64,000 nt of DNA from an uncultured Clostridia bacterium (GCA_947627045.1 CANQUM010000007.1:1-64000); one strand, 5' to 3'; counted from the first letter of the stretch, positions 1-64,000 are shown. The notes: a model not told the origin generated them from the sequence alone. Translations and numbers: made by a program.

Positions 1-537
1 AAATATCAGGACAAACAGATTCCGAGAGAGGATTTGGAGAAAATAATTGAGGCAGGTATTTATGCTTCAAATGCAGGTGGCGGTCAACGGAGTATGATTG
101 TAGGAATACGAAATGCGAAGCTTGTAGATATGCTCGGCAAAATGAATATGTCGCATTTTGACCGCAGTCGGCTCATTGGCTCGTATGTTTCAAAAAAGCA
201 GCCGAGCGTTATCGACGACCCAAATATCAAGAGTGGTTTTTATGGTGCGCCTGCACTATGCATTGTGTTTGCACAAAAGGATTTTATGTTCGGAATTCCC
301 GACGCTTTTTGTTGTGCAGAAACAATGCTTATGGAAGCATTTGATCTCGGCATATCTTCATGCATTGTTTCCCGAGCAGAGGAAACTTTTGATAATGAAA
401 TCTGTGCTAAGCTATTAAAAGAATGGGAAATACCTGAGAATTATATTGCACGGTGCTTTGTTACGCTCGGTTACTGTGATGGAGAATATCCTAAGCCTAA
501 ACCGAGAAAAGCAAACAGAAGTAAAATTATTGAATGA
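1..537 (+). CDS. Nitroreductase family protein (5' end truncated by window edge)
   Basis: Reading frame is open from base 1 (KYQDKQIPREDLEKIIEAGIYASNAGG...), typical nitroreductase N-terminal region; the listed ORF start at 34 is an internal TTG. Confidence 0.8.
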   Translation, partial: KYQDKQIPREDLEKIIEAGIYASNAGGGQRSMIVGIRNAKLVDMLGKMNMSHFDRSRLIGSYVSKKQPSVIDDPNIKSGFYGAPALCIVFAQKDFMFGIPDAFCCAETMLMEAFDLGISSCIVSRAEETFDNEICAKLLKEWEIPENYIARCFVTLGYCDGEYPKPKPRKANRSKIIE

Positions 538-546
538 GGGTAGATT

Positions 547-1164
547 ATGGACGCAAAAATTTGTTTACAAAAACTTCAATATGTAGGGGTTCTGGCGTTT
601 GCAACAGTTGACGAATTTGGAAATCCACAAATACGCAATATAAGTGCTATTCACTATGAGCCTGAAGCAATGTATTTCTTTACTGCAAAGGGTAAAGCGT
701 TTTGCAAAGAGCTTTTAACAGACGGACGTGTTCAGGTTTTGGGATATACGAAGTATAAAGAGATGATTCGTCTTTCTGCGAGGGCAAAGCCTGTTAAAGA
801 AGATGAGCAGGAACACTGGATTAATACAATATTTGACGAGCAGCCTTATCTTTATAATGTATATCCTGATGATACACGAAAATTGGCAGGTATAGTTTTT
901 CAGATTACCGATGCTGAAATTGAGTACTTCAATCTTGGCGTCAAGCCTATTTTTCGGGAAAGCTACACCATAGGAAACGGACGAATTTCATTCAGGGGTT
1001 ATGAGATTACAGAATCCTGCATAGGCTGCGGAAGATGCTTAAAAAGCTGTCCTCAGCGATGTATTGAGTCGGGAAACCCTTATTGTATACAGCAAGAGCA
1101 TTGTCTGCATTGCGGAAATTGCTATGAGGTATGTCCAGCAAATGCGATAGAGAAACGAGGTTAG
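547..1164 (+). CDS. Pyridoxamine 5'-phosphate oxidase-like domain fused to 2x[4Fe-4S] ferredoxin domain
   Basis: N-terminal PPOX-like sequence (LATVDEFGNPQIRNIS-type) and C-terminal CIGCGRCLKSCP / CLHCGNCYEVCP cluster motifs. Confidence 0.8.
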   Translation: MDAKICLQKLQYVGVLAFATVDEFGNPQIRNISAIHYEPEAMYFFTAKGKAFCKELLTDGRVQVLGYTKYKEMIRLSARAKPVKEDEQEHWINTIFDEQPYLYNVYPDDTRKLAGIVFQITDAEIEYFNLGVKPIFRESYTIGNGRISFRGYEITESCIGCGRCLKSCPQRCIESGNPYCIQQEHCLHCGNCYEVCPANAIEKRG

Positions 1165-1165
1165 T

Positions 1166-1945
1166 ATGACCCAAAAAGAAAGACTTTTTTATTTGATAGA
1201 ATATCTGCTTATAGAGAATTCTGCTTTTAGTAATATGGTAATTCCCTATAATGAGACAGAACAGTTTAAGCTGTTTAGAAGTCTGGTAAATATCCGTCCG
1301 CCGAAACCTGCCAGCAATGAATTTCTGACAGTGCAGGACGAATATCTGAAAGAGGAAATCGCAAATAAAGGTATAACTGATATTGCAGTGCTTAAGCCGA
1401 TTAAGAACAATATATATTTATGGCAGGGAGATATTACAACGCTGAAATGCGGTGCAATCGTAAATGCTGCCAACAGCGGCATGACAGGCTGTTATTCTCC
1501 TTGTCATGGGTGTATAGATAATGCTATTCATACCTATGCAGGAGTACAGCTTCGGCTTGAATGTTCTGAAATAATGAAAAAGCAGGGTTATGCCGAGCCG
1601 ATTGGAAATGCTAAGATCACAAAAGCATATAATTTGCCGTGTGATTATGTAATTCACACAGTAGGACCGATTGTATCGGGACGGCTTGGCGAAAAACATT
1701 GCAGAATGCTTGAGTCATGCTATCGTTCTTGCTTGGAAGTTGCAGAGGAAAACGGAGTAAAAAGCATAGCCTTTTGCTGTATTTCAACAGGGGAGTTTCA
1801 TTTTCCAAACGATAAGGCAGCGGAAATTGCGGTACAGACGGTCAAAGATTATATGGAACAGTCAAACAGTGATATAAAGGTGATATTCAATGTTTTCAAA
1901 GATTACGATTACCAAATCTACCGAGACTTACTCAGAAAATATTAA
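1166..1945 (+). CDS. Protein-ADP-ribose hydrolase, macrodomain
   Basis: QGDITTLKCGAIVNAANSGMTGCYSPCHGCIDNAIHTYAG macrodomain signature; adjacent to SirTM-like gene. Confidence 0.88.
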   Translation: MTQKERLFYLIEYLLIENSAFSNMVIPYNETEQFKLFRSLVNIRPPKPASNEFLTVQDEYLKEEIANKGITDIAVLKPIKNNIYLWQGDITTLKCGAIVNAANSGMTGCYSPCHGCIDNAIHTYAGVQLRLECSEIMKKQGYAEPIGNAKITKAYNLPCDYVIHTVGPIVSGRLGEKHCRMLESCYRSCLEVAEENGVKSIAFCCISTGEFHFPNDKAAEIAVQTVKDYMEQSNSDIKVIFNVFKDYDYQIYRDLLRKY

Positions 1946-2759
1946 TGGTCTTAAAAATGCTATAAAGTCGGCAGACGCTGTGATAATTGGAGCAGGTGCA
2001 GGGCTTTCTACTTCGGCAGGACTTATTTATTCAGGCGAGCGATTTAAGCGTTATTTTTCTGATTTTGCCGAAAAATACGGTATTTCTGATATGTATACGG
2101 GAGGCTTCTATTCGTTTGAAACGAAAGAGGAGTATTGGGCTTGGTGGAGCAGGCACATATATGTAAACCGTTATATGAATGCGCCTAAGCCTGTTTATGA
2201 GGAATTATTTGAATTAGTAAAAGACAAAGACTATTTTGTAATTACAACAAATGTTGACCACTGTTTTCAGAAAGCTGGTTTTGATAAGAAACGGCTGTTT
2301 TACACGCAAGGAGATTATGGTCTGTTTCAATGCAGTGAGCCATGCTGTCAAGAAACCTTTGAAAATGAGGATATTATACGCCAAATGGTTGAGAAGCAAA
2401 GTGATATGCGTATTCCTGAAAAGCTGCTGCCGATTTGTCCGCATTGCGGAAAGCCTATGACAATGAATCTGCGCTCAGATAACAAGTTTGTGGAAGATGA
2501 AGGCTGGCATAAAGCGAGCGAGAGATATTCTGAATTCTTACGCAGGCACAGAAATATGAAAGTTTTGTTCTTTGAGTTGGGTGTTGGTATGAATACCCCT
2601 GTGATAATTAAATATCCATTTTGGCAGATGACATTAAAAAATCCGCAGGCAGTATATGCCTGTGTCAATTATGGTGAGGCATTCTGTTTGCAGGAAATAC
2701 AGAAACAGTCAATTTGCATTGACAGTGATATCGGAAGAGTACTTAAAGATTTAAAATGA
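1890..2759 (+). CDS. Sir2-family protein, probable SirTM (class M) ADP-ribosyltransferase-type sirtuin
   Basis: IIGAGAGLSTSAGL nucleotide-binding motif, TTNVDHCFQKAGF, CPHCG Zn ribbon; overlaps the macrodomain gene by 56 nt. Confidence 0.83.
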   Translation: MFSKITITKSTETYSENINGLKNAIKSADAVIIGAGAGLSTSAGLIYSGERFKRYFSDFAEKYGISDMYTGGFYSFETKEEYWAWWSRHIYVNRYMNAPKPVYEELFELVKDKDYFVITTNVDHCFQKAGFDKKRLFYTQGDYGLFQCSEPCCQETFENEDIIRQMVEKQSDMRIPEKLLPICPHCGKPMTMNLRSDNKFVEDEGWHKASERYSEFLRRHRNMKVLFFELGVGMNTPVIIKYPFWQMTLKNPQAVYACVNYGEAFCLQEIQKQSICIDSDIGRVLKDLK

Positions 2760-2775
2760 AGATATATTAATTTTG

Positions 2776-2802
2776 GCACATAGAAATCTATGTGCTTTTT
2801 TT
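2776..2802 (+). terminator. Intrinsic terminator
   Basis: GCACATAGA-AA-TCTATGTGC stem followed by T7. Confidence 0.85.
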
Positions 2803-2907
2803 ATTTATTGCTTACCGGATTTAATTGCACCCTTTTCAGACAAGATATTGAAATTAATGAGAAATAGTGATATAATAAATTGTTAATAAAACTGAAAGGA
2901 AAGTTGT

Positions 2908-4923
2908 ATGAAGCGCTGGGAAATTAAAAAACCTGACCCTTTGAAGGTTGATGAGATTCTGAGAAAAAGTGATTTAACATCACTTTGTGCGGAAGTTTTA
3001 GTGTCAAGAGGATATGACAATATGGAAATGCTCGTTGATTTTTTCAATAACGACGAGCTTTCAGACCCGATGACGCTAAAAGATATGCCTCAGGCAGTAG
3101 AGGTGATTTCCCGGGCAATAAACAACGGCGAATTGATTTGTGTTTACGGCGATTATGACTGCGACGGCATTACTTCAACTACTATTTTGGTGAAATATCT
3201 CGATTTCAGCGGAGCGAACGTTATGTATTACATTCCGCATCGTGATGAGGGATACGGAATAAATAAAAATGCAGTGGATAAACTGAAAGAGCAGGGAGTT
3301 TCGCTTATAATCACAGTTGATAATGGAATTCTAGCGATAGATGAGGCAGAATATATAAAGGAACTTGGTATTAAGCTGGTTATTACAGACCATCATCAGC
3401 CGGGCGATGTGCTTCCCATAGCAGATGCGGTTGTAAACCCTCACCGTGAAGATTGCCCGTCTACGTTTAAAGATTTAGCGGGTGTTGGAGTAACTTTCAA
3501 GCTCTGTGCAGCATTAGATGGAGATTACTCAATTGTTTCAGAGCAGTTTTCCGATCTTGCAGCTTTGGGAACTATTGCGGATATTGTTCCGCTGAAGGGC
3601 GAAAACAGAACTCTTGTCAAGAACGGACTGGATATGTTTAAAAACAGCGAGAATTACGGTCTGCTGTATCTTCTTGAAAAGTGCGGTATAAATAAGAACA
3701 GAGTAACTTCAAACTCTGTGTCATTTGGAATAGCACCGAGAATCAATGCCGCAGGAAGATTTGGTTCTGCATCAACTGCGGTTGATGCTTTGCTATCGGA
3801 GGATGAAAGCGCTAAATTTGAAATTGATGATCTGTTAATGCTCAATAATCGCAGAAAAGAAACTGAGATTATGATTTTAAGGGATATTTTTGAATATATA
3901 GACGAAAATCCAAATATATTAAATGAAAAGGTGTTGGTAATAAGCGGTAAAGGCTGGCATCACGGAGTAATAGGTATAGTTTCTGCGAAAATAATGGAGC
4001 TTTACGGCAAGCCCAACTTTATAATTTCCGTAGACGAAAACGGAATAGGCAGGGGTTCCGCACGGAGTTTTGAAGGGTTTAACGTTTATAAATGCTTGAG
4101 ATACTGTGAGGATACCTTGATAAGGTTCGGAGGACATAAATTTGCAGGGGGACTGACCGTAAAGGATGATAATATTCCCCGGTTTATAAAAAAGGTATCG
4201 GAGTTTGCCGGTAAATGCGATAAATTAAGCGGAATGATAATAAAAGCAGATAAACTTCTTGAGGCTAAGGATTTTGACATATCTATGGCGGAAAGCCTGA
4301 GTCTTCTTGAGCCTTTCGGCGAGGGAAATAAAATGCCGGTATTCGCTGTTATCGGAGCGGAAGTGAGAAAGATTATTCCGCTGTCGCAGGGGAAACATTC
4401 AAAGATCGAGTTTTTCTACGAAGGAGTTTGCCGTACAGCACTTTTCTTTTCAAAACCTCCTGAGTCTCTTCCGTTTAATGCAGGTGATAAGATTGATATG
4501 CTTGTCAATATGGAGGTCAACGAATATAAGGGAGAAAAACAGCTTTCGTTAAGAGTTGTTGATTTTAGAAATCACGGAATTTCAGGGCAAAAGTATTTTG
4601 CGGCTAAGTTATGTTATGAAGCGTATAAACGTGGAGAAGCAGTACCGCAGAATGTTATTCACCGTGTTAAGCCGACAAGAAATGAGCTTGTCAGAATTTA
4701 TAAGTATATAATGACTGTAAGGCGAGTTTCAATAGATAAGCTGTTTATGAAGTTCAATTCCCAGTCGATGAATTATTTTAAGCTGCGCATTGCTTTAGAC
4801 GCTTTTAATGAGATGGGTTTGATAAAACTTATAGCGTCAAGGCAAGCGGTACATATAGTTGAAGTTTCAAAGAGGGTTGACCTTTCTGAGTCAACGGTTT
4901 TAAAAAATATATATTCCTTATAA
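2908..4923 (+). CDS. recJ: Single-stranded-DNA-specific exonuclease RecJ
   Basis: DYDCDGITST and VITDHHQPG DHH motifs, GIAPRINAAGR, GGHKFAGG. Confidence 0.95.
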   Translation: MKRWEIKKPDPLKVDEILRKSDLTSLCAEVLVSRGYDNMEMLVDFFNNDELSDPMTLKDMPQAVEVISRAINNGELICVYGDYDCDGITSTTILVKYLDFSGANVMYYIPHRDEGYGINKNAVDKLKEQGVSLIITVDNGILAIDEAEYIKELGIKLVITDHHQPGDVLPIADAVVNPHREDCPSTFKDLAGVGVTFKLCAALDGDYSIVSEQFSDLAALGTIADIVPLKGENRTLVKNGLDMFKNSENYGLLYLLEKCGINKNRVTSNSVSFGIAPRINAAGRFGSASTAVDALLSEDESAKFEIDDLLMLNNRRKETEIMILRDIFEYIDENPNILNEKVLVISGKGWHHGVIGIVSAKIMELYGKPNFIISVDENGIGRGSARSFEGFNVYKCLRYCEDTLIRFGGHKFAGGLTVKDDNIPRFIKKVSEFAGKCDKLSGMIIKADKLLEAKDFDISMAESLSLLEPFGEGNKMPVFAVIGAEVRKIIPLSQGKHSKIEFFYEGVCRTALFFSKPPESLPFNAGDKIDMLVNMEVNEYKGEKQLSLRVVDFRNHGISGQKYFAAKLCYEAYKRGEAVPQNVIHRVKPTRNELVRIYKYIMTVRRVSIDKLFMKFNSQSMNYFKLRIALDAFNEMGLIKLIASRQAVHIVEVSKRVDLSESTVLKNIYSL

Positions 4924-4944
4924 GGGGCAAGGACTGAAGTTATT

Positions 4945-7140
4945 ATGGCAAATTCAAAAAACTATTCAATTGATCTGCTGATAGAGAAAATAACCAGCGA
5001 GGATAAAAAGTACGATCTTGATAAAATAACTCGTGCATATGAGCTTGCTGAGAAAAAGCACGAGGGGCAGACCCGTGATTCGGGAGAGCCGTATATTACT
5101 CACCCTATAGCTGTTGCTCTTATAGCAATAGAGCTTGGAATGGATACTGATTCTATTGCTGCTGCGCTTTTGCACGATGTTGTTGAGGATACGGATTTCA
5201 CGATTGAGCAGGTGAGAAACGAGCTGGGTTCTGATGTTGCTATGCTTGTTGACGGACTTACAAAGCTGAGAAAAATTCCTCTTGCGACAAGAGAGGAACA
5301 GCAGGCTGAGAATGTTAGAAAGATAATACTGGCTACAAGTCAGGATTTGAGAGTTATTATCATAAAGCTTTGCGACAGACTTCATAATATGAGAACTCTG
5401 CAATACAGAACAGATGCAAAAAGAAGAACTACCGCTCTTGAGACTATGAATATCTATGCTCCTATTGCTCACAGGCTGGGAATACAGTCAATAAAAGAGG
5501 AAATAGAGGATTTGTCATTCCAGTATCTTGATCCATACGCATATGAAGAGATCGACAAGCAGATGAATATGCGTAAGGAAAAGCGCATAGAGCTTATTGA
5601 AAAGATAAAGGACAGAATAAGAGAAAGGCTTAAAAAGGATTTTGATCCTGTTCCCGAAATTGAGGGAAGAGTAAAAAGCAACTATGGTATTTATAAAAAG
5701 ATTTTCCGTGACGGAAAGGATATTGACCAGATATATGATAAGTACGCAGTGAGAATTATTGTAAACACTGTTGCCGAATGTTATGGGATCTTGGGAATAA
5801 TACACGAGATGTTCAATCCTATTCCTAACAGGTTTAAAGATTACATTTCAACTCCGAAGCCTAATATGTATCAATCTTTGCATACTACGGTTATCGGTCG
5901 TGAAGGTATACCCTTTGAGGTTCAGATAAGAACGTGGGATATGCACCATACTGCAGAATACGGAATCGCCGCACACTGGAAATACAAAGAGGGTATTACA
6001 AAAAAAGACAAGAATGATGAACGTCTTGCATGGATAAGGAAGATTCTCGAGGCTCAAAAGGAAGCCGACGACGTTGAGGAGATAGTCAGAACAATAAAAA
6101 GCGACCTTGCTCCTGAGGACGTATTTGCATACACACCGAAAGGCGATATGATTTCGCTTCCTATTGATTCTACTGTTATTGATTTTGCATATGCTATTCA
6201 CACTCAGGTGGGACACAAAATGATAGGCGCTAAGGCTGACAATAAGATGGTTTCCATTGACCATAAGATCCAAACAGGCGAGATAATAGAAATTTTGACC
6301 ACCAGTAATGAAAATCACGGTCCCAGCAGGTCGTGGCTTGAAATTGCAAAGACAAATCAGGCAAAGTCAAAAATCCGTTCGTGGTTCAAGAAAGAACGCA
6401 GAGAGGAGAACATTGCCGAGGGTAAGGCGGAGCTTGAACGTGAGTTTAAGCGTAACTTTATTCATATTCCTGAAAGTGATTTAGAGGAGTTTCTTGCTGC
6501 AGATATGAAGCGTCATAACTGCGATAGTCTGGACAGCTTTTATGCTGCTATTGGATACGGAGGAGTTCAGCTTCACAAGGTTATCAGGAGATTAAAAGAC
6601 GAATATACAAAAAAATACGAAAAGAATATTAATATTGATAAATCTGATATTGATGTTTCTATTAGTTCAGGCAAGAGCAATTCTTCCGGAATTATTGTAG
6701 ACGGAATCGGCGATTGTTTGGTTAAGTTTGCAGCCTGCTGTTCTCCGCTTCCTGGAGACGACGTAATAGGTTTTATAACAAAAGGTCATGGTATTTCGGT
6801 TCACAAGAGAGACTGTATTAACTTTTTAAATCAAATTAAGGGAAAGGAAAACAGCCAAAGATGGGTTGCTGTACATTGGGCTGAGGATAGAAACACTTCC
6901 TATTTCAGAGCTATTCTCGATGTGGTTGCTCATAACAGAATAGGTCTGCTTGCTGATATTTCAAATGTTCTTGCAGCAATTAAGATACCTATGCACGAGG
7001 CTGTTGCAAGAGAGCTTAAAAACGGTAACGCAAATGTTATTGTTACAATAAGCGTTGCGGGCAAGGAGCAGCTTGACAATGTAATTACACGGCTTTTGAA
7101 AATAGATAGTGTTATTTCGGTTGACAGAACAGGAAAATAG
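4945..7140 (+). CDS. relA: Bifunctional (p)ppGpp synthetase/hydrolase (RSH)
   Basis: HD (ALLHDVVEDT), synthetase (YQSLHTTV), TGS and ACT regions in order. Confidence 0.95.
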   Translation: MANSKNYSIDLLIEKITSEDKKYDLDKITRAYELAEKKHEGQTRDSGEPYITHPIAVALIAIELGMDTDSIAAALLHDVVEDTDFTIEQVRNELGSDVAMLVDGLTKLRKIPLATREEQQAENVRKIILATSQDLRVIIIKLCDRLHNMRTLQYRTDAKRRTTALETMNIYAPIAHRLGIQSIKEEIEDLSFQYLDPYAYEEIDKQMNMRKEKRIELIEKIKDRIRERLKKDFDPVPEIEGRVKSNYGIYKKIFRDGKDIDQIYDKYAVRIIVNTVAECYGILGIIHEMFNPIPNRFKDYISTPKPNMYQSLHTTVIGREGIPFEVQIRTWDMHHTAEYGIAAHWKYKEGITKKDKNDERLAWIRKILEAQKEADDVEEIVRTIKSDLAPEDVFAYTPKGDMISLPIDSTVIDFAYAIHTQVGHKMIGAKADNKMVSIDHKIQTGEIIEILTTSNENHGPSRSWLEIAKTNQAKSKIRSWFKKERREENIAEGKAELEREFKRNFIHIPESDLEEFLAADMKRHNCDSLDSFYAAIGYGGVQLHKVIRRLKDEYTKKYEKNINIDKSDIDVSISSGKSNSSGIIVDGIGDCLVKFAACCSPLPGDDVIGFITKGHGISVHKRDCINFLNQIKGKENSQRWVAVHWAEDRNTSYFRAILDVVAHNRIGLLADISNVLAAIKIPMHEAVARELKNGNANVIVTISVAGKEQLDNVITRLLKIDSVISVDRTGK

Positions 7141-7332
7141 AAACAGCGATGTTGCATTCTCTAATGCCTATTATAATTTTATTAATGAGAAACATAGCAT
7201 AACGTCAGGCTTTATCAAAGCTAAGAGTTTCAAAGATTTACCGAGAGTTTTTGAGAATCGGTTATAGTGTTACTGCTGCGTTTTGAAAAATTGATATTAT
7301 AATTAATAAGAAAAAAGGAGAAAGTTTGGCTA

Positions 7333-7956
7333 ATGAAAATAATAAAACTTAAACCGCTTAGCGAAATAGGTACTAACTCTTATATTGTTGAAACAGATAA
7401 AAAGAATGCGGTCTTAATTGACGCACCTGCTGATGCGGATTATATTATTTCTCAGCTTAAATTAAACGGACTAACCTTAAAAAAGGTGTTGCTGACGCAT
7501 GGTCATATTGACCACACAGGGGCTGTATATGATTTGGCTGAAAAAACAGGCTGCGAGGTTTATATTCATCTTGCTGACAATGCTAAGCTGTATGACGACG
7601 ATCTTAGTTTGTCAAATTATTTAGGAATACCTTTAAAGCCTTACAGAGATGCAAAAGTTTCGTCAGACGGAGATACAATATCACAAGACGAAATAAAATT
7701 AAAAGTCATATCAACTCCTGGTCATACTAGCGGGTCTGTTTGTTATGTATGCGGAGATGTAATGTTTTCGGGAGATACTATTTTTTACAGGTCGGTCGGA
7801 AGAACAGATATGGTTGACGGAGATCCTGAAACGCTTATCAAGTCGCTTAAAAGGCTTAAAGAAATTGATTTTGATTACACTGTATACTCCGGGCATGGCA
7901 CACCCACCAGCTTAGAAGACGAAAAAGCGTTTAATCCTTATATGAGGGAACTGTAA
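7333..7956 (+). CDS. MBL-fold metallohydrolase
   Basis: LLTHGHIDHTGA, STPGHTSGSVCY, FSGDTIF motifs. Confidence 0.92.
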   Translation: MKIIKLKPLSEIGTNSYIVETDKKNAVLIDAPADADYIISQLKLNGLTLKKVLLTHGHIDHTGAVYDLAEKTGCEVYIHLADNAKLYDDDLSLSNYLGIPLKPYRDAKVSSDGDTISQDEIKLKVISTPGHTSGSVCYVCGDVMFSGDTIFYRSVGRTDMVDGDPETLIKSLKRLKEIDFDYTVYSGHGTPTSLEDEKAFNPYMREL

Positions 7957-7957
7957 A

Positions 7958-9439
7958 ATGACATTGATTTTCAGCGGAAATGATTTTAAATATGAACTTG
8001 AAAGCGTAGTTAAGCTGTTTATTCCTGCTACGCTTTTTGACATTTTCTATGAAGTAAAGACTGAATATTTCAGCAATGATTTTTGCTTTATAAGACGTAA
8101 AAAAGGAAAACAAAAAACATATCTTTACACTGTTTGCAGAATTGGTGAAAACATAAAATATAAAATTAATTGTATTTTAAATTCAGCAGACAACTATGAG
8201 GGAAATTGTGAAATAATACTTGCAAGGCTTTTGTTTCAATGTCTTACCGAACTTACAGGGAAGTCGGCAAAATGGGGGATATTAACAGGTATACGTCCAG
8301 TTAAGCGTGTCAATAAAATGCTGGACAGGGGAATGTCAAAAGAGGCAATCGAGAAAGAGCTTTCTGAGAAATTTCTTTGTGAAAAATCTAAGATAGATTT
8401 AGCATACAAAACTGCGCTTACACAAAAAAGAGCTCTTGAAAATATGAGCAGTAAATCCTTCAGTTTATATATTTCCATACCTTTTTGCCCATCGAGATGC
8501 TCGTATTGTTCGTTTGTTTCGCAGTCGGCAGAGAGCAGTATAAGGCTTATTCCCGAGTATGTTGAACGTCTTTGCGACGAGATTTCTTACACTGCAGATG
8601 TAATTTCAAGTAAAGGTCTAAGACTTGACACGATTTATTTCGGCGGCGGAACTCCGACGTCTCTCTACGCACATCAGCTTGAAAAGATAATGAAGACTAT
8701 TTCCCGACATTTTGATCTATCAGCTTTGCGGGAATACACCGTAGAAGCAGGAAGAGCAGACACAATAACAAGAGAAAAGCTGGAGGTCATTAAGAACTTC
8801 GGTGCAGACAGAATTTCTATAAATCCGCAGACTATGAACGACAGCGTACTTGAGACTATAGGCAGACGTCATACTGTAAAGCAGTTTATAGAAAGTTTTA
8901 AACTTGCTAAAGAGATCGGATTTAAAATAATTAATACCGATTTAATAGCAGGCTTGCCGACGGACACAGTAGAGAGTTTTAAGAAAACAGTAGAAGATAT
9001 AATAGCTCTTGAGCCTGAAAATGTTACGGTTCACACACTGTCGATAAAGCGTGCAGCTGATTTGAACCGCAGAAGCGATACAGTTATTGACAATCCGGCT
9101 GAGCAGATGGTTGACTATGCATCAAAAAGGCTGTCGGAGAGCGGATATGATCCTTATTATTTATACAGGCAGAAAAATATGCTTGAGAATTTAGAAAACA
9201 TAGGCTGGTCAAAGCCCGGCAAGGAAAGCTTGTACAACATTTATATTATGGAGGAAAATCAGTCTATAATTGCGCTAGGAGCAGGAGCGTCTACAAAGCT
9301 GGTTGCAAGTAACGGACACTTAAAGAGGATATTTAACTATAAATTCCCGCTTGAATATATAAAGCATTTTGATTTAATGCTTGATAAGAAAAATGAAGCT
9401 AAGGAATTTATTGAGAAAAATATATTAGGTTCAGAGTGA
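7958..9439 (+). CDS. hemZ: Radical SAM coproporphyrinogen dehydrogenase HemZ-like
   Basis: IPFCPSRCSYCSF radical SAM motif, YFGGGTPTS, HemZ-type N-terminal extension. Confidence 0.9.
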   Translation: MTLIFSGNDFKYELESVVKLFIPATLFDIFYEVKTEYFSNDFCFIRRKKGKQKTYLYTVCRIGENIKYKINCILNSADNYEGNCEIILARLLFQCLTELTGKSAKWGILTGIRPVKRVNKMLDRGMSKEAIEKELSEKFLCEKSKIDLAYKTALTQKRALENMSSKSFSLYISIPFCPSRCSYCSFVSQSAESSIRLIPEYVERLCDEISYTADVISSKGLRLDTIYFGGGTPTSLYAHQLEKIMKTISRHFDLSALREYTVEAGRADTITREKLEVIKNFGADRISINPQTMNDSVLETIGRRHTVKQFIESFKLAKEIGFKIINTDLIAGLPTDTVESFKKTVEDIIALEPENVTVHTLSIKRAADLNRRSDTVIDNPAEQMVDYASKRLSESGYDPYYLYRQKNMLENLENIGWSKPGKESLYNIYIMEENQSIIALGAGASTKLVASNGHLKRIFNYKFPLEYIKHFDLMLDKKNEAKEFIEKNILGSE

Positions 9440-9443
9440 AATT

Positions 9444-10793
9444 ATGAGAAAAAATGATATTATAAAACTTATAATAGACAGCATTACAAACGAAGGCAAC
9501 GGAGTGGGCAGATATGAGGGAATGGCAGTTTTTGTTCCCTATACTGCAATTGGTGATGAAATAGATTGTCGAATCGTCAAGCTGAAAAAGACCTACGCTT
9601 ACGGTATCGTTGATAGAATACTAACTTCGTCTAAAGATAGAATATCGGCTGAATGCTCTACATATAAAAAGTGCGGAGGGTGTTCGTTTAGGCATTTAAA
9701 ATACGAAGCGGAGCTTGAATCTAAGCAGAACTTTGTAAAGGATTCATTTGAGCGTATAGGAAAGCTGTCAATTGACTTTGATAATATACTCGGCTGTGAT
9801 GAAACTCTGCATTACCGCAATAAAGCGCAGTATCCTGTATGTGAGAAAGACGGCAGTTTAGAGTGCGGATTTTATTCAAAGCGTTCGCACAGGGTAGTTG
9901 ATAACAAAGACTGTCTTTTACAGCCAGAGATTTTCAATAAAATTGCAGATTACACGGTAAAGCTGTTAGGAAAGAACGGATTTATGGCTTACAATGAGGA
10001 AACGGGAAAGGGTCAGATCCGTCATATTTATTTAAGGCAGGGTTTTCACACTAAAGAAATAATGCTTTGCATTGTGGTTACTAAGCGTGATGACAGATTT
10101 AAAAATATTTCCGAGGAAATAATAAAAGAATTTTCGGAAATAAAGAGCATAGTTCTGAATATCAATCCTGATAAAACCAATGTCATTCTTGGGAAACACA
10201 GCGAGGTTCTTTTCGGTAAAGAATACATTTCAGACATTATGTGCGGAGACAAAGTGAGGATTTCTCCGCATTCATTTTATCAAATTAACACTGCACAGGC
10301 TGAGAAGCTTTACGGGATAATAAAAGAATATGCAGATTTAAAAGGAAATGAGACTATTCTTGATTTATACTGCGGAATAGGAACGATAGGTTTTTCGCTT
10401 GCAGGTAATGTGAAAAAGCTGATAGGAGTAGAAATTATTCCCGACGCTGTAGAAAATGCAAAGCTCAATGCCCAATTAAACGGCATTCAAAATGCTGAAT
10501 TTATCTGCGGAGATGCAGGAGAAGTCGCAAACAGACTGATTGAGCGTGGTGAAACGCCTGACATTATTATTGCCGACCCTGCAAGAAAGGGCTGTGATAG
10601 TGTATCGCTTAACGCAATGCTAAAAATGTCTCCTCAAAAAATAATAATGGTTTCCTGCAATCCGTCAACAGCGGCTAGAGACGTAAAATATTTGTATGAG
10701 AACGGTTACAAGGCAGTTAAAGGACAAGCTGTTGATATGTTTCCGAGAACGACGCATGTAGAGTGCGTAATATTGATGTCAAGGGATAAATAA
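9444..10793 (+). CDS. rlmD: 23S rRNA (uracil-C5)-methyltransferase RlmD/RumA
   Basis: TRAM-like N-terminus, CxxCGGCS, DLYCGIGTIG, MVSCNPSTAARD, FPRTTHVE. Confidence 0.93.
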   Translation: MRKNDIIKLIIDSITNEGNGVGRYEGMAVFVPYTAIGDEIDCRIVKLKKTYAYGIVDRILTSSKDRISAECSTYKKCGGCSFRHLKYEAELESKQNFVKDSFERIGKLSIDFDNILGCDETLHYRNKAQYPVCEKDGSLECGFYSKRSHRVVDNKDCLLQPEIFNKIADYTVKLLGKNGFMAYNEETGKGQIRHIYLRQGFHTKEIMLCIVVTKRDDRFKNISEEIIKEFSEIKSIVLNINPDKTNVILGKHSEVLFGKEYISDIMCGDKVRISPHSFYQINTAQAEKLYGIIKEYADLKGNETILDLYCGIGTIGFSLAGNVKKLIGVEIIPDAVENAKLNAQLNGIQNAEFICGDAGEVANRLIERGETPDIIIADPARKGCDSVSLNAMLKMSPQKIIMVSCNPSTAARDVKYLYENGYKAVKGQAVDMFPRTTHVECVILMSRDK

Positions 10794-10805
10794 TTTTTTT
10801 CAGAG
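10771..10805 (+). repeat. 35-bp direct repeat, left copy (3' end of rlmD; putative attL core)
   Basis: tattgatgtcaagggataaataatttttttcagag, identical to 32049-32083. Confidence 0.9.
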
Positions 10806-11170
10806 AAAAACAAAATGTCTGGTATGGTGAATATTATTCTGCTTGGAAAGTTCATAAAGTAAACAGGTATAATCTCATTTGACACTTTGCATAAAGCATT
10901 TGAAAAGGCAATTTTCCCCAAAAAGGCAAATCTTATTGACGTTAATATGAAGGCGATACAGTAGCAGGTTAAGCGGAAAATCGCTGCTGGCTTTCCGCCT
11001 TTGGGATGCAGTTTGTTAAACGGCAGGTCGAAATTGATAATGGACATTTTATAATTTACAATTTACAATGCACAATACTATCGGAATAACCGAGATTAGA
11101 AGTAAGAGATTGTTTTCTCTTGCTTCTTTTTATTATAGATATAAAAAAATAAAATAAATTTTATAGTATG

Positions 11171-11199
11171 TTGACAAATTATAATATATCATGTATAAT
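11171..11199 (+). promoter_or_regulatory. Predicted sigma-A promoter
   Basis: TTGACA - 17 nt - TATAAT, no ORF immediately downstream. Confidence 0.7.
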
Positions 11200-11643
11200 T
11201 TTAGTGTTTATTGACATAACTTGTAATAATAATTTCGCAGAGTAGGCAACTCAACGAAAAAGGAACCTAAAATATATGGCTTATTTTAGTATATGCTGCT
11301 TAATTCATATTTATTTAGGTAATTGTTAAATGATTTTTACCTTTGAAGTGGATAACTTTCCGCTATATAAGGAGAGAAAAACTGGTCATTATTCAGAATT
11401 GTTTCTGAAATGACATAGAACATCAGATTTTAGTAGCACTGTAATAAGCTCATAAGATAACTATGATAATTGAATACTTTTTCAGGCAATCAAAGGTTTC
11501 AGACTCCGGATATATTGCGGACAAATCATGCTGTGCGCAACAAATGTTTCTCAAGGAGCTGGAAAAAGGAGGGGTATCGTCCATGAACATATCCCTGCAT
11601 TCTAAAAAGGTATCTTTTAAGGAAATTTGAGCGGGGAGAAAAG

Positions 11644-12069
11644 ATGATCACAGAGGGAGGCGGCATGTCCTGGATGTCTCCGAATATGAACATGGAAACG
11701 ACGTCGAACGGCGGGATTGGAAAAGCGCTCGGCAGAGCTTTCTCGGGTGAGAAGATGTTCCAGAATATCTACACCGCACAGGGCGGTCCCGGCATGATTG
11801 CTTTCGCGTCATCTTTCCCAGGCTCCATCGTACCTTTTGAGATCGCTTCGGGCAATGAGATGATCTTCCAGAAGAGCTCGTACCTGGCGGGAGAGAGCGG
11901 CGTGACGCTGTCCGTACACTTCCGCAAGAAGGTTGCCACGGGCCTGTTCGGCGGCGAAGGCTTCTTCAACACCGTGATCACCGGACCGGGCCATGTATGG
12001 CTGCAGACGCTTCCGCTGTCCAACGTGGCGGGCGTTCTGAGAGCATATCTGCCCACCTCGAATTCATAA
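11644..12069 (+). CDS. AIM24/TIGR00266 family protein, apparently N-terminally truncated
   Basis: GEKMITEGGGMSWMSPNMNMETT...SGEKMFQNIYTAQGGPGMIAFASSFPGSI and LPTSNS C-terminus; family N-terminal strands absent. Confidence 0.75.
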   Translation: MITEGGGMSWMSPNMNMETTSNGGIGKALGRAFSGEKMFQNIYTAQGGPGMIAFASSFPGSIVPFEIASGNEMIFQKSSYLAGESGVTLSVHFRKKVATGLFGGEGFFNTVITGPGHVWLQTLPLSNVAGVLRAYLPTSNS

Positions 12070-12109
12070 TTCTCGGCGAGACAGAGACATATCTTATTGT
12101 TAAGGGATA

Positions 12110-12229
12110 CATCAATAAAAAGAAAAGTGATTGCACTGCTTCCGAACTTCAATGAGTTCTACGAGACTTACGGCGTCACCAAAGGCGATGGAATGTGTCG
12201 CCCCTGAGGATCGAGTATCCATCTGGTAA
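12110..12229 (+). pseudogene. Remnant of a metallopeptidase C-terminus (M13/PepO-like)
   Basis: LPNFNEFYETYGVTKGDGM, then a frameshift to VAPEDRVSIW*, resembling the C-terminus of Firmicutes M13 peptidases. Confidence 0.45.
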
Positions 12230-12340
12230 GAAGCTGCCCATCCATTGACCCTGACAGAGATTTATGCGCGTAAAAATCTGCCGGGGTCATTGGCGGGATA
12301 AGAATCCATAAATTCTAAGAAATATTTGGGAGGGAAACAA

Positions 12341-14170
12341 ATGTACAACAGAAGAGAGTTGAAACATAAGGCGAGACAGTCGCTGAAGAAGCACTATTTT
12401 ATCTTCGTGATAGTCTGCCTGGTTGCCTGGTTCTTAGGATCTGGGGGAGGCGGCTCGACCAGTCAGAAGGGCAGAACCTATCAGCCCGTCCAGACCTCGG
12501 CCGAGCTGACGGGAAGCGATACATCGACGCTGAACACCGGTTTTCAGGGACTGCTGGAAGGAAAATCAATGGAGAAGCTCTTAGGCGGTCTGATGGAGTC
12601 CGGACTTGAGAAGATTGGTTCCAGCACGAAGGAATTCGCGGGGACTACGAAGGGAGTCTTCGCCTCTGTGGTGAAGGAGATCTCCTCGGGAACCTTCATT
12701 GAGACCATCGTATCGGCGGTCGTGTCCATGACGGGGGCGAACAGCATTCTACTTCTGCTTTTCATCCTGCTCAGCACGGCGGGCCTGCTGCTGGTGTGGT
12801 TCTATGTGGCGAACGTCTATACGGCGGTCTCCGCGCGTATGTTCCTGGAAGGGCGCACCTACGAGGAAGTGCCGGTGCACAGGTTTCTGCATTTTTACCG
12901 CATCCGCAAGTGGACGAAGGTGGCGTTTGCGATGCTGCGCTGCACGATCTATGAGACGCTGTGGTGGCTCACGATTGTGGGCGGAATAATCAAATCCTAC
13001 TCCTACCGCATGGTGCCGTACATCGTAGCGGAGAATCCGGGGATTTCCTCGAAGGAGGCAATCGCACTTTCGAGGAAGATGATGGACGGACACAAGTGGG
13101 AATGCTTCGTGCTGAACCTTACGTTCATCGGCTGGAGGATACTGGACGCCGTGACGATGGGCATTGTGGGCAAGCTCTACTCCGAGCCCTACCGTCAGGC
13201 GACCTTCGCGGAATACTACGCCTACGTGCGCGCTCTGGTGAAGGAAAAATCCATCGAGGGCAGCGAGCTGCTGAACGATACCTACCTGTTTGAGAAAGCG
13301 GATCGCATGGATCTGCTGTTTGCTTATGAGAAGGAGATCGACGCGATCGGCGAGCCGAAGCCGCCGAAGAAAGTGCGCACGGGAATCCTCGGATTCATCG
13401 CGGACGTCTTTGGCGTGACCCTTGTGAACGACAAGACGGAGCAGGATTACGACGAGTTCATGGCGAAGCACGACGTATACCTGTCGATGCGCGGCGAGAT
13501 GTCCGGAAAGGCTTATCCGGTTCGGCTCGGGCAGTACCAGAGGAAGGGCAAGGAGAAGAAGTTCCGCGGTATCTACTGCGAGCGTCATTACTCCATCTGG
13601 TCCCTGATTATGCTGTTTTTCATCTTCGCGCTCATCGGCTGGCTGTGGGAAGTAAGCCTGCATCTGGTCTCCGACGGCGAGTTCGTCAACCGCGGCGTCC
13701 TGTACGGCCCGTGGCTTCCGATCTACGGAACGGGCGGCGTGCTGATTCTCGTCGTGCTGAACAAGCTTCGCAGCAAGCCGCTTGCGGAGTTCTGCGCGAC
13801 CATCTTGCTCTGCGGCTGCGTGGAGTACTTCACCGCCTGGTACTTAGAGGCGACCCACGGCGGACAGAAGTGGTGGGATTACAGCGGATATTTCCTGAAT
13901 CTGCACGGAAGGATCTGTGCAGAGGGCCTGTTGGTGTTCGGACTTGGCGGCATGGCGATTGTCTACGTGGCCGCACCGTTTTTGGATAACTTTCTGCGAA
14001 AGATCAAGCTACAAATCATAGTTCCGCTCTGCGTGGTGCTGCTGGTGGCATTCACTGCCGACCAAATCTACTCGGGCAAACACCCGAACACCGGCAAGGG
14101 AATCACGGACTATGCGGTGCAGCTGCCGGAGCAGTTCTATTCAGGCCAAAGCATAAATACCCGATGCTGA
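12341..14170 (+). CDS. Membrane protein: N-terminal DUF975-like region plus C-terminal putative ABC-transporter permease (CmpB-like) domain
   Basis: MYNRRELKHKARQSLKKHY start after gggagg RBS; C-terminal TM region with CGCVEYFTAWYLEATHGGQKWWDYSGYFLNLHGRICAEGLLVFGLGG. Confidence 0.7.
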   Translation: MYNRRELKHKARQSLKKHYFIFVIVCLVAWFLGSGGGGSTSQKGRTYQPVQTSAELTGSDTSTLNTGFQGLLEGKSMEKLLGGLMESGLEKIGSSTKEFAGTTKGVFASVVKEISSGTFIETIVSAVVSMTGANSILLLLFILLSTAGLLLVWFYVANVYTAVSARMFLEGRTYEEVPVHRFLHFYRIRKWTKVAFAMLRCTIYETLWWLTIVGGIIKSYSYRMVPYIVAENPGISSKEAIALSRKMMDGHKWECFVLNLTFIGWRILDAVTMGIVGKLYSEPYRQATFAEYYAYVRALVKEKSIEGSELLNDTYLFEKADRMDLLFAYEKEIDAIGEPKPPKKVRTGILGFIADVFGVTLVNDKTEQDYDEFMAKHDVYLSMRGEMSGKAYPVRLGQYQRKGKEKKFRGIYCERHYSIWSLIMLFFIFALIGWLWEVSLHLVSDGEFVNRGVLYGPWLPIYGTGGVLILVVLNKLRSKPLAEFCATILLCGCVEYFTAWYLEATHGGQKWWDYSGYFLNLHGRICAEGLLVFGLGGMAIVYVAAPFLDNFLRKIKLQIIVPLCVVLLVAFTADQIYSGKHPNTGKGITDYAVQLPEQFYSGQSINTRC

Positions 14171-14192
14171 GGCCGCAAGAAAGGAGAATGCT

Positions 14193-15938
14193 ATGTTTAG
14201 TTTTTTTGGAAAACAGATCAAGCCGTATCGCAAAATCATCTGCTGCGTGTTGCTTTTGCAGATAGGACAGACGCTGCTGTCTCTGTATCTGCCGAGGATC
14301 AACGCGGGGATCATCGACTACGGCGTAGCAAACGGCGATACGGGCTACATAATCAACAAGGGCATCATCATGGTGGTGCTGTCCATACTTCAGTTCGGCT
14401 GCGCCGTGGGCGCAAGCATACTGGGCGCGAAGGCCGCGCTGTCGGTCGGCCGCGACCTGAGGGAGAAGATATACACGAAGATCCTGTCCTACTCGCAGAG
14501 AGAGATTGCGAGCTTCGGAGCGCCGACGCTCATCACGCGCGCGACCAACGACGTCGAGCAGGTGGTTCGTTTCCTGACAATCCTGCTGACGGTGCTGATT
14601 ACCGCACCAGTCATGTTCGTGGTCGGCATTATCATGGCGATTGCGCAGAGCGTATCGCTCTCGGTCGTCATATTGGTTACCGTGCCGATGCTTGTGATTA
14701 TATCAGTCATATTCCTGATGAAAATGCTTCCGTACTACAAGGCGCAGCAGGAGCATATTGATGGATTGAACGTCATCCTCCGGGACCAGATCTCGGGCGT
14801 GCGTGTGGCGAAGGCGTTCACGCGCGAGCCGTTTGAGATTAAGCGCTTTGGAGTAGTCAACAAGGATCTCTCCGAGATCAACCTGGCTATCACCAGACTG
14901 AACTCCCTGATGAGCCCACTGTTCATGTTTATCGTGAATGCCGCTACAATCGCCATATTGTGGTTCGGCGGGTATTTGTCGGAGCAGGGTTCGGTGCAGG
15001 TCGGTGAGATCATCGCTTTCATTACCTATCTGTCATTTATCATGACGGCCACGCTCTCCGCGGCGATGGTGTTCATCCTGATGCCGAGAGCGGCGGTGGC
15101 GACGGACCGTATCATAGAGGTGCTGGACGCGGAAAGCTCGGTGGAGGACACCGAGAGTCCGGCCGCAACGAAATCCCTGCGCGGCGAGGTACGCTTCGAG
15201 GACGTGAGCTATTCCTACGCGCCGGATCATCCAGAGGTGGAGCCGGTTCTTCAGCATCTGTCCTTTACCGCGAAGCCGGGGACGACGACGGCGATTATCG
15301 GTTCCACGGGCAGTGGCAAGACGACGCTGCTGAACCTGATTCCGAGGCTTACCGACGCGACCGGCGGCGCCGTCTATTTCGATGGGATCAACGTGAAGGA
15401 TCTCAAGCAGGCGGAGCTGCGCTCCGCAATCGGCATGGTACCGCAGAAGGCCTTCCTCTTCGCAGGTTCGCTCGCGGATAATATGCGTTACGCAAGGAGC
15501 GACGCGACCGACGAGGAAATCTGGGAGGCACTCCGTGTGGCGCAGGCGGATGGATTTATAAAAGAGAACAAAGATGGGATCCATATGCGCGTGTCCGAGG
15601 GCGGCTCGAACTTCTCGGGCGGTCAGAGACAGCGTCTGGCGATTGCGCGGGCGATCGTCCGCAGACCGAAGGTCTACCTTTTTGACGACTCGTTCTCTGC
15701 ACTCGATTACGCGACGGACAAGAAACTGCGCGGCGAGCTCAAAGGCGTGACAGCCGACGCGGCGGTCATCGTGGTTGCACAGCGCATCAGCTCGGTGATC
15801 GATGCGGATAATATCATTGTTTTGAACAACGGAATGATCGAGGACATGGGGACGCACGACGAGCTGATCGAGCGCTGCGCGACCTATCAGGAAATCGCCT
15901 CGACCCAGCCGACGGAAGAATCGGAGGTGAGCGCATGA
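14193..15938 (+). CDS. ABC exporter half-transporter (permease-ATPase)
   Basis: Six-TM N-terminus; Walker A GSTGSGKTT, signature SGGQRQRLAIARA, Walker B VYLFDDSF. Confidence 0.93.
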   Translation: MFSFFGKQIKPYRKIICCVLLLQIGQTLLSLYLPRINAGIIDYGVANGDTGYIINKGIIMVVLSILQFGCAVGASILGAKAALSVGRDLREKIYTKILSYSQREIASFGAPTLITRATNDVEQVVRFLTILLTVLITAPVMFVVGIIMAIAQSVSLSVVILVTVPMLVIISVIFLMKMLPYYKAQQEHIDGLNVILRDQISGVRVAKAFTREPFEIKRFGVVNKDLSEINLAITRLNSLMSPLFMFIVNAATIAILWFGGYLSEQGSVQVGEIIAFITYLSFIMTATLSAAMVFILMPRAAVATDRIIEVLDAESSVEDTESPAATKSLRGEVRFEDVSYSYAPDHPEVEPVLQHLSFTAKPGTTTAIIGSTGSGKTTLLNLIPRLTDATGGAVYFDGINVKDLKQAELRSAIGMVPQKAFLFAGSLADNMRYARSDATDEEIWEALRVAQADGFIKENKDGIHMRVSEGGSNFSGGQRQRLAIARAIVRRPKVYLFDDSFSALDYATDKKLRGELKGVTADAAVIVVAQRISSVIDADNIIVLNNGMIEDMGTHDELIERCATYQEIASTQPTEESEVSA

Positions 15939-17725
15939 GTACCGGAGAAGCGAAAAAGCCGAAAAAGAAAGTAAAGAAGGGCATGTTCCGAAAGCTGCTC
16001 GGACTCTTCGGGGAATACAAGGCAGCGTGCGTGCTGATGCTTGTGATGCTGATAGTGGCCGGCATCTTCACGGCGATAGGACCGCGCATCATGGGCAGCG
16101 CCACGGACGCGATCGTGGACGGGCTCGCTGCGGGAGGCATACACTGGAAGACGTTCATCTTTTGGGCGTGCGCGTCGATGGCAGTCTATATTCTTCAATT
16201 TGTCGCAAAATGGGTGGCGGGCCGAACCTCCGCAGGGATTACCTCGCGCATCGCGATGGACCTGCGCAGCAAGGTCGAAGAAAAGCTGTGGACCCTGCCC
16301 CTCAATTTCTACGATACGAACCAGCGCGGCGACATCATGAGCCGGACGTCCAACGATGTGGACAACGTGGTCCAGACGCTGAACCAGACCGGCGGTGATT
16401 TCGTCTACTACCTGCTGATGCTGATCGGCATGGTCGCTATGATGTTCATGCTGTCCTGGCAGCTGGCGCTTGTTACTGCTCTGCTAATCCCGCTCTCGGG
16501 CGTGCTCGTGAAGAAAATCACGACGGTCTCGAAGCCGGCGTTCCAGAGACAGTGGCAGTACATGGGCAGGATTAACGCAAACGTGGAGGAGAGCTTCAAC
16601 GGCCACAACATCATCAAGGCGTACGACCAGGAGGATCCGTTCAGCGAGACGTTCCGCGCTCAGAACACGGAGCTCTACAACACGACGATGAAGGCGACGA
16701 TTATCTCGAACCTGATCCAGCCGCTGTCGCGTCTGCTCACGAATCTGAACTACGTCATCGTGGCGCTGGTCGGTGCGTTCAAGATCATAGGCGGACAGAT
16801 GAGCGTGGGCGACGTGCAGGCGTTCATCCAGTACGCGAGACAGTTCCAGCAGCCGTTCAGCAACCTGGCGCAGATGATCAGTACTCTGCAGTCGGGCCTT
16901 GCCTCTTTGGAGCGCATCTACGACATGCTCGAGAGCGAGGACGAACTGGCGGACGCGGACGACGCATACGATGAGTACGAGCTCAAGGGTCAGATCGAAT
17001 TCCGCGACGTGTCATTCAGCTATACGCCTGAGAAGAAGCTTATCGAGCACATGAACCTCACCGTGAAGCCCGGACAGACCGTGGCGATTGTGGGCGGTAC
17101 GGGCGCAGGCAAGACCACGCTCGTCAACCTCATCGAGCGCTTCTATGAAATCAACAGCGGACAGATCATACTGGACGGAAACATTGAGCTGCACAAGCTG
17201 AGCCGCAAGGCGCTGCGCCGCAACATCGGCATGGTGCTTCAGGATACCTGGCTGTACAACGCTACGCTTGCAGAGAATATTATATACGGAGTACCGAAGC
17301 TGAAAGAGATCACGCGTGAAGACTTCTTCGGCGCCTGCGAGGCGACCTTTGTGGACAAATTCGTGAAATCACTGCCTCTGGGCTACGGGACGATTCTGAA
17401 CAACGAGCAGACGGCGGTATCCGCAGGCGAGAAACAGCTCGTGACGATTGCCAGGGCATTCCTCACGAAGCCGAACATCCTGATTCTCGACGAGGCGACG
17501 AGCTCGGTCGACACCAAGACCGAGGCGCAGATTCAGGAGGCCGTGAACCGGCTGCGCGAGGGCAGGACCAGCTTCATCATCGCCCACCGTCTATCCACGA
17601 TCCGCGGCGCGGATATAATCCTCGTCATGCAAAACGGACACATCGTGGAGCAGGGCAACCACGAGGAACTCTTAAAGCTCGGCGGCGAGTACGCAAGACT
17701 TTATCGCGCACAGTTCGCGAACTAA
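15935..17725 (+). CDS. ABC exporter half-transporter (permease-ATPase), partner of the preceding gene
   Basis: Walker A GGTGAGKTT, degenerate signature VSAGEKQLVTIARA, Walker B ILILDEATSS; 4-nt overlap with upstream gene. Confidence 0.93.
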   Translation: MSTGEAKKPKKKVKKGMFRKLLGLFGEYKAACVLMLVMLIVAGIFTAIGPRIMGSATDAIVDGLAAGGIHWKTFIFWACASMAVYILQFVAKWVAGRTSAGITSRIAMDLRSKVEEKLWTLPLNFYDTNQRGDIMSRTSNDVDNVVQTLNQTGGDFVYYLLMLIGMVAMMFMLSWQLALVTALLIPLSGVLVKKITTVSKPAFQRQWQYMGRINANVEESFNGHNIIKAYDQEDPFSETFRAQNTELYNTTMKATIISNLIQPLSRLLTNLNYVIVALVGAFKIIGGQMSVGDVQAFIQYARQFQQPFSNLAQMISTLQSGLASLERIYDMLESEDELADADDAYDEYELKGQIEFRDVSFSYTPEKKLIEHMNLTVKPGQTVAIVGGTGAGKTTLVNLIERFYEINSGQIILDGNIELHKLSRKALRRNIGMVLQDTWLYNATLAENIIYGVPKLKEITREDFFGACEATFVDKFVKSLPLGYGTILNNEQTAVSAGEKQLVTIARAFLTKPNILILDEATSSVDTKTEAQIQEAVNRLREGRTSFIIAHRLSTIRGADIILVMQNGHIVEQGNHEELLKLGGEYARLYRAQFAN

Positions 17726-17770
17726 AAGATACCGAATATCCTATAAGAAAAATAGCAGGAGGAAAATATT

Positions 17771-19126
17771 ATGAAAATCGTATTCTACAACACATCGTCA
17801 TCTGTTATGGAAAACCGCAAGCTGTCGCTGCTCTATCCGAAGCGCGCCGAGTTGTGGGACGGCCTTGCGGCGCAGTATCCGGAGCATGAGATCTGCTTCG
17901 TGGCGACCAAGGGCGGCGACATCCTTATGGACGCCGACAACGGCGGAGAGCTTCCGCGCCCGCAGAACGTGCAGTACGTGCTCACCGAGGTAACGGACAG
18001 CGCGGATCAGATCGTCGATATCATCGCTGCCCAGAAGCCTGACGTGGTCATGGGGATTTCGACCGGCAACTATCCGATTGACTGGAACTTCATCAATGAC
18101 GCGGTGATTGCCGAGAAGCTTCGCGAGAAGGGAATTCGCACGATCGCACACCCCGTATCCACGGCTATGGCGTTCTACGACAAGTGGCGTTCGTCCATGG
18201 CACTGCGCTACTACGGCTTTAAGGTCGCAAAGAGCATCTTTGTTCACAACGACCAGTTCTGGGCAGAGCAGGTCATCGGGAACATTAAGTGCAACATTTA
18301 CAAGGAGTACATTTTATACAGAGTGAGCCAGTTCAACTACCCGGTCATCATCAAGGAAACGGTCAGCGCCGGCTCGATTGGGATTCAGACCGCGGACACT
18401 TTCGAGGAGGCCGCTGCTATTCTGACCTCCGAGAACAACAAGTCTGACGTGATCGTGGAAGAGCTCATCAAGGGCGAGGATTTCAGCGCGGAGGTTTACG
18501 GGGCGGACGGCGTGTACCATGTCTCCTACCCGATTCGCCTGTACATGGGCGACTCCACCCCGTTCGCGGGCGCGACAGACTCCTTCCAGAGCGTGAAGTT
18601 CGGCCCGATCACATCGGAAAAGTACCATGTGAAGGAGCTGCGTGAGACGCTGCTCAAGATGGCGAAGGATTATCAGTTCGGCGGTGGAGCCAACCTCGAC
18701 CTGATGTTCAAGGACGGCGAGTGGTACGTCATTGAGGTGAACCCGAGGTTCTCCGGTCTGACGAACACGGTGGCCGGGATTATGGACAGGAACCCGCTGA
18801 TTACCTACGCAGAGGGTATTTTCGGCGGCCCGAAGGAAGATTTTTCGGATCCGGCGAACCTCAAGTACGTGCTCAACTTCAAGATTCGCAAGATCGACGA
18901 GGAGATGTTCAAAAAGATCAGCGAGCGCAAGAGCGTGAAGCATATGTACTTAAGCGTGTCACAGTACGGCGAGAAGCTCTCGGAGTACTTTGAGGTAGTC
19001 ATCGGAGGCTTCGCTACGGGCGAGGAGCTCCTTGCAGAGCTCAAGAGCATAGCCGAGGAGTTCCCGGACGCCGTGTCTGAGAACACGATAAAGAATACGG
19101 CTTATCTGGTGGAGCAGTGCAAATAA
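17771..19126 (+). CDS. ATP-grasp ligase (carboxylate-amine ligase-like)
   Basis: YPVIIKETVSAGSIGI, VIVEELIKGEDFSAEVY, WYVIEVNPRFSG. Confidence 0.85.
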   Translation: MKIVFYNTSSSVMENRKLSLLYPKRAELWDGLAAQYPEHEICFVATKGGDILMDADNGGELPRPQNVQYVLTEVTDSADQIVDIIAAQKPDVVMGISTGNYPIDWNFINDAVIAEKLREKGIRTIAHPVSTAMAFYDKWRSSMALRYYGFKVAKSIFVHNDQFWAEQVIGNIKCNIYKEYILYRVSQFNYPVIIKETVSAGSIGIQTADTFEEAAAILTSENNKSDVIVEELIKGEDFSAEVYGADGVYHVSYPIRLYMGDSTPFAGATDSFQSVKFGPITSEKYHVKELRETLLKMAKDYQFGGGANLDLMFKDGEWYVIEVNPRFSGLTNTVAGIMDRNPLITYAEGIFGGPKEDFSDPANLKYVLNFKIRKIDEEMFKKISERKSVKHMYLSVSQYGEKLSEYFEVVIGGFATGEELLAELKSIAEEFPDAVSENTIKNTAYLVEQCK

Positions 19127-19147
19127 GGTTTGAAGGAGGTTTTTGCT

Positions 19148-20074
19148 ATGCGTGATTTTAAACAGCCATGGATGCTGTGTGCGAACGTGGACGATCTGGT
19201 CGAAAAGTACGGGATCGAGATGCTCAAGATGGACACCCCGGTCTTCAAGGTGCGCGGAAAGGACGGCAAGGAATATGTTCACAAGATGGACGCACCAATC
19301 TTTAAGAGGGTCATCCTCGAATATCTGGATCTCAGCATCGATCCGGGCAATCAGCTCAGGGCGCACTATCTGGGTGAGGAAGTGAAGCTGCCGGAGTACT
19401 TCCTTCCGGCAATCTCGAATACGGACGCGCTCGTGGCCGAGCATCTTCTGATCCAGGCGGGGTGCAAGTGCATCCTGAATCTGGAGGAGTTCGCCGCCGC
19501 GCGCAGCAAGATCATCACCTACGGCCGCCTTGCTGCGAACGGGGTTCGCGTGCCGCGCACGATTGTGATCTTCAAGCACAGCGACAGGGATTCGATTGAG
19601 AAGGAAATGGGCTTCCCGTTTGTCATCAAGCCGGACAATGGGTACGGCGGCGTTGGTGTGGAGTTGATCCATTCGCGGGAGGAGCTTGACGCATATCTGG
19701 ATCATCAGGATCCTGGCGTATCCTATATGGCGCAGGAGTACATCAGTACCTCCTTCGGACGCGACCTGCGCGTCGTCATGCTGAAGGGCAAGTACTTCTA
19801 TTCCGCTACGAGGAATTCCAACAATACCGAGGAGTTCCGCTCGAACGTCCATCAGGGCGGCTCGATTACGGAGTGTCCCATCGACGACAAGGTGCTCGCG
19901 CTTTGCGAGAAGGTCGCGGGACTGTTCGACCTGCCGCTTCTGGGACTCGACCTGCTCTTTGGGGACGGCGAGTACGTCGTCGTCGAGGTAAACGCGATGC
20001 CGGGTCTCGACAATGAGCGCACGGCGCAGGTTCACCAGATACTTCTGGACGATTTTATGAAAAAGAATCAATAA
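19148..20074 (+). CDS. ATP-grasp ligase (RimK-like)
   Basis: FPFVIKPDNGYGGVGV, AQEYISTSFGRDLRVVMLKGKY, VVVEVNAMPGL; start placed after aaggagg. Confidence 0.85.
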   Translation: MRDFKQPWMLCANVDDLVEKYGIEMLKMDTPVFKVRGKDGKEYVHKMDAPIFKRVILEYLDLSIDPGNQLRAHYLGEEVKLPEYFLPAISNTDALVAEHLLIQAGCKCILNLEEFAAARSKIITYGRLAANGVRVPRTIVIFKHSDRDSIEKEMGFPFVIKPDNGYGGVGVELIHSREELDAYLDHQDPGVSYMAQEYISTSFGRDLRVVMLKGKYFYSATRNSNNTEEFRSNVHQGGSITECPIDDKVLALCEKVAGLFDLPLLGLDLLFGDGEYVVVEVNAMPGLDNERTAQVHQILLDDFMKKNQ

Positions 20075-20092
20075 AGGCAGAGGGGGAGACAA

Positions 20093-21799
20093 ATGCTCCA
20101 GAAACGAAACATTCCCAAAGACATTGATCCGAAGGATCCTTTGTATACGGCGTACCAGGTGTTCAACGAGACAGTGGACATGTGTATGGACGCGCGTCGT
20201 TACAGCCACGAGCTGCTGATGCAGCTCGTGCGCGACAATGAGGAGACCGAGTTTGGGAAGAAATACGGCTTCAAAGAGATCCGTTCGGTGGAAGATTACA
20301 AGAAGCGTGTACCGTTTTCCTCGTACGACGACTACGCCGTGGCGATTGAGCGGATGGTGAAGGGGGAGAAGAACCTCATCACCGCTTATCCCGTCGTGCA
20401 CTACGCACTGACGTCCGGAAGCGTGGACAATCCCAAGAACATTCCGGTGAGCAGCCGTACGATGGAGGCGTATATGAAATACGCATCCAACCTTTCCAGC
20501 TGCATCTACGATTTTGCCATACGCGAGAGGAAGGGACGTTCCCCGAAGCAGGGCAAGCAGTTCCTCACTGCGGTCGTCAAGACTGACTACACGCCGGACG
20601 GGACGCTGCGCGGTCCGATCTCATCGGCGATCTACCTGCAGAACAAAGCGTTTATGCACTATATTCTGCCTTGGCCGGTGGAAGTGATGTACCCGGAGGG
20701 GCACTCGCTGAACCAGAAATACCTGCGCGCGTTTTACGCCTTGAAGGAGAGGGGCATCACGCGCATGGTCGCGCCGTTTATGACGGCTCTGGTGGACAGC
20801 ATGTACTACATAGAGATCAACTGGCGCTCGCTTGTCGGCGACATCGAGGCCGGGAAACTGGACGACGACGTCGATATGGACGAGGAACTCCGGGAAAGAT
20901 TCAACGCACAGCTTGCACCGGATCCCGAGCGGGCCGCCGAGCTGAGGGCGATCTTTGAGCAGGGCTTTGAGGAGCCTGTGATTCCGAAGATCTGGCCGGA
21001 CTGCGACTTTATCGCATCGATTGGCGGCGGCGGATTTGCCGCATACACCAAGAAAATGAAACGCTATTCCGGGGATATCCCTATGTACTTTAACTGTTAT
21101 GGGGCGTCCGAGGGTCCAATCGCGACGATCATGGACTTCGAGTCCTTCGAGAACACGCTGATTCCGGCAAACGGCTTCTTCGAGTTCATTCCGGTGGAGG
21201 AGGACGGCAGCGATCCCACGAGGACACTCGGCCTCGACGAGCTGGAGGTCGGACACGAGTACGAGATTATCGTCACTAACCTCACGGGCTTCTACCGCTA
21301 CCGCATCGGCGACGTGATAGAGGTGGCCGGCTATGACGGTCAGTCCCCGCGGCTTCTGTTCAAGTACCGCAAGAACCAGATGATCAGCATCGCCGGAGAG
21401 AAGACGAACGAGGCGGGCGTCGCCTGGGTTGTGCACGAGTTTGAGAAGGAGACCGGGGAGTCGATTACGGACTTCAGCATCTACGCGGACACGGACGACC
21501 TTCCGGGGCGCTACGTGCTGTTTTTGGAACCTGAGCGACATCTGCCGCTCGAGGAGTATGAGCGGTACCGGACCATCTGCGACGAAAAGATGGGAATTGC
21601 GAACCCGTCCTACGGCTCAAAGGTGAAGGAAAAGCTGCTGCTGTCTCTGAAGCTGAACTTCCTACAGCAGGAGACCTACTATCTCTATCGCGATATGATG
21701 GTGATGAGGGGTATTTCCGAGAACCAGATCAAGCCGGTGCGGGTGATTGACACGCCGCGGAAGGAAAAATTCTTCTTCGGTCTGATCGACAAGGAATAG
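20093..21799 (+). CDS. GH3-family acyl-acid amido synthetase
   Basis: HYALTSGSVDNPKNIPVS, NCYGASEGPIATIM, GFYRYRIGDVIEV...FKYRKNQMISIAGEKTNE correspond to GH3 motifs 1-3. Confidence 0.87.
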   Translation: MLQKRNIPKDIDPKDPLYTAYQVFNETVDMCMDARRYSHELLMQLVRDNEETEFGKKYGFKEIRSVEDYKKRVPFSSYDDYAVAIERMVKGEKNLITAYPVVHYALTSGSVDNPKNIPVSSRTMEAYMKYASNLSSCIYDFAIRERKGRSPKQGKQFLTAVVKTDYTPDGTLRGPISSAIYLQNKAFMHYILPWPVEVMYPEGHSLNQKYLRAFYALKERGITRMVAPFMTALVDSMYYIEINWRSLVGDIEAGKLDDDVDMDEELRERFNAQLAPDPERAAELRAIFEQGFEEPVIPKIWPDCDFIASIGGGGFAAYTKKMKRYSGDIPMYFNCYGASEGPIATIMDFESFENTLIPANGFFEFIPVEEDGSDPTRTLGLDELEVGHEYEIIVTNLTGFYRYRIGDVIEVAGYDGQSPRLLFKYRKNQMISIAGEKTNEAGVAWVVHEFEKETGESITDFSIYADTDDLPGRYVLFLEPERHLPLEEYERYRTICDEKMGIANPSYGSKVKEKLLLSLKLNFLQQETYYLYRDMMVMRGISENQIKPVRVIDTPRKEKFFFGLIDKE

Positions 21800-22044
21800 C
21801 TGCCGAATGTTAATATTTGGCGGCAAAAAGCGGATATTCTGTGATAAAATTAAATAGGAAAAAAGTAATTGAATTTTGAGTCCTTATCGTGTGAATGGGG
21901 AGCGGACACCTGTACCCTGGAGGACGGGAGTTGTCTGCTGCTCTCCGTGCGGCACAGCGCTGGGATCCGCGCACCTACGGCAACTATGTGTTCGACCGGT
22001 TGTCCCGGCGGAAAGGATTACAATAAAAAGTAAGAAGACCCGTC

Positions 22045-22214
22045 ATGGTGACCTATCTGCAGCTGGAGTTTTTTATCCTGATCTTTTCGATGCTGCTCTT
22101 TGTTACCGTGACGTTCTACTGTGACAAGATCACCGGAAGCCATTATATTTAGAGACGCTCGTGCAGCTGCGGAGCTTTCTGATGCTGGTCATTCTGGTGG
22201 ATCAGGTCGTTTGA
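22045..22214 (+). pseudogene. Decayed membrane-protein N-terminus
   Basis: MVTYLQLEFFILIFSMLLFVTVTFYCDKITGSHYI* then +frame LETLVQLRSFLMLVILVDQVV*; looks like one TM protein broken by a frameshift/stop. Confidence 0.35.
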
Positions 22215-22318
22215 CTGAACATACTGGAGTAAATGAGCCGTGCCGAACGGCGGCGGACGCGTGTCAAAGCGCACGGTTTATCAAATAAAAGCAAAAACAA
22301 AAAATGGAGGATACTGCT

Positions 22319-22615
22319 ATGACAATCAACAAAAAACAAGAGGGAACTACACTTGAGATTGCGGTCGAGGGACGTCTCGACACGACGACCGCGCCCCAGC
22401 TCGAGGCGGAGCTGAAGCACAGCATCGACGGTATCACGGCCCTGACGATGGATTTCGCGAATCTGGAGTACATCTCATCCGCAGGACTGCGCGTGCTGCT
22501 GTCCGTACAGAAGGTGATGAACAAGCAGGGCAGCATGGTGGTTCGCCATGTCAACGAGATGATCAGCGAGATCTTTGAGGTAACCGGCTTCGTCGATATC
22601 CTGACGATTGAGTAA
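22319..22615 (+). CDS. STAS-domain anti-sigma factor antagonist
   Basis: DTTTAPQLEAEL and LEYISSAGLRVLLSVQK (phosphorylatable Ser region). Confidence 0.9.
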   Translation: MTINKKQEGTTLEIAVEGRLDTTTAPQLEAELKHSIDGITALTMDFANLEYISSAGLRVLLSVQKVMNKQGSMVVRHVNEMISEIFEVTGFVDILTIE

Positions 22616-22650
22616 AAGCATTTATTTAAAGAAATGGCACAGAGAAAGGA

Positions 22651-24819
22651 ATGAACCGCATGAATGATGCTAACAAACCGATGGTACCGCTGGAAAAAAA
22701 GGTGTTCCGGGCGATACTTCGACTTTTGCTGGTTACATTGCTGGTGGTGGGAGCCGTGATCGTTTTCCAGCTTCTTCAGCTGCGAAGAGGCATGATCACC
22801 GCGAACGTGGAGACCGGGCAGGAGGTGGAATCGATTTCCTCACAGGCGATGGAAGAGATGATGGAGGAAAATCTCCTGCGCCTGACTGCGGAAAAAGCAT
22901 CGGCGGCGGATAAGGTATTCTCGGATCTGGGTCAGACGGTCTCTATTCTAGCGAAGAACGCGGAGTATCTGTATGAGAACGACGCGAAGATCGATGGGGT
23001 CGAGGTTCATCTGCCCGACCGGAAGAACGGAGACGCATTGGATGTGTACGTTACTTACTCGGATAAGGCGGATCAGTCTTCCAAAAAGTTTCAGACCGAG
23101 CAGGAGCTGCTCGGCAATCTGCAGTGGGATCTTCTGGCGGTTACCTCGGAGCATGAGGAAGTCAATTCAGACTATTTCGCTGCCGAATCCGGCTTCATGC
23201 TCCAGGCGGACAATGTTTATCAGGAACAGTTTGACGATGAGGGAAACCTGCTCACGTTTGAGGCGAAGGAGCGTCCATGGTATCAGGGAGCGGTCGAAGC
23301 GAACGGGCTCTATTTTACGGAACCTACACATGACGCGTCCACCGGGGATTTCGCCGTCATGTGCAGCATTCCGGTCTATGACCGTAAGGAGCTGAAGGGC
23401 GTCGCAGGGGCAGGCATGTATCTGACCAGCCTGAAGGAAACTGTGTCGGAGGCCGTGATCGGAGAATCCGGCTCCGCCTGCCTGCTGGACGGGAACGGAA
23501 ACGTCATCTTTTCCACCAGAAACTCCGGGGAACTCTCGGCCGGCGCTGAGGACCTGGCGAACGCCCTCGATACGACTAAGGGGGATCTGAAGCAGTTCCT
23601 CATCGAAGCGGTCGGCGGCACGCAGGCGGTCTCGCTGACTGCGGTCGACGGAGAGAATGCGTACGTATCCTGCTCGCCGCTCGGCACGGTGGGATGGACG
23701 CTGATCTCGGTGCTGCCGGAGGATATCGTAACCGCGCCGACCCAGAGTTTGACAGGTGCGCTGGCGACGAAGAACGATGAGATGCTGCAGCAGTCCGACC
23801 GGAGGTTTCTGACTGCGTTTATCACACTGCTGGTGGCGGTGGTAGTTCTGATGCTGGTTGCGAACCTGGTATCCAAGAGGCTGTCCTCGCGGCTTACACA
23901 GCCGATCGTGGCGCTCACCGACAAAGTGAGGGAGATCGAGGGAGACAATCTGTCTTTTACCTGGGATCAGCATACGAATGATGAGATCGATGTGCTGGCG
24001 AATTCCTTCGGCACCATGACGAAGCGCATCGAGCAGTACATTGCAGATATCACGGCAATCACGGCGGAGAAGGAGCGCATCGGTGCGGAGCTTTCCGTGG
24101 CGACGCAGATCCAAGCGGATATGCTGCCCTGTATCTTCCCGGCATTTCCGGAGCGCGAGGATTTCGATATCTACGCTTCCATGTGTCCGGCCAAGGAGGT
24201 GGGAGGAGACTTCTATGACTTCTTCCTTATGGATGACGATCATCTTGTGATGGTGATGGCGGACGTGTCGGGCAAGGGAGTTCCGGCCGCGCTGTTCATG
24301 GTTATCTCTAAGACGATCATCAATAACCAGGCGCAGTTCTCGGATTCACCGAAGCAGATCCTGGAGACGGCAAACAATCTGCTGCAGGAGAACAATGCGG
24401 AGGATATGTTCGTGACGGTCTGGCTGGGTATCCTGGAGATATCAACCGGCAAGCTCAAGGCGGTGAACGCTGGACATGAGTATCCGGTGATCCGCGGGAC
24501 AGACGGGAAGTTTGAGATTCTGAAAGATAAGCACGGCATGGTACTCGGGACGATTCCGGGTTTGAAATACAGAGAATACGATGCCGAGATTGAGGAGGGC
24601 GGCTGCCTGTTCCTGTACACGGACGGTGTGGCGGAGGCGACCGACGCGAAGAACGAGTTGTACGGCACCGAGCGGATGCTGGAGGCTTTGAACCGCGATC
24701 CGTTGGCGAATCCGCAGCAGCTGCTCGTCAACGTGAGGGCGGACATTGACGCGTTTGTGGGCGACGCGCCGCAGTTTGACGATATCACGATGATGGCGAT
24801 GGAGAGAAAAAAACAGTGA
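22651..24819 (+). CDS. Sensor phosphatase: dCache-HAMP-SpoIIE (PP2C)
   Basis: TM + RPWYQGAV...TGDFAVMCSIPVYD Cache-like region, HAMP, PP2C motifs ADVSGKGVPAALFM, FLYTDGVAEA, FDDITMMAM. Confidence 0.9.
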   Translation: MNRMNDANKPMVPLEKKVFRAILRLLLVTLLVVGAVIVFQLLQLRRGMITANVETGQEVESISSQAMEEMMEENLLRLTAEKASAADKVFSDLGQTVSILAKNAEYLYENDAKIDGVEVHLPDRKNGDALDVYVTYSDKADQSSKKFQTEQELLGNLQWDLLAVTSEHEEVNSDYFAAESGFMLQADNVYQEQFDDEGNLLTFEAKERPWYQGAVEANGLYFTEPTHDASTGDFAVMCSIPVYDRKELKGVAGAGMYLTSLKETVSEAVIGESGSACLLDGNGNVIFSTRNSGELSAGAEDLANALDTTKGDLKQFLIEAVGGTQAVSLTAVDGENAYVSCSPLGTVGWTLISVLPEDIVTAPTQSLTGALATKNDEMLQQSDRRFLTAFITLLVAVVVLMLVANLVSKRLSSRLTQPIVALTDKVREIEGDNLSFTWDQHTNDEIDVLANSFGTMTKRIEQYIADITAITAEKERIGAELSVATQIQADMLPCIFPAFPEREDFDIYASMCPAKEVGGDFYDFFLMDDDHLVMVMADVSGKGVPAALFMVISKTIINNQAQFSDSPKQILETANNLLQENNAEDMFVTVWLGILEISTGKLKAVNAGHEYPVIRGTDGKFEILKDKHGMVLGTIPGLKYREYDAEIEEGGCLFLYTDGVAEATDAKNELYGTERMLEALNRDPLANPQQLLVNVRADIDAFVGDAPQFDDITMMAMERKKQ

Positions 24820-25988
24820 GAGTATTATTACATACCAGGGGTCTTGTCGCGCTCGCGGCGGCCGCCCTTCTAGCCGTGGGCACGCTCACGAACTGCAAAG
24901 CGGCGAATGAACCGGAGCGCGTGGCGCGGAATGATGTGAAGATCGGCTGCATCATCGCGGAGGAGTACGGAAGCTTTTCCGAGCAGCTCTCGGCGGCGAC
25001 GGAGAGCTTAAGCCGGCAGGGACTCATAGGGGAATACGATCCTCCTGCGGGCGTACGCCCGGCACAGGATGTATGGGACGACATCTGCGAGGTGCAGCAG
25101 ATCGAGAACGCCGAGTTTGTGAGAGAGAGCTTCTACAACACGGATCAGATGGAAGAAAGTGAGATGGAGGACGTCTTTTTCCACGAGAGCGACGTCGACC
25201 TTATGCTGGTCTTCGGGACGGCGGCGGGCGTATGGCTCACCGAGAACGCCTCGAAGCTTTCGTTTGAATATATGGTCTTTGCGAGCGCCGACCCGATTTC
25301 GGGTGGAATCGTGAAGAGCGAGACGGAGCGCTTCAACGACATCTCGTTTGCCCATGTGGATCCGGGGCGGCTCGGCAGACAGACCGAGCTGGCCTACGAG
25401 ATCATGCCGTTTGACTCGATCGGAGTGGTCTATGAGGATTCCGATGCTGCCTACAGCTATTCGGGAATTGCCCAGCTCGAAGCCCTGAGTGAAAAGAACG
25501 GGTTTGAGATTCACAGGCTGCATGTTGATGAGCCAAGCAAGGACAACAATTACACCCGCTATTACAATGAGCTGAAGGCTGCGTACCACGAGTTGCTCCC
25601 AGACATTGACGTTCTGTATATCACAACGGGAATGATCGAGGACAATATGTTGCCGTGGCTGCTTGAAGAGGTGCACGAAGCAGGGATCATCACGGTGGCG
25701 GAGACCGCGGAGAGCCAGGTGGAATACGGGGCACTGATGCACATTACGATGTCGGACGCGTCGGAGGAGGGAGGCTTCCTCGCGCAAACGCTGATAGACT
25801 ACCTGGACGGTACCCCAATCGACGAGCTGGATCAGGTATTTCTGATCACGCCGCATATTTCCCTGAATCTGGAAACAATAGAAAAAGTAGGGGCGAAGAT
25901 CCCGATGAGCATATACCTGATCGCAGACAAGATCTACGGACAGGAGACAGACGCGGCGACCGGGACGGAAACGGGAAATGAATCGTAA
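24816..25988 (+). CDS. ABC-type substrate-binding-like lipoprotein/periplasmic protein
   Basis: Signal sequence with LTNC lipobox-like motif; periplasmic-binding-like fold sequence; GTG start overlapping the previous stop. Confidence 0.65.
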   Translation: MRVLLHTRGLVALAAAALLAVGTLTNCKAANEPERVARNDVKIGCIIAEEYGSFSEQLSAATESLSRQGLIGEYDPPAGVRPAQDVWDDICEVQQIENAEFVRESFYNTDQMEESEMEDVFFHESDVDLMLVFGTAAGVWLTENASKLSFEYMVFASADPISGGIVKSETERFNDISFAHVDPGRLGRQTELAYEIMPFDSIGVVYEDSDAAYSYSGIAQLEALSEKNGFEIHRLHVDEPSKDNNYTRYYNELKAAYHELLPDIDVLYITTGMIEDNMLPWLLEEVHEAGIITVAETAESQVEYGALMHITMSDASEEGGFLAQTLIDYLDGTPIDELDQVFLITPHISLNLETIEKVGAKIPMSIYLIADKIYGQETDAATGTETGNES

Positions 25989-26967
25989 GATTGGAAGAGG
26001 AAACATGCACAACAAACAACGACTCATGATAGAACTTCTGGCGCTGCTGCTGACGGTGATCACGCTGGTTCTGGGCGGGCTGATGTATTTCAGCAACCTC
26101 AAGAATACCAGGCAGAATCTTATCGGAGTGGAGCTGGCGGATTTTATCTACAATACCGATTACAGTATGAAATTTGGCAAGAGGATTGAGACGTTCTACG
26201 GGATGCAGGAAGACCTGCTTGAGCTGCGTGACTCGTTCGACGACGTGGATGAGCTGCACATTCTCTCTGTGAGGAACCGGCTGCTGTTTTCCACGGAACC
26301 GGCGATGCTGACGGAACGCGCGTATTCCATGCCAGCGGGGAACAATATGAGCGACGGGAATCATCTCTACTGTATGTACGCGGTGGGCGACGACGCGCGC
26401 ATCCTGACGGTCAGCAAGATTTCAGACATACATCGGGAGATGGGTAGCTATCTTCTGAAGCTCGTGGGAATCGCGGCGGTCGGTCTTGTCCTTGTGCTGC
26501 TGTTGATACATCTGGTCTGGAGGCTGCTCCTGGAGGGGAAGAGTGCGTACCGTATCGCGGCGGTCGTGCCCCTGATCTGGATCGCGGCATTCAGCGTGAT
26601 GACAGGTGTGGACGCATACCGCGATTACGCCGGGAGTTCCCGGGAACTCTGCGAGTCCATCGGGGAATCGGTGCAGGCGGACATCGCGAATGTGGAGGCA
26701 CTCGGCGTCGCGCGGGAGGACTTTTACGAGGTGGAGGCTTATCTGCAGCGCTACACGGATCTAATACCGGAGGTGGAGGAGCTGTCCATCGGGGAGGACG
26801 ACGAGATATCCTACAAGATGTCGGCGGATTACCTCCGCAAGATGGCGCTGGACTATGTCCTGCAGGCGGTGCTGCTTCTGACCTTTTCGATTTTGATCTT
26901 GGCGGAGTATCAGTTATTTGTTACAAATACGGGAACACTAACGGAGGGGCAAAATGGAACAGACTGA
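25978..26967 (+). CDS. Membrane protein with extracytoplasmic sensor-like domains, no output domain
   Basis: About three or more hydrophobic segments, two extracytoplasmic segments; overlaps both neighbours. Confidence 0.6.
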   Translation: MNRKIGRGNMHNKQRLMIELLALLLTVITLVLGGLMYFSNLKNTRQNLIGVELADFIYNTDYSMKFGKRIETFYGMQEDLLELRDSFDDVDELHILSVRNRLLFSTEPAMLTERAYSMPAGNNMSDGNHLYCMYAVGDDARILTVSKISDIHREMGSYLLKLVGIAAVGLVLVLLLIHLVWRLLLEGKSAYRIAAVVPLIWIAAFSVMTGVDAYRDYAGSSRELCESIGESVQADIANVEALGVAREDFYEVEAYLQRYTDLIPEVEELSIGEDDEISYKMSADYLRKMALDYVLQAVLLLTFSILILAEYQLFVTNTGTLTEGQNGTD

Positions 26968-28120
26968 ATTTATGAAACAGAATGCGTTTGTCCGCCTGAT
27001 CTTCGTGTTTGCCTTCTTCGCCGCGTCGATCGGCGACTCGTTCAACGTCGTCTATATCCGGCAGATGACGATGGCAGTACCGGGAGGAAACGTGGATCTG
27101 CTGGTGAGTCTTCCGATCACCTTTCTCTCGGCGATGACGGTGTTGGGCGTGATCGTCTCCGGCGGGATATGCAGGCGGACGAAACGCTTCGGCTCTTTTC
27201 TGAGTGTCGGAGTGCTCGCCCTGATGCTCGGTCTGATCGTAAGGGGAGCTGCGACGGATTATCGCATGCTATTCCTCGGCTTCGGCATATCCGGTTTCGG
27301 GAGCGGCTGTCTCTTTATCGGCATACGCTACTATTCGTTCCTCTTTGCGGACGACAGGCAGAGGATGCGTGCACTCGTGTATGTGAACGGCGGTGCGTTT
27401 GCCGGACAGTGCATGGGCACGATCCTGGGCGGTATACTGGCAAATCAGCTGGCTTACTCCCACATTTATCTGGGCTCCGCTGTGATTTTGCTGGTGCCAT
27501 TAGTTATGTCGCTGAGGGTACGGGTCGAGGGGAGAGTGGAGGCGGGAAGCTACGCGGACATTTTCCGGGTGCTGAAGAATGTGCGCGCCCTGAAATTTCT
27601 GCTGTTCCTGCTACTGCCGGTCTACACTAGCTCGGTATTCATATCGTACATTGTGCCGCTCTTTGTCAACGAATACGGGTATTCCGCGACGGTAACCTCG
27701 GTGCTGATGCTGTCGAATTACCTGCTCTGCGCGTATGTGGGGCCGTTCATGACCGACTTTGTATCCGACCGTATGTCGTCTCTTAAGGCCACATACCTCT
27801 ACATGGTGGCGAGCGCGGTGCTAATCATACTGTACGGCTGGATTGCGGTGATGCCTCTGTTGGTGCTGGCCGTGTTGCTCTGCGGAGTGCTGGACTCGTT
27901 CGGTCTTTCTGTGATTATGGACGCGTTTACGAAGACGAAGACCACACAGAGCTATTCCGACAACGACGCGCTGATCATCTTCATCCTGGTGTCAAGGGTG
28001 GGGCAGATGATCGGACCGACGCTGATCCTGGTGTCCGGCGGCGTGATGTTCCTGGGACTGTTTCTGCTTGTCGGGTTCGGGGTGTATCTCGCGCTGGCGA
28101 GAATTCCAAAAAAGTCCTGA
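26954..28120 (+). CDS. MFS transporter
   Basis: About 12 hydrophobic segments, SGFGSGCLFIGIRYY, MFS-like charged loops. Confidence 0.8.
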   Translation: MEQTEFMKQNAFVRLIFVFAFFAASIGDSFNVVYIRQMTMAVPGGNVDLLVSLPITFLSAMTVLGVIVSGGICRRTKRFGSFLSVGVLALMLGLIVRGAATDYRMLFLGFGISGFGSGCLFIGIRYYSFLFADDRQRMRALVYVNGGAFAGQCMGTILGGILANQLAYSHIYLGSAVILLVPLVMSLRVRVEGRVEAGSYADIFRVLKNVRALKFLLFLLLPVYTSSVFISYIVPLFVNEYGYSATVTSVLMLSNYLLCAYVGPFMTDFVSDRMSSLKATYLYMVASAVLIILYGWIAVMPLLVLAVLLCGVLDSFGLSVIMDAFTKTKTTQSYSDNDALIIFILVSRVGQMIGPTLILVSGGVMFLGLFLLVGFGVYLALARIPKKS

Positions 28121-28176
28121 CGGGAATGTTTCGTACGGAAAATAATAAGGACGATCTACAGGGGGGGTAGCGAGAC

Positions 28177-28764
28177 ATGGATTATGTGAAGGAATCGAAT
28201 ATCCCGTTTCTGATGAAAATGTTTGACGAGAATTTCGGTGAGCGTTATATGTCGGAGGATGAGATTCGCTGGCATATCAACGATGAAAACGAATTCTTTT
28301 ACGCAGCGAGGAGGGAGGACGGCCGCCTTGCGGGGATTGCGCTGTTCGGGGTGGAATCGGAGCAGAAGCTGCACGAGGAGACGAAGATTCCGCGCGAGGA
28401 GCTGAAGCGGCTGGCGCACGGGAAGCAGCTGGTCAAGTTCCGGAGCATGTGTATATCCTCGGACTGCCAGGGGCAAGGGATAGGCTCGAAACTTCTGGCC
28501 GACGCAATCGCGGATCTGAATAGTCGTGGAAAATTCGGGGCTGTCACCTCGCTGATCTGGACGTACGACGACAAGGTCCCGGCGCGGGGAGCGCACCTGA
28601 AAAATGGCTTCCGCTATCTGCACAGGGTTTCCCGGCCCTGGTACCATATGAAGGATTATTACTGCGTCTTCTGCAAGGGCCGCTGCAAATGCGACGGCGT
28701 GCAGTATGTTCTGGAACTGGAGGATGAACATGTGGGCGATGCCCCAGACGGCGAGGCAGGATGA
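28177..28764 (+). CDS. GNAT family N-acetyltransferase
   Basis: CISSDCQGQGIGSKLLADAI acetyl-CoA binding motif. Confidence 0.85.
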   Translation: MDYVKESNIPFLMKMFDENFGERYMSEDEIRWHINDENEFFYAARREDGRLAGIALFGVESEQKLHEETKIPREELKRLAHGKQLVKFRSMCISSDCQGQGIGSKLLADAIADLNSRGKFGAVTSLIWTYDDKVPARGAHLKNGFRYLHRVSRPWYHMKDYYCVFCKGRCKCDGVQYVLELEDEHVGDAPDGEAG

Positions 28765-28777
28765 AGGAGGGATTCAG

Positions 28778-29185
28778 ATGAAAGAAATGACAATCGAGGC
28801 GAAAGTGGAAAACATCCCTGTAGTCACGGAGTTTGTGGACGGACAGCTCGAGGCACACGGCTGTTCCATGAAAGCACAGATGCAGATCAACATCGCAATC
28901 GACGAGCTGTTCGGCAACATCGCGAATTACGCTTACGAGACAGGCGATGGTGCGGTTACGGTGCGCGTGGAGCTGAAGGAGGATCCGCTTTCGGTGGTGA
29001 TCACCTTCATCGACAACGGCATGCCCTACGATCCGCTTAAGAAAGAGGATCCTGACGTTACGCTCTTTGCGGAGGATAGAGAGATCGGCGGACTCGGCAT
29101 CTACATGGTCAAGAAGATCATGGACGGCATGAACTACGAGTACAGGAACGGACAGAACATTCTGAAGATAACAAAGAATATATAA
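28778..29185 (+). CDS. RsbW-like anti-sigma factor/serine kinase (HATPase)
   Basis: NIAIDELFGNIANYAYE (N box), DNGMPYDP (G1), GGLGIYMVKKIMD (G2). Confidence 0.88.
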   Translation: MKEMTIEAKVENIPVVTEFVDGQLEAHGCSMKAQMQINIAIDELFGNIANYAYETGDGAVTVRVELKEDPLSVVITFIDNGMPYDPLKKEDPDVTLFAEDREIGGLGIYMVKKIMDGMNYEYRNGQNILKITKNI

Positions 29186-29305
29186 TCTAAAACAGGAAAC
29201 GGGAGGAAAAATCTATTTCTTATTAGGTGATTATCCAATTTTTCAACTAATTCCTGTATTGAAAACATACTTAATAATCGCTTAAGGTTATAAGCGATAC
29301 AGTCT

Positions 29306-29344
29306 AAACTGCCGTTTTTACTTTTTACGTATAAACGGCAGTTT
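29306..29344. terminator. Bidirectional terminator-like hairpin
   Basis: AAACTGCCGTTT...AAACGGCAGTTTT inverted repeat. Confidence 0.6.
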
Positions 29345-29638
29345 TCACGTTTATACAACACTTGATTTTCTACCTGACCCACGGTAGACTTTAATATAAG
29401 CAGCATATATAAAATAGTATATCGCTGGTTTGTAAACTGCTTGCCAGGATAACGGCGTTATATTATAATAAAACATTTTTATTTTTAATCATTGAGAACC
29501 GCGGTCGCTTAACAGAGTAAGTAGCCGTAGTTAAATTTTTTTGACAAACACACGCATTGCGTGTAAAATATAAATAAAGAAATTTAGGGATAGATATACA
29601 GGAATTATAGAAAATCAGTAAGAAATGGAGGAGTATTT

Positions 29639-30060
29639 ATGGAAAAAAGTGAGGCAGATTATATTGGAACGCTTCGAGAAGAGGCGGTAATATGGCGTGA
29701 ATATCTTAATAAAACCAAAGGGGGATAAATATATTTATGCGATACCATTTGAACAATTCATAGAGCCATTTGTGTGTGATATGGATTTGTTTAAGCAACG
29801 CTGCAGTGAGTTTTTGTCATTCATAGAAAACTTACGGAGCGACAGTGTGCAGGGATTGAATATATTAACCATATGGTTTATTATGTAATAAATTAAAATG
29901 GTTTTCAATAAAAGATTTGATTGAAGTTGTACCTGAAATGCCGTATTCTGCACAATATGTCATTTCGCATTATGTGAAAATTGGAAAAGATAACGAAAAA
30001 CTTTATGCCGGTATTGCTACGGAGAGTGGAGTTACATTTTCGGAAATGCGAGAGTTTTGA
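29639..30060 (+). pseudogene. Disrupted small gene
   Basis: MEKSEADYIGTLREEAVIWREYLNKTKGG*, then IPFEQFIEPFVCDMDLF... and SIKDLIEVVPEMPYSAQYVISHYVKIGKDNEKLYAGIATESGVTFSEMREF* in shifted frames. Confidence 0.5.
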
Positions 30061-30087
30061 TGACAAAAAGATAGAAAGGATAAAAAC

Positions 30088-30990
30088 ATGAAGATAGACC
30101 GACTTATTGGGATAATTACAACTTTGCAGCAGAAAAAGAATGTTACCGCTCCTTACCTTGCTGAGAAATTCGAGGTATCTCGTCGTACTATCAATCGTGA
30201 TATTGAGGACATTTGTAAGGCCGGCATCCCTATTGTTACCACTCAGGGTGTGGGCGGCGGTATTTCAATCATGGAAGGCTTCTCTCTTGATACTACCGTG
30301 TTTACTGAGCAGGAGCTCGCGGCCATCTTTACGGGTCTCAAATCGCTTGACAGCGTTTCCAATTCTGCCTTGGCAGAAAAGCTCGTTCAGAAAATCGGCG
30401 GCAGTTCCGCAATCAGATTGGCAGATAACATGGTTATTGACCTGTCTTCGTTTTATAAGGATGACCTTGCCGCTAAAATTGATGAAATTAAAAAGGCAAT
30501 GAAAGGATTAAAATGTGTTACATTTCGTTATTGCTACAACAAGGGCGAAGCAGATAAGCTGATCGAACCGTACCTGATTGTTTTCAAGTGGTCAGACTGG
30601 TATGTATTCGGTTTTTGCAGGGAACGACAGGATTTTAGGATGTACAAGCTCCGCCGTATGTGGAACTTACAAATATCACAAGAATCCTTTACTGTCAGGA
30701 ACATTCCGGAGGAGAAAAAACAGTTCGGTTCGCATATTACGGATGATTATGTGATCACCGCTGTTTATGAACCTTGTGTAAAATACAGATTGATTGAAGA
30801 ATATGGACATGCCTGTTTTACGGAACATAAAGATGGAAGATTGTACACGGAGTGGGGATTTACTACACAAAAAGGCGCTGTGGAGTGGTTTCTGAGTTTT
30901 GGAGATAAGGTGAGAGTTCTTGGTCCTCCGGAAATGGTTGAAGTAATGAAATCCACCCTGGACTCTATAAAAAATTTATATGAAACATGA
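30088..30990 (+). CDS. YafY-type HTH/WYL-domain transcriptional regulator
   Basis: N-terminal HTH (LAEKFEVSRRTINRDIEDIC) and C-terminal WYL-type region. Confidence 0.88.
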   Translation: MKIDRLIGIITTLQQKKNVTAPYLAEKFEVSRRTINRDIEDICKAGIPIVTTQGVGGGISIMEGFSLDTTVFTEQELAAIFTGLKSLDSVSNSALAEKLVQKIGGSSAIRLADNMVIDLSSFYKDDLAAKIDEIKKAMKGLKCVTFRYCYNKGEADKLIEPYLIVFKWSDWYVFGFCRERQDFRMYKLRRMWNLQISQESFTVRNIPEEKKQFGSHITDDYVITAVYEPCVKYRLIEEYGHACFTEHKDGRLYTEWGFTTQKGAVEWFLSFGDKVRVLGPPEMVEVMKSTLDSIKNLYET

Positions 30991-31047
30991 CATACTGTTG
31001 TCATGTTTGAAGTGATATAGTGAAAGAAAAAATTGGAGGTTATACAT

Positions 31048-31314
31048 ATGGTTGATTCAAGATGTGGTCTGCACTGTACCGAATGTGAATATAAGGAGAC
31101 TTGCGGTTGCGGGGGATGTATCGAAACAAACGGGCATCCTTTCCATGGGGAGTGTCCTGTTGCGATATGCTGCCAGAATAAAGTTATCATACATTGCGGC
31201 GAATGTGCTGATTTTCCCTGTGAGCTTCTGATGAAGTATTCTTGTGATTCTGAGCATGGTGATACACCTCATGGTGCACGAATCGAACAGTGTAAAAGGT
31301 GGGCAAATGTATGA
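31048..31314 (+). CDS. DUF3795-like Cys-rich protein
   Basis: CGLHCTECEYKETCGCGGC...CGECADFPCELL. Confidence 0.75.
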   Translation: MVDSRCGLHCTECEYKETCGCGGCIETNGHPFHGECPVAICCQNKVIIHCGECADFPCELLMKYSCDSEHGDTPHGARIEQCKRWANV

Positions 31315-32000
31315 TAAATAATTTTACGGATTTTTGCGATGAACTGATAAAATGCGGATTCTCTATGGGAGGAGGTAACCCAAAAGGTGTCTATGCTGTA
31401 ATTCCTTACGGATGGCAGGAACAGGACAGCATCTTATCTCCTATAAAGTGGCACACAGGAGACTTTGAAACAGATCCGTGGGAATGGCGGATGCGAGTTT
31501 TGGAAGAACGGGATGATATTGCTTATTCAAAGCTCTTTTTTCGTGCAAGCGGATATATCACAAAGGATTGGTATCCGTACTTTTATTCTGTTCGAAGAAA
31601 CGGCGAAACCTTTGATGAAGCCTATGTAAGCGGTACGATAAGCGAAATGGCAAAACGGATATACACCATTGTTTCTGCCGGAGAAATCCCTCTTCATGAA
31701 ATAAAGAAAAAAGGTGGATTTAGTCGAGAGGACAATGCAAAGTTTGAACGTGCGCTCGTTGAGCTTCAAATGCGTATGTTTATCACTATGTGTGGTACGG
31801 CTCAGAAAAAGAATAAATACGGCGAGGGTTATGGATGGAATAGTACTGTATTTACAACAGTAGAGAATTTTTGGTATACACGTTCATTTACCTTACCCCA
31901 CCTCGATCCCAACGAAAGCTATGCTTTGATTAAGAAGCAGATTCTAAAGCTGAACCCGCTAGCAAAGCAGAAAGTAATTGATAAGTTTATTCGTGGATAG
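31311..32000 (+). CDS. Conserved protein, possibly AlkZ-related
   Basis: Complete ORF overlapping the DUF3795 stop; family recall only. Confidence 0.5.
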   Translation: MINNFTDFCDELIKCGFSMGGGNPKGVYAVIPYGWQEQDSILSPIKWHTGDFETDPWEWRMRVLEERDDIAYSKLFFRASGYITKDWYPYFYSVRRNGETFDEAYVSGTISEMAKRIYTIVSAGEIPLHEIKKKGGFSREDNAKFERALVELQMRMFITMCGTAQKKNKYGEGYGWNSTVFTTVENFWYTRSFTLPHLDPNESYALIKKQILKLNPLAKQKVIDKFIRG

Positions 32001-32048
32001 TAATGGGCGTGAAACTTCATGTGCGGACGGCATATGTCGAGTGTGTAG

Positions 32049-32083
32049 TATTGATGTCAAGGGATAAATAATTTTTTTCAGAG
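32049..32083 (+). repeat. 35-bp direct repeat, right copy (displaced rlmD 3' end; putative attR core)
   Basis: Identical to 10771-10805; preceding bases 32022-32048 encode a diverged RlmD C-terminus (VRTAYVECVV|LMSRDK*). Confidence 0.9.
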
Positions 32084-32094
32084 GAGATAGACCT

Positions 32095-32541
32095 ATGAAT
32101 AGATTTATACGAGAAAATGTTTCGTTTGTTATTATCGTTGTAGATGGAAAAAAGAATAACGAGGGTTATATTGACTGCCGTAACGGACACGAGATTAATG
32201 ATACATATGTTTGTGAATACGGCTGTCCCGCTGATTTTTGCCAGAAGTGTATGATTAAAGCCTTTCCCATTATGGAAGCCGTTCGAGCGGGTGATGATTT
32301 AAGAAATCTCGGCGGAGAAACCGAGAACAAGATTCGTTTTTGCTGCCCCGATGGGGTGGTAATCTTTAGGTTGGAGGCAAAACGAAAACAGTTAATTCCC
32401 GGCAGTCCAATGCCCGCTTTACTCTTGTCCTCATACATTACAATGGCAAAAACAAGGGAAGAAAGTCTTCAAAATATGATAAGATTATATATTTTTGCTG
32501 GTGGCAAAATACAAATTATCGAGGAGCAGGGACACAAATGA
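32095..32541 (+). CDS. TIGR04076-like small Cys-rich protein
   Basis: C(P)ADFCQKCMIKAFP and FCCPDGVVIFRLE; family recall only. Confidence 0.55.
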   Translation: MNRFIRENVSFVIIVVDGKKNNEGYIDCRNGHEINDTYVCEYGCPADFCQKCMIKAFPIMEAVRAGDDLRNLGGETENKIRFCCPDGVVIFRLEAKRKQLIPGSPMPALLLSSYITMAKTREESLQNMIRLYIFAGGKIQIIEEQGHK

Positions 32542-33308
32542 ATCGAGATGAAATATTGAAAACAAACAAGCATTACTGGGATACATACGCGGACTTGTGG
32601 TTTGGGACTACGGCACTCCCCGATTACGGAGTACACTTTGTAACGGAGAATGAATTGCATCTGTTTGAAGATGTTTCAGGCAAGAGTATCCTTGAAATAT
32701 GTTGCGGCAACGGGCATTCCTTAAAGTATCTTGCGGACAGAAATGCCGGTGAATTATGGGGCGTAGATTTATCTCATAAACAGCTTGAAAATGCTGAGCG
32801 GTATTTGAGCTAAAACGGGTATCATGCGAAGCTCATCTGCTCTCCGATGGAAGCCGAGATGGACATCCCGAAAGACTATTTCGACTTTGTGTATTCGATT
32901 TACGGGATTGGTTGGACGACTGATCTTGATGGTACTTTCCAGAAAATAGCCTCATACCTGAAAAAAGACGGTATTTTCATTTTCAGCTGGCACCATACGC
33001 TTAATTACTGTATTGCCTGGTCTTGTGATGAACGGAAAGATGTCATTGAAAATGATACCCTTGTGATGAACAAGAGCTATTTTGACGAGTCATATTTCAG
33101 AATGCCGGTAGACGGTAGTGAGATCCTACTGTGCAATCGGAAAATATCCACCTATGTAAACGCTTTGGCGAAGGCGGGATTTGTTATCGAGCAAATGGTC
33201 GAGCAAACCGATGATGCGACATTGCAGACCGAAGGTGATATTAGTGCCAAAGCCAAAAAAGCGAAAATGCTTCCGATTTCGGTTTTGTTCAAGGCAAGAA
33301 AATTATAG
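32538..33308 (+). pseudogene. Class I SAM methyltransferase interrupted by one in-frame TAA
   Basis: ILEICCGNGHSLKYLA...AERYLS-TAA(32811)-NGYHAKLICSPMEAEMDIPKDYFDFVYSIYGIGW, same frame throughout. Confidence 0.85.
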
Positions 33309-33427
33309 AAAATCGGATGATCGTTGTGGTATATAAAGAAAATGGATTTTAGTAAACAGGTATTAGCATCAATTTTGGTGTATGAATACAAATATAAAAA
33401 AGAAAATTGAATTGCAGACATAATAAG

Positions 33428-33461
33428 AAAGGTGCACACCAAATTTTGATGTACACCCTTT
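33428..33461 (-). terminator. Intrinsic terminator downstream of recR operon
   Basis: AAAGGGTGTACATC...GGTGTGCACCTTT hairpin. Confidence 0.6.
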
Positions 33462-33478
33462 ATATTAACTAACATAAA

Positions 33479-34081
33479 TCAAATCTCACTTCGGTTTTCA
33501 AGTGCCTTAAATAATGTAACTTCATCAGCGTATTCCAAAATTCCTCCGATGGGAAGCCCAAACGCAAGTCTTGTAACTTTTATTCCGAGAGGCTTTAGCA
33601 GTTTAGATATATACATAGCAGTAGCTTCACCCTCAACGGTTGGGTTGGTTGCCATTATTACCTCGGAAATTTCTTCGTTGTTTATCCTGTCTAACAGCTC
33701 TCTGATTTTAATATCGTCAGGGCTGACATTGTTGATAGGGGAGATAAGACCGTGCAAAACGTGATAAACACCCTTATATTCTCTAGTTCGCTCAAAGGCT
33801 GTAATATCTTTGGGACTTTCAACAACGCATATAGTTGTTTTATCACGCTCTAAATCGTCGCATATCGGACAAATCTCCTTGTCAGTAAGGTTCTGACATA
33901 TTCTGCACATATGAACTGTGCTGTGAGCACGGATTATCGCTTCAGAAAATTCTTTAGCTTCTTCCTTGCTCATAGACATAACAAAGTATGCAAGCCTTTG
34001 TGCTGTTTTCATACCTATTCCCGGAAGCTTTGCAAACTGTTCTGCAAGCTCAATCAACGGAAGTGCATTAGCCTCTGCCAT
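33479..34081 (-). CDS. recR: Recombination protein RecR
   Basis: [15 protein letters not shown]4 zinc finger [16 protein letters not shown], Toprim region. Confidence 0.95.
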
Positions 34082-34428
34082 CAGAATAACCCAGGAAGGG
34101 AAACACCGCCCGTTATTTTGGACATTTCCTCTTCGCTTTCCTTTTCTATATTGTTGACCGCTTCGTTAAAGGCGCTCATAATGAGATCTTCAAGCATCTC
34201 TACATCATCAGGGTCAACGACCTCAGGCTTTATTTTAAGCGACTGTACAGTTCTGTTTCCCAGAACTTCTATTTCAACAGCTCCGCCGCCAACTGAAGCC
34301 TTGAATGTTTTTTCGTCAATCTCAGATTGTACTCTTTGAATGTCCTCCTGCATTTTTTGTGCTTGTTTTAGCATTTGGTTCATGTTTTGCGGTCCGCCGC
34401 CCATGCCGGCAGGTAATCTAGCTTTCAT
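34081..34428 (-). CDS. YbaB/EbfC nucleoid-associated protein
   Basis: [16 protein letters not shown]; located between dnaX and recR. Confidence 0.92.
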
Positions 34429-34441
34429 AATATTCCTCCGA

Positions 34442-36094
34442 TTATTTAATTTCTAAATCTATATTTGCACTTTTTGCTTTGTCAATAATTTTATCTATGG
34501 GGCTTGAAGCCTTAGTTTCAAAATGACTTTCTGTGTCGGGATTTGCGTCTGAAGTTTCAGTTGTATCCATCGCTTTTACCGAAACTGTAAACTTTCTTCC
34601 AAAGAAATCAGTTATGATTCTGTTTACATCTGTCAGCTGAAGTTTAAACATCTTTAAATCAAAAGCGTCCTTGACAATAATCAAAATCATATTTTCATAT
34701 ATAAATGCCTTTGAATTCGACAAAAAACCAACAGCCGAAGGACATTCGCTTTTGAATTTTTCAACAACCTCGTCCCAGCATTCAAGAGGTGCAAAATCCT
34801 TTGTTGTAACTCTTTTCTTAGGAATATTCGCAGACTGCCCTTTTACAGAAGGCTGAATGTTGTCCTGTTCTGTTTTTTCTTGACTATCAGTTGCAGTATT
34901 ATTATTTACTGATGTATTTTGTTCTAAGTTATTTGTTGTTTTTTCAATCTTTTGCTCGGGGGTTATATAACCCGTATGAGCAGTTACAGATGTGTTTGTA
35001 TAACTGCTAACAATACTTTTGTTTGAGCATAGCTTGACCATACACATTTCAAGCTCTATACGCTTTGAAGTTGCTTTAGTCAGATTTTCATTGCAGTCGC
35101 TTAAAACCTCGATTTTTTCAAGAATATCGCCTATATCGGTTTTATTGGCGATAGTTTCCAGCTGTTTATATTCATCAGGCAGACACATTACCATATCGTT
35201 ATTTGGAACTGCCTTTATTAGCATTAGATTTCTCATCTGTTCTAAAAGCTCGCTGCACAGCCTTGTCATATCCTTTGCCATATCGTAAAGATATGCTATG
35301 GTTTCCATAACTTTTGTTATATCACCGGCAAAAATGCTGTCAATAATATTAAAAAGATAATCTCTGCCTGCAATTCCCGCAGCGTCTGAAACAGTTTTTA
35401 AATCAACATTATCAGAAAATGCAATGCACTGGTCGAGCAAAGATAAAGCGTCTCTCATTCCGCCGTCGGATATTTTTGCTATAAGAGCAGCTGCGTCATT
35501 ATCAAGTATGATATTTTCCTGAGTTGCTATAAACTCAAGGCGTGAAACAATATCTTCAATTCGTATTCTTCTAAAATCAAAGCGCTGACATCTAGAGATA
35601 ATAGTCGCTGGAACCTTGTGTACTTCGGTCGTTGCCAGAATGAATATGACGTGCGAAGGAGGCTCCTCCATAATTTTGAGCAGTGCGTTGAACGCATTTA
35701 TAGAGAGCATATGGACTTCGTCTATAATATACACCTTGTATCTGCACTGTTCAGGAAGATACTCTGCAGATTCCTTTAATGCTCTTATATCGTCGACACC
35801 CGTGTTTGAAGCGGCGTCGATTTCAATAATATCAATAAGTGATTCATTGTCGGCACATCTGCATATTTCACATTCAAGGCAGGGATTTCCGCCATTTGAA
35901 TGCTGACAGTTCACAGACTTTGCAAAAATTCTTGCACAGGTTGTTTTTCCTGTGCCCCGTGAACCTGTGAAAAGATATGCGTGTGCGATTTTATTGCTTT
36001 GGATCTGGTTTTTGAGGGTGGTGGTGATATGCGGCTGAGAAACAACGTCGTCAAAGGTCATGGGACGCCATTTCCTGTAAAGAGCATGATACAT
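34442..36094 (-). CDS. dnaX: DNA polymerase III subunit gamma/tau
   Basis: MYHALYRKWRPMTFDDVVSQ, GSRGTGKTTCARIFAKSVNC, zinc module, DEVHMLS. Confidence 0.95.
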   Translation of the reverse strand: MYHALYRKWRPMTFDDVVSQPHITTTLKNQIQSNKIAHAYLFTGSRGTGKTTCARIFAKSVNCQHSNGGNPCLECEICRCADNESLIDIIEIDAASNTGVDDIRALKESAEYLPEQCRYKVYIIDEVHMLSINAFNALLKIMEEPPSHVIFILATTEVHKVPATIISRCQRFDFRRIRIEDIVSRLEFIATQENIILDNDAAALIAKISDGGMRDALSLLDQCIAFSDNVDLKTVSDAAGIAGRDYLFNIIDSIFAGDITKVMETIAYLYDMAKDMTRLCSELLEQMRNLMLIKAVPNNDMVMCLPDEYKQLETIANKTDIGDILEKIEVLSDCNENLTKATSKRIELEMCMVKLCSNKSIVSSYTNTSVTAHTGYITPEQKIEKTTNNLEQNTSVNNNTATDSQEKTEQDNIQPSVKGQSANIPKKRVTTKDFAPLECWDEVVEKFKSECPSAVGFLSNSKAFIYENMILIIVKDAFDLKMFKLQLTDVNRIITDFFGRKFTVSVKAMDTTETSDANPDTESHFETKASSPIDKIIDKAKSANIDLEIK

Positions 36095-36122
36095 AAAGTA
36101 AACCTCCCTCATATTTTAAAAC

Positions 36123-36261
36123 AATCAATCCGACATATAGGCGAGCAGGCGAAACTGTGTCACATAAAACAAACTGCTTAATGCTGCTCGGTTCCCCGCC
36201 TGACATGGTTCACAGCGTTTCATTGCACAGGACCTGCACACCTATATCTCGGATCAATTGA
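36123..36261 (-). ncRNA. ffs: Signal recognition particle RNA
   Basis: Minus strand CCATGTCAGGCGGGGAACCGAGCAGCATTAAG core with GGAA tetraloop; closing helix AATTGATCCGAGATATAGG / CCTATATGTCGGATTGATT; upstream of dnaX as in many Firmicutes. Confidence 0.88.
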
Positions 36262-36488
36262 ACCTAAATCTTTTATAGTATATCACAGTTTATTTGATTT
36301 TTCAAGGGTATGTATAAATTTTACTACCAAATTTTATTCACCGTTTCAATATTGTTATCATCACTAATTACATCTTACGACAAAGAAATGCAGTATACGT
36401 CAGAATTCTTGATTATTCTAGGCAGATAATATATCCTGTACTTATGTGAACACAGAAAAAATTCACCGGAGTTTAGGAGGATAAGAAA

Positions 36489-38399
36489 ATGAAACTTAAA
36501 AAACTTTTATCATTTGCCGCATCGGCGGCAGTGGCGTTAACTGCACTGACAGGTGCAATGACAGTATCGGCTGATACTGTTGATTCAGGTACATGCGGAG
36601 ACTTAAGCTGGACGCTTGATTCAGACGGCGTTCTGACATTTTCGGGACAAGGTGATATGGATTCGCCTAAAGTTGATGATGGTAATGCTGAATCACAAGT
36701 TGGTGATTTCCCGAATATATACACATATAAGGAACACAAAGATGCTATAAAAGAAGTTAAAATTGAAGAGGGAGTAACATCAATAGGATTTTGTGCATTT
36801 TATCAAATGCCAAAGCTTGAAACGGTTACTTTGCCTTCAACCATTGCTGAATTTAAAGGCAGTACTGTTATGCTTCAAGCTGTAGAGAGCGGTCATCCAG
36901 GTGAAGAAGCGTATCACGTTATGTGTTATGCTTTTGCTGAATGTCCATTACTTAAAAACCTGACCCTAACTGAGGGTATCAAACATATTGGCGGCTATGC
37001 TTTCAGTGGATGTACATCTCTTGATAATGTAACAATTCCAAAATCACTTACAAAATGGGATGCTTATTCCTTCAGTGATTGTTCATCATTAAAGAATGTA
37101 ACGCTTACTGATGGATTAACTATTGTTGGAAGTTATGTGTTCTGTAACAGTGCATTACAAAGTATTTTTATTCCATCAAGTATTACAGATTGGATAATTT
37201 CCAGATCAAAATATCAAGTGTATAAAGGTAATACAAACTGTGCATTTGAAAACTGTAAAAAGTTATCATCTGTTACTTTTGAGGAAGGTATTAAAAGATT
37301 AGGACTTGTATCATTTCCTAACTGTTCGTCATTAAAGAAGATAGTTATACCTGCATCGGTAACTAATATTGATTATGCTTTTGAAAATTGCACCGGATTG
37401 CAGGAGGCATATATAGAGGAAGGTGCTCAGATATCGTCTGGTAATGTAAATTTTACGAATACCTTTGCATATTGCAGTAATCTTAAAAGAATAGAGATAC
37501 CTGCAGGTATTGATATTGCATATGGTAATCCGCAGTGGATTGCAGAGTGCAGTTTGTTAACAGATATTTATATTCACGGAAAAGATTATACTTTGCCTCT
37601 TCCTGACGGGGGAGGAACGCCAAAATTCCATTGTTATTTTGATACAAAAACATATGAAACTCTAACTAATCCTTACAAGAGCAATATTCCGGTGGAAAGA
37701 ATGGTTAATCTTGCAGATGATATATCAACATATAAAGAATTACTGCAAACAAGAGTTGACGACGCTAAATCATATGACGAGGCACAATATACACCTGAAA
37801 GCTACGGCGTATTAAAAGCATTAATTGAAAAAGCAGAAAAATACGGCGATGATTCAAATATAATGGCAATGGAAGATACAGCTTCAGATATAAAAGCAGC
37901 AATTAAAGGCTTAGAGAAAAAGTCTGACGAACCTATAACAGACCCAACATCAGATGATAAGTCAGACCCGACAGATAATTCAAACAATACATCTAACGAT
38001 ACACCAACACCGCCTAAAACAACTGAACCAACAACGGCAAAGACACCTGTAAACAGCAATAAAGAAATAAATAAGCCTGCAAATAAAGTGCCGAGTGCAA
38101 CTAAAGTAACTGCTAAAAAACCAGCTAAAGTAAAAGCAGTGAAAGCAAAAGCCAAGAAAAAGAAGCTAAATGTTTCTTGGAAAAAGGTAAACGGAGCAAC
38201 TGGCTATGAGGTAATGTATGCAACAAACAACAAGTTTACAAAGAACAAAAAGACAGTTAAAGTCAAGAAAAACAAAGTAACAATAAAGAGACTTAAATCA
38301 AAGAAGAAATACTTTGTAAAGGTAAGAGCATATAAAAAGGCAAACGGCACTACATATTATGGCAAGTGGAGTAAAGCTGTTAAGAAAAAAGTTAAATGA
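36489..38399 (+). CDS. Secreted BspA-like leucine-rich-repeat surface protein with C-terminal Fn3-like domain
   Basis: Signal peptide; repeats such as IPSSITDW / TLPSTIAEF with CTSLDNVTIP, FIVAR-like helix, Ser/Thr/Pro linker, LNVSWKKVNGATGYEVMYATN. Confidence 0.85.
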   Translation: MKLKKLLSFAASAAVALTALTGAMTVSADTVDSGTCGDLSWTLDSDGVLTFSGQGDMDSPKVDDGNAESQVGDFPNIYTYKEHKDAIKEVKIEEGVTSIGFCAFYQMPKLETVTLPSTIAEFKGSTVMLQAVESGHPGEEAYHVMCYAFAECPLLKNLTLTEGIKHIGGYAFSGCTSLDNVTIPKSLTKWDAYSFSDCSSLKNVTLTDGLTIVGSYVFCNSALQSIFIPSSITDWIISRSKYQVYKGNTNCAFENCKKLSSVTFEEGIKRLGLVSFPNCSSLKKIVIPASVTNIDYAFENCTGLQEAYIEEGAQISSGNVNFTNTFAYCSNLKRIEIPAGIDIAYGNPQWIAECSLLTDIYIHGKDYTLPLPDGGGTPKFHCYFDTKTYETLTNPYKSNIPVERMVNLADDISTYKELLQTRVDDAKSYDEAQYTPESYGVLKALIEKAEKYGDDSNIMAMEDTASDIKAAIKGLEKKSDEPITDPTSDDKSDPTDNSNNTSNDTPTPPKTTEPTTAKTPVNSNKEINKPANKVPSATKVTAKKPAKVKAVKAKAKKKKLNVSWKKVNGATGYEVMYATNNKFTKNKKTVKVKKNKVTIKRLKSKKKYFVKVRAYKKANGTTYYGKWSKAVKKKVK

Positions 38400-38405
38400 T
38401 AAAAG

Positions 38406-38440
38406 AAGCGTTCAGGTCAATTAATGACTTGAACGCTTTT
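38406..38440. terminator. Bidirectional terminator
   Basis: AAGCGTTCAGGTCA-ATTAA-TGACTTGAACGCTTTT. Confidence 0.8.
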
Positions 38441-38476
38441 GTAGTATTTTGTCTGTTTTTAGGGAAAACTCAGCAG

Positions 38477-39538
38477 TTAATTAGCTTTAATAATGCTCAC
38501 AATTATTGAATAAACCATTATGCCTATATATATAACGATTATGGGATTTAAAAATATTTCAATACGTTTCTTTGATTCAGAAAGTGATGATTTTTCTGAT
38601 TCCGTTTCTGCTTTCAGATTTAAAAGCTGTCTGCCTTTCAGCATTGTAATAGTTATACCAACGATGACAATTGCATAGATAAGAGCGTAGTATAATATAG
38701 TAATTAAAGTTGAATTAACACTCGAGTTGATATTTAAAAGGCATGGCAGTAAGTTATTGAGCGAGTGCATAATAATTGAAGGTACGATAGAATTCGCTTT
38801 TGTATCAACAGTCGCAAATAAAATTCCTATAGCAAAGGCTCCGATTGCCTGAGGAATGTTTTTGTGCATAAGTGCAAATAAAAGAGCAGATAAGATTATT
38901 GCATTCTTTTTACCGAAGGGAGACAAAGTCTTTAGAATGAGTCCTCTGAAAACTATTTCCTCAGAAATTGGAGCAACAACTACAAGGTATAATATAGTTG
39001 TTATTATAGCTAATGCACTTGCCTTATCAACAGAAAAGTCGGCAGTAGGGATATTAGTTCCGCCGGAGCTAAATAGTTTTGTTATGATCGACGTAATAGT
39101 CGTCATAATGGTATTGACTAAAAGCCCGATAGGGTACATTAACAGTCCCATATGAATATTCTTTTTGCTTACCTTAACAGTCGTTAAAGTTTTTATACCC
39201 ATTATGCGTGCAGTTATAAGTACTAGAGTTAAAGAAAGTACAATTACAAAGCAGGAAAATGACATTTTAAAGGCGCTTGAATTAATAATATCTGTCTTGC
39301 TTTGAAGAAATTTGTTTATAACAGCGGGGTCAAAGTTATGGCTTTTAGCAAAAATTGCATAGTAAAGATAGAGAAAAATCTGTCTTCCCAGCTGCAAAAA
39401 AACAAAATCATAAAGTATAAAAAGTACTCCCAGCTTTGTTACGTTTCTTCTTAAAGCATATTTTTCACTCTGCTGTGCAGACATCAGTTCAGTAGATGTA
39501 TATTCGTTCATATGTTCAACCATCTCTGCAAGGAACAT
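38477..39538 (-). CDS. CPBP family intramembrane metalloprotease
   Basis: SEEIVFRGLIL and ALMHKN motifs, multiple TM segments. Confidence 0.88.
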   Translation of the reverse strand: MFLAEMVEHMNEYTSTELMSAQQSEKYALRRNVTKLGVLFILYDFVFLQLGRQIFLYLYYAIFAKSHNFDPAVINKFLQSKTDIINSSAFKMSFSCFVIVLSLTLVLITARIMGIKTLTTVKVSKKNIHMGLLMYPIGLLVNTIMTTITSIITKLFSSGGTNIPTADFSVDKASALAIITTILYLVVVAPISEEIVFRGLILKTLSPFGKKNAIILSALLFALMHKNIPQAIGAFAIGILFATVDTKANSIVPSIIMHSLNNLLPCLLNINSSVNSTLITILYYALIYAIVIVGITITMLKGRQLLNLKAETESEKSSLSESKKRIEIFLNPIIVIYIGIMVYSIIVSIIKAN

Positions 39539-39567
39539 TCCTCCAATAAAAGTATTTTAGAAAATCT

Positions 39568-40431
39568 TTATCTTAAATTATCAATAGCCTCAAATATCCT
39601 TTTTGCAACATACGGATTATTCATAGTGTAGATGTGAATACCGTCAACGCCGTTAGTAATTAGATCTACTATCTGATCGATTGCATATGCTATACCTGCA
39701 TCGCGTATTGCTTCAGGATTATCACCAAATCGACTCATCATCTTAGCAAATTTAGGAGGTATGCTTGCTCCGCAAAGCGAAACCATACGCTCTATCTGAC
39801 CTTTGTTTACAATAGGCATAATTCCTGCTTCTATTGGCACATTTATGCCTGCAAGCCTTGCTTTTTCAACGAAGTCGTAAAAGCACTTGTTGTCAAAGAA
39901 AAGCTGAGAGATAAGATGTTCAGCGCCTATATCTACTTTTGCTTTTAGGTGCATAATATCTTCAAAAAGTGAGTTGCATTCAGGATGACACTCAGGATAA
40001 CATACTGATGAAATGGAAAAGTCCCAGTCTTTTTTGATGTATTCGATCAGTTCATACGCATAGCTGAATTCTTTTTTAGGTTCAACATCAGGAGTTTTGT
40101 CTCCCCTAAGGGCAAGAATATTTTCTATGCCCTTGTTTTTCAGACTTGCAAGTATATAGTCGATGTCAGTTTTTAAAGAGTTCACGCAGGTGAGGTGTGC
40201 AAGGGGAGTTATGTTGTATTTTTCCTGAATTATTGAGCATATGTCAACAGTCGAGGAATCAGCAATGTTTCCTCCAGCTCCATATGTACATGAAATAAAA
40301 TCGGGTTTCACCTCAGAGAGACCGTCAAGCGTTTTATATATAGTGTCAATTCCGCCCTGAGATTTCTTAGGCGGAAAAATCTCAAGTGAAAATACTGTTT
40401 TACCTTTTCCAAAAAGTGAGCTTATTTGCAT
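39568..40431 (-). CDS. metF: Methylenetetrahydrofolate reductase
   Basis: FSLEIFPPKK, ISCTYGAGG, HLISQLFFDN; start at MQISSLF. Confidence 0.88.
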   Translation of the reverse strand: MQISSLFGKGKTVFSLEIFPPKKSQGGIDTIYKTLDGLSEVKPDFISCTYGAGGNIADSSTVDICSIIQEKYNITPLAHLTCVNSLKTDIDYILASLKNKGIENILALRGDKTPDVEPKKEFSYAYELIEYIKKDWDFSISSVCYPECHPECNSLFEDIMHLKAKVDIGAEHLISQLFFDNKCFYDFVEKARLAGINVPIEAGIMPIVNKGQIERMVSLCGASIPPKFAKMMSRFGDNPEAIRDAGIAYAIDQIVDLITNGVDGIHIYTMNNPYVAKRIFEAIDNLR

Positions 40432-40686
40432 TATTATATTTCCTTTCAATCTGTAATACAAATTATAGTATAACACATTTATATGCAGTATTTCAAGTAG
40501 AAAAAAGGAAAATTCGTTAGTTGTATTGCGTGCAGAGGTCAATTCTGTCGGTTTGGCTATTTATTATAACACAATAATAGCATTCAGCTCAACAAAACGA
40601 ATACATTTTACAAACTTAACAAATGCAGAGAACCATCGACGTCTCGACAAATTTGTAAATAAAGTATTAACAAATATATTCCGTAC

Positions 40687-40714
40687 TTGATTTTTGTTTT
40701 AGCGGTGATATAAT
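40687..40714 (+). promoter_or_regulatory. Predicted sigma-A promoter of htpG
   Basis: TTGATT - 16 nt - TATAAT. Confidence 0.75.
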
Positions 40715-40718
40715 ACTG

Positions 40719-40745
40719 TTAGCACTCAAACGATTAGAGTGCTAA
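40719..40745 (+). promoter_or_regulatory. CIRCE element (HrcA operator)
   Basis: TTAGCACTC-N9-GAGTGCTAA, exact consensus inverted repeat at the predicted start site of htpG. Confidence 0.95.
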
Positions 40746-40787
40746 CAATACTAAAATTTTTCAAGACGCAGAAAGGAATGACCGATT

Positions 40788-42692
40788 TTGGGAACAAAAC
40801 AATTTAAAGCAGAATCTAAACGACTTTTAGAAATGATGATCAACTCTATCTATACGCATAAGGAGATATTTTTACGAGAGCTTATTTCAAATGCGTCAGA
40901 CGCTATAGATAAGCTGTATTTTAAATCGCTTACCGACACGAGTATAGGACTAAATAAGGACGATTTTGAAATAAATATAGAGATTGATAAGGAAAAAAGA
41001 ATTCTAACCATATCTGATAACGGTATAGGTATGACAAAAGATGAACTGGAAAATAATCTTGGCACTATTGCAAAGAGCGGTTCGCTTGCATTTAAGAATG
41101 ATAATAATCTTGACGGAGATGTTGATATAATCGGACAGTTCGGTGTTGGATTTTATTCGGCATTTATGGTGGCAAAGAAGGTTACTGTAGTTTCTAAGGC
41201 TTACGGCGAGGATAAGGCACATATCTGGAAATCTTCGGGTGTATCGGGTTATACAATTGATGAATGCGATTCAGATATGAAAGCAGGAACGGTAATTACC
41301 TTAGAAATAAAGGAGAATACTGATGAGGAGAACTATGACGAATTCTTAGAGCAGTATAGAATCCAGTCGCTTGTAAAGAAATATTCAGACTACATTCGTT
41401 TTCCAATCAAAATGGAAATGGAGAGAACGGAGTATCCTGAGAAAAAGGAAGGCGAGGATAAAGAGCCTGAGTCTATTACTGTAAAAGAAATCGTTACACT
41501 TAACAGTATGGTTCCAATCTGGAAGAAGAACAAGAGCGAGCTTAAAGATGAGGATTACAACAGCTTCTATACCGATAAGTTTGCTGATTATGAAGCTCCT
41601 ATCACGCATATTCATTCTAAGAATGAGGGCATCGCAACCTATGACGCTTTGCTGTTTATTCCTTCAAAAGCACCTTTTGACTACTATACAAAGAACTATA
41701 AAAAGGGTTTGCAGCTATATTCAAGCGGAGTTATGATTATGGACTGCTGTGAGGATCTGCTGCCTGATTATTTTAACTTTGTAAAAGGTCTTGTAGATTC
41801 GCAGGATCTGTCTTTGAATATTTCAAGAGAAATGCTCCAACACGACAGACAGGTTAAAATTATTGCCAAGAACATTGAAAAATCAATAAAAAACGAGCTT
41901 TCCAAAATGCTTAAAAATAAAAGGGAAGACTATGAAAAGTTTTTCAAGGCATTCGGTCTTAATCTGAAATTCGGCATATATCAAAGCTACGGAATGGCTA
42001 AGGATACCTTGCAGGATCTGCTTTTGTTTAAGTCGTCTTTTGAGGGTAAAATGGTTACGCTTGATGAGTATGTAAGCCGTATGAAGGACGACCAGAAATA
42101 CATTTACTATGCCTGCGGCGAGAGCGAAGCACGCATTGATATGCTTCCTCAGACGGAGGCTGTTAAAGATAAGGGCTATGAAATTCTTTACTTTACCGAC
42201 GACGTGGACGAGTTTACGATCAAGATGATTATGAACTATAAGGAAAAGGAATTCAAATCAATTTCGGCAAGCGATCTTGACCTTACCACCGATGAGGAAA
42301 AAGAAGAGGTCAAAAAGAAAACTGAGGACAGCAAGGGTATGTTCGACTATATGAAAGAGGCTCTTGGTGATAAGGTTTCAGAGGTAAGACTTTCTTCAAA
42401 GCTGAAAACACATCCTGTTTGTCTTTCAAGCGACGGTCAGGTTTCAATAGAGATGGAAAAGGTGTTAAATTCAATGCCTCAGAACGGAGATAATAAGGTG
42501 AAGTCTGAAAAGGCTCTGGAGATAAATGCTTCGCACCCTATATATGATAAGCTGACAAGTCTTTATGATAGCGATAAAGATAAGCTGAAAATCTATGCAG
42601 AGCTTTTATATAATCAGGCTCTGCTGATTGAGGGAATGAGTATCGAAAATCCGCTTGAGTTTTCTAATCAGATTTGTGATTTGATGGTTTAG
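40788..42692 (+). CDS. htpG: Molecular chaperone HtpG (Hsp90)
   Basis: [38 protein letters not shown]. Confidence 0.95.
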
Positions 42693-42804
42693 CAGGGGTA
42701 GACCCCTGCACGCTTTGCTGCCTTTGGTTAGTTTGCAAAGTGTGTTTACTTTGCAAAACGGCAGGCTTGCCACTTATAATAAATGGGCTAGTATTAAATA
42801 TTAA

Positions 42805-42846
42805 CAAAAAAGTAAGAGATCAGTTTTTCTCTTACTTTTTTTGTTG
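42805..42846 (+). terminator. Intrinsic terminator after htpG
   Basis: AAAAAGTAAGAGA...TCTCTTACTTTTTTT. Confidence 0.8.
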
Positions 42847-42881
42847 AACATCTGTCAAGGAAAAATTAAACCTTGACAGTT

Positions 42882-43103
42882 TTATTTCTGTCTAGTATCT
42901 TCTTCTGTTTTGGAAAACAAATAGTTTGCATCAACTTTATATAGATTCATAAATAAATTTATTAATTTTAAATTAGGTTCTAATTCACCATTTTCATATT
43001 TTGATATATTACTTTGTGAAATACTCAAAATTTCTGCCACATACTCCTGTGATAGTCCAGCTTTTTTTCTTGCCATTCTTAATCTTTCTGCAAAATGGTT
43101 CAC
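42882..43103 (-). CDS. XRE-family HTH regulator
   Basis: RMARKKAGLSQEYVAEILSISQSNISKYENGE. Confidence 0.9.
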   Translation of the reverse strand: MNHFAERLRMARKKAGLSQEYVAEILSISQSNISKYENGELEPNLKLINLFMNLYKVDANYLFSKTEEDTRQK

Positions 43104-43241
43104 TTAATCACATCCTTTGTTTAATTGTAACATATTTTACATTAAAATATTATTCTATTTTAGAATATTTAACTATTTACATTAATTAAATACTGTGATA
43201 TAATGCAATTATTCCAAAACAGAATAATAGGAGCGAAAATA

Positions 43242-43427
43242 ATGGATAAGAATTTTAAGCGTATTCAATTTAGAGCAGACCCTGAAACGCTCGAAAAAAT
43301 TAATTACATAGCCGAACATTACGGACGCACTGTAAAAGAGCAGATAATACATTTAATAGAAAACTGCGTTTGTGAGTATGAAGCAAAGATAGGTCCGATT
43401 GATGATGACCCAAAAAAAGAAAAGTAA
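43242..43427 (+). CDS. Small Arc/ribbon-helix-helix-like protein
   Basis: MDKNFKRIQFRADPETLEKINYIAEHYGRTVKEQIIHLIENCVCEYE; start placed after ggagcg. Confidence 0.6.
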   Translation: MDKNFKRIQFRADPETLEKINYIAEHYGRTVKEQIIHLIENCVCEYEAKIGPIDDDPKKEK

Positions 43428-43456
43428 GAGAAATTCAATCTCTTACTTTTAATATT

Positions 43457-43860
43457 TAATATCTTGCTTCTTGCTTCTAAATTTCTTGCTTTTAGACGCC
43501 CAAAGGCAGAACTGCGTGCAGTGGTTTACCCTAAACTAACTTTAATTTTTTTCAAAGTAAAGCCTGCCCGATTAGAGTCAAGAGACTAGAGACAAGATGC
43601 AAGACCTAATTTTCCACAAAGGTTCTGAAAGTAATATCTTGCTTCTTGCTTCTAAATTTCTTGCTTCTAGACGCCCAAAGGCAGAACTGCGTGCAGTGGT
43701 TTACCCTAAACTAATTTTCAATTTTTTCAAAGTAAAGCCTGCCCGATTAGAGTCAAGAGACTAGAGACAAGATGCAAGACCTAATTTTCCACAAAGGTTC
43801 TGAAAGTAATATCTTGCTTCTTGCTTCTAAATTTCTTGCTTCTAGACGCCCAAAGGCAGC
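43457..43860. repeat. 175-bp intergenic tandem repeat (two full copies plus partial)
   Basis: atcttgcttcttgcttctaaatttcttgctt... recurs at 43461, 43636, 43811 (period 175); diverged partial at 44090. Confidence 0.9.
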
Positions 43861-44160
43861 AGAGCGTGCAGGGGTTTACCCCTGCCAAAACGCACCCAAG
43901 CTAATTAAAGCCTGAGTGCGTTTTGCAAATAATTTATAAGTGGGATGGGGGCAAAGTAAAATATTTGGGAGGTTGCTCTCATCACTCATAATCTAAATTT
44001 CATTTTTCCTAGTAAAGTCCGCCTATTAGTGGCAAGTAACCAGAGACAAGATGCAAGACCTAATTTTCCACAAAAGTTCTGATAACAATATCTTGTTTCT
44101 TGCTACTAAATTTCTTGCTTCTAGTCGCTAAAGGCAGCAGAGCCACCGGCGGTTCGCCGG

Positions 44161-45921
44161 TTAGTCGTCTTGAAGAGCGTCATAGCCCTGCTCACCGGTA
44201 CGAACCTTTACTACGTTTTCAATATCATAAATAAAGATCTTACCATCACCGATATGACCTGTATAAAGAGCCGATTTAGCGGCGTCAACAACGGTGTTTA
44301 CAGGAACTTTGCATACAACCACTTCTGCTTTTACCTTAGGAAGCAGGTTAGCTTCGACCTCAACTCCACGATAGAATTCTGCCTGACCCTTCTGCATACC
44401 GCAGCCGAGTACGTTTGTAACAGTAATACCAGTTACGTTGATGTTTTCCATAGCGGCGATAAAGTCTTGCAGTTTTTGTTGCTTGAATACAACAACGATT
44501 TTTGTTATCTTAGAATCGCCGACTGTGTAATTTTCAACCTCTACAGCCTTGTTTACAGGAACAGCAGGTGTAGGAGGCGGTGTGATTTTTTCTACGCTTT
44601 GTGCGTCGTCTGATGTGTATGCAGATATAGCCGAAACTGCAGGAGCAAAGTCAGCGTAAGATGATACAAGACCGTGCTCTGTAGTGTCAAGACCGATGAT
44701 TTCCTCCTGTCTTGTTGCTCTTAGACCTACAATTTTCTTAATAAGGAAGAATACGATGGTCATAGTAACTGCTGTCCAAGCGGCTACAGAAACAAAACCT
44801 GTTAGCTGCTTGCCGAGAAGTGAAAATCCTCCGCCGTAGAAAAGACCGACTAAATCATTTCCCGGAACAGAATCTGTAGCGAACAGACCGACAGCGAGCG
44901 TTCCCCAAATACCGTTGAACATATGAACTGCAACAGCACCTACAGGGTCGTCAATGTGAAGAACGTAGTCTAAGAACCAAACTCCGAATACAACTAAAAG
45001 TCCTGCGACAAGACCGATTATAATAGCACCTGTGCAGTCGACAACATCGCAGCCTGCCGTAATACCGACAAGTCCTGCAAGTGAAGCATTCAAGCACATT
45101 GATACGTCAGGCTTGCCGTATTTAATCCAAGTGAAAATCATACAAGCTACAGTTGCAACAGCAGGAGCAACTGTTGTTGTCAGGAAGATAGAGCCTAACT
45201 GTTCAACGCTTGTTGCGGCAGCACCGTTGAACCCATACCAGCCAAGCCAGAGAATGAATACACCCAAAGCACCGATAGTGAGGTTGTGTCCTGGGATAGC
45301 GTGAACTTTGATCTTACCGTCTTTTGTTTTTGTGAATTTTCCGATACGGGCACCGAGTATTTTAGCACCAATAAGAGCCGAGATACCACCGACCATATGA
45401 ATAGCACAAGAACCTGCGAAATCGTGGAAGCCGAGTTGTGAAAGCCAGCCACCGCCCCAGATCCAGTGAGCCTCGATAGGGTAGATAAGAGCGGAAATGA
45501 CTCCTGAGTAGATACAGTAAGAAAGGAATTTAGTTCTTTCAGCCATAGCGCCCGAAACGATAGTTGCGGTCGTAGCGCAGAACACTAGATTGAATACGAA
45601 GTTTGACCAGTCAAAGCTCTCATAGGCAGTGAGAATATCCAATCCCGGCTTGCCTATAAAGCCGACTAGATCCTCGCCTAATAAGAGGCTGAAACCGATG
45701 AAGATGAACATTACCGTACCGATACAGAAGTCCATCAGGTTTTTCATAATGATGTTACCGGCATTCTTTGCTCTTGTAAAGCCTGTTTCGACCATTGCAA
45801 AGCCTGCCTGCATCCAGAATACTAAAGCCGCACCAATCAGAAACCATACTCCGAAAATCAGACCGTTAGTTTCAGACATTACCGTTTCCAGAATGCTGCT
45901 GCTTTCAGCTAAAGTTAACAT
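44161..45921 (-). CDS. Ammonium transporter fused to C-terminal P-II (GlnB/GlnK) domain
   Basis: Amt core (GAALVFWMQAGFAMVETG, GHNLTIGALGVFILWLGWYGFN) followed by KITKIVVVFKQQKLQDF...EFYRGVEV...GHIGDGKIFIYDIENVVKVRTGE. Confidence 0.93.
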   Translation of the reverse strand: MLTLAESSSILETVMSETNGLIFGVWFLIGAALVFWMQAGFAMVETGFTRAKNAGNIIMKNLMDFCIGTVMFIFIGFSLLLGEDLVGFIGKPGLDILTAYESFDWSNFVFNLVFCATTATIVSGAMAERTKFLSYCIYSGVISALIYPIEAHWIWGGGWLSQLGFHDFAGSCAIHMVGGISALIGAKILGARIGKFTKTKDGKIKVHAIPGHNLTIGALGVFILWLGWYGFNGAAATSVEQLGSIFLTTTVAPAVATVACMIFTWIKYGKPDVSMCLNASLAGLVGITAGCDVVDCTGAIIIGLVAGLLVVFGVWFLDYVLHIDDPVGAVAVHMFNGIWGTLAVGLFATDSVPGNDLVGLFYGGGFSLLGKQLTGFVSVAAWTAVTMTIVFFLIKKIVGLRATRQEEIIGLDTTEHGLVSSYADFAPAVSAISAYTSDDAQSVEKITPPPTPAVPVNKAVEVENYTVGDSKITKIVVVFKQQKLQDFIAAMENINVTGITVTNVLGCGMQKGQAEFYRGVEVEANLLPKVKAEVVVCKVPVNTVVDAAKSALYTGHIGDGKIFIYDIENVVKVRTGEQGYDALQDD

Positions 45922-45958
45922 AATAATCTCTCCTTTATTTGTTGGTGTTTATTAATAT

Positions 45959-46014
45959 AAAAAGGTACAAATTCTGTAGGGCAGTAAGCCTTTGGAATTT
46001 GTACCTCTTTGTAC
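45959..46014 (-). promoter_or_regulatory. Candidate ANTAR-type hairpin overlapping an intrinsic terminator, upstream of amt
   Basis: Minus strand GTAC-AAAGAG-GTAC overlapping stem AGGTACAAATTC/GAATTTGTACCT + TTTTTA. Confidence 0.6.
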
Positions 46015-46037
46015 GATATTATTTATTTTTCTTGTTT

Positions 46038-48119
46038 TTATACGTAGAAAAGCATTTTTCCGTAAGTTGGATATGGCCAGTATTTTTCTCCTACAAGCGT
46101 TTCAAGCTGATCGGCAGGAGCTCTTAGCATACCCATTGCAGTAAGGACTTCATCGTGATAGAAGGTTGCTGCTTCTTTCATATCTTCAATGCCTGAAGCC
46201 TTAACAGTAATATCCTCAAGATTTTGAAGGTTCTTGTAGGTTTCTTTTTCTAAGTCAGTCAGCTTCTTGACTAAATCCATTTCATAAGCAGGATCAGCGC
46301 CGCATTCTTTTGCAAGCTTTGCAGTTTGACTTAGCTTTCTTACATATGATGAAACAGCAGGCAGAATATCTTTCTTTGCCATATCTATCATAGTCAGCGC
46401 TTCAATGTTTATGATCTTTACGTATTCCTCTAAGAGAATTTCAACTCTTGAGCGAATTTCGGTTTCGGTGTAAACACCGTGCTTTTCAAAAACTTCTATG
46501 TTCTTTGGATCAGCCATATGAGGGATAGCTTCAGGAGTTGATCTTAGGTTCAACAGACCTCTCTTTTCAGCCTCCTTAGGCCACTCAGCACTGTAGCCGT
46601 CGCCGTTAAAGATTATGTTCTGATTTTCCTTGATTGTTTCCTTAATAAGCTCGTGAAGCGTGCCTTGAAAATCGTCAGCGCCTGTGAGCTTCTCAGCAAA
46701 CTCGTCTAATACATCTGCAACAATTGTGTTAAGTACTGTGTTAGGTCCGGCAACTGAAAGTCTTGAGCCCGGCATTCTGAATTCAAATCTGTTACCTGTA
46801 AAAGCAAAAGGCGAGGTTCTGTTTCTGTCAGTGTTATCCTTAGGGAATGACGGCAGAACGTCAACACCTATCTGTAAATCAGCTACGCCGTCGTTGTCGT
46901 AATCTACATCGTTGCAGATAGCGTCTAAGATAGCTGTCAGCTCGTCGCCTAAAAAGATTGAAATTATAGCAGGCGGTGCCTCGTTAGCTCCAAGTCTGTG
47001 GTCATTTCCGGCTGTTGCAACTGAAAGTCTGAGCAGATCCTGATACTTGTTCACTGCCTTTATAACTGCTGTCAAAAAGAGCAGGAACTGCGCATTTTCA
47101 GAAGGAGTTTTACCCGGATCTAAAAGGTTGATACCTGTATCTGTTGAAAGCGACCAGTTGTTGTGCTTTCCGCTTCCGTTAACGCCTGCGAAAGGCTTTT
47201 CGTGAAGAAGACATTTAAAGCCATGCTTTTTAGCTGTCTTTCTCATAGCCTCCATAGTAAGCTGGTTATGGTCTGACGCTATATTTGTTGTTGAGAAAAT
47301 AGGAGCAAGCTCGTGCTGTGCAGGAGCAACCTCGTTATGCTTTGTTTTAGCTGTGATTCCGAGTTTCCATAATTCCTCGTCTAAATCTTTCATATATGCT
47401 GAAACTCTCATCTTCACAGAACCGAAGTAGTGATCTTCAAGTTCCTGACCCTTAGGAGCAGGAGCACCGAACAATGTTCTGCCTGTATAGATAAGGTCTT
47501 TTCTCTTTGCATAATCCTCTCTCTCAATCAGGAAGTATTCCTGCTCAGGTCCGACAGTAGATGAAACTCTGTTAGCTTTTACGCCGAACAAATCGAGAAT
47601 TTTAAGTGCTGATTTTGAAACAGCGTCCATTGAACGAAGCAAAGGAGTTTTCTTGTCAAGTGCTTCACCTGTGTAAGAACAGAATGCTGTAGGAATACAA
47701 AGAGAACCGTCCTTAATAAATGCAAATGAAGTAGGATCCCATGCAGTATAGCCTCTTGCCTCGAATGTAGCTCTCAATCCGCCGGAAGGGAATGATGAAG
47801 CGTCAGGTTCACCCTTGATAAGCTCTTTTCCGCTTAACTCCATTATTACTCCGCCGTCAGCGGTAGGTGAAATAAAGCTATCGTGCTTTTCAGCGGTCAA
47901 ACCAGTCATCGGCTGGAACCAGTGAGTAAAGTGTGTCGCACCCTTTTCAACAGCCCAGTCTTTCATTGCGTTTGCCACAACATTTGCAACAGACAAGTCT
48001 AAGGGTTCAGCGTTGTCGATTGTTTTCTTCAAAGCCTTGAATGTTTCTTTCGGCAGTCTCTGTTTCATAACTCTTAGGTTAAAAACATCTTCTCCGAACA
48101 GTTCAGGAATATTGCTCAT
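46038..48119 (-). CDS. glnN: Glutamine synthetase type III
   Basis: GSIII architecture and motifs ([33 protein letters not shown]). Confidence 0.93.
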
Positions 48120-48148
48120 GTGAATTTCCTCCATTTCAATTATAAATT

Positions 48149-48193
48149 AAAAAGGCACTGCGAACGTTAAAACGTCCACAGCGCCTTTGCTGT
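48149..48193 (-). promoter_or_regulatory. Candidate ANTAR-type hairpin overlapping a terminator in the glnN leader
   Basis: Minus strand ACAGC-AAAGGC-GCTGT overlapping AAAGGCGCTG...CAGTGCCTTT + T tract. Confidence 0.7.
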
Positions 48194-48203
48194 TTACACT
48201 GTT

Positions 48204-48232
48204 AGTATATTCTTTTATTTTTAATTTGTCAA
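48204..48232 (-). promoter_or_regulatory. Predicted glnN promoter
   Basis: Minus strand TTGACA - 17 nt - TATACT. Confidence 0.8.
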
Positions 48233-48476
48233 GTGCTTTTTATATTTTTCTTGATATTTGTATGTTTTTTCAATTAAGAAAGGTCTTTTATAAAAAGTTT
48301 TAGTCATTTTGATAACAAATCATACAGTATAAATTCAAATAGTATATATTTAATATAGTATAGCAATGATTGCAAGATTTAATTATAAAACTTGCAAATT
48401 TTATTAAAAATCAAGTTAATTATAAGTTTAAAATTTATAAAAATGAATTTTTATTAAAAAATTTCTGCAAAAATGC

Positions 48477-48505
48477 TTGACAAGGAATTAGTGATATGAT
48501 AAAAT
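48477..48505 (+). promoter_or_regulatory. Predicted promoter of GOGAT operon
   Basis: TTGACA - 17 nt - TAAAAT. Confidence 0.75.
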
Positions 48506-48523
48506 AATTTAGGTTAATATTCG

Positions 48524-48584
48524 GGACAATGGTGTTCACTAAAGCTGCAGGGTGCGCTGCGGCTGTTTTGTGAATACTTTTTTT
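48524..48584 (+). promoter_or_regulatory. Candidate ANTAR-type hairpin overlapping a leader terminator, GOGAT operon
   Basis: GGAC-AATGGT-GTTC overlapping terminator GTGTTCAC...GCTGCAG-GGTGCG-CTGCGGC...GTGAATAC-T7. Confidence 0.65.
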
Positions 48585-48660
48585 GTATGTTTGATTATTA
48601 ACCGTTTAAACGATGAATATTATTATACATTAATAATTTATAAGTTAGGAGGAAGCTTGT

Positions 48661-49761
48661 ATGCTGAAAGAGGGAGAGATCAGAATTCCATCAGGCTGTG
48701 CGATTTCCGGAATGATTTCAAAGAGCGGAAAGAATATTAACGGCTCAAAGATCGTTCAGTCAATATCAACGATGCACGACCGTTCCAACGGATTGGGCGG
48801 AGGCTTTGCAGGATACGGAATATATCCGCAGTATAAAGACCTTTATGCCTTTCATGTTTTCTATGACTCAAACAAGTCGAGAGAGGAATGTGAAAGATTT
48901 TTAGACAGGCACTTTGATATTATCAATCTGTCTAAGATTCCTGTTAAGCCCAACCAGACTATTACGGCAGAACCGCTTATTTGGAGGTACTTTGTAAATC
49001 CGCTGCCGACAAAACTTACTGACAGTCAGCTTGATGAAAAGGAATTTGTTACAAGAAGCGTTATAAATATAAACTCCAATATAGAAGGGGCATATGTTTT
49101 CTCCTGCGGAAAGAATATGGGAGTATTCAAAGCAGTTGGTTTTCCTGAAGACGTAGGAGATTATTTCAGGCTTGACGAGTATGAGGGATATGCGTGGACT
49201 GCGCACGGAAGATACCCTACAAACACTCCGGGCTGGTGGGGAGGAGCTCACCCGTTTGCAATGCTTGACTATTCTATAGTACACAACGGCGAGATTTCGA
49301 GCTACGATGCTAACAGACGCGATATTGAGATGTACGGCTACAAGTGTACTCTTCAGACAGATACAGAAGTTATTACATATATAATAGATTATCTTTTAAG
49401 AAAACAAAAGCTATCCTTAGAGGACGCTGCAAATGTTATAGCGGCACCTTTCTGGTCTACGATAGAGAGTATGCCTAAGAAAGAAAGAGATAAACTCAAC
49501 TATTTAAGAAATGCATTTCCCGGACTTCTTATAACAGGACCGTTCTCGATCATTCTCGGTTTTGAGGGCGGGCTTATGGCTCTTAACGACAGATTGAAAC
49601 TCAGGTCGATGGTAGTCGGTGAAAAGGACGATATGGTTTATATGGCAAGTGAAGAATGCGCTATAAGAATCATTGAACCTGAGCTTGACAAAATATGGTC
49701 GCCTAAGGGCGGAGAGCCTGTTATAGCTGCTTTGCAGCCAAAGGCAATGGCAGAGCTTTAG
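48661..49761 (+). CDS. Glutamate synthase class II glutamine amidotransferase subunit (split GOGAT)
   Basis: GCAISGMISK, AWTAHGRYPTNTPGWWGGAHPF, VHNGEISSYDANRR. Confidence 0.88.
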   Translation: MLKEGEIRIPSGCAISGMISKSGKNINGSKIVQSISTMHDRSNGLGGGFAGYGIYPQYKDLYAFHVFYDSNKSREECERFLDRHFDIINLSKIPVKPNQTITAEPLIWRYFVNPLPTKLTDSQLDEKEFVTRSVININSNIEGAYVFSCGKNMGVFKAVGFPEDVGDYFRLDEYEGYAWTAHGRYPTNTPGWWGGAHPFAMLDYSIVHNGEISSYDANRRDIEMYGYKCTLQTDTEVITYIIDYLLRKQKLSLEDAANVIAAPFWSTIESMPKKERDKLNYLRNAFPGLLITGPFSIILGFEGGLMALNDRLKLRSMVVGEKDDMVYMASEECAIRIIEPELDKIWSPKGGEPVIAALQPKAMAEL

Positions 49762-49892
49762 AAACAGCTATACCGGCTGACCGCCGGAGGTTGTATGCTT
49801 TTGCAAGAAGTCAAGCGGCAAGAGTTCATTAGATTTAAAACTATATGTTAGAAGTCTGAAAAAAATAAACTCCAGTCTCTTGCAGCTAGCTT

Positions 49893-49924
49893 CTAATATC
49901 TAATATCTAATATCTAATATCTAA
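49893..49924 (+). repeat. CTAATAT heptanucleotide repeat (4 units) upstream of the gltB RBS
   Basis: (CTAATAT)4 CTAA then ACGGAGG. Confidence 0.95.
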
Positions 49925-49937
49925 ACGGAGGTTTATT

Positions 49938-51443
49938 ATGGCGATAGATTTTTTATATCCCGAATATGAAGTCGTAAGGGATAAAGATAAATGTATAGGC
50001 TGCCGTGTATGCGAACGCCAATGTGCAAATGAAGTTCATAAATATGATGAAGATTTAGATTGTATGACAGCAGACAATTCAAGATGTGTATGCTGTCACA
50101 GATGTGTTTCTCTTTGTCCTACCAGGGCTTTGAAGATCGTAAAGACTAATCATACATTCAGAGAAAATGCAAACTGGAAAAGTGAGAATATCACTGAAAT
50201 ATACAGGCAGGCAGGAACAGGCGGAGTTTTGCTTTCATCAATGGGAAATCCTAAGGAGTACCCCATTTACTGGGATAAGATGCTTATAAATGCGTCTCAG
50301 GTTACAAACCCGTCAATAGACCCTCTTCGTGAGCCAATGGAGACAAGAGTTTTCTTAGGTGCAAAGCCTGAAAAAGTTGAGTTTAACTCAAAGGGTGAGA
50401 TAAAGAACAATCTCACGCCGCAGTTAAAGCTTGATATTCCTATAATGTTCTCGGCTATGTCATATGGTTCAATAAGCTACAACGCACACGAGAGCCTTGC
50501 AAGAGCCGCTGAAGAGCTTGGTACATATTACAATACCGGCGAGGGAGGACTTCACAAGGATTTCTACAAGTACGGTCCTCATACTATTGTACAGGTTGCG
50601 TCTGGACGTTTTGGAGTTCACAAGGATTATCTGAATGCAGGCGCTGCTATTGAGATCAAAATGGGACAGGGTGCAAAACCGGGTATCGGCGGACATCTTC
50701 CGGGAATTAAGGTCGGCGATGACATTTCAAAGACGAGAATGATTCCCGAAGGTTCAGACGCTATTTCTCCTGCACCTCACCATGATATTTACTCTATTGA
50801 GGATTTGAGACAGCTTGTTTATTCGCTTAAAGAGGCTTCAGACTATAAAAAGCCGGTTATTGTAAAAATTGCGGCGGTACACAATGTTGCGGCGATAGCT
50901 TCCGGTATTGCAAGAGGCGGAGCTGATATAATTGCAATAGACGGTTACAGAGGAGGAACGGGAGCTGCTCCTACTCGAATCAGAGACAATGTGGGTATTC
51001 CTATCGAGCTTGCATTAGCGAGCGTTGACCAAAGGCTTCGTGAAGAGGGAATAAGAAACAAGGTATCCATTGTTGTAGGCGGTTCTATTCGTTCATCGGC
51101 AGATATTGTAAAAGCAATTGCACTTGGCGCTGATGCAGTTTATATTGGAACCTCTGCACTTTTGGCACTTGGCTGTCATTTATGCAGGAGCTGTCAGCAG
51201 GGTAAATGCAACTGGGGAATTGCAACACAGAGAGAGGACTTAGTCAGACGTCTGAACCCTGATATAGGTTACAAGAGACTTGTAAATCTTCTTACGGCTT
51301 GGAATCATGAAATCAAAGAGATAATGGGCGGTATGGGTATCAACTCTATTGAGTCGCTGCGTGGTAACAGGTTAATGCTCAGGGGCATCGGTTTAACCGA
51401 GAAGGAGTTACAAATTCTCGGTATAAAACACGCCGGTGAATAG
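49938..51443 (+). CDS. Glutamate synthase FMN-binding subunit with N-terminal ferredoxin domain (split GOGAT)
   Basis: CIGCRVCERQC / CVCCHRCVSLCP; SYGSISYNAHESLARAAEELG, IAIDGYRGGTGAAPT. Confidence 0.92.
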   Translation: MAIDFLYPEYEVVRDKDKCIGCRVCERQCANEVHKYDEDLDCMTADNSRCVCCHRCVSLCPTRALKIVKTNHTFRENANWKSENITEIYRQAGTGGVLLSSMGNPKEYPIYWDKMLINASQVTNPSIDPLREPMETRVFLGAKPEKVEFNSKGEIKNNLTPQLKLDIPIMFSAMSYGSISYNAHESLARAAEELGTYYNTGEGGLHKDFYKYGPHTIVQVASGRFGVHKDYLNAGAAIEIKMGQGAKPGIGGHLPGIKVGDDISKTRMIPEGSDAISPAPHHDIYSIEDLRQLVYSLKEASDYKKPVIVKIAAVHNVAAIASGIARGGADIIAIDGYRGGTGAAPTRIRDNVGIPIELALASVDQRLREEGIRNKVSIVVGGSIRSSADIVKAIALGADAVYIGTSALLALGCHLCRSCQQGKCNWGIATQREDLVRRLNPDIGYKRLVNLLTAWNHEIKEIMGGMGINSIESLRGNRLMLRGIGLTEKELQILGIKHAGE

Positions 51444-51467
51444 CAGGGCTGAGCCCTGCACGCAGTC

Positions 51468-51890
51468 TGCCTTTGGTAAGCTAGAACAAGGTTATAGTTT
51501 GATAAACGGCAGGTTCTACAAAGTGGAAATGTAAAAAACTATGCTGATGTTAGTTCTGCTGCCTTTGGTAAGCTTGAACAAGGTTATAGTTTGAGAAACG
51601 GCAGGTTCTACAAAGTGGAAATGTAAAAAACTATGCTGATGTTAGTTCTGCTGATTTTGGTAAATTTGAACAAGGTTATAGTTTGCGAAACGGCAGGTTC
51701 TACAAAGTGAAAATGTAAAAAACTATGCTGATGTTAGTTCTGCTGTCTTTGGTAAGCTTGAACAAGGTTATAGTTTGCGAAACGGCAGGTTCTACAAAGT
51801 GGAAATGTAAAAAATATGCTGATGTTAGTTCTGCTGATTTTGGTAAATTTGAACAAGGTTATAGTTAGAGAAACGGCAGACTGTACAAAT
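51468..51890 (+). repeat. 92-bp tandem repeat, about 5 copies, intergenic
   Basis: [c/t]tttggtaa[g/a] anchors at 51471, 51563, 51655, 51747, 51838 (periods 92,92,92,91). Confidence 0.92.
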
Positions 51891-51973
51891 GGAAATGGTA
51901 TAGGTGCAATGGATAATAGATTATCCATTGTCAATTATCAATTATCAATTGATTTATTGCGGAGGGTAGATTT

Positions 51974-52405
51974 ATGAAGCGGATATATGTAGATGAAAAA
52001 TGGTGCTTAGGCTGTCATTTATGCGAATATAATTGTGCTTTTGCAAATTCAGGGAAGGACGATATGTCAAAGGCACTGAAGAATGTAAAGATCAATCCCA
52101 GAATTCAAATAGAGGAAAAAGACGGAATATCCTTTGCGGTTTCATGCCGCCACTGCGAGGAACCGCTGTGCGTTAAAGGCTGTATAACGGGGGCATTGTC
52201 AGTAGTTGACGGGGTAATTGAGATCGACAAGGATAAATGTGTGGGTTGTTATACCTGTATTATGTCCTGTCCATACGGTGCAATAATGCCGTCTGATGAC
52301 GGAGTTGTGCAGAAATGCGAGCTTTGTCTTAAAAATTCTAACGGAAAGCCAGCGTGTGTTGAGGGCTGTCCGAACCGAGCTATAATTTTTGAAGAGAAAG
52401 AATAG
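51974..52405 (+). CDS. 4Fe-4S ferredoxin-type electron transfer protein
   Basis: CLGCHLCEYNCAF, CRHCEEPLCVKGC, CVGCYTCIMSCPYGAI, CELC. Confidence 0.9.
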   Translation: MKRIYVDEKWCLGCHLCEYNCAFANSGKDDMSKALKNVKINPRIQIEEKDGISFAVSCRHCEEPLCVKGCITGALSVVDGVIEIDKDKCVGCYTCIMSCPYGAIMPSDDGVVQKCELCLKNSNGKPACVEGCPNRAIIFEEKE

Positions 52406-52417
52406 GAGGCGGTAAAA

Positions 52418-53644
52418 ATGAGCAAGTATGTAATTATCGGAAACTCGGCAGGAGCTATCGGCTGTGTTGAGGGAATAAGAAGCGTTGATAAAGACGGTGA
52501 GATAACACTTATTGCGTCCGAACCACATCACACATATTCTAGACCGCTTATCTCATATCTTCTCTATGGAAAGACCGATGAGCAGAAAATGAAATATCGG
52601 CCCGACAGCTTTTACAAGGATAATAAGGTCAAAAAAATGCTGGGCAGGACGGTTATTTCAATAGATAAAAAATCTAAGAAGGTTTTGCTTTCTGACGGCA
52701 GGGAAGTGCCTTATGAAAAGCTTATGGTAGCAACGGGTTCTGTACCATTTGTTCCTCCTATGGACGGTCTTGACAAGGTAAAGAAAAAATTCAGCTTTAT
52801 GACTCTTGACGACGCTCATAAGCTGGAAAAGGCAATTACACCGCAGAGTAAGGTACTCATTGTCGGAGCTGGATTGATTGGATTAAAGTGTGCAGAGGGA
52901 ATTAACGACAAGGTAGAAAGTATTACAGTTGTTGATTTGGCAGACCGAATTCTTCCGTCTATACTTGATTCTGACGGTTCGGCTGTTGTCCGTGAGCATA
53001 TTGAATCAAAGGGTGTTAAATTCTATTTAAGCGACAGTGTAAATTCATTTGAGAAAAACAAAGCAACGCTTGTCAGCGGAGCTGAGATAGATTTTGATAT
53101 ATTGGTGCTTGCGGTCGGAGTTCGTCCGTGCGTTTCGCTTATTGCCGATATTGGCGGCAATGTGAACAGGGGAATAGTTACAGATGATAAGTGCAGAACA
53201 TCAATAAAGGATATTTACGCAGCAGGCGACTGTACAGAATCGCATGATGTTTCAAGCAATACGAATAAGGTTATGGCATTGCTGCCTAACGCATATATGC
53301 AGGGTGAGACTGCAGGTATAAATATGGCAGGCGGAGACGCCGCTTATGATAATGCTATACCAATGAATGCAATTGGCTTCTTTGGTCTTCACATAATCAC
53401 AGCAGGAACTTATGAAGGCGATTGTTATGTCAGCCGTGAGGGAGAAAGCTATAAAAAACTATTTTACAAATCAAACAGGCTTAAAGGTTACATAATGATA
53501 GGTGATGTCAAGAGAGCAGGAATTTATACTAGTCTTATCAAGAAGCGTATTCCGCTCAGCTCTATTGACTTTGACTTGATAAAAGAAAAGCCGCAGCTTA
53601 TGGCATTTTCAAGAAAAAGCAGAAATGAATTTTTAGCAAAGTAA
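52418..53644 (+). CDS. NAD(P)/FAD-dependent oxidoreductase
   Basis: IIGNSAGAIGCVEGI, VLIVGAGLIGLKCAE, IYAAGDCTES. Confidence 0.9.
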   Translation: MSKYVIIGNSAGAIGCVEGIRSVDKDGEITLIASEPHHTYSRPLISYLLYGKTDEQKMKYRPDSFYKDNKVKKMLGRTVISIDKKSKKVLLSDGREVPYEKLMVATGSVPFVPPMDGLDKVKKKFSFMTLDDAHKLEKAITPQSKVLIVGAGLIGLKCAEGINDKVESITVVDLADRILPSILDSDGSAVVREHIESKGVKFYLSDSVNSFEKNKATLVSGAEIDFDILVLAVGVRPCVSLIADIGGNVNRGIVTDDKCRTSIKDIYAAGDCTESHDVSSNTNKVMALLPNAYMQGETAGINMAGGDAAYDNAIPMNAIGFFGLHIITAGTYEGDCYVSREGESYKKLFYKSNRLKGYIMIGDVKRAGIYTSLIKKRIPLSSIDFDLIKEKPQLMAFSRKSRNEFLAK

Positions 53645-53682
53645 TTGAAAGGGGGAGGCTCCCGATTGGGGCGAAATAACTT

Positions 53683-54405
53683 ATGAATATTACGGCAGGG
53701 GATATGCATTTTCAGCTTCTTAATAAAAAGCTGAAGGCTTGCAAGGATAAAACAATTACGATAGATAAATGCTTAGGTCAGAGATATATCGGAGCGGGAC
53801 GCTCGAGCGGAAATATTGTGATAAATGGAACACCGGGAAATGCACTTGGGGCTTATCTTGACGGAAGCAATATCACTGTAAACGGAAGTGCTCAGGACGC
53901 AACCGGCGATACAATGAATGACGGCACAATAACTATCAACGGTTCATCCGGAGACGCAACAGGATACGCTATGAGAGGCGGAAAGATCTATGTTCGAGAC
54001 GATGCAGGCTACAGAGCAGGCATACATATGAAGTCATATATGAACAAGATACCGGTGCTTGTAATTGGCGGAAAGGCAGGCAGCTTTTTAGGCGAGTATC
54101 AGGCAGGAGGATATATTGTAGTACTCGGTTTAGGGTATGAAGACGAGCAGATAGTAGGTTATTTCTGCGGAACAGGAATGCACGGCGGAAAGATATTTTT
54201 AAGAACGGATAACTGTCCTGCTGATTTGCCTAAGCAGGTAAAGGCAGATGAAGCTACTAAGTCTGACCTTAAAGAAATTGACGGTTATATAAGCGAGTAC
54301 TGTAAAAAATTTGGAGTTGATAAGAAGAAGGTTATGGATCACAAATTCTATGTTTTAACTCCTGATACAAAAAATCCATATAAACGTCTTTACACAGCGA
54401 ATTAA
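53683..54405 (+). CDS. Glutamate synthase GXGXG-domain subunit (split GOGAT)
   Basis: Repeated G-x-x-G-x-x-x-G beta-helix pattern (GTPGNALGAYLDGSNITVNGSAQDATGDTMNDG). Confidence 0.88.
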   Translation: MNITAGDMHFQLLNKKLKACKDKTITIDKCLGQRYIGAGRSSGNIVINGTPGNALGAYLDGSNITVNGSAQDATGDTMNDGTITINGSSGDATGYAMRGGKIYVRDDAGYRAGIHMKSYMNKIPVLVIGGKAGSFLGEYQAGGYIVVLGLGYEDEQIVGYFCGTGMHGGKIFLRTDNCPADLPKQVKADEATKSDLKEIDGYISEYCKKFGVDKKKVMDHKFYVLTPDTKNPYKRLYTAN

Positions 54406-54534
54406 ATAATGTATAATTTTAAGGAATAGTTCAGCAATTTGCTGTTTTATTCCTTAATTTATGTAAAGGTATTGTATAACACCATAAAATAAATTTAATT
54501 ATCAGGTCATTATATTCCGATAGGAGGATTAAAA

Positions 54535-55851
54535 ATGAAATATACCGAGAGAGATGTTTTGCAGTTTATTGAAGAAAATGACGTCAGATTTGTAAAGCTG
54601 GTATTTTCGGATATGTTCGGAAATCAGAAAAATATATCTATAAACAGCTGTGAACTCAGACGTGCTTTTGCGGACGGAATAAGATTTGATGCTTCTCATA
54701 TTGAGGGCTTTATGAACTTTAACCGTTCTGACCTTCTTTTGTTCCCAGATCCTGATACGCTTGCAATGCTGCCATGGAGACCTCAGCACGGAGGAGTTGC
54801 AAGGCTTTACTGTGATATAAAGAATATTGACGGAAGCGAGTTCGGCGGCGATGCAAGGGCTATTCTTAGAAATGCTGTTGACAAGGCTAAAAGTCTTGGT
54901 TACACTTTCAAATTCGGAACATCTTGCGAGTTTTATCTGTTCAAGTGCGATGACGACGGAAACCCAACAATGATACCGAATGACAATGCAGGATATCTTG
55001 ACGCTTCTCCTATCGACAAAGGGGAAAATGTACGCCGAGAAATTTGCCTTACTCTTGAGCAGATGGATATAATACCTGAATCTTCAAGGCACGAAAGCGG
55101 ACCGGGACAGAATGAGGTTTACTTTAAATACAGCGATCCTTTGAATGCGGCAGATAATTTACAGACCTTTCAGTCGGTCGTAAAAAATATGGCAGATAAA
55201 AACGGCTTATATGCATCATTTATGCCGAAGCCTATCAATGATAAAAGCGGAAACGGACTTCACTTTGGCATTTCTATGTCTAAAAACGGAAAGGAGCTTT
55301 TCGAGAATTTTTCTGATAAAGGCGGCGGCTTGGGAAGCAGTGCTGTGGCAGGTATTCTTAACAGAGTTGCAGATATGACGGTATTTTTAAATCCAACTGT
55401 AAACAGCTTTAAGAGGTTCGGCGAGTATCTTGCACCGAAATATATAACTTGGTCGCATCAAAACCATGCCCAGCTTATTCTGGTTCCAATGGACAAGGAT
55501 AATACTGCCCGTGTAATTCTGCGTTCTCCCGATTGCGCCTGCAATCCGTATCTTGCAATTGCTTTGCTTATTTATGCGTGTCTTGACGGCGTTGAGCATA
55601 ATGAGAAGCTGTGCAGTTCGGTCAATATAAATTTAAGCTGTGCAGATGAAAGTGAGTTAAAGGGAATAAGTACCCTTCCTTCAAATCTGAACGAAGCGGT
55701 CGATCTGGCACAAAACAGCAAGTTTTTATACACCTATATGCCAAAGGAAATTGTCGATTTCTTTCTGAAATCAAAAAAACAGCAGTATGAAAATTACAAT
55801 AAAACAGATGACAAAGACGCCTTCGAGAGAGTTTATTTTCTAACCATTTAG
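54535..55851 (+). CDS. glnA: Glutamine synthetase type I
   Basis: FVKLVFSDMFGNQKN, ESSRHESGPGQNEVYFKY, NHAQLILVP; GSI length. Confidence 0.93.
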   Translation: MKYTERDVLQFIEENDVRFVKLVFSDMFGNQKNISINSCELRRAFADGIRFDASHIEGFMNFNRSDLLLFPDPDTLAMLPWRPQHGGVARLYCDIKNIDGSEFGGDARAILRNAVDKAKSLGYTFKFGTSCEFYLFKCDDDGNPTMIPNDNAGYLDASPIDKGENVRREICLTLEQMDIIPESSRHESGPGQNEVYFKYSDPLNAADNLQTFQSVVKNMADKNGLYASFMPKPINDKSGNGLHFGISMSKNGKELFENFSDKGGGLGSSAVAGILNRVADMTVFLNPTVNSFKRFGEYLAPKYITWSHQNHAQLILVPMDKDNTARVILRSPDCACNPYLAIALLIYACLDGVEHNEKLCSSVNINLSCADESELKGISTLPSNLNEAVDLAQNSKFLYTYMPKEIVDFFLKSKKQQYENYNKTDDKDAFERVYFLTI

Positions 55852-55995
55852 ATGTAATGGTGATGTTGTTTTTGATTTGCTTTTTGATGTTGTATAATTG
55901 ACGCTTTGTAAAACGGCAAGCAAAAATCGTCAAAAGGTAAGAGATTAAGAAAACAAATAATTGTTAATTATAAAACGAATGGGAGGTGAAACAGA

Positions 55996-56565
55996 TTGGA
56001 TAGTATTCTTATAGTATCTTCTAATGATAAGGCGACGTCGCTTATTGCGTCAATGTTCAAAGGGAATTCAACGCCGAGAATTACTATTTCAAAAAGCTCT
56101 TCTGAGGCAAAAAGACTTCTGTCAAATTCAGAATTTGATTTAACAGTGATAAACGCTCCTCTGAAAGATGAATACGGTCATAACTTAGCTGAGATATGCG
56201 TTGACTCGACAAATTCAAGCTGTCTTATGATAGTTAAAAGCGAACATTTTGAAAGTGTAAGTCAATCTGTTGAGCCTATTGGAGTTATGACTGTACAAAA
56301 GCCCATAAACAAGGCTTTATTTATACAAGCGATAAGATTTATTAATGCGTCAAGGAATCGGCTTTCGGGACTTAGGCTGGAGAATCAGAAACTTCACAAC
56401 AGAATCGAAGAGATGAAACTGGTAAACAGAGCGAAATTTGTGCTTATGCAGTATCTTGGATTTGATGAGAACCGTGCTCATAAGTATTTGGAGAAGCAGG
56501 CAATGGATAAAAGAATAACAAAGCGTGAGGTTGCTATTGAAATTATAAAAATTTATGAAAATTAA
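55996..56565 (+). CDS. ANTAR-domain RNA-binding regulator with degenerate receiver
   Basis: C-terminal NRAKFVLMQYLGFDENRAHKYLEKQAMDKRITKREVAIEII ANTAR; N-terminal receiver-like fold lacking acidic residues. Confidence 0.88.
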   Translation: MDSILIVSSNDKATSLIASMFKGNSTPRITISKSSSEAKRLLSNSEFDLTVINAPLKDEYGHNLAEICVDSTNSSCLMIVKSEHFESVSQSVEPIGVMTVQKPINKALFIQAIRFINASRNRLSGLRLENQKLHNRIEEMKLVNRAKFVLMQYLGFDENRAHKYLEKQAMDKRITKREVAIEIIKIYEN

Positions 56566-56659
56566 TATTTTTGACATAGACAAAATATTTATTATAGTGT
56601 ATACTTAATTAGATAACTAAAAAAAGTTTAGTTTTTATGCAGTGAATGGGAGGATTAAG

Positions 56660-57742
56660 ATGCAGAAAGCGTATCTGATGTTAGAAAACGGAACAATTTT
56701 CGAGGGTAAAAGCTTTGGGCAGACCGGTGAAACTGTTGGGGAAATTGTTTTCACAACGGCGATGACAGGCTATTTGGAAACTTTGACCGACCCAAGCTAT
56801 TATGGACAGATTGTTGTTCAGACTTTTCCTTTGATTGGTAATTATGGCGTTATTCCTTCTGATTTTGAAAGCTCGCACCCACATGTTAAGGGTTATATTG
56901 TTAGAGATTGGTGTCAAGAGCCCAGCAACTTTCGTTGTGAGGGTGATCTTGACACTTTTTTAAAGCAGGAAGGAATTATAGGGCTTTACGGGATAGATAC
57001 AAGAGCCCTGACGAAAATAGTACGAGAATCGGGAGTTATGAATGGTAAGATTTTTATGGAAGGTACAACAGATTTCGGGCTGACAGAGTTAAAGAACTAT
57101 AAGATAGTAGACGCTGTAAAGAACACAACTTGCAATAGCGAAGTTACATATAAGCCGGAGGGAGAAGTCAAGAAAAGAATATGTCTTCTTGACTTGGGAG
57201 CTAAAGCGAATATCTGCCGTGAACTTGTAAAGCGTGGCTGCGAGGTAACGGTTATGCCTGCATTTACAAAGGCAGAGAGGATATTTGAGCTTGACCCTGA
57301 CGGAGTTATGCTTTCAAACGGACCGGGAGATCCTGCTGAAAATGTAGACATAATTGAAGAGATAAAGAAAATCTGCGATAGAAAAATACCGATTTTTGGA
57401 ATTTGTTTAGGACATCAGCTTTTGGCATTATCACAGGGAGCAAGGACAGAAAAGCTCAAATACGGTCATAGAGGAGCAAACCAGCCTGCTAAAGACGAGA
57501 AAACAGGCAGAGTCTATATAACAAGTCAGAACCACGGATATGCAGTTGTTAATGATAGTCTGGGAGAAAATGCAACGCTCAGCTTTACAAATGCTAACGA
57601 TGGAACCTGCGAGGGTGTGGACTATAAAAATATGCCTGCGTTCTCGGTACAATTCCACCCGGAGGCTTGCGGAGGACCGCTTGACACAGGATTTTTGTTC
57701 GACAGGTTTATGAGGCTTATTGAGACAGGAAATCTGGATTAG
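56660..57742 (+). CDS. carA: Carbamoyl-phosphate synthase small subunit
   Basis: VFTTAMTGYLETLTDPSY, PIFGICLGHQLLALSQG; RBS gggagg before 56660. Confidence 0.95.
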   Translation: MQKAYLMLENGTIFEGKSFGQTGETVGEIVFTTAMTGYLETLTDPSYYGQIVVQTFPLIGNYGVIPSDFESSHPHVKGYIVRDWCQEPSNFRCEGDLDTFLKQEGIIGLYGIDTRALTKIVRESGVMNGKIFMEGTTDFGLTELKNYKIVDAVKNTTCNSEVTYKPEGEVKKRICLLDLGAKANICRELVKRGCEVTVMPAFTKAERIFELDPDGVMLSNGPGDPAENVDIIEEIKKICDRKIPIFGICLGHQLLALSQGARTEKLKYGHRGANQPAKDEKTGRVYITSQNHGYAVVNDSLGENATLSFTNANDGTCEGVDYKNMPAFSVQFHPEACGGPLDTGFLFDRFMRLIETGNLD

Positions 57743-57799
57743 AAATAGTTTATAAGAACACAGTAAATAAAATCTTATAATTGAGAAAGGAAAATTTCT

Positions 57800-60700
57800 A
57801 TGCCTTTAAATAAAGATATAAAGAGAGTTCTGGTAATCGGTTCGGGTCCTATAGTTATCGGTCAGGCGGCTGAATTTGACTATGCAGGAACTCAGGCGTG
57901 CCGTGCATTAAAAGAGGAGGGTCTTGAAGTTATACTTATAAATTCAAACCCTGCAACGATAATGACAGATAAAGCAATGGCTGATAAGATTTACATAGAA
58001 CCGCTGACGCTTGAAACTGTAAAGAGGGTAATAAAGAAGGAAAGACCTGACAGTGTTCTTTCAACTCTGGGAGGACAGACGGGGCTTACATTATCAATGG
58101 AGCTTGCTAAAGAGGGATTTTTGGATAAATATAATGTAAAACTCTTAGGTGCAGACCCGGAGACTATTGACAAGGCTGAGGACAGACAGATGTTCAAGGA
58201 CACAATGGAGTCTATTGGTCAGCCGTGTATACCGTCTAAGGTGGTAAATACAGTCGAGGACGCTGTTGCCTTTGCAAATGAGGAGGGGATAGGCTATCCT
58301 CTTATAATCCGTCCTGCATTCACGCTTGGCGGAACAGGCGGAGGAATTGTAAATAATGAAGAAGAGCTTATTGATATAGCAAGAAACGGACTTTATCTCT
58401 CGCCGATAACGCAGGTTTTGGTTGAAAAGTGTATAGCCGGCTGGAAAGAGATAGAGTTTGAGGTTATGCGTGATAAAGAGGGAAATGTTATAACCGTCTG
58501 CTCAATGGAAAACTTTGACCCTGTAGGAGTACATACCGGAGATTCGATAGTTATTGCACCAACTGTTACTCTTGCTGATAAGGAGTATCAGATGCTGCGT
58601 TCGGCAGCTTTGAAAATAATAGACGCTCTAAAGGTAGAGGGCGGATGTAACTGTCAGTTTGCATTAAATCCTGATACTTTTGAATATGCAGTTATCGAGG
58701 TTAATCCGAGAGTATCACGTTCTTCGGCTCTTGCTTCAAAAGCGACAGGTTATCCGATAGCTAAGGTTGCTGCTAAAATAGCTATAGGTTACACTCTTGC
58801 TGAAATTAAAAACGCAGTTACAGGAAAGACATATGCTTGTTTTGAGCCTGCGCTTGACTATGTTGTAGTTAAGCTGCCTAAATGGCCTTTTGATAAGTTT
58901 GTGTATGCTAAGAGAACTCTCGGCACTCAGATGAAGGCAACAGGAGAGGTAATGGCTATCGGCACTACTTTTGAGCAGGCTATTATGAAGGCTGTAAGAG
59001 GTGCTGAAATAGGACTGAGCTCGCTTTTGTCAGAAAAGCATATTCAAATGAGCGATGAAAAGATTAGAGAGAAGATACACAGCTGTGATGATGAGAGGCT
59101 GTTCGTTGTATATGAGGCAATGAGAAGGGGAGTTTCGGTTGATGAAATTCATGAAATAACAAAGATAGATAAGTGGTTTTTAAATAAGCTGTATAAACTT
59201 ATAGATGTCGAAAAGGAACTCAGAAAAGGTGTTTTGACAAACGAGCTTTATTTAAGAGCAAAGAAGCTGGGGTATCTTGACAAGGTAATAGAAGAAATAT
59301 CAGGCTGTAAGATTCAAGAGAAAAAGTATGCTTCATTTAAAATGGTTGATACTTGTGCTGCTGAATTTGCCGCACAGACTCCGTATTTCTATTCGACCTT
59401 CGACGAGGACGACGAAGCAGAGCAGTTTATAAACTCAGCTAAAGAGGGAGACAGAAAAACCGTTATAGTTTTCGGCTCCGGACCTATAAGGATAGGTCAG
59501 GGAATTGAGTTTGACTATGCGTCTGTTCAGTGTGTATGGGCGCTAAAGAGGCAGGGCTTTGATGTTGTTATCGTAAACAACAATCCTGAAACAGTTTCAA
59601 CTGACTTTGATACGGCTGACAGGCTTTACTTTGAGCCTTTGACAAATGAAGATGTAATGAACATCATCAATGTAGAAAAGCCATACGGTGTAGTTGTAGC
59701 ATTCGGCGGTCAGACGGCTATCAAGCTGACAAAGCATATGGCTAAAAACGGTGTTAATATTTTGGGAACTCCGCCTGACAGCATTGATGCTGCTGAGGAC
59801 AGAGAGCGTTTTGACGAGCTTTTAGAGGAACATAAGATAAAGCGTCCTCAGGGATTTACCGTTATGACTACAAAGGAAGCTTTAGAGGTTGCTAACAGAA
59901 TACATTATCCTGTTCTTATGAGACCGTCTTATGTTTTGGGCGGGCAGAATATGATAATAGCCTTCAATGACGACGATATAAAAGAATATATGGCGATAAT
60001 TCTTGCACAGGAGATAGAAAATCCGATACTTATTGATAAATACCTAATGGGACCTGAGATAGAGGTCGACGCTATATGCGACGGCGAGGAAATTCTTATT
60101 CCGGGAATTATGGAGCATATAGAGAGAGCAGGTGTTCACTCGGGAGACTCTATTGCAGTTTACCCTGCGTGGAATGTTTCCGACAAGCTGATGGACAGAA
60201 TTGTTGACTGCTCTAAAAAGCTGGCGGTATCACTTAAAACAAAGGGTCTTGTAAATATTCAGTATCTCATTTATCATGACGAGCTTTATGTAATCGAGGT
60301 AAACCCACGTTCGTCGAGAACTATACCGTATATCTCAAAGGTTACGGGTGTGCCTATGGTTGAGCTTGCTACAAGGGCTATGCTGGGTGAAAAGCTGAGC
60401 AATATGGGTTATGGAACGGGACTTTATCCGAACTCTCCGTATATTGCGGTCAAGGTTCCTGTGTTCAGCTTTGAAAAGCTTATTGACGTTGACAACCATT
60501 TAGGTCCTGAGATGAAGTCTACAGGTGAGGTTCTGGCAGTTGCTAACACTCTTGAGGAATCGCTCTATAAGGGACTTATAGCGGCAGGTTATACACTTGA
60601 GAAAGAGGGCGGAGTATTTATAACTGTAAGGGATTCAGATAAGCCGGAAATTGCTGAGACTGCAAAGGCTTTTCAGGATCTGGGCTTTGAGATTTACGCT

Positions 60701-61852
60701 ACAAGGGGAACGGCTAAAACCTTAGAACAAAACGGCATAAAGGCTATAGTTGTAGACAAGATTCACGAGGGTGAGAACAACACCTTGAAACTTATTGAGA
60801 GCGGTAAAATACACTATGTTATTTCTACCTCCTCAAAGGGAAGAAACCCGGAGCGAGACAGCGTTAAGATAAGAAGAAAAACAGTTGACAGGAACATTCC
60901 GTGTCTGACATCTATTGATACGGCAAACGCTATTGCGTCCAGCTTAAAGAGTAAGTATTCAGAATTATCCACCGAGCTTGTTGACATAAACAATATGAGA
61001 AAAGAAAAACAAAAGCTGGAATTTTCCAAGATGCACGGCTGCGGAAACGACTATATATATTTCAACTGCTTTGACCAGCGGCTTGACAATCCTGAGGGAT
61101 TGAGCATACGCTTATCAGACAGACATTTCGGAATCGGCGGAGACGGAGTTATACTTATAAGGCGGTCAAAGGTTGCAGACGCAAAGATGCGAATGTTCAA
61201 TTTAGACGGTTCTGAGGGCAAGATGTGCGGAAACGGAATTCGCTGTGTTGCGAAGTTTATGAGGGATAACGGTCTTGTTGACAAGGACGAGATGGATATT
61301 GAAACTTTAAGCGGAATAATCCATGTTGAGCTTCAAAGGCATTACGGCGAAGTTGTTGGCGCAAAGGTAACAATGGGCAAGGCAGAACTTGATCCAAAGA
61401 AAATACCTGTTGCTTTAAGCGGCGACAGCATTATTGACAGAACGGTGAATATAGGCGGTAATGACTATAACATTACCTGTATTTCTATGGGAAATCCTCA
61501 CTGCGTAACATTTGTAAATAATGTAGATACATTCCCGCTTGAGGAAGTAGGAGCTAAGTTTGAAAGAAATGAAATTTTCCCTGAAAGAGTAAACGCAGAG
61601 TTTATTCAAGTTATTGACAAGAAAACTCTAAAGATGAGAGTGTGGGAAAGAGGTTCCGGCGAGACATGGGCTTGCGGAACTGGTGCTTGTGCGGCTGCTG
61701 TTGCGGCTGTTTTAAACGGATACTGCGAGAGAAATACTGATATTACAGTTAAGCTGCGCGGCGGAGATCTGATAATCAGATATACAGATGACGGAACAGT
61801 TTATATGACAGGCGAAGCTGTAACAGTATGCACGGGAACGGTTATAATATAA
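57800..61852 (+). CDS. carB-dapF: Fusion: carbamoyl-phosphate synthase large subunit - diaminopimelate epimerase
   Basis: Residues 1-~1060 CarB (both ATP-grasp halves and MGS-like domain); residues ~1075-1350 DapF (FSKMHGCGNDYI, MCGNGIRC, GNPHCVTF, RGSGETWACGTGACA). Confidence 0.95.
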   Translation: MPLNKDIKRVLVIGSGPIVIGQAAEFDYAGTQACRALKEEGLEVILINSNPATIMTDKAMADKIYIEPLTLETVKRVIKKERPDSVLSTLGGQTGLTLSMELAKEGFLDKYNVKLLGADPETIDKAEDRQMFKDTMESIGQPCIPSKVVNTVEDAVAFANEEGIGYPLIIRPAFTLGGTGGGIVNNEEELIDIARNGLYLSPITQVLVEKCIAGWKEIEFEVMRDKEGNVITVCSMENFDPVGVHTGDSIVIAPTVTLADKEYQMLRSAALKIIDALKVEGGCNCQFALNPDTFEYAVIEVNPRVSRSSALASKATGYPIAKVAAKIAIGYTLAEIKNAVTGKTYACFEPALDYVVVKLPKWPFDKFVYAKRTLGTQMKATGEVMAIGTTFEQAIMKAVRGAEIGLSSLLSEKHIQMSDEKIREKIHSCDDERLFVVYEAMRRGVSVDEIHEITKIDKWFLNKLYKLIDVEKELRKGVLTNELYLRAKKLGYLDKVIEEISGCKIQEKKYASFKMVDTCAAEFAAQTPYFYSTFDEDDEAEQFINSAKEGDRKTVIVFGSGPIRIGQGIEFDYASVQCVWALKRQGFDVVIVNNNPETVSTDFDTADRLYFEPLTNEDVMNIINVEKPYGVVVAFGGQTAIKLTKHMAKNGVNILGTPPDSIDAAEDRERFDELLEEHKIKRPQGFTVMTTKEALEVANRIHYPVLMRPSYVLGGQNMIIAFNDDDIKEYMAIILAQEIENPILIDKYLMGPEIEVDAICDGEEILIPGIMEHIERAGVHSGDSIAVYPAWNVSDKLMDRIVDCSKKLAVSLKTKGLVNIQYLIYHDELYVIEVNPRSSRTIPYISKVTGVPMVELATRAMLGEKLSNMGYGTGLYPNSPYIAVKVPVFSFEKLIDVDNHLGPEMKSTGEVLAVANTLEESLYKGLIAAGYTLEKEGGVFITVRDSDKPEIAETAKAFQDLGFEIYATRGTAKTLEQNGIKAIVVDKIHEGENNTLKLIESGKIHYVISTSSKGRNPERDSVKIRRKTVDRNIPCLTSIDTANAIASSLKSKYSELSTELVDINNMRKEKQKLEFSKMHGCGNDYIYFNCFDQRLDNPEGLSIRLSDRHFGIGGDGVILIRRSKVADAKMRMFNLDGSEGKMCGNGIRCVAKFMRDNGLVDKDEMDIETLSGIIHVELQRHYGEVVGAKVTMGKAELDPKKIPVALSGDSIIDRTVNIGGNDYNITCISMGNPHCVTFVNNVDTFPLEEVGAKFERNEIFPERVNAEFIQVIDKKTLKMRVWERGSGETWACGTGACAAAVAAVLNGYCERNTDITVKLRGGDLIIRYTDDGTVYMTGEAVTVCTGTVII

Positions 61853-61879
61853 AAATTAATAGAAAGGGAAATATATAAA

Positions 61880-63082
61880 ATGGCTTTAATGAACGACAAC
61901 TTTAACAATCTTGTTGCAAATTATCTGTTTGCGGAAATAGCAAAGAGGGTAAATGATTACACAAAGGCACACCCTGATGCTGATGTTATAAGGCTGGGAA
62001 TAGGTGATGTTACTTTGCCTTTAGCTCCAGCGGTAATCGATGCTATGCACAAGGGCGTTGATGAACTAGCAAACAAGGAGACTTTTAAAGGTTATCCCGA
62101 TTATGACGGGTATGAGTTTTTAAGAAAGGCGATTGCCGATTATTATAAAACAAAGAACAATGTAGATATTTCGCCGAATGAGGTTTTTGTATCTGACGGT
62201 GCAAAATCTGACTGCGGAAATATAGTTGATATTTTTGATAAAGATAATACCGTATTGGTAACAGACCCTGTTTATCCTGTATATGTAGATACAAATATTA
62301 TCAGCGGCAGAAAAATACTGTATGCAGATTCAACTGAAGAAAACGGCTTTGCCGCAATGCCTGACAAGAATGTAAAGGCTGATTTGATATACTTATGTTC
62401 ACCTAATAATCCTACCGGTTCTGCATATACTAAAGAGCAGTTAAGAGAGTGGATCGAATACGCAAAAAGCCAGAATGCCATAATTTTATATGACGCTGCA
62501 TACGAGGCATTCATAACAGAGGATAATATTCCTTGCAGCATCTATGAGGTTGAGGGTGCTAAGGAGTGTGCAATTGAATTTTGCTCGCTTTCCAAAACTG
62601 CTGGATTTACAGGAACCAGATGCGGATACACTATTATTCCTAAGGAACTCAAAATGAAAAATAAATCGGGAGAAGATGTTTCGGTTTATGATACATGGTA
62701 CAGACGTCAGGCAACCAAGTTTAACGGAGTTTCCTATCCTGTTCAGTGCGGAGCAGCCGCTGTATTTTCACAAGAGGGACAAAAGCAAATAAAAGAAAAT
62801 TTAAGCTATTATCATGAAAACGCAAAAATAATTGCAAACGCACTTGACGAGTTGGGAATTTATTATACTGGAGGTAAAAACTCGCCTTATATCTGGCTGA
62901 AGTGCCCAAATAATATGGGAAGCTGGGAGTTCTTTGATAAGCTTTTGAATGAGGCAAATGTTGTCGGAACGCCCGGTGCAGGTTTTGGAAAGAACGGCGA
63001 AGGCTATTTCAGGCTTACAGCCTTCGGCGACAGAGAAAAGACAAAAGAAGCTGTTGAAAGAATTAAAAAACTGAAATTTTAA
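61880..63082 (+). CDS. dapL: LL-diaminopimelate aminotransferase
   Basis: RLGIGDVTLPLAPAVIDAM, SPNNPTGSAYTKEQL, SLSKTAGFTGTRCGYTI. Confidence 0.93.
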   Translation: MALMNDNFNNLVANYLFAEIAKRVNDYTKAHPDADVIRLGIGDVTLPLAPAVIDAMHKGVDELANKETFKGYPDYDGYEFLRKAIADYYKTKNNVDISPNEVFVSDGAKSDCGNIVDIFDKDNTVLVTDPVYPVYVDTNIISGRKILYADSTEENGFAAMPDKNVKADLIYLCSPNNPTGSAYTKEQLREWIEYAKSQNAIILYDAAYEAFITEDNIPCSIYEVEGAKECAIEFCSLSKTAGFTGTRCGYTIIPKELKMKNKSGEDVSVYDTWYRRQATKFNGVSYPVQCGAAAVFSQEGQKQIKENLSYYHENAKIIANALDELGIYYTGGKNSPYIWLKCPNNMGSWEFFDKLLNEANVVGTPGAGFGKNGEGYFRLTAFGDREKTKEAVERIKKLKF

Positions 63083-63094
63083 TAATATAGTTAA

Positions 63095-63125
63095 AAACCT
63101 CTCGCAGAATCACTGTGAGAGGTTT
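63095..63125 (+). terminator. Intrinsic terminator after dapL
   Basis: AAACCTCTCGCAG-AATCA-CTGTGAGAGGTTT. Confidence 0.75.
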
Positions 63126-63136
63126 GTTTATATCAA

Positions 63137-63835
63137 TTACTGTTTTCTTTTTTCATTTTTTGATTTAAAGTTTGCAAAAAGCACTCCTGCACCGACAATT
63201 ATCATTATACCGCCGACTATTAGTAAAACCATTTCTGATATGCCGTTATCATCTTGAATTGAGTTTGAAACTGCGTCTTCTGCTTCATTGTCAGTACTTT
63301 CAGTTTCAGACTGTATTTTATCGGTTTTAGCTTCCCCTTTGTCAGTATCAGAATTTATGTCTGTATTTTCTTCAATTCCGTCAGGAATATTTATTTCACA
63401 GGACTCTACAAGCCGGCTTAGTTCGTTGCCGTCGTTGTCTTTTAATGATGTAAATTCTATTGTAACTCCTGCGAGATCTTCATTAGAGTTTTTTATATCA
63501 AATTTCAGCGAACATATTTTCCCGCCGGCACTTAAATCATTGTCTGTTTTTCTGAATTTTACGTTTACTCGTCCTTCGTCAGTAAACTCCTCTGTTGTGA
63601 AGCCGTCAATTGCAAATTCATAGCCGTTAAGACCTATGATTGAAGAATTGTAAAGAATATTAAATTCTCCTTCTGATATTCCCGGATTTCGGTCGCAGAC
63701 CAAAATTACTTCAGCGGTGTTGTTTTCAACATCCTCAGCAGACAGGGTAAATCTTATTTCTTTCTCTGCAAAAGCTGTGAATGATGATAAGATACAGATA
63801 AAAATACAGTTTAATATTAAAAAAATCTTTTTCAT
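63137..63835 (-). CDS. Secreted, membrane-anchored protein with cohesin-like domain
   Basis: Signal peptide, NPGISEGEFNILYNSSIIGLNGYEF...SAGGKICSLKFDIKNS cohesin-like pattern, acidic linker, C-terminal TM and KSKNEKRKQ tail. Confidence 0.55.
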   Translation of the reverse strand: MKKIFLILNCIFICILSSFTAFAEKEIRFTLSAEDVENNTAEVILVCDRNPGISEGEFNILYNSSIIGLNGYEFAIDGFTTEEFTDEGRVNVKFRKTDNDLSAGGKICSLKFDIKNSNEDLAGVTIEFTSLKDNDGNELSRLVESCEINIPDGIEENTDINSDTDKGEAKTDKIQSETESTDNEAEDAVSNSIQDDNGISEMVLLIVGGIMIIVGAGVLFANFKSKNEKRKQ

Positions 63836-64000
63836 ATCAGTCTCCTGTTCCGGCATTTTTATATTACATATTACGCCGAGTTTTCTTTTTGTTTGTCTGA
63901 TTAAGTATATTAAATTGAGACAGGTTTGTCAACATTATTAATTGACATAAGCAGTCGAATAAAGTATAATTGTACTTAAATCAAAATAATATATAAGTAG

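Follow-up and report, generated by a model that had tools for sequence, protein, structure and literature searches.

A GH3 synthetase gene linked to two ATP-grasp ligase genes and an ABC exporter in a probable biosynthetic island of Clostridia

The window, by which we mean the whole 64,000-nucleotide stretch of DNA from an uncultured Clostridia bacterium analysed here, carries an island that, judging from sequence comparisons, was probably acquired horizontally and probably directs the synthesis, without carrier proteins, and the secretion of a small molecule, an N-acyl (pseudo)peptide or an amide. The gene content, the intact active-site motifs, the purifying selection and the linkage of the genes in multiple lineages are observed. 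An earlier note had proposed that a six-gene block in this island makes and exports a small amide or oligopeptide; this idea gained support from a sister cluster in which an NRPS module is found in place of the ligases, but the membership of one gene and the limits of the cluster had to be revised.

The six genes were correctly placed in that proposal. All of them are intact, lie on the plus strand and are tightly packed (consecutive intergenic gaps of 22, −4, 45, 3 and 18 bp), and the domains that had been named were recovered by Pfam. They encode a membrane protein with DUF975 and ABC_trans_CmpB matches in a single chain (12326, TTG, or 12341, ATG, to 14170); two ABC half-exporters recognised from Pfam and structure-chain matches (ABC1, TM287-like, 14193-15938; ABC2, TM288-like, 15935-17725); two ATP-grasp ligases assigned from Pfam, NCBIfam and alignment, one of 451 aa with a Ddl/CPS-like core (ATP-grasp-1, 17771-19126) and one of 314 aa that is RimK/LysX-like (ATP-grasp-2, 19130-20074); and a full three-domain GH3-family acyl amido synthetase, assigned from Pfam, its motifs and a tree (20093-21799). 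Compared with the copy in a Marvinbryantia MAG, the five genes from ABC1 to GH3 show purifying selection, with dN values of 0.025-0.062, dS values of 0.45-0.63 and dN/dS ratios of approximately 0.05-0.12. The DUF975/CmpB gene was present only in the window and in the copy of genome G005; because it is absent from the Lachnospiraceae copy L005, from the Monoglobus-type clusters and from the clusters of a second genus (g164), we do not consider it a core gene, contrary to the original proposal. The limits given to the cluster left out its regulatory half, since the co-directional block runs past 21799 to 29185. PADLOC gave no match for six proteins submitted to it, and Rfam gave none across positions 9000-36000 of the window.

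The GH3 protein matched PF03321, PF23571 and PF23572 with 234, 83.8 and 67.1 bits (cut-off 23.6), aligned over nearly its full length with the plant acyl-acid amido synthetase 4b2g (1.9e-86), and contains the three GH3 nucleotide-binding motifs reported for it earlier (TSGSVDNPK, YGASE and GFYRYRIGD). The relatives of this protein with solved structures are plant acyl-acid amido synthetases. Its acyl-pocket residues are unlike those of the plant enzymes, with P342 aligning with W336 of JAR1. The two ATP-grasp ligases are indeed dissimilar, and the alignment showed that their candidate ATP/Mg residues are invariant (K195, D310, E322 and N324 in ATP-grasp-1; K167, D274, E286 and N288 in ATP-grasp-2). 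The NCBIfam scores of ATP-grasp-1 were far below the cut-offs; up to 1e-3, neither Pfam nor NCBIfam yielded an LAL-type (BacD/TabS) match for this protein, and its PDB matches were weak. The AlphaFold models obtained from shallow alignments were poor, with a mean pLDDT of 49.0 for ATP-grasp-1 and 45.9 for GH3. ABC1 and ABC2 matched TM287 (1.2e-128) and TM288 (6.5e-125), that is, the two chains of the TM287/288-type heterodimeric exporter, from which the window pair differs in being linked to GH3 and ATP-grasp genes. In ABC1, the catalytic position of Walker B is occupied by Asp (VYLFDDSFSALD), and Pfam detected no C39 peptidase domain in the window ABC proteins.

Co-occurrence of GH3 and ATP-grasp genes beyond the window had been set beforehand as a test of the proposal, and the linkage was found to recur in at least three lineages. 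In the profile search, ATP-grasp-1 was detected in 5 of 392 genomes sampled from the class, each time within approximately 2 kb of a GH3 gene. The order ABC1-ABC2-ATP-grasp-1-ATP-grasp-2-GH3, followed in some cases by another GH3 gene, is shared in synteny by genomes of Lachnospiraceae and of the Monoglobus type. All 13 loci retrieved by the genome-contig scan belong to MAGs labelled 'Lapin', for which we infer a rabbit gut source. The cassette of genome G292 (loci L013 and L094) is decaying: the ABC2/ATP-grasp region is deleted and GH3 is broken by a TAG stop. The GH3a genes of G871 and G876 also carry internal stops, and from these decaying relatives it follows that the trait is dispensable in places.

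A second form of the cluster was found in genus g164, which is very probably Acetobacterium and includes a genome (G188) that looks like the model acetogen A. woodii. A strong GH3a match was present in 18 of the 19 genomes of this genus, and in no other genus among the sampled relatives; GH3b was present in 17. The order GH3b-GH3a-ABC1-ABC2-RimK-RimK is kept in all 13 g164 loci that were fetched, with a STAS gene leading in 12 of them and a HATPase gene as well in two. All the fetched g164 loci also have, next to the GH3 operon, a divergent gene for a protein of approximately 740-880 aa (L099, 13024-15357; L164-L174), and the copy in L099 showed matches to bacterial Ig-like domains. Since the ATP-grasp families of the window form and of the g164 operon are partly different, the same compound is not implied.

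A third form accompanies the ATP-grasp cluster in G115, a genome of a Monoglobus-type genus, where a separate locus reads GH3a-GH3b-(AMP-binding, PP-binding, Condensation)-ABC1-ABC2; in G914, GH3a-GH3b-NRPS reaches the contig end. The GH3b proteins of G115 and G914 form one clade with those of g164 (100/100, with a long-branch warning from the tree tool). An NRPS module forms peptide bonds. That an A-PCP-C module occupies the position taken by the ATP-grasp pair in other loci thus suggests that the ATP-grasp ligases likely build a peptide bond in the secreted product, and among the sequence comparisons this swap is the strongest argument for such a role and for a secreted acyl-peptide or amide. 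The idea of a route without NRPS stands for the window, where the genes scanned with Pfam contain no PP-binding or condensation domains, but it does not extend to every relative, as G115 and G914 show.

The island is delimited by its base composition and by a direct repeat. GC content rises from approximately 39% to approximately 55% at 11.6-12 kb and returns at approximately 29.1 kb, which defines a high-GC island of about 18 kb. A 45-bp sequence from the 3' end of rlmD, its stop codon included, lies on the left (10761-10805, plus strand, attL-like) and recurs on the right with two mismatches (32039-32083, plus strand, attR-like); shuffling the window 20 times produced no such repeat. In G005, too, the island is bounded by this repeat, at positions 365 and 19420 of L002. 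In the congener G012, sequence matching window position 29946 follows approximately 170 bp after rlmD, as in an uninterrupted-type site; therefore, the cassette is missing at this site. Insertion occurred at rlmD in a site-specific style. GH3 was found in 2 of the 15 genomes of the window's genus and rlmD in all 15. The GH3 of the window clusters with sequences from Lachnospiraceae (L003, 96%; L006, 90%; L005, 88%), and this grouping together with the GC contrast suggests horizontal transfer of the island from a high-GC donor. The main ORFs scanned with Pfam in the interval bounded by the repeats include no integrase gene, and the element is likely a relic or cis-mobilised. No related DNA was found in plasmids, which contained only distant GH3s, and no protein relative was found in phages. 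A chimeric contig was rejected as the origin of the arrangement: a 473-kb contig of G005 has the same island, flanks and repeats at approximately 95% identity. Genes for a WYL-domain regulator and an AlkZ-related protein (30088-32000) separate the high-GC block from the right repeat; the regulator is 96% identical in G012, a genome without the cassette.

Genes outside the initial six-gene block make up the rest of the high-GC island, all on the plus strand. Upstream lies a shortened AIM24-family gene (11644-12069; PF01987, 1.2e-37), whose counterpart in L005 encodes 227 aa and directly precedes ABC1. Upstream of the island genes there is also a 12/12 sequence match to a sigma-70-type promoter (TTGACA, 17, TATAAT) at 11171-11199, a match that by itself does not speak for function. 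Downstream of GH3, at 21885-22212, blastn pieces, the genes of L006 and the sequence itself identify the remains of two genes, one for a LytTR response regulator and one for a GHKL sensor kinase; both are intact in L006, between GH3 and STAS, and the window retains fragments only. There follow a STAS-domain anti-sigma-factor-antagonist-like protein (22304-22615; Pfam and NCBIfam) and, from the Pfam scan, a dCache-HAMP-SpoIIE (PP2C) membrane phosphatase (22651-24819), an ABC_sub_bind-like protein that scored just below the Pfam cut-off and is probably a lipoprotein (24816-25988), a membrane protein without a Pfam match (25978-26967), an MFS transporter (26954-28120), a GNAT acetyltransferase (28177-28764) and a HATPase_c_2 (RsbW-like) protein (28706-29185). 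The gene order from STAS to HATPase is conserved in G005 (L002) and in the Lachnospiraceae MAG L006.

As in partner-switching modules, STAS, SpoIIE phosphatase and HATPase types all lie in one block of the window; unlike in those modules, no sigma factor gene was seen among the island genes, and the block is linked to GH3 in several genomes. STAS-GH3-SpoIIE-HATPase units, whose GH3 belongs to a different clade, were also found in G017, G256 and G464; SpoIIE and HATPase form a fusion in G464. With 2-5 STAS genes per genome, a STAS gene is expected by chance within 5 kb of GH3 in 1-1.7% of cases per genome, a figure that is descriptive because the loci were noticed first. In G017 (contig C3, L020, 5300-19761), two ABC transporter genes come after the unit, and at least one of the transporters has a C39 peptidase. 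Also present are a gene for a radical-SAM/SPASM protein and a number of short ORFs, two with matches to Nif11, so that a RiPP locus likely adjoins the GH3 partner switch here. In G256 (contig C23, L097, 9712-16601), the order is STAS-GH3-MatE-SpoIIE-HATPase, and the protein encoded after it has an eCIS core domain.

According to the scheme that we favour, the two ATP-grasp ligases would join amino acids via acyl-phosphates, and GH3 would adenylate a free fatty, aryl or short-chain carboxylic acid and cap the amino end; alternatively, GH3 may activate the peptide acid and add an amino acid. The ABC1/ABC2 heterodimer would export the product, and the STAS/SpoIIE/HATPase module, in one relative also the LytTR/GHKL pair, may control the cluster. 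This scheme would be analogous to the pathways in which an amide bond synthetase works with an ATP-grasp enzyme, with GH3 as the amide bond synthetase. The combination of an adenylating amide ligase with an ATP-grasp enzyme is an established route in the biosynthesis of dapdiamide (DdaG/DdaF) and of fungal E-64 (Cp1D/Cp1B), where it is carrier-free, as in the window, and yields a small pseudopeptide (PMC12568646). The same pairing is found here, given that an adenylating-type ligase gene is adjacent to ATP-grasp genes and the linkage is conserved. In contrast to the dapdiamide and E-64 pathways, the window would rely on GH3 as the adenylating enzyme, has two ATP-grasps together with a linked ABC pair and partner-switch genes, and shows no warhead-forming genes in the cluster. 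The other nearest precedent is the bacterial GH3 OlsH, a planctomycete lyso-ornithine lipid synthetase that joins ornithine and a free fatty acid and requires neither ACP nor CoA (PMC12493201). Like the window GH3, OlsH is bacterial and has the three nucleotide-binding motifs, and it performs acyl-amino-acid chemistry on free acids; the window GH3 differs in having no OlsI partner among the island proteins scanned and in its linkage to ATP-grasps and an exporter. The plant GH3s VvGH3-1, JAR1 and PBS3 belong to the same three-domain family, whereas the window GH3 is bacterial and lies in a probable biosynthetic operon.

The precedent of OlsH raises the question of whether the product is an envelope lipid, with GH3 making an N-acyl amino acid, the ATP-grasps extending the head group and the ABC pair flipping an aminolipid or lipopeptide to the other side of the membrane. 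OlsH (NF052613) is the sole NCBIfam match of the window GH3, the enzyme makes N-acyl ornithine (PMC12493201), and MsbA-type relatives are among the ABC2 matches. However, the score is 95.6 bits against a cut-off of 620, GH3a and GH3b of g164 likewise matching OlsH far below it; OlsH works without ATP-grasp partners, no OlsI-type alpha/beta hydrolase was present among the island proteins scanned with Pfam, and the NRPS-containing form points toward a peptide. We regard this lipid product as unlikely. The regulatory genes would fit a signal in which an exported autoinducer, an acyl-peptide or amide, is sensed by dCache-SpoIIE, the binding protein or the GHKL kinase, and these sensors feed back on the cluster: STAS, SpoIIE and HATPase genes adjoin GH3 in the window, G005 and L006, a STAS gene is linked in 12 of 13 g164 loci, all three types occur in the units of G017, G256 and G464, and L006 has the LytTR/GHKL pair. 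Partner switches, however, serve stress control too, the Monoglobus-type clusters lack the module, and the LytTR/GHKL pair has been lost from the window, so that a cell-cell signal seems quite improbable.

ATP-grasp ligases also define the graspetides (PMC8939145), and the other-clade GH3 in L020 adjoins Nif11, C39 and radical-SAM genes, observations that would accommodate a graspetide or another RiPP whose ribosomal precursor is crosslinked by the ATP-grasps, with GH3 in an accessory role. This is very improbable for the window: the largest gap from ABC1 to GH3 is 45 bp, which leaves no space for a precursor gene in the core, the ABC proteins lack the C39 domain, and the text of the graspetide survey does not mention GH3. 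Finally, a point against our reading is that ABC pairs of this family are common as exporters, and the pair could be a resistance pump. Over these alternatives we prefer a small molecule that is secreted, either an N-acyl (pseudo)peptide or an amide.

In agreement with the earlier note, which did not recognise the arrangement as a described system, no published cluster with the same order was found in the open-licence literature searched; searches that combined GH3 with ATP-grasp, with Clostridia, with Acetobacterium or with bacterial natural products retrieved no such cluster. OlsH was the only bacterial GH3 with proven function in the literature found. Here, GH3 is tied to ATP-grasp ligases across multiple lineages, and in one form an NRPS module replaces the ligases. 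A broader proposal, which we put forward tentatively and consider doubtful as a whole, is that these genes represent a new class of bacterial signals or antibiotics: N-acyl oligopeptides made by GH3 and ATP-grasp ligases, exported through an ABC pair of their own, sensed via a GH3-linked partner switch (dCache-SpoIIE, STAS and HATPase), and spread by site-specific islands among gut Clostridia, with a near-core operon in an acetogen genus. Because the operon is syntenic throughout g164, very probably Acetobacterium and with an apparent A. woodii among its genomes, the chemistry could be tested in cultured strains. If the proposed function is true, NRPS-independent amide biosynthesis would extend to GH3 enzymes, and the linkage would provide a mining rule for anaerobes, revealing clusters that NRPS and RiPP searches probably miss.
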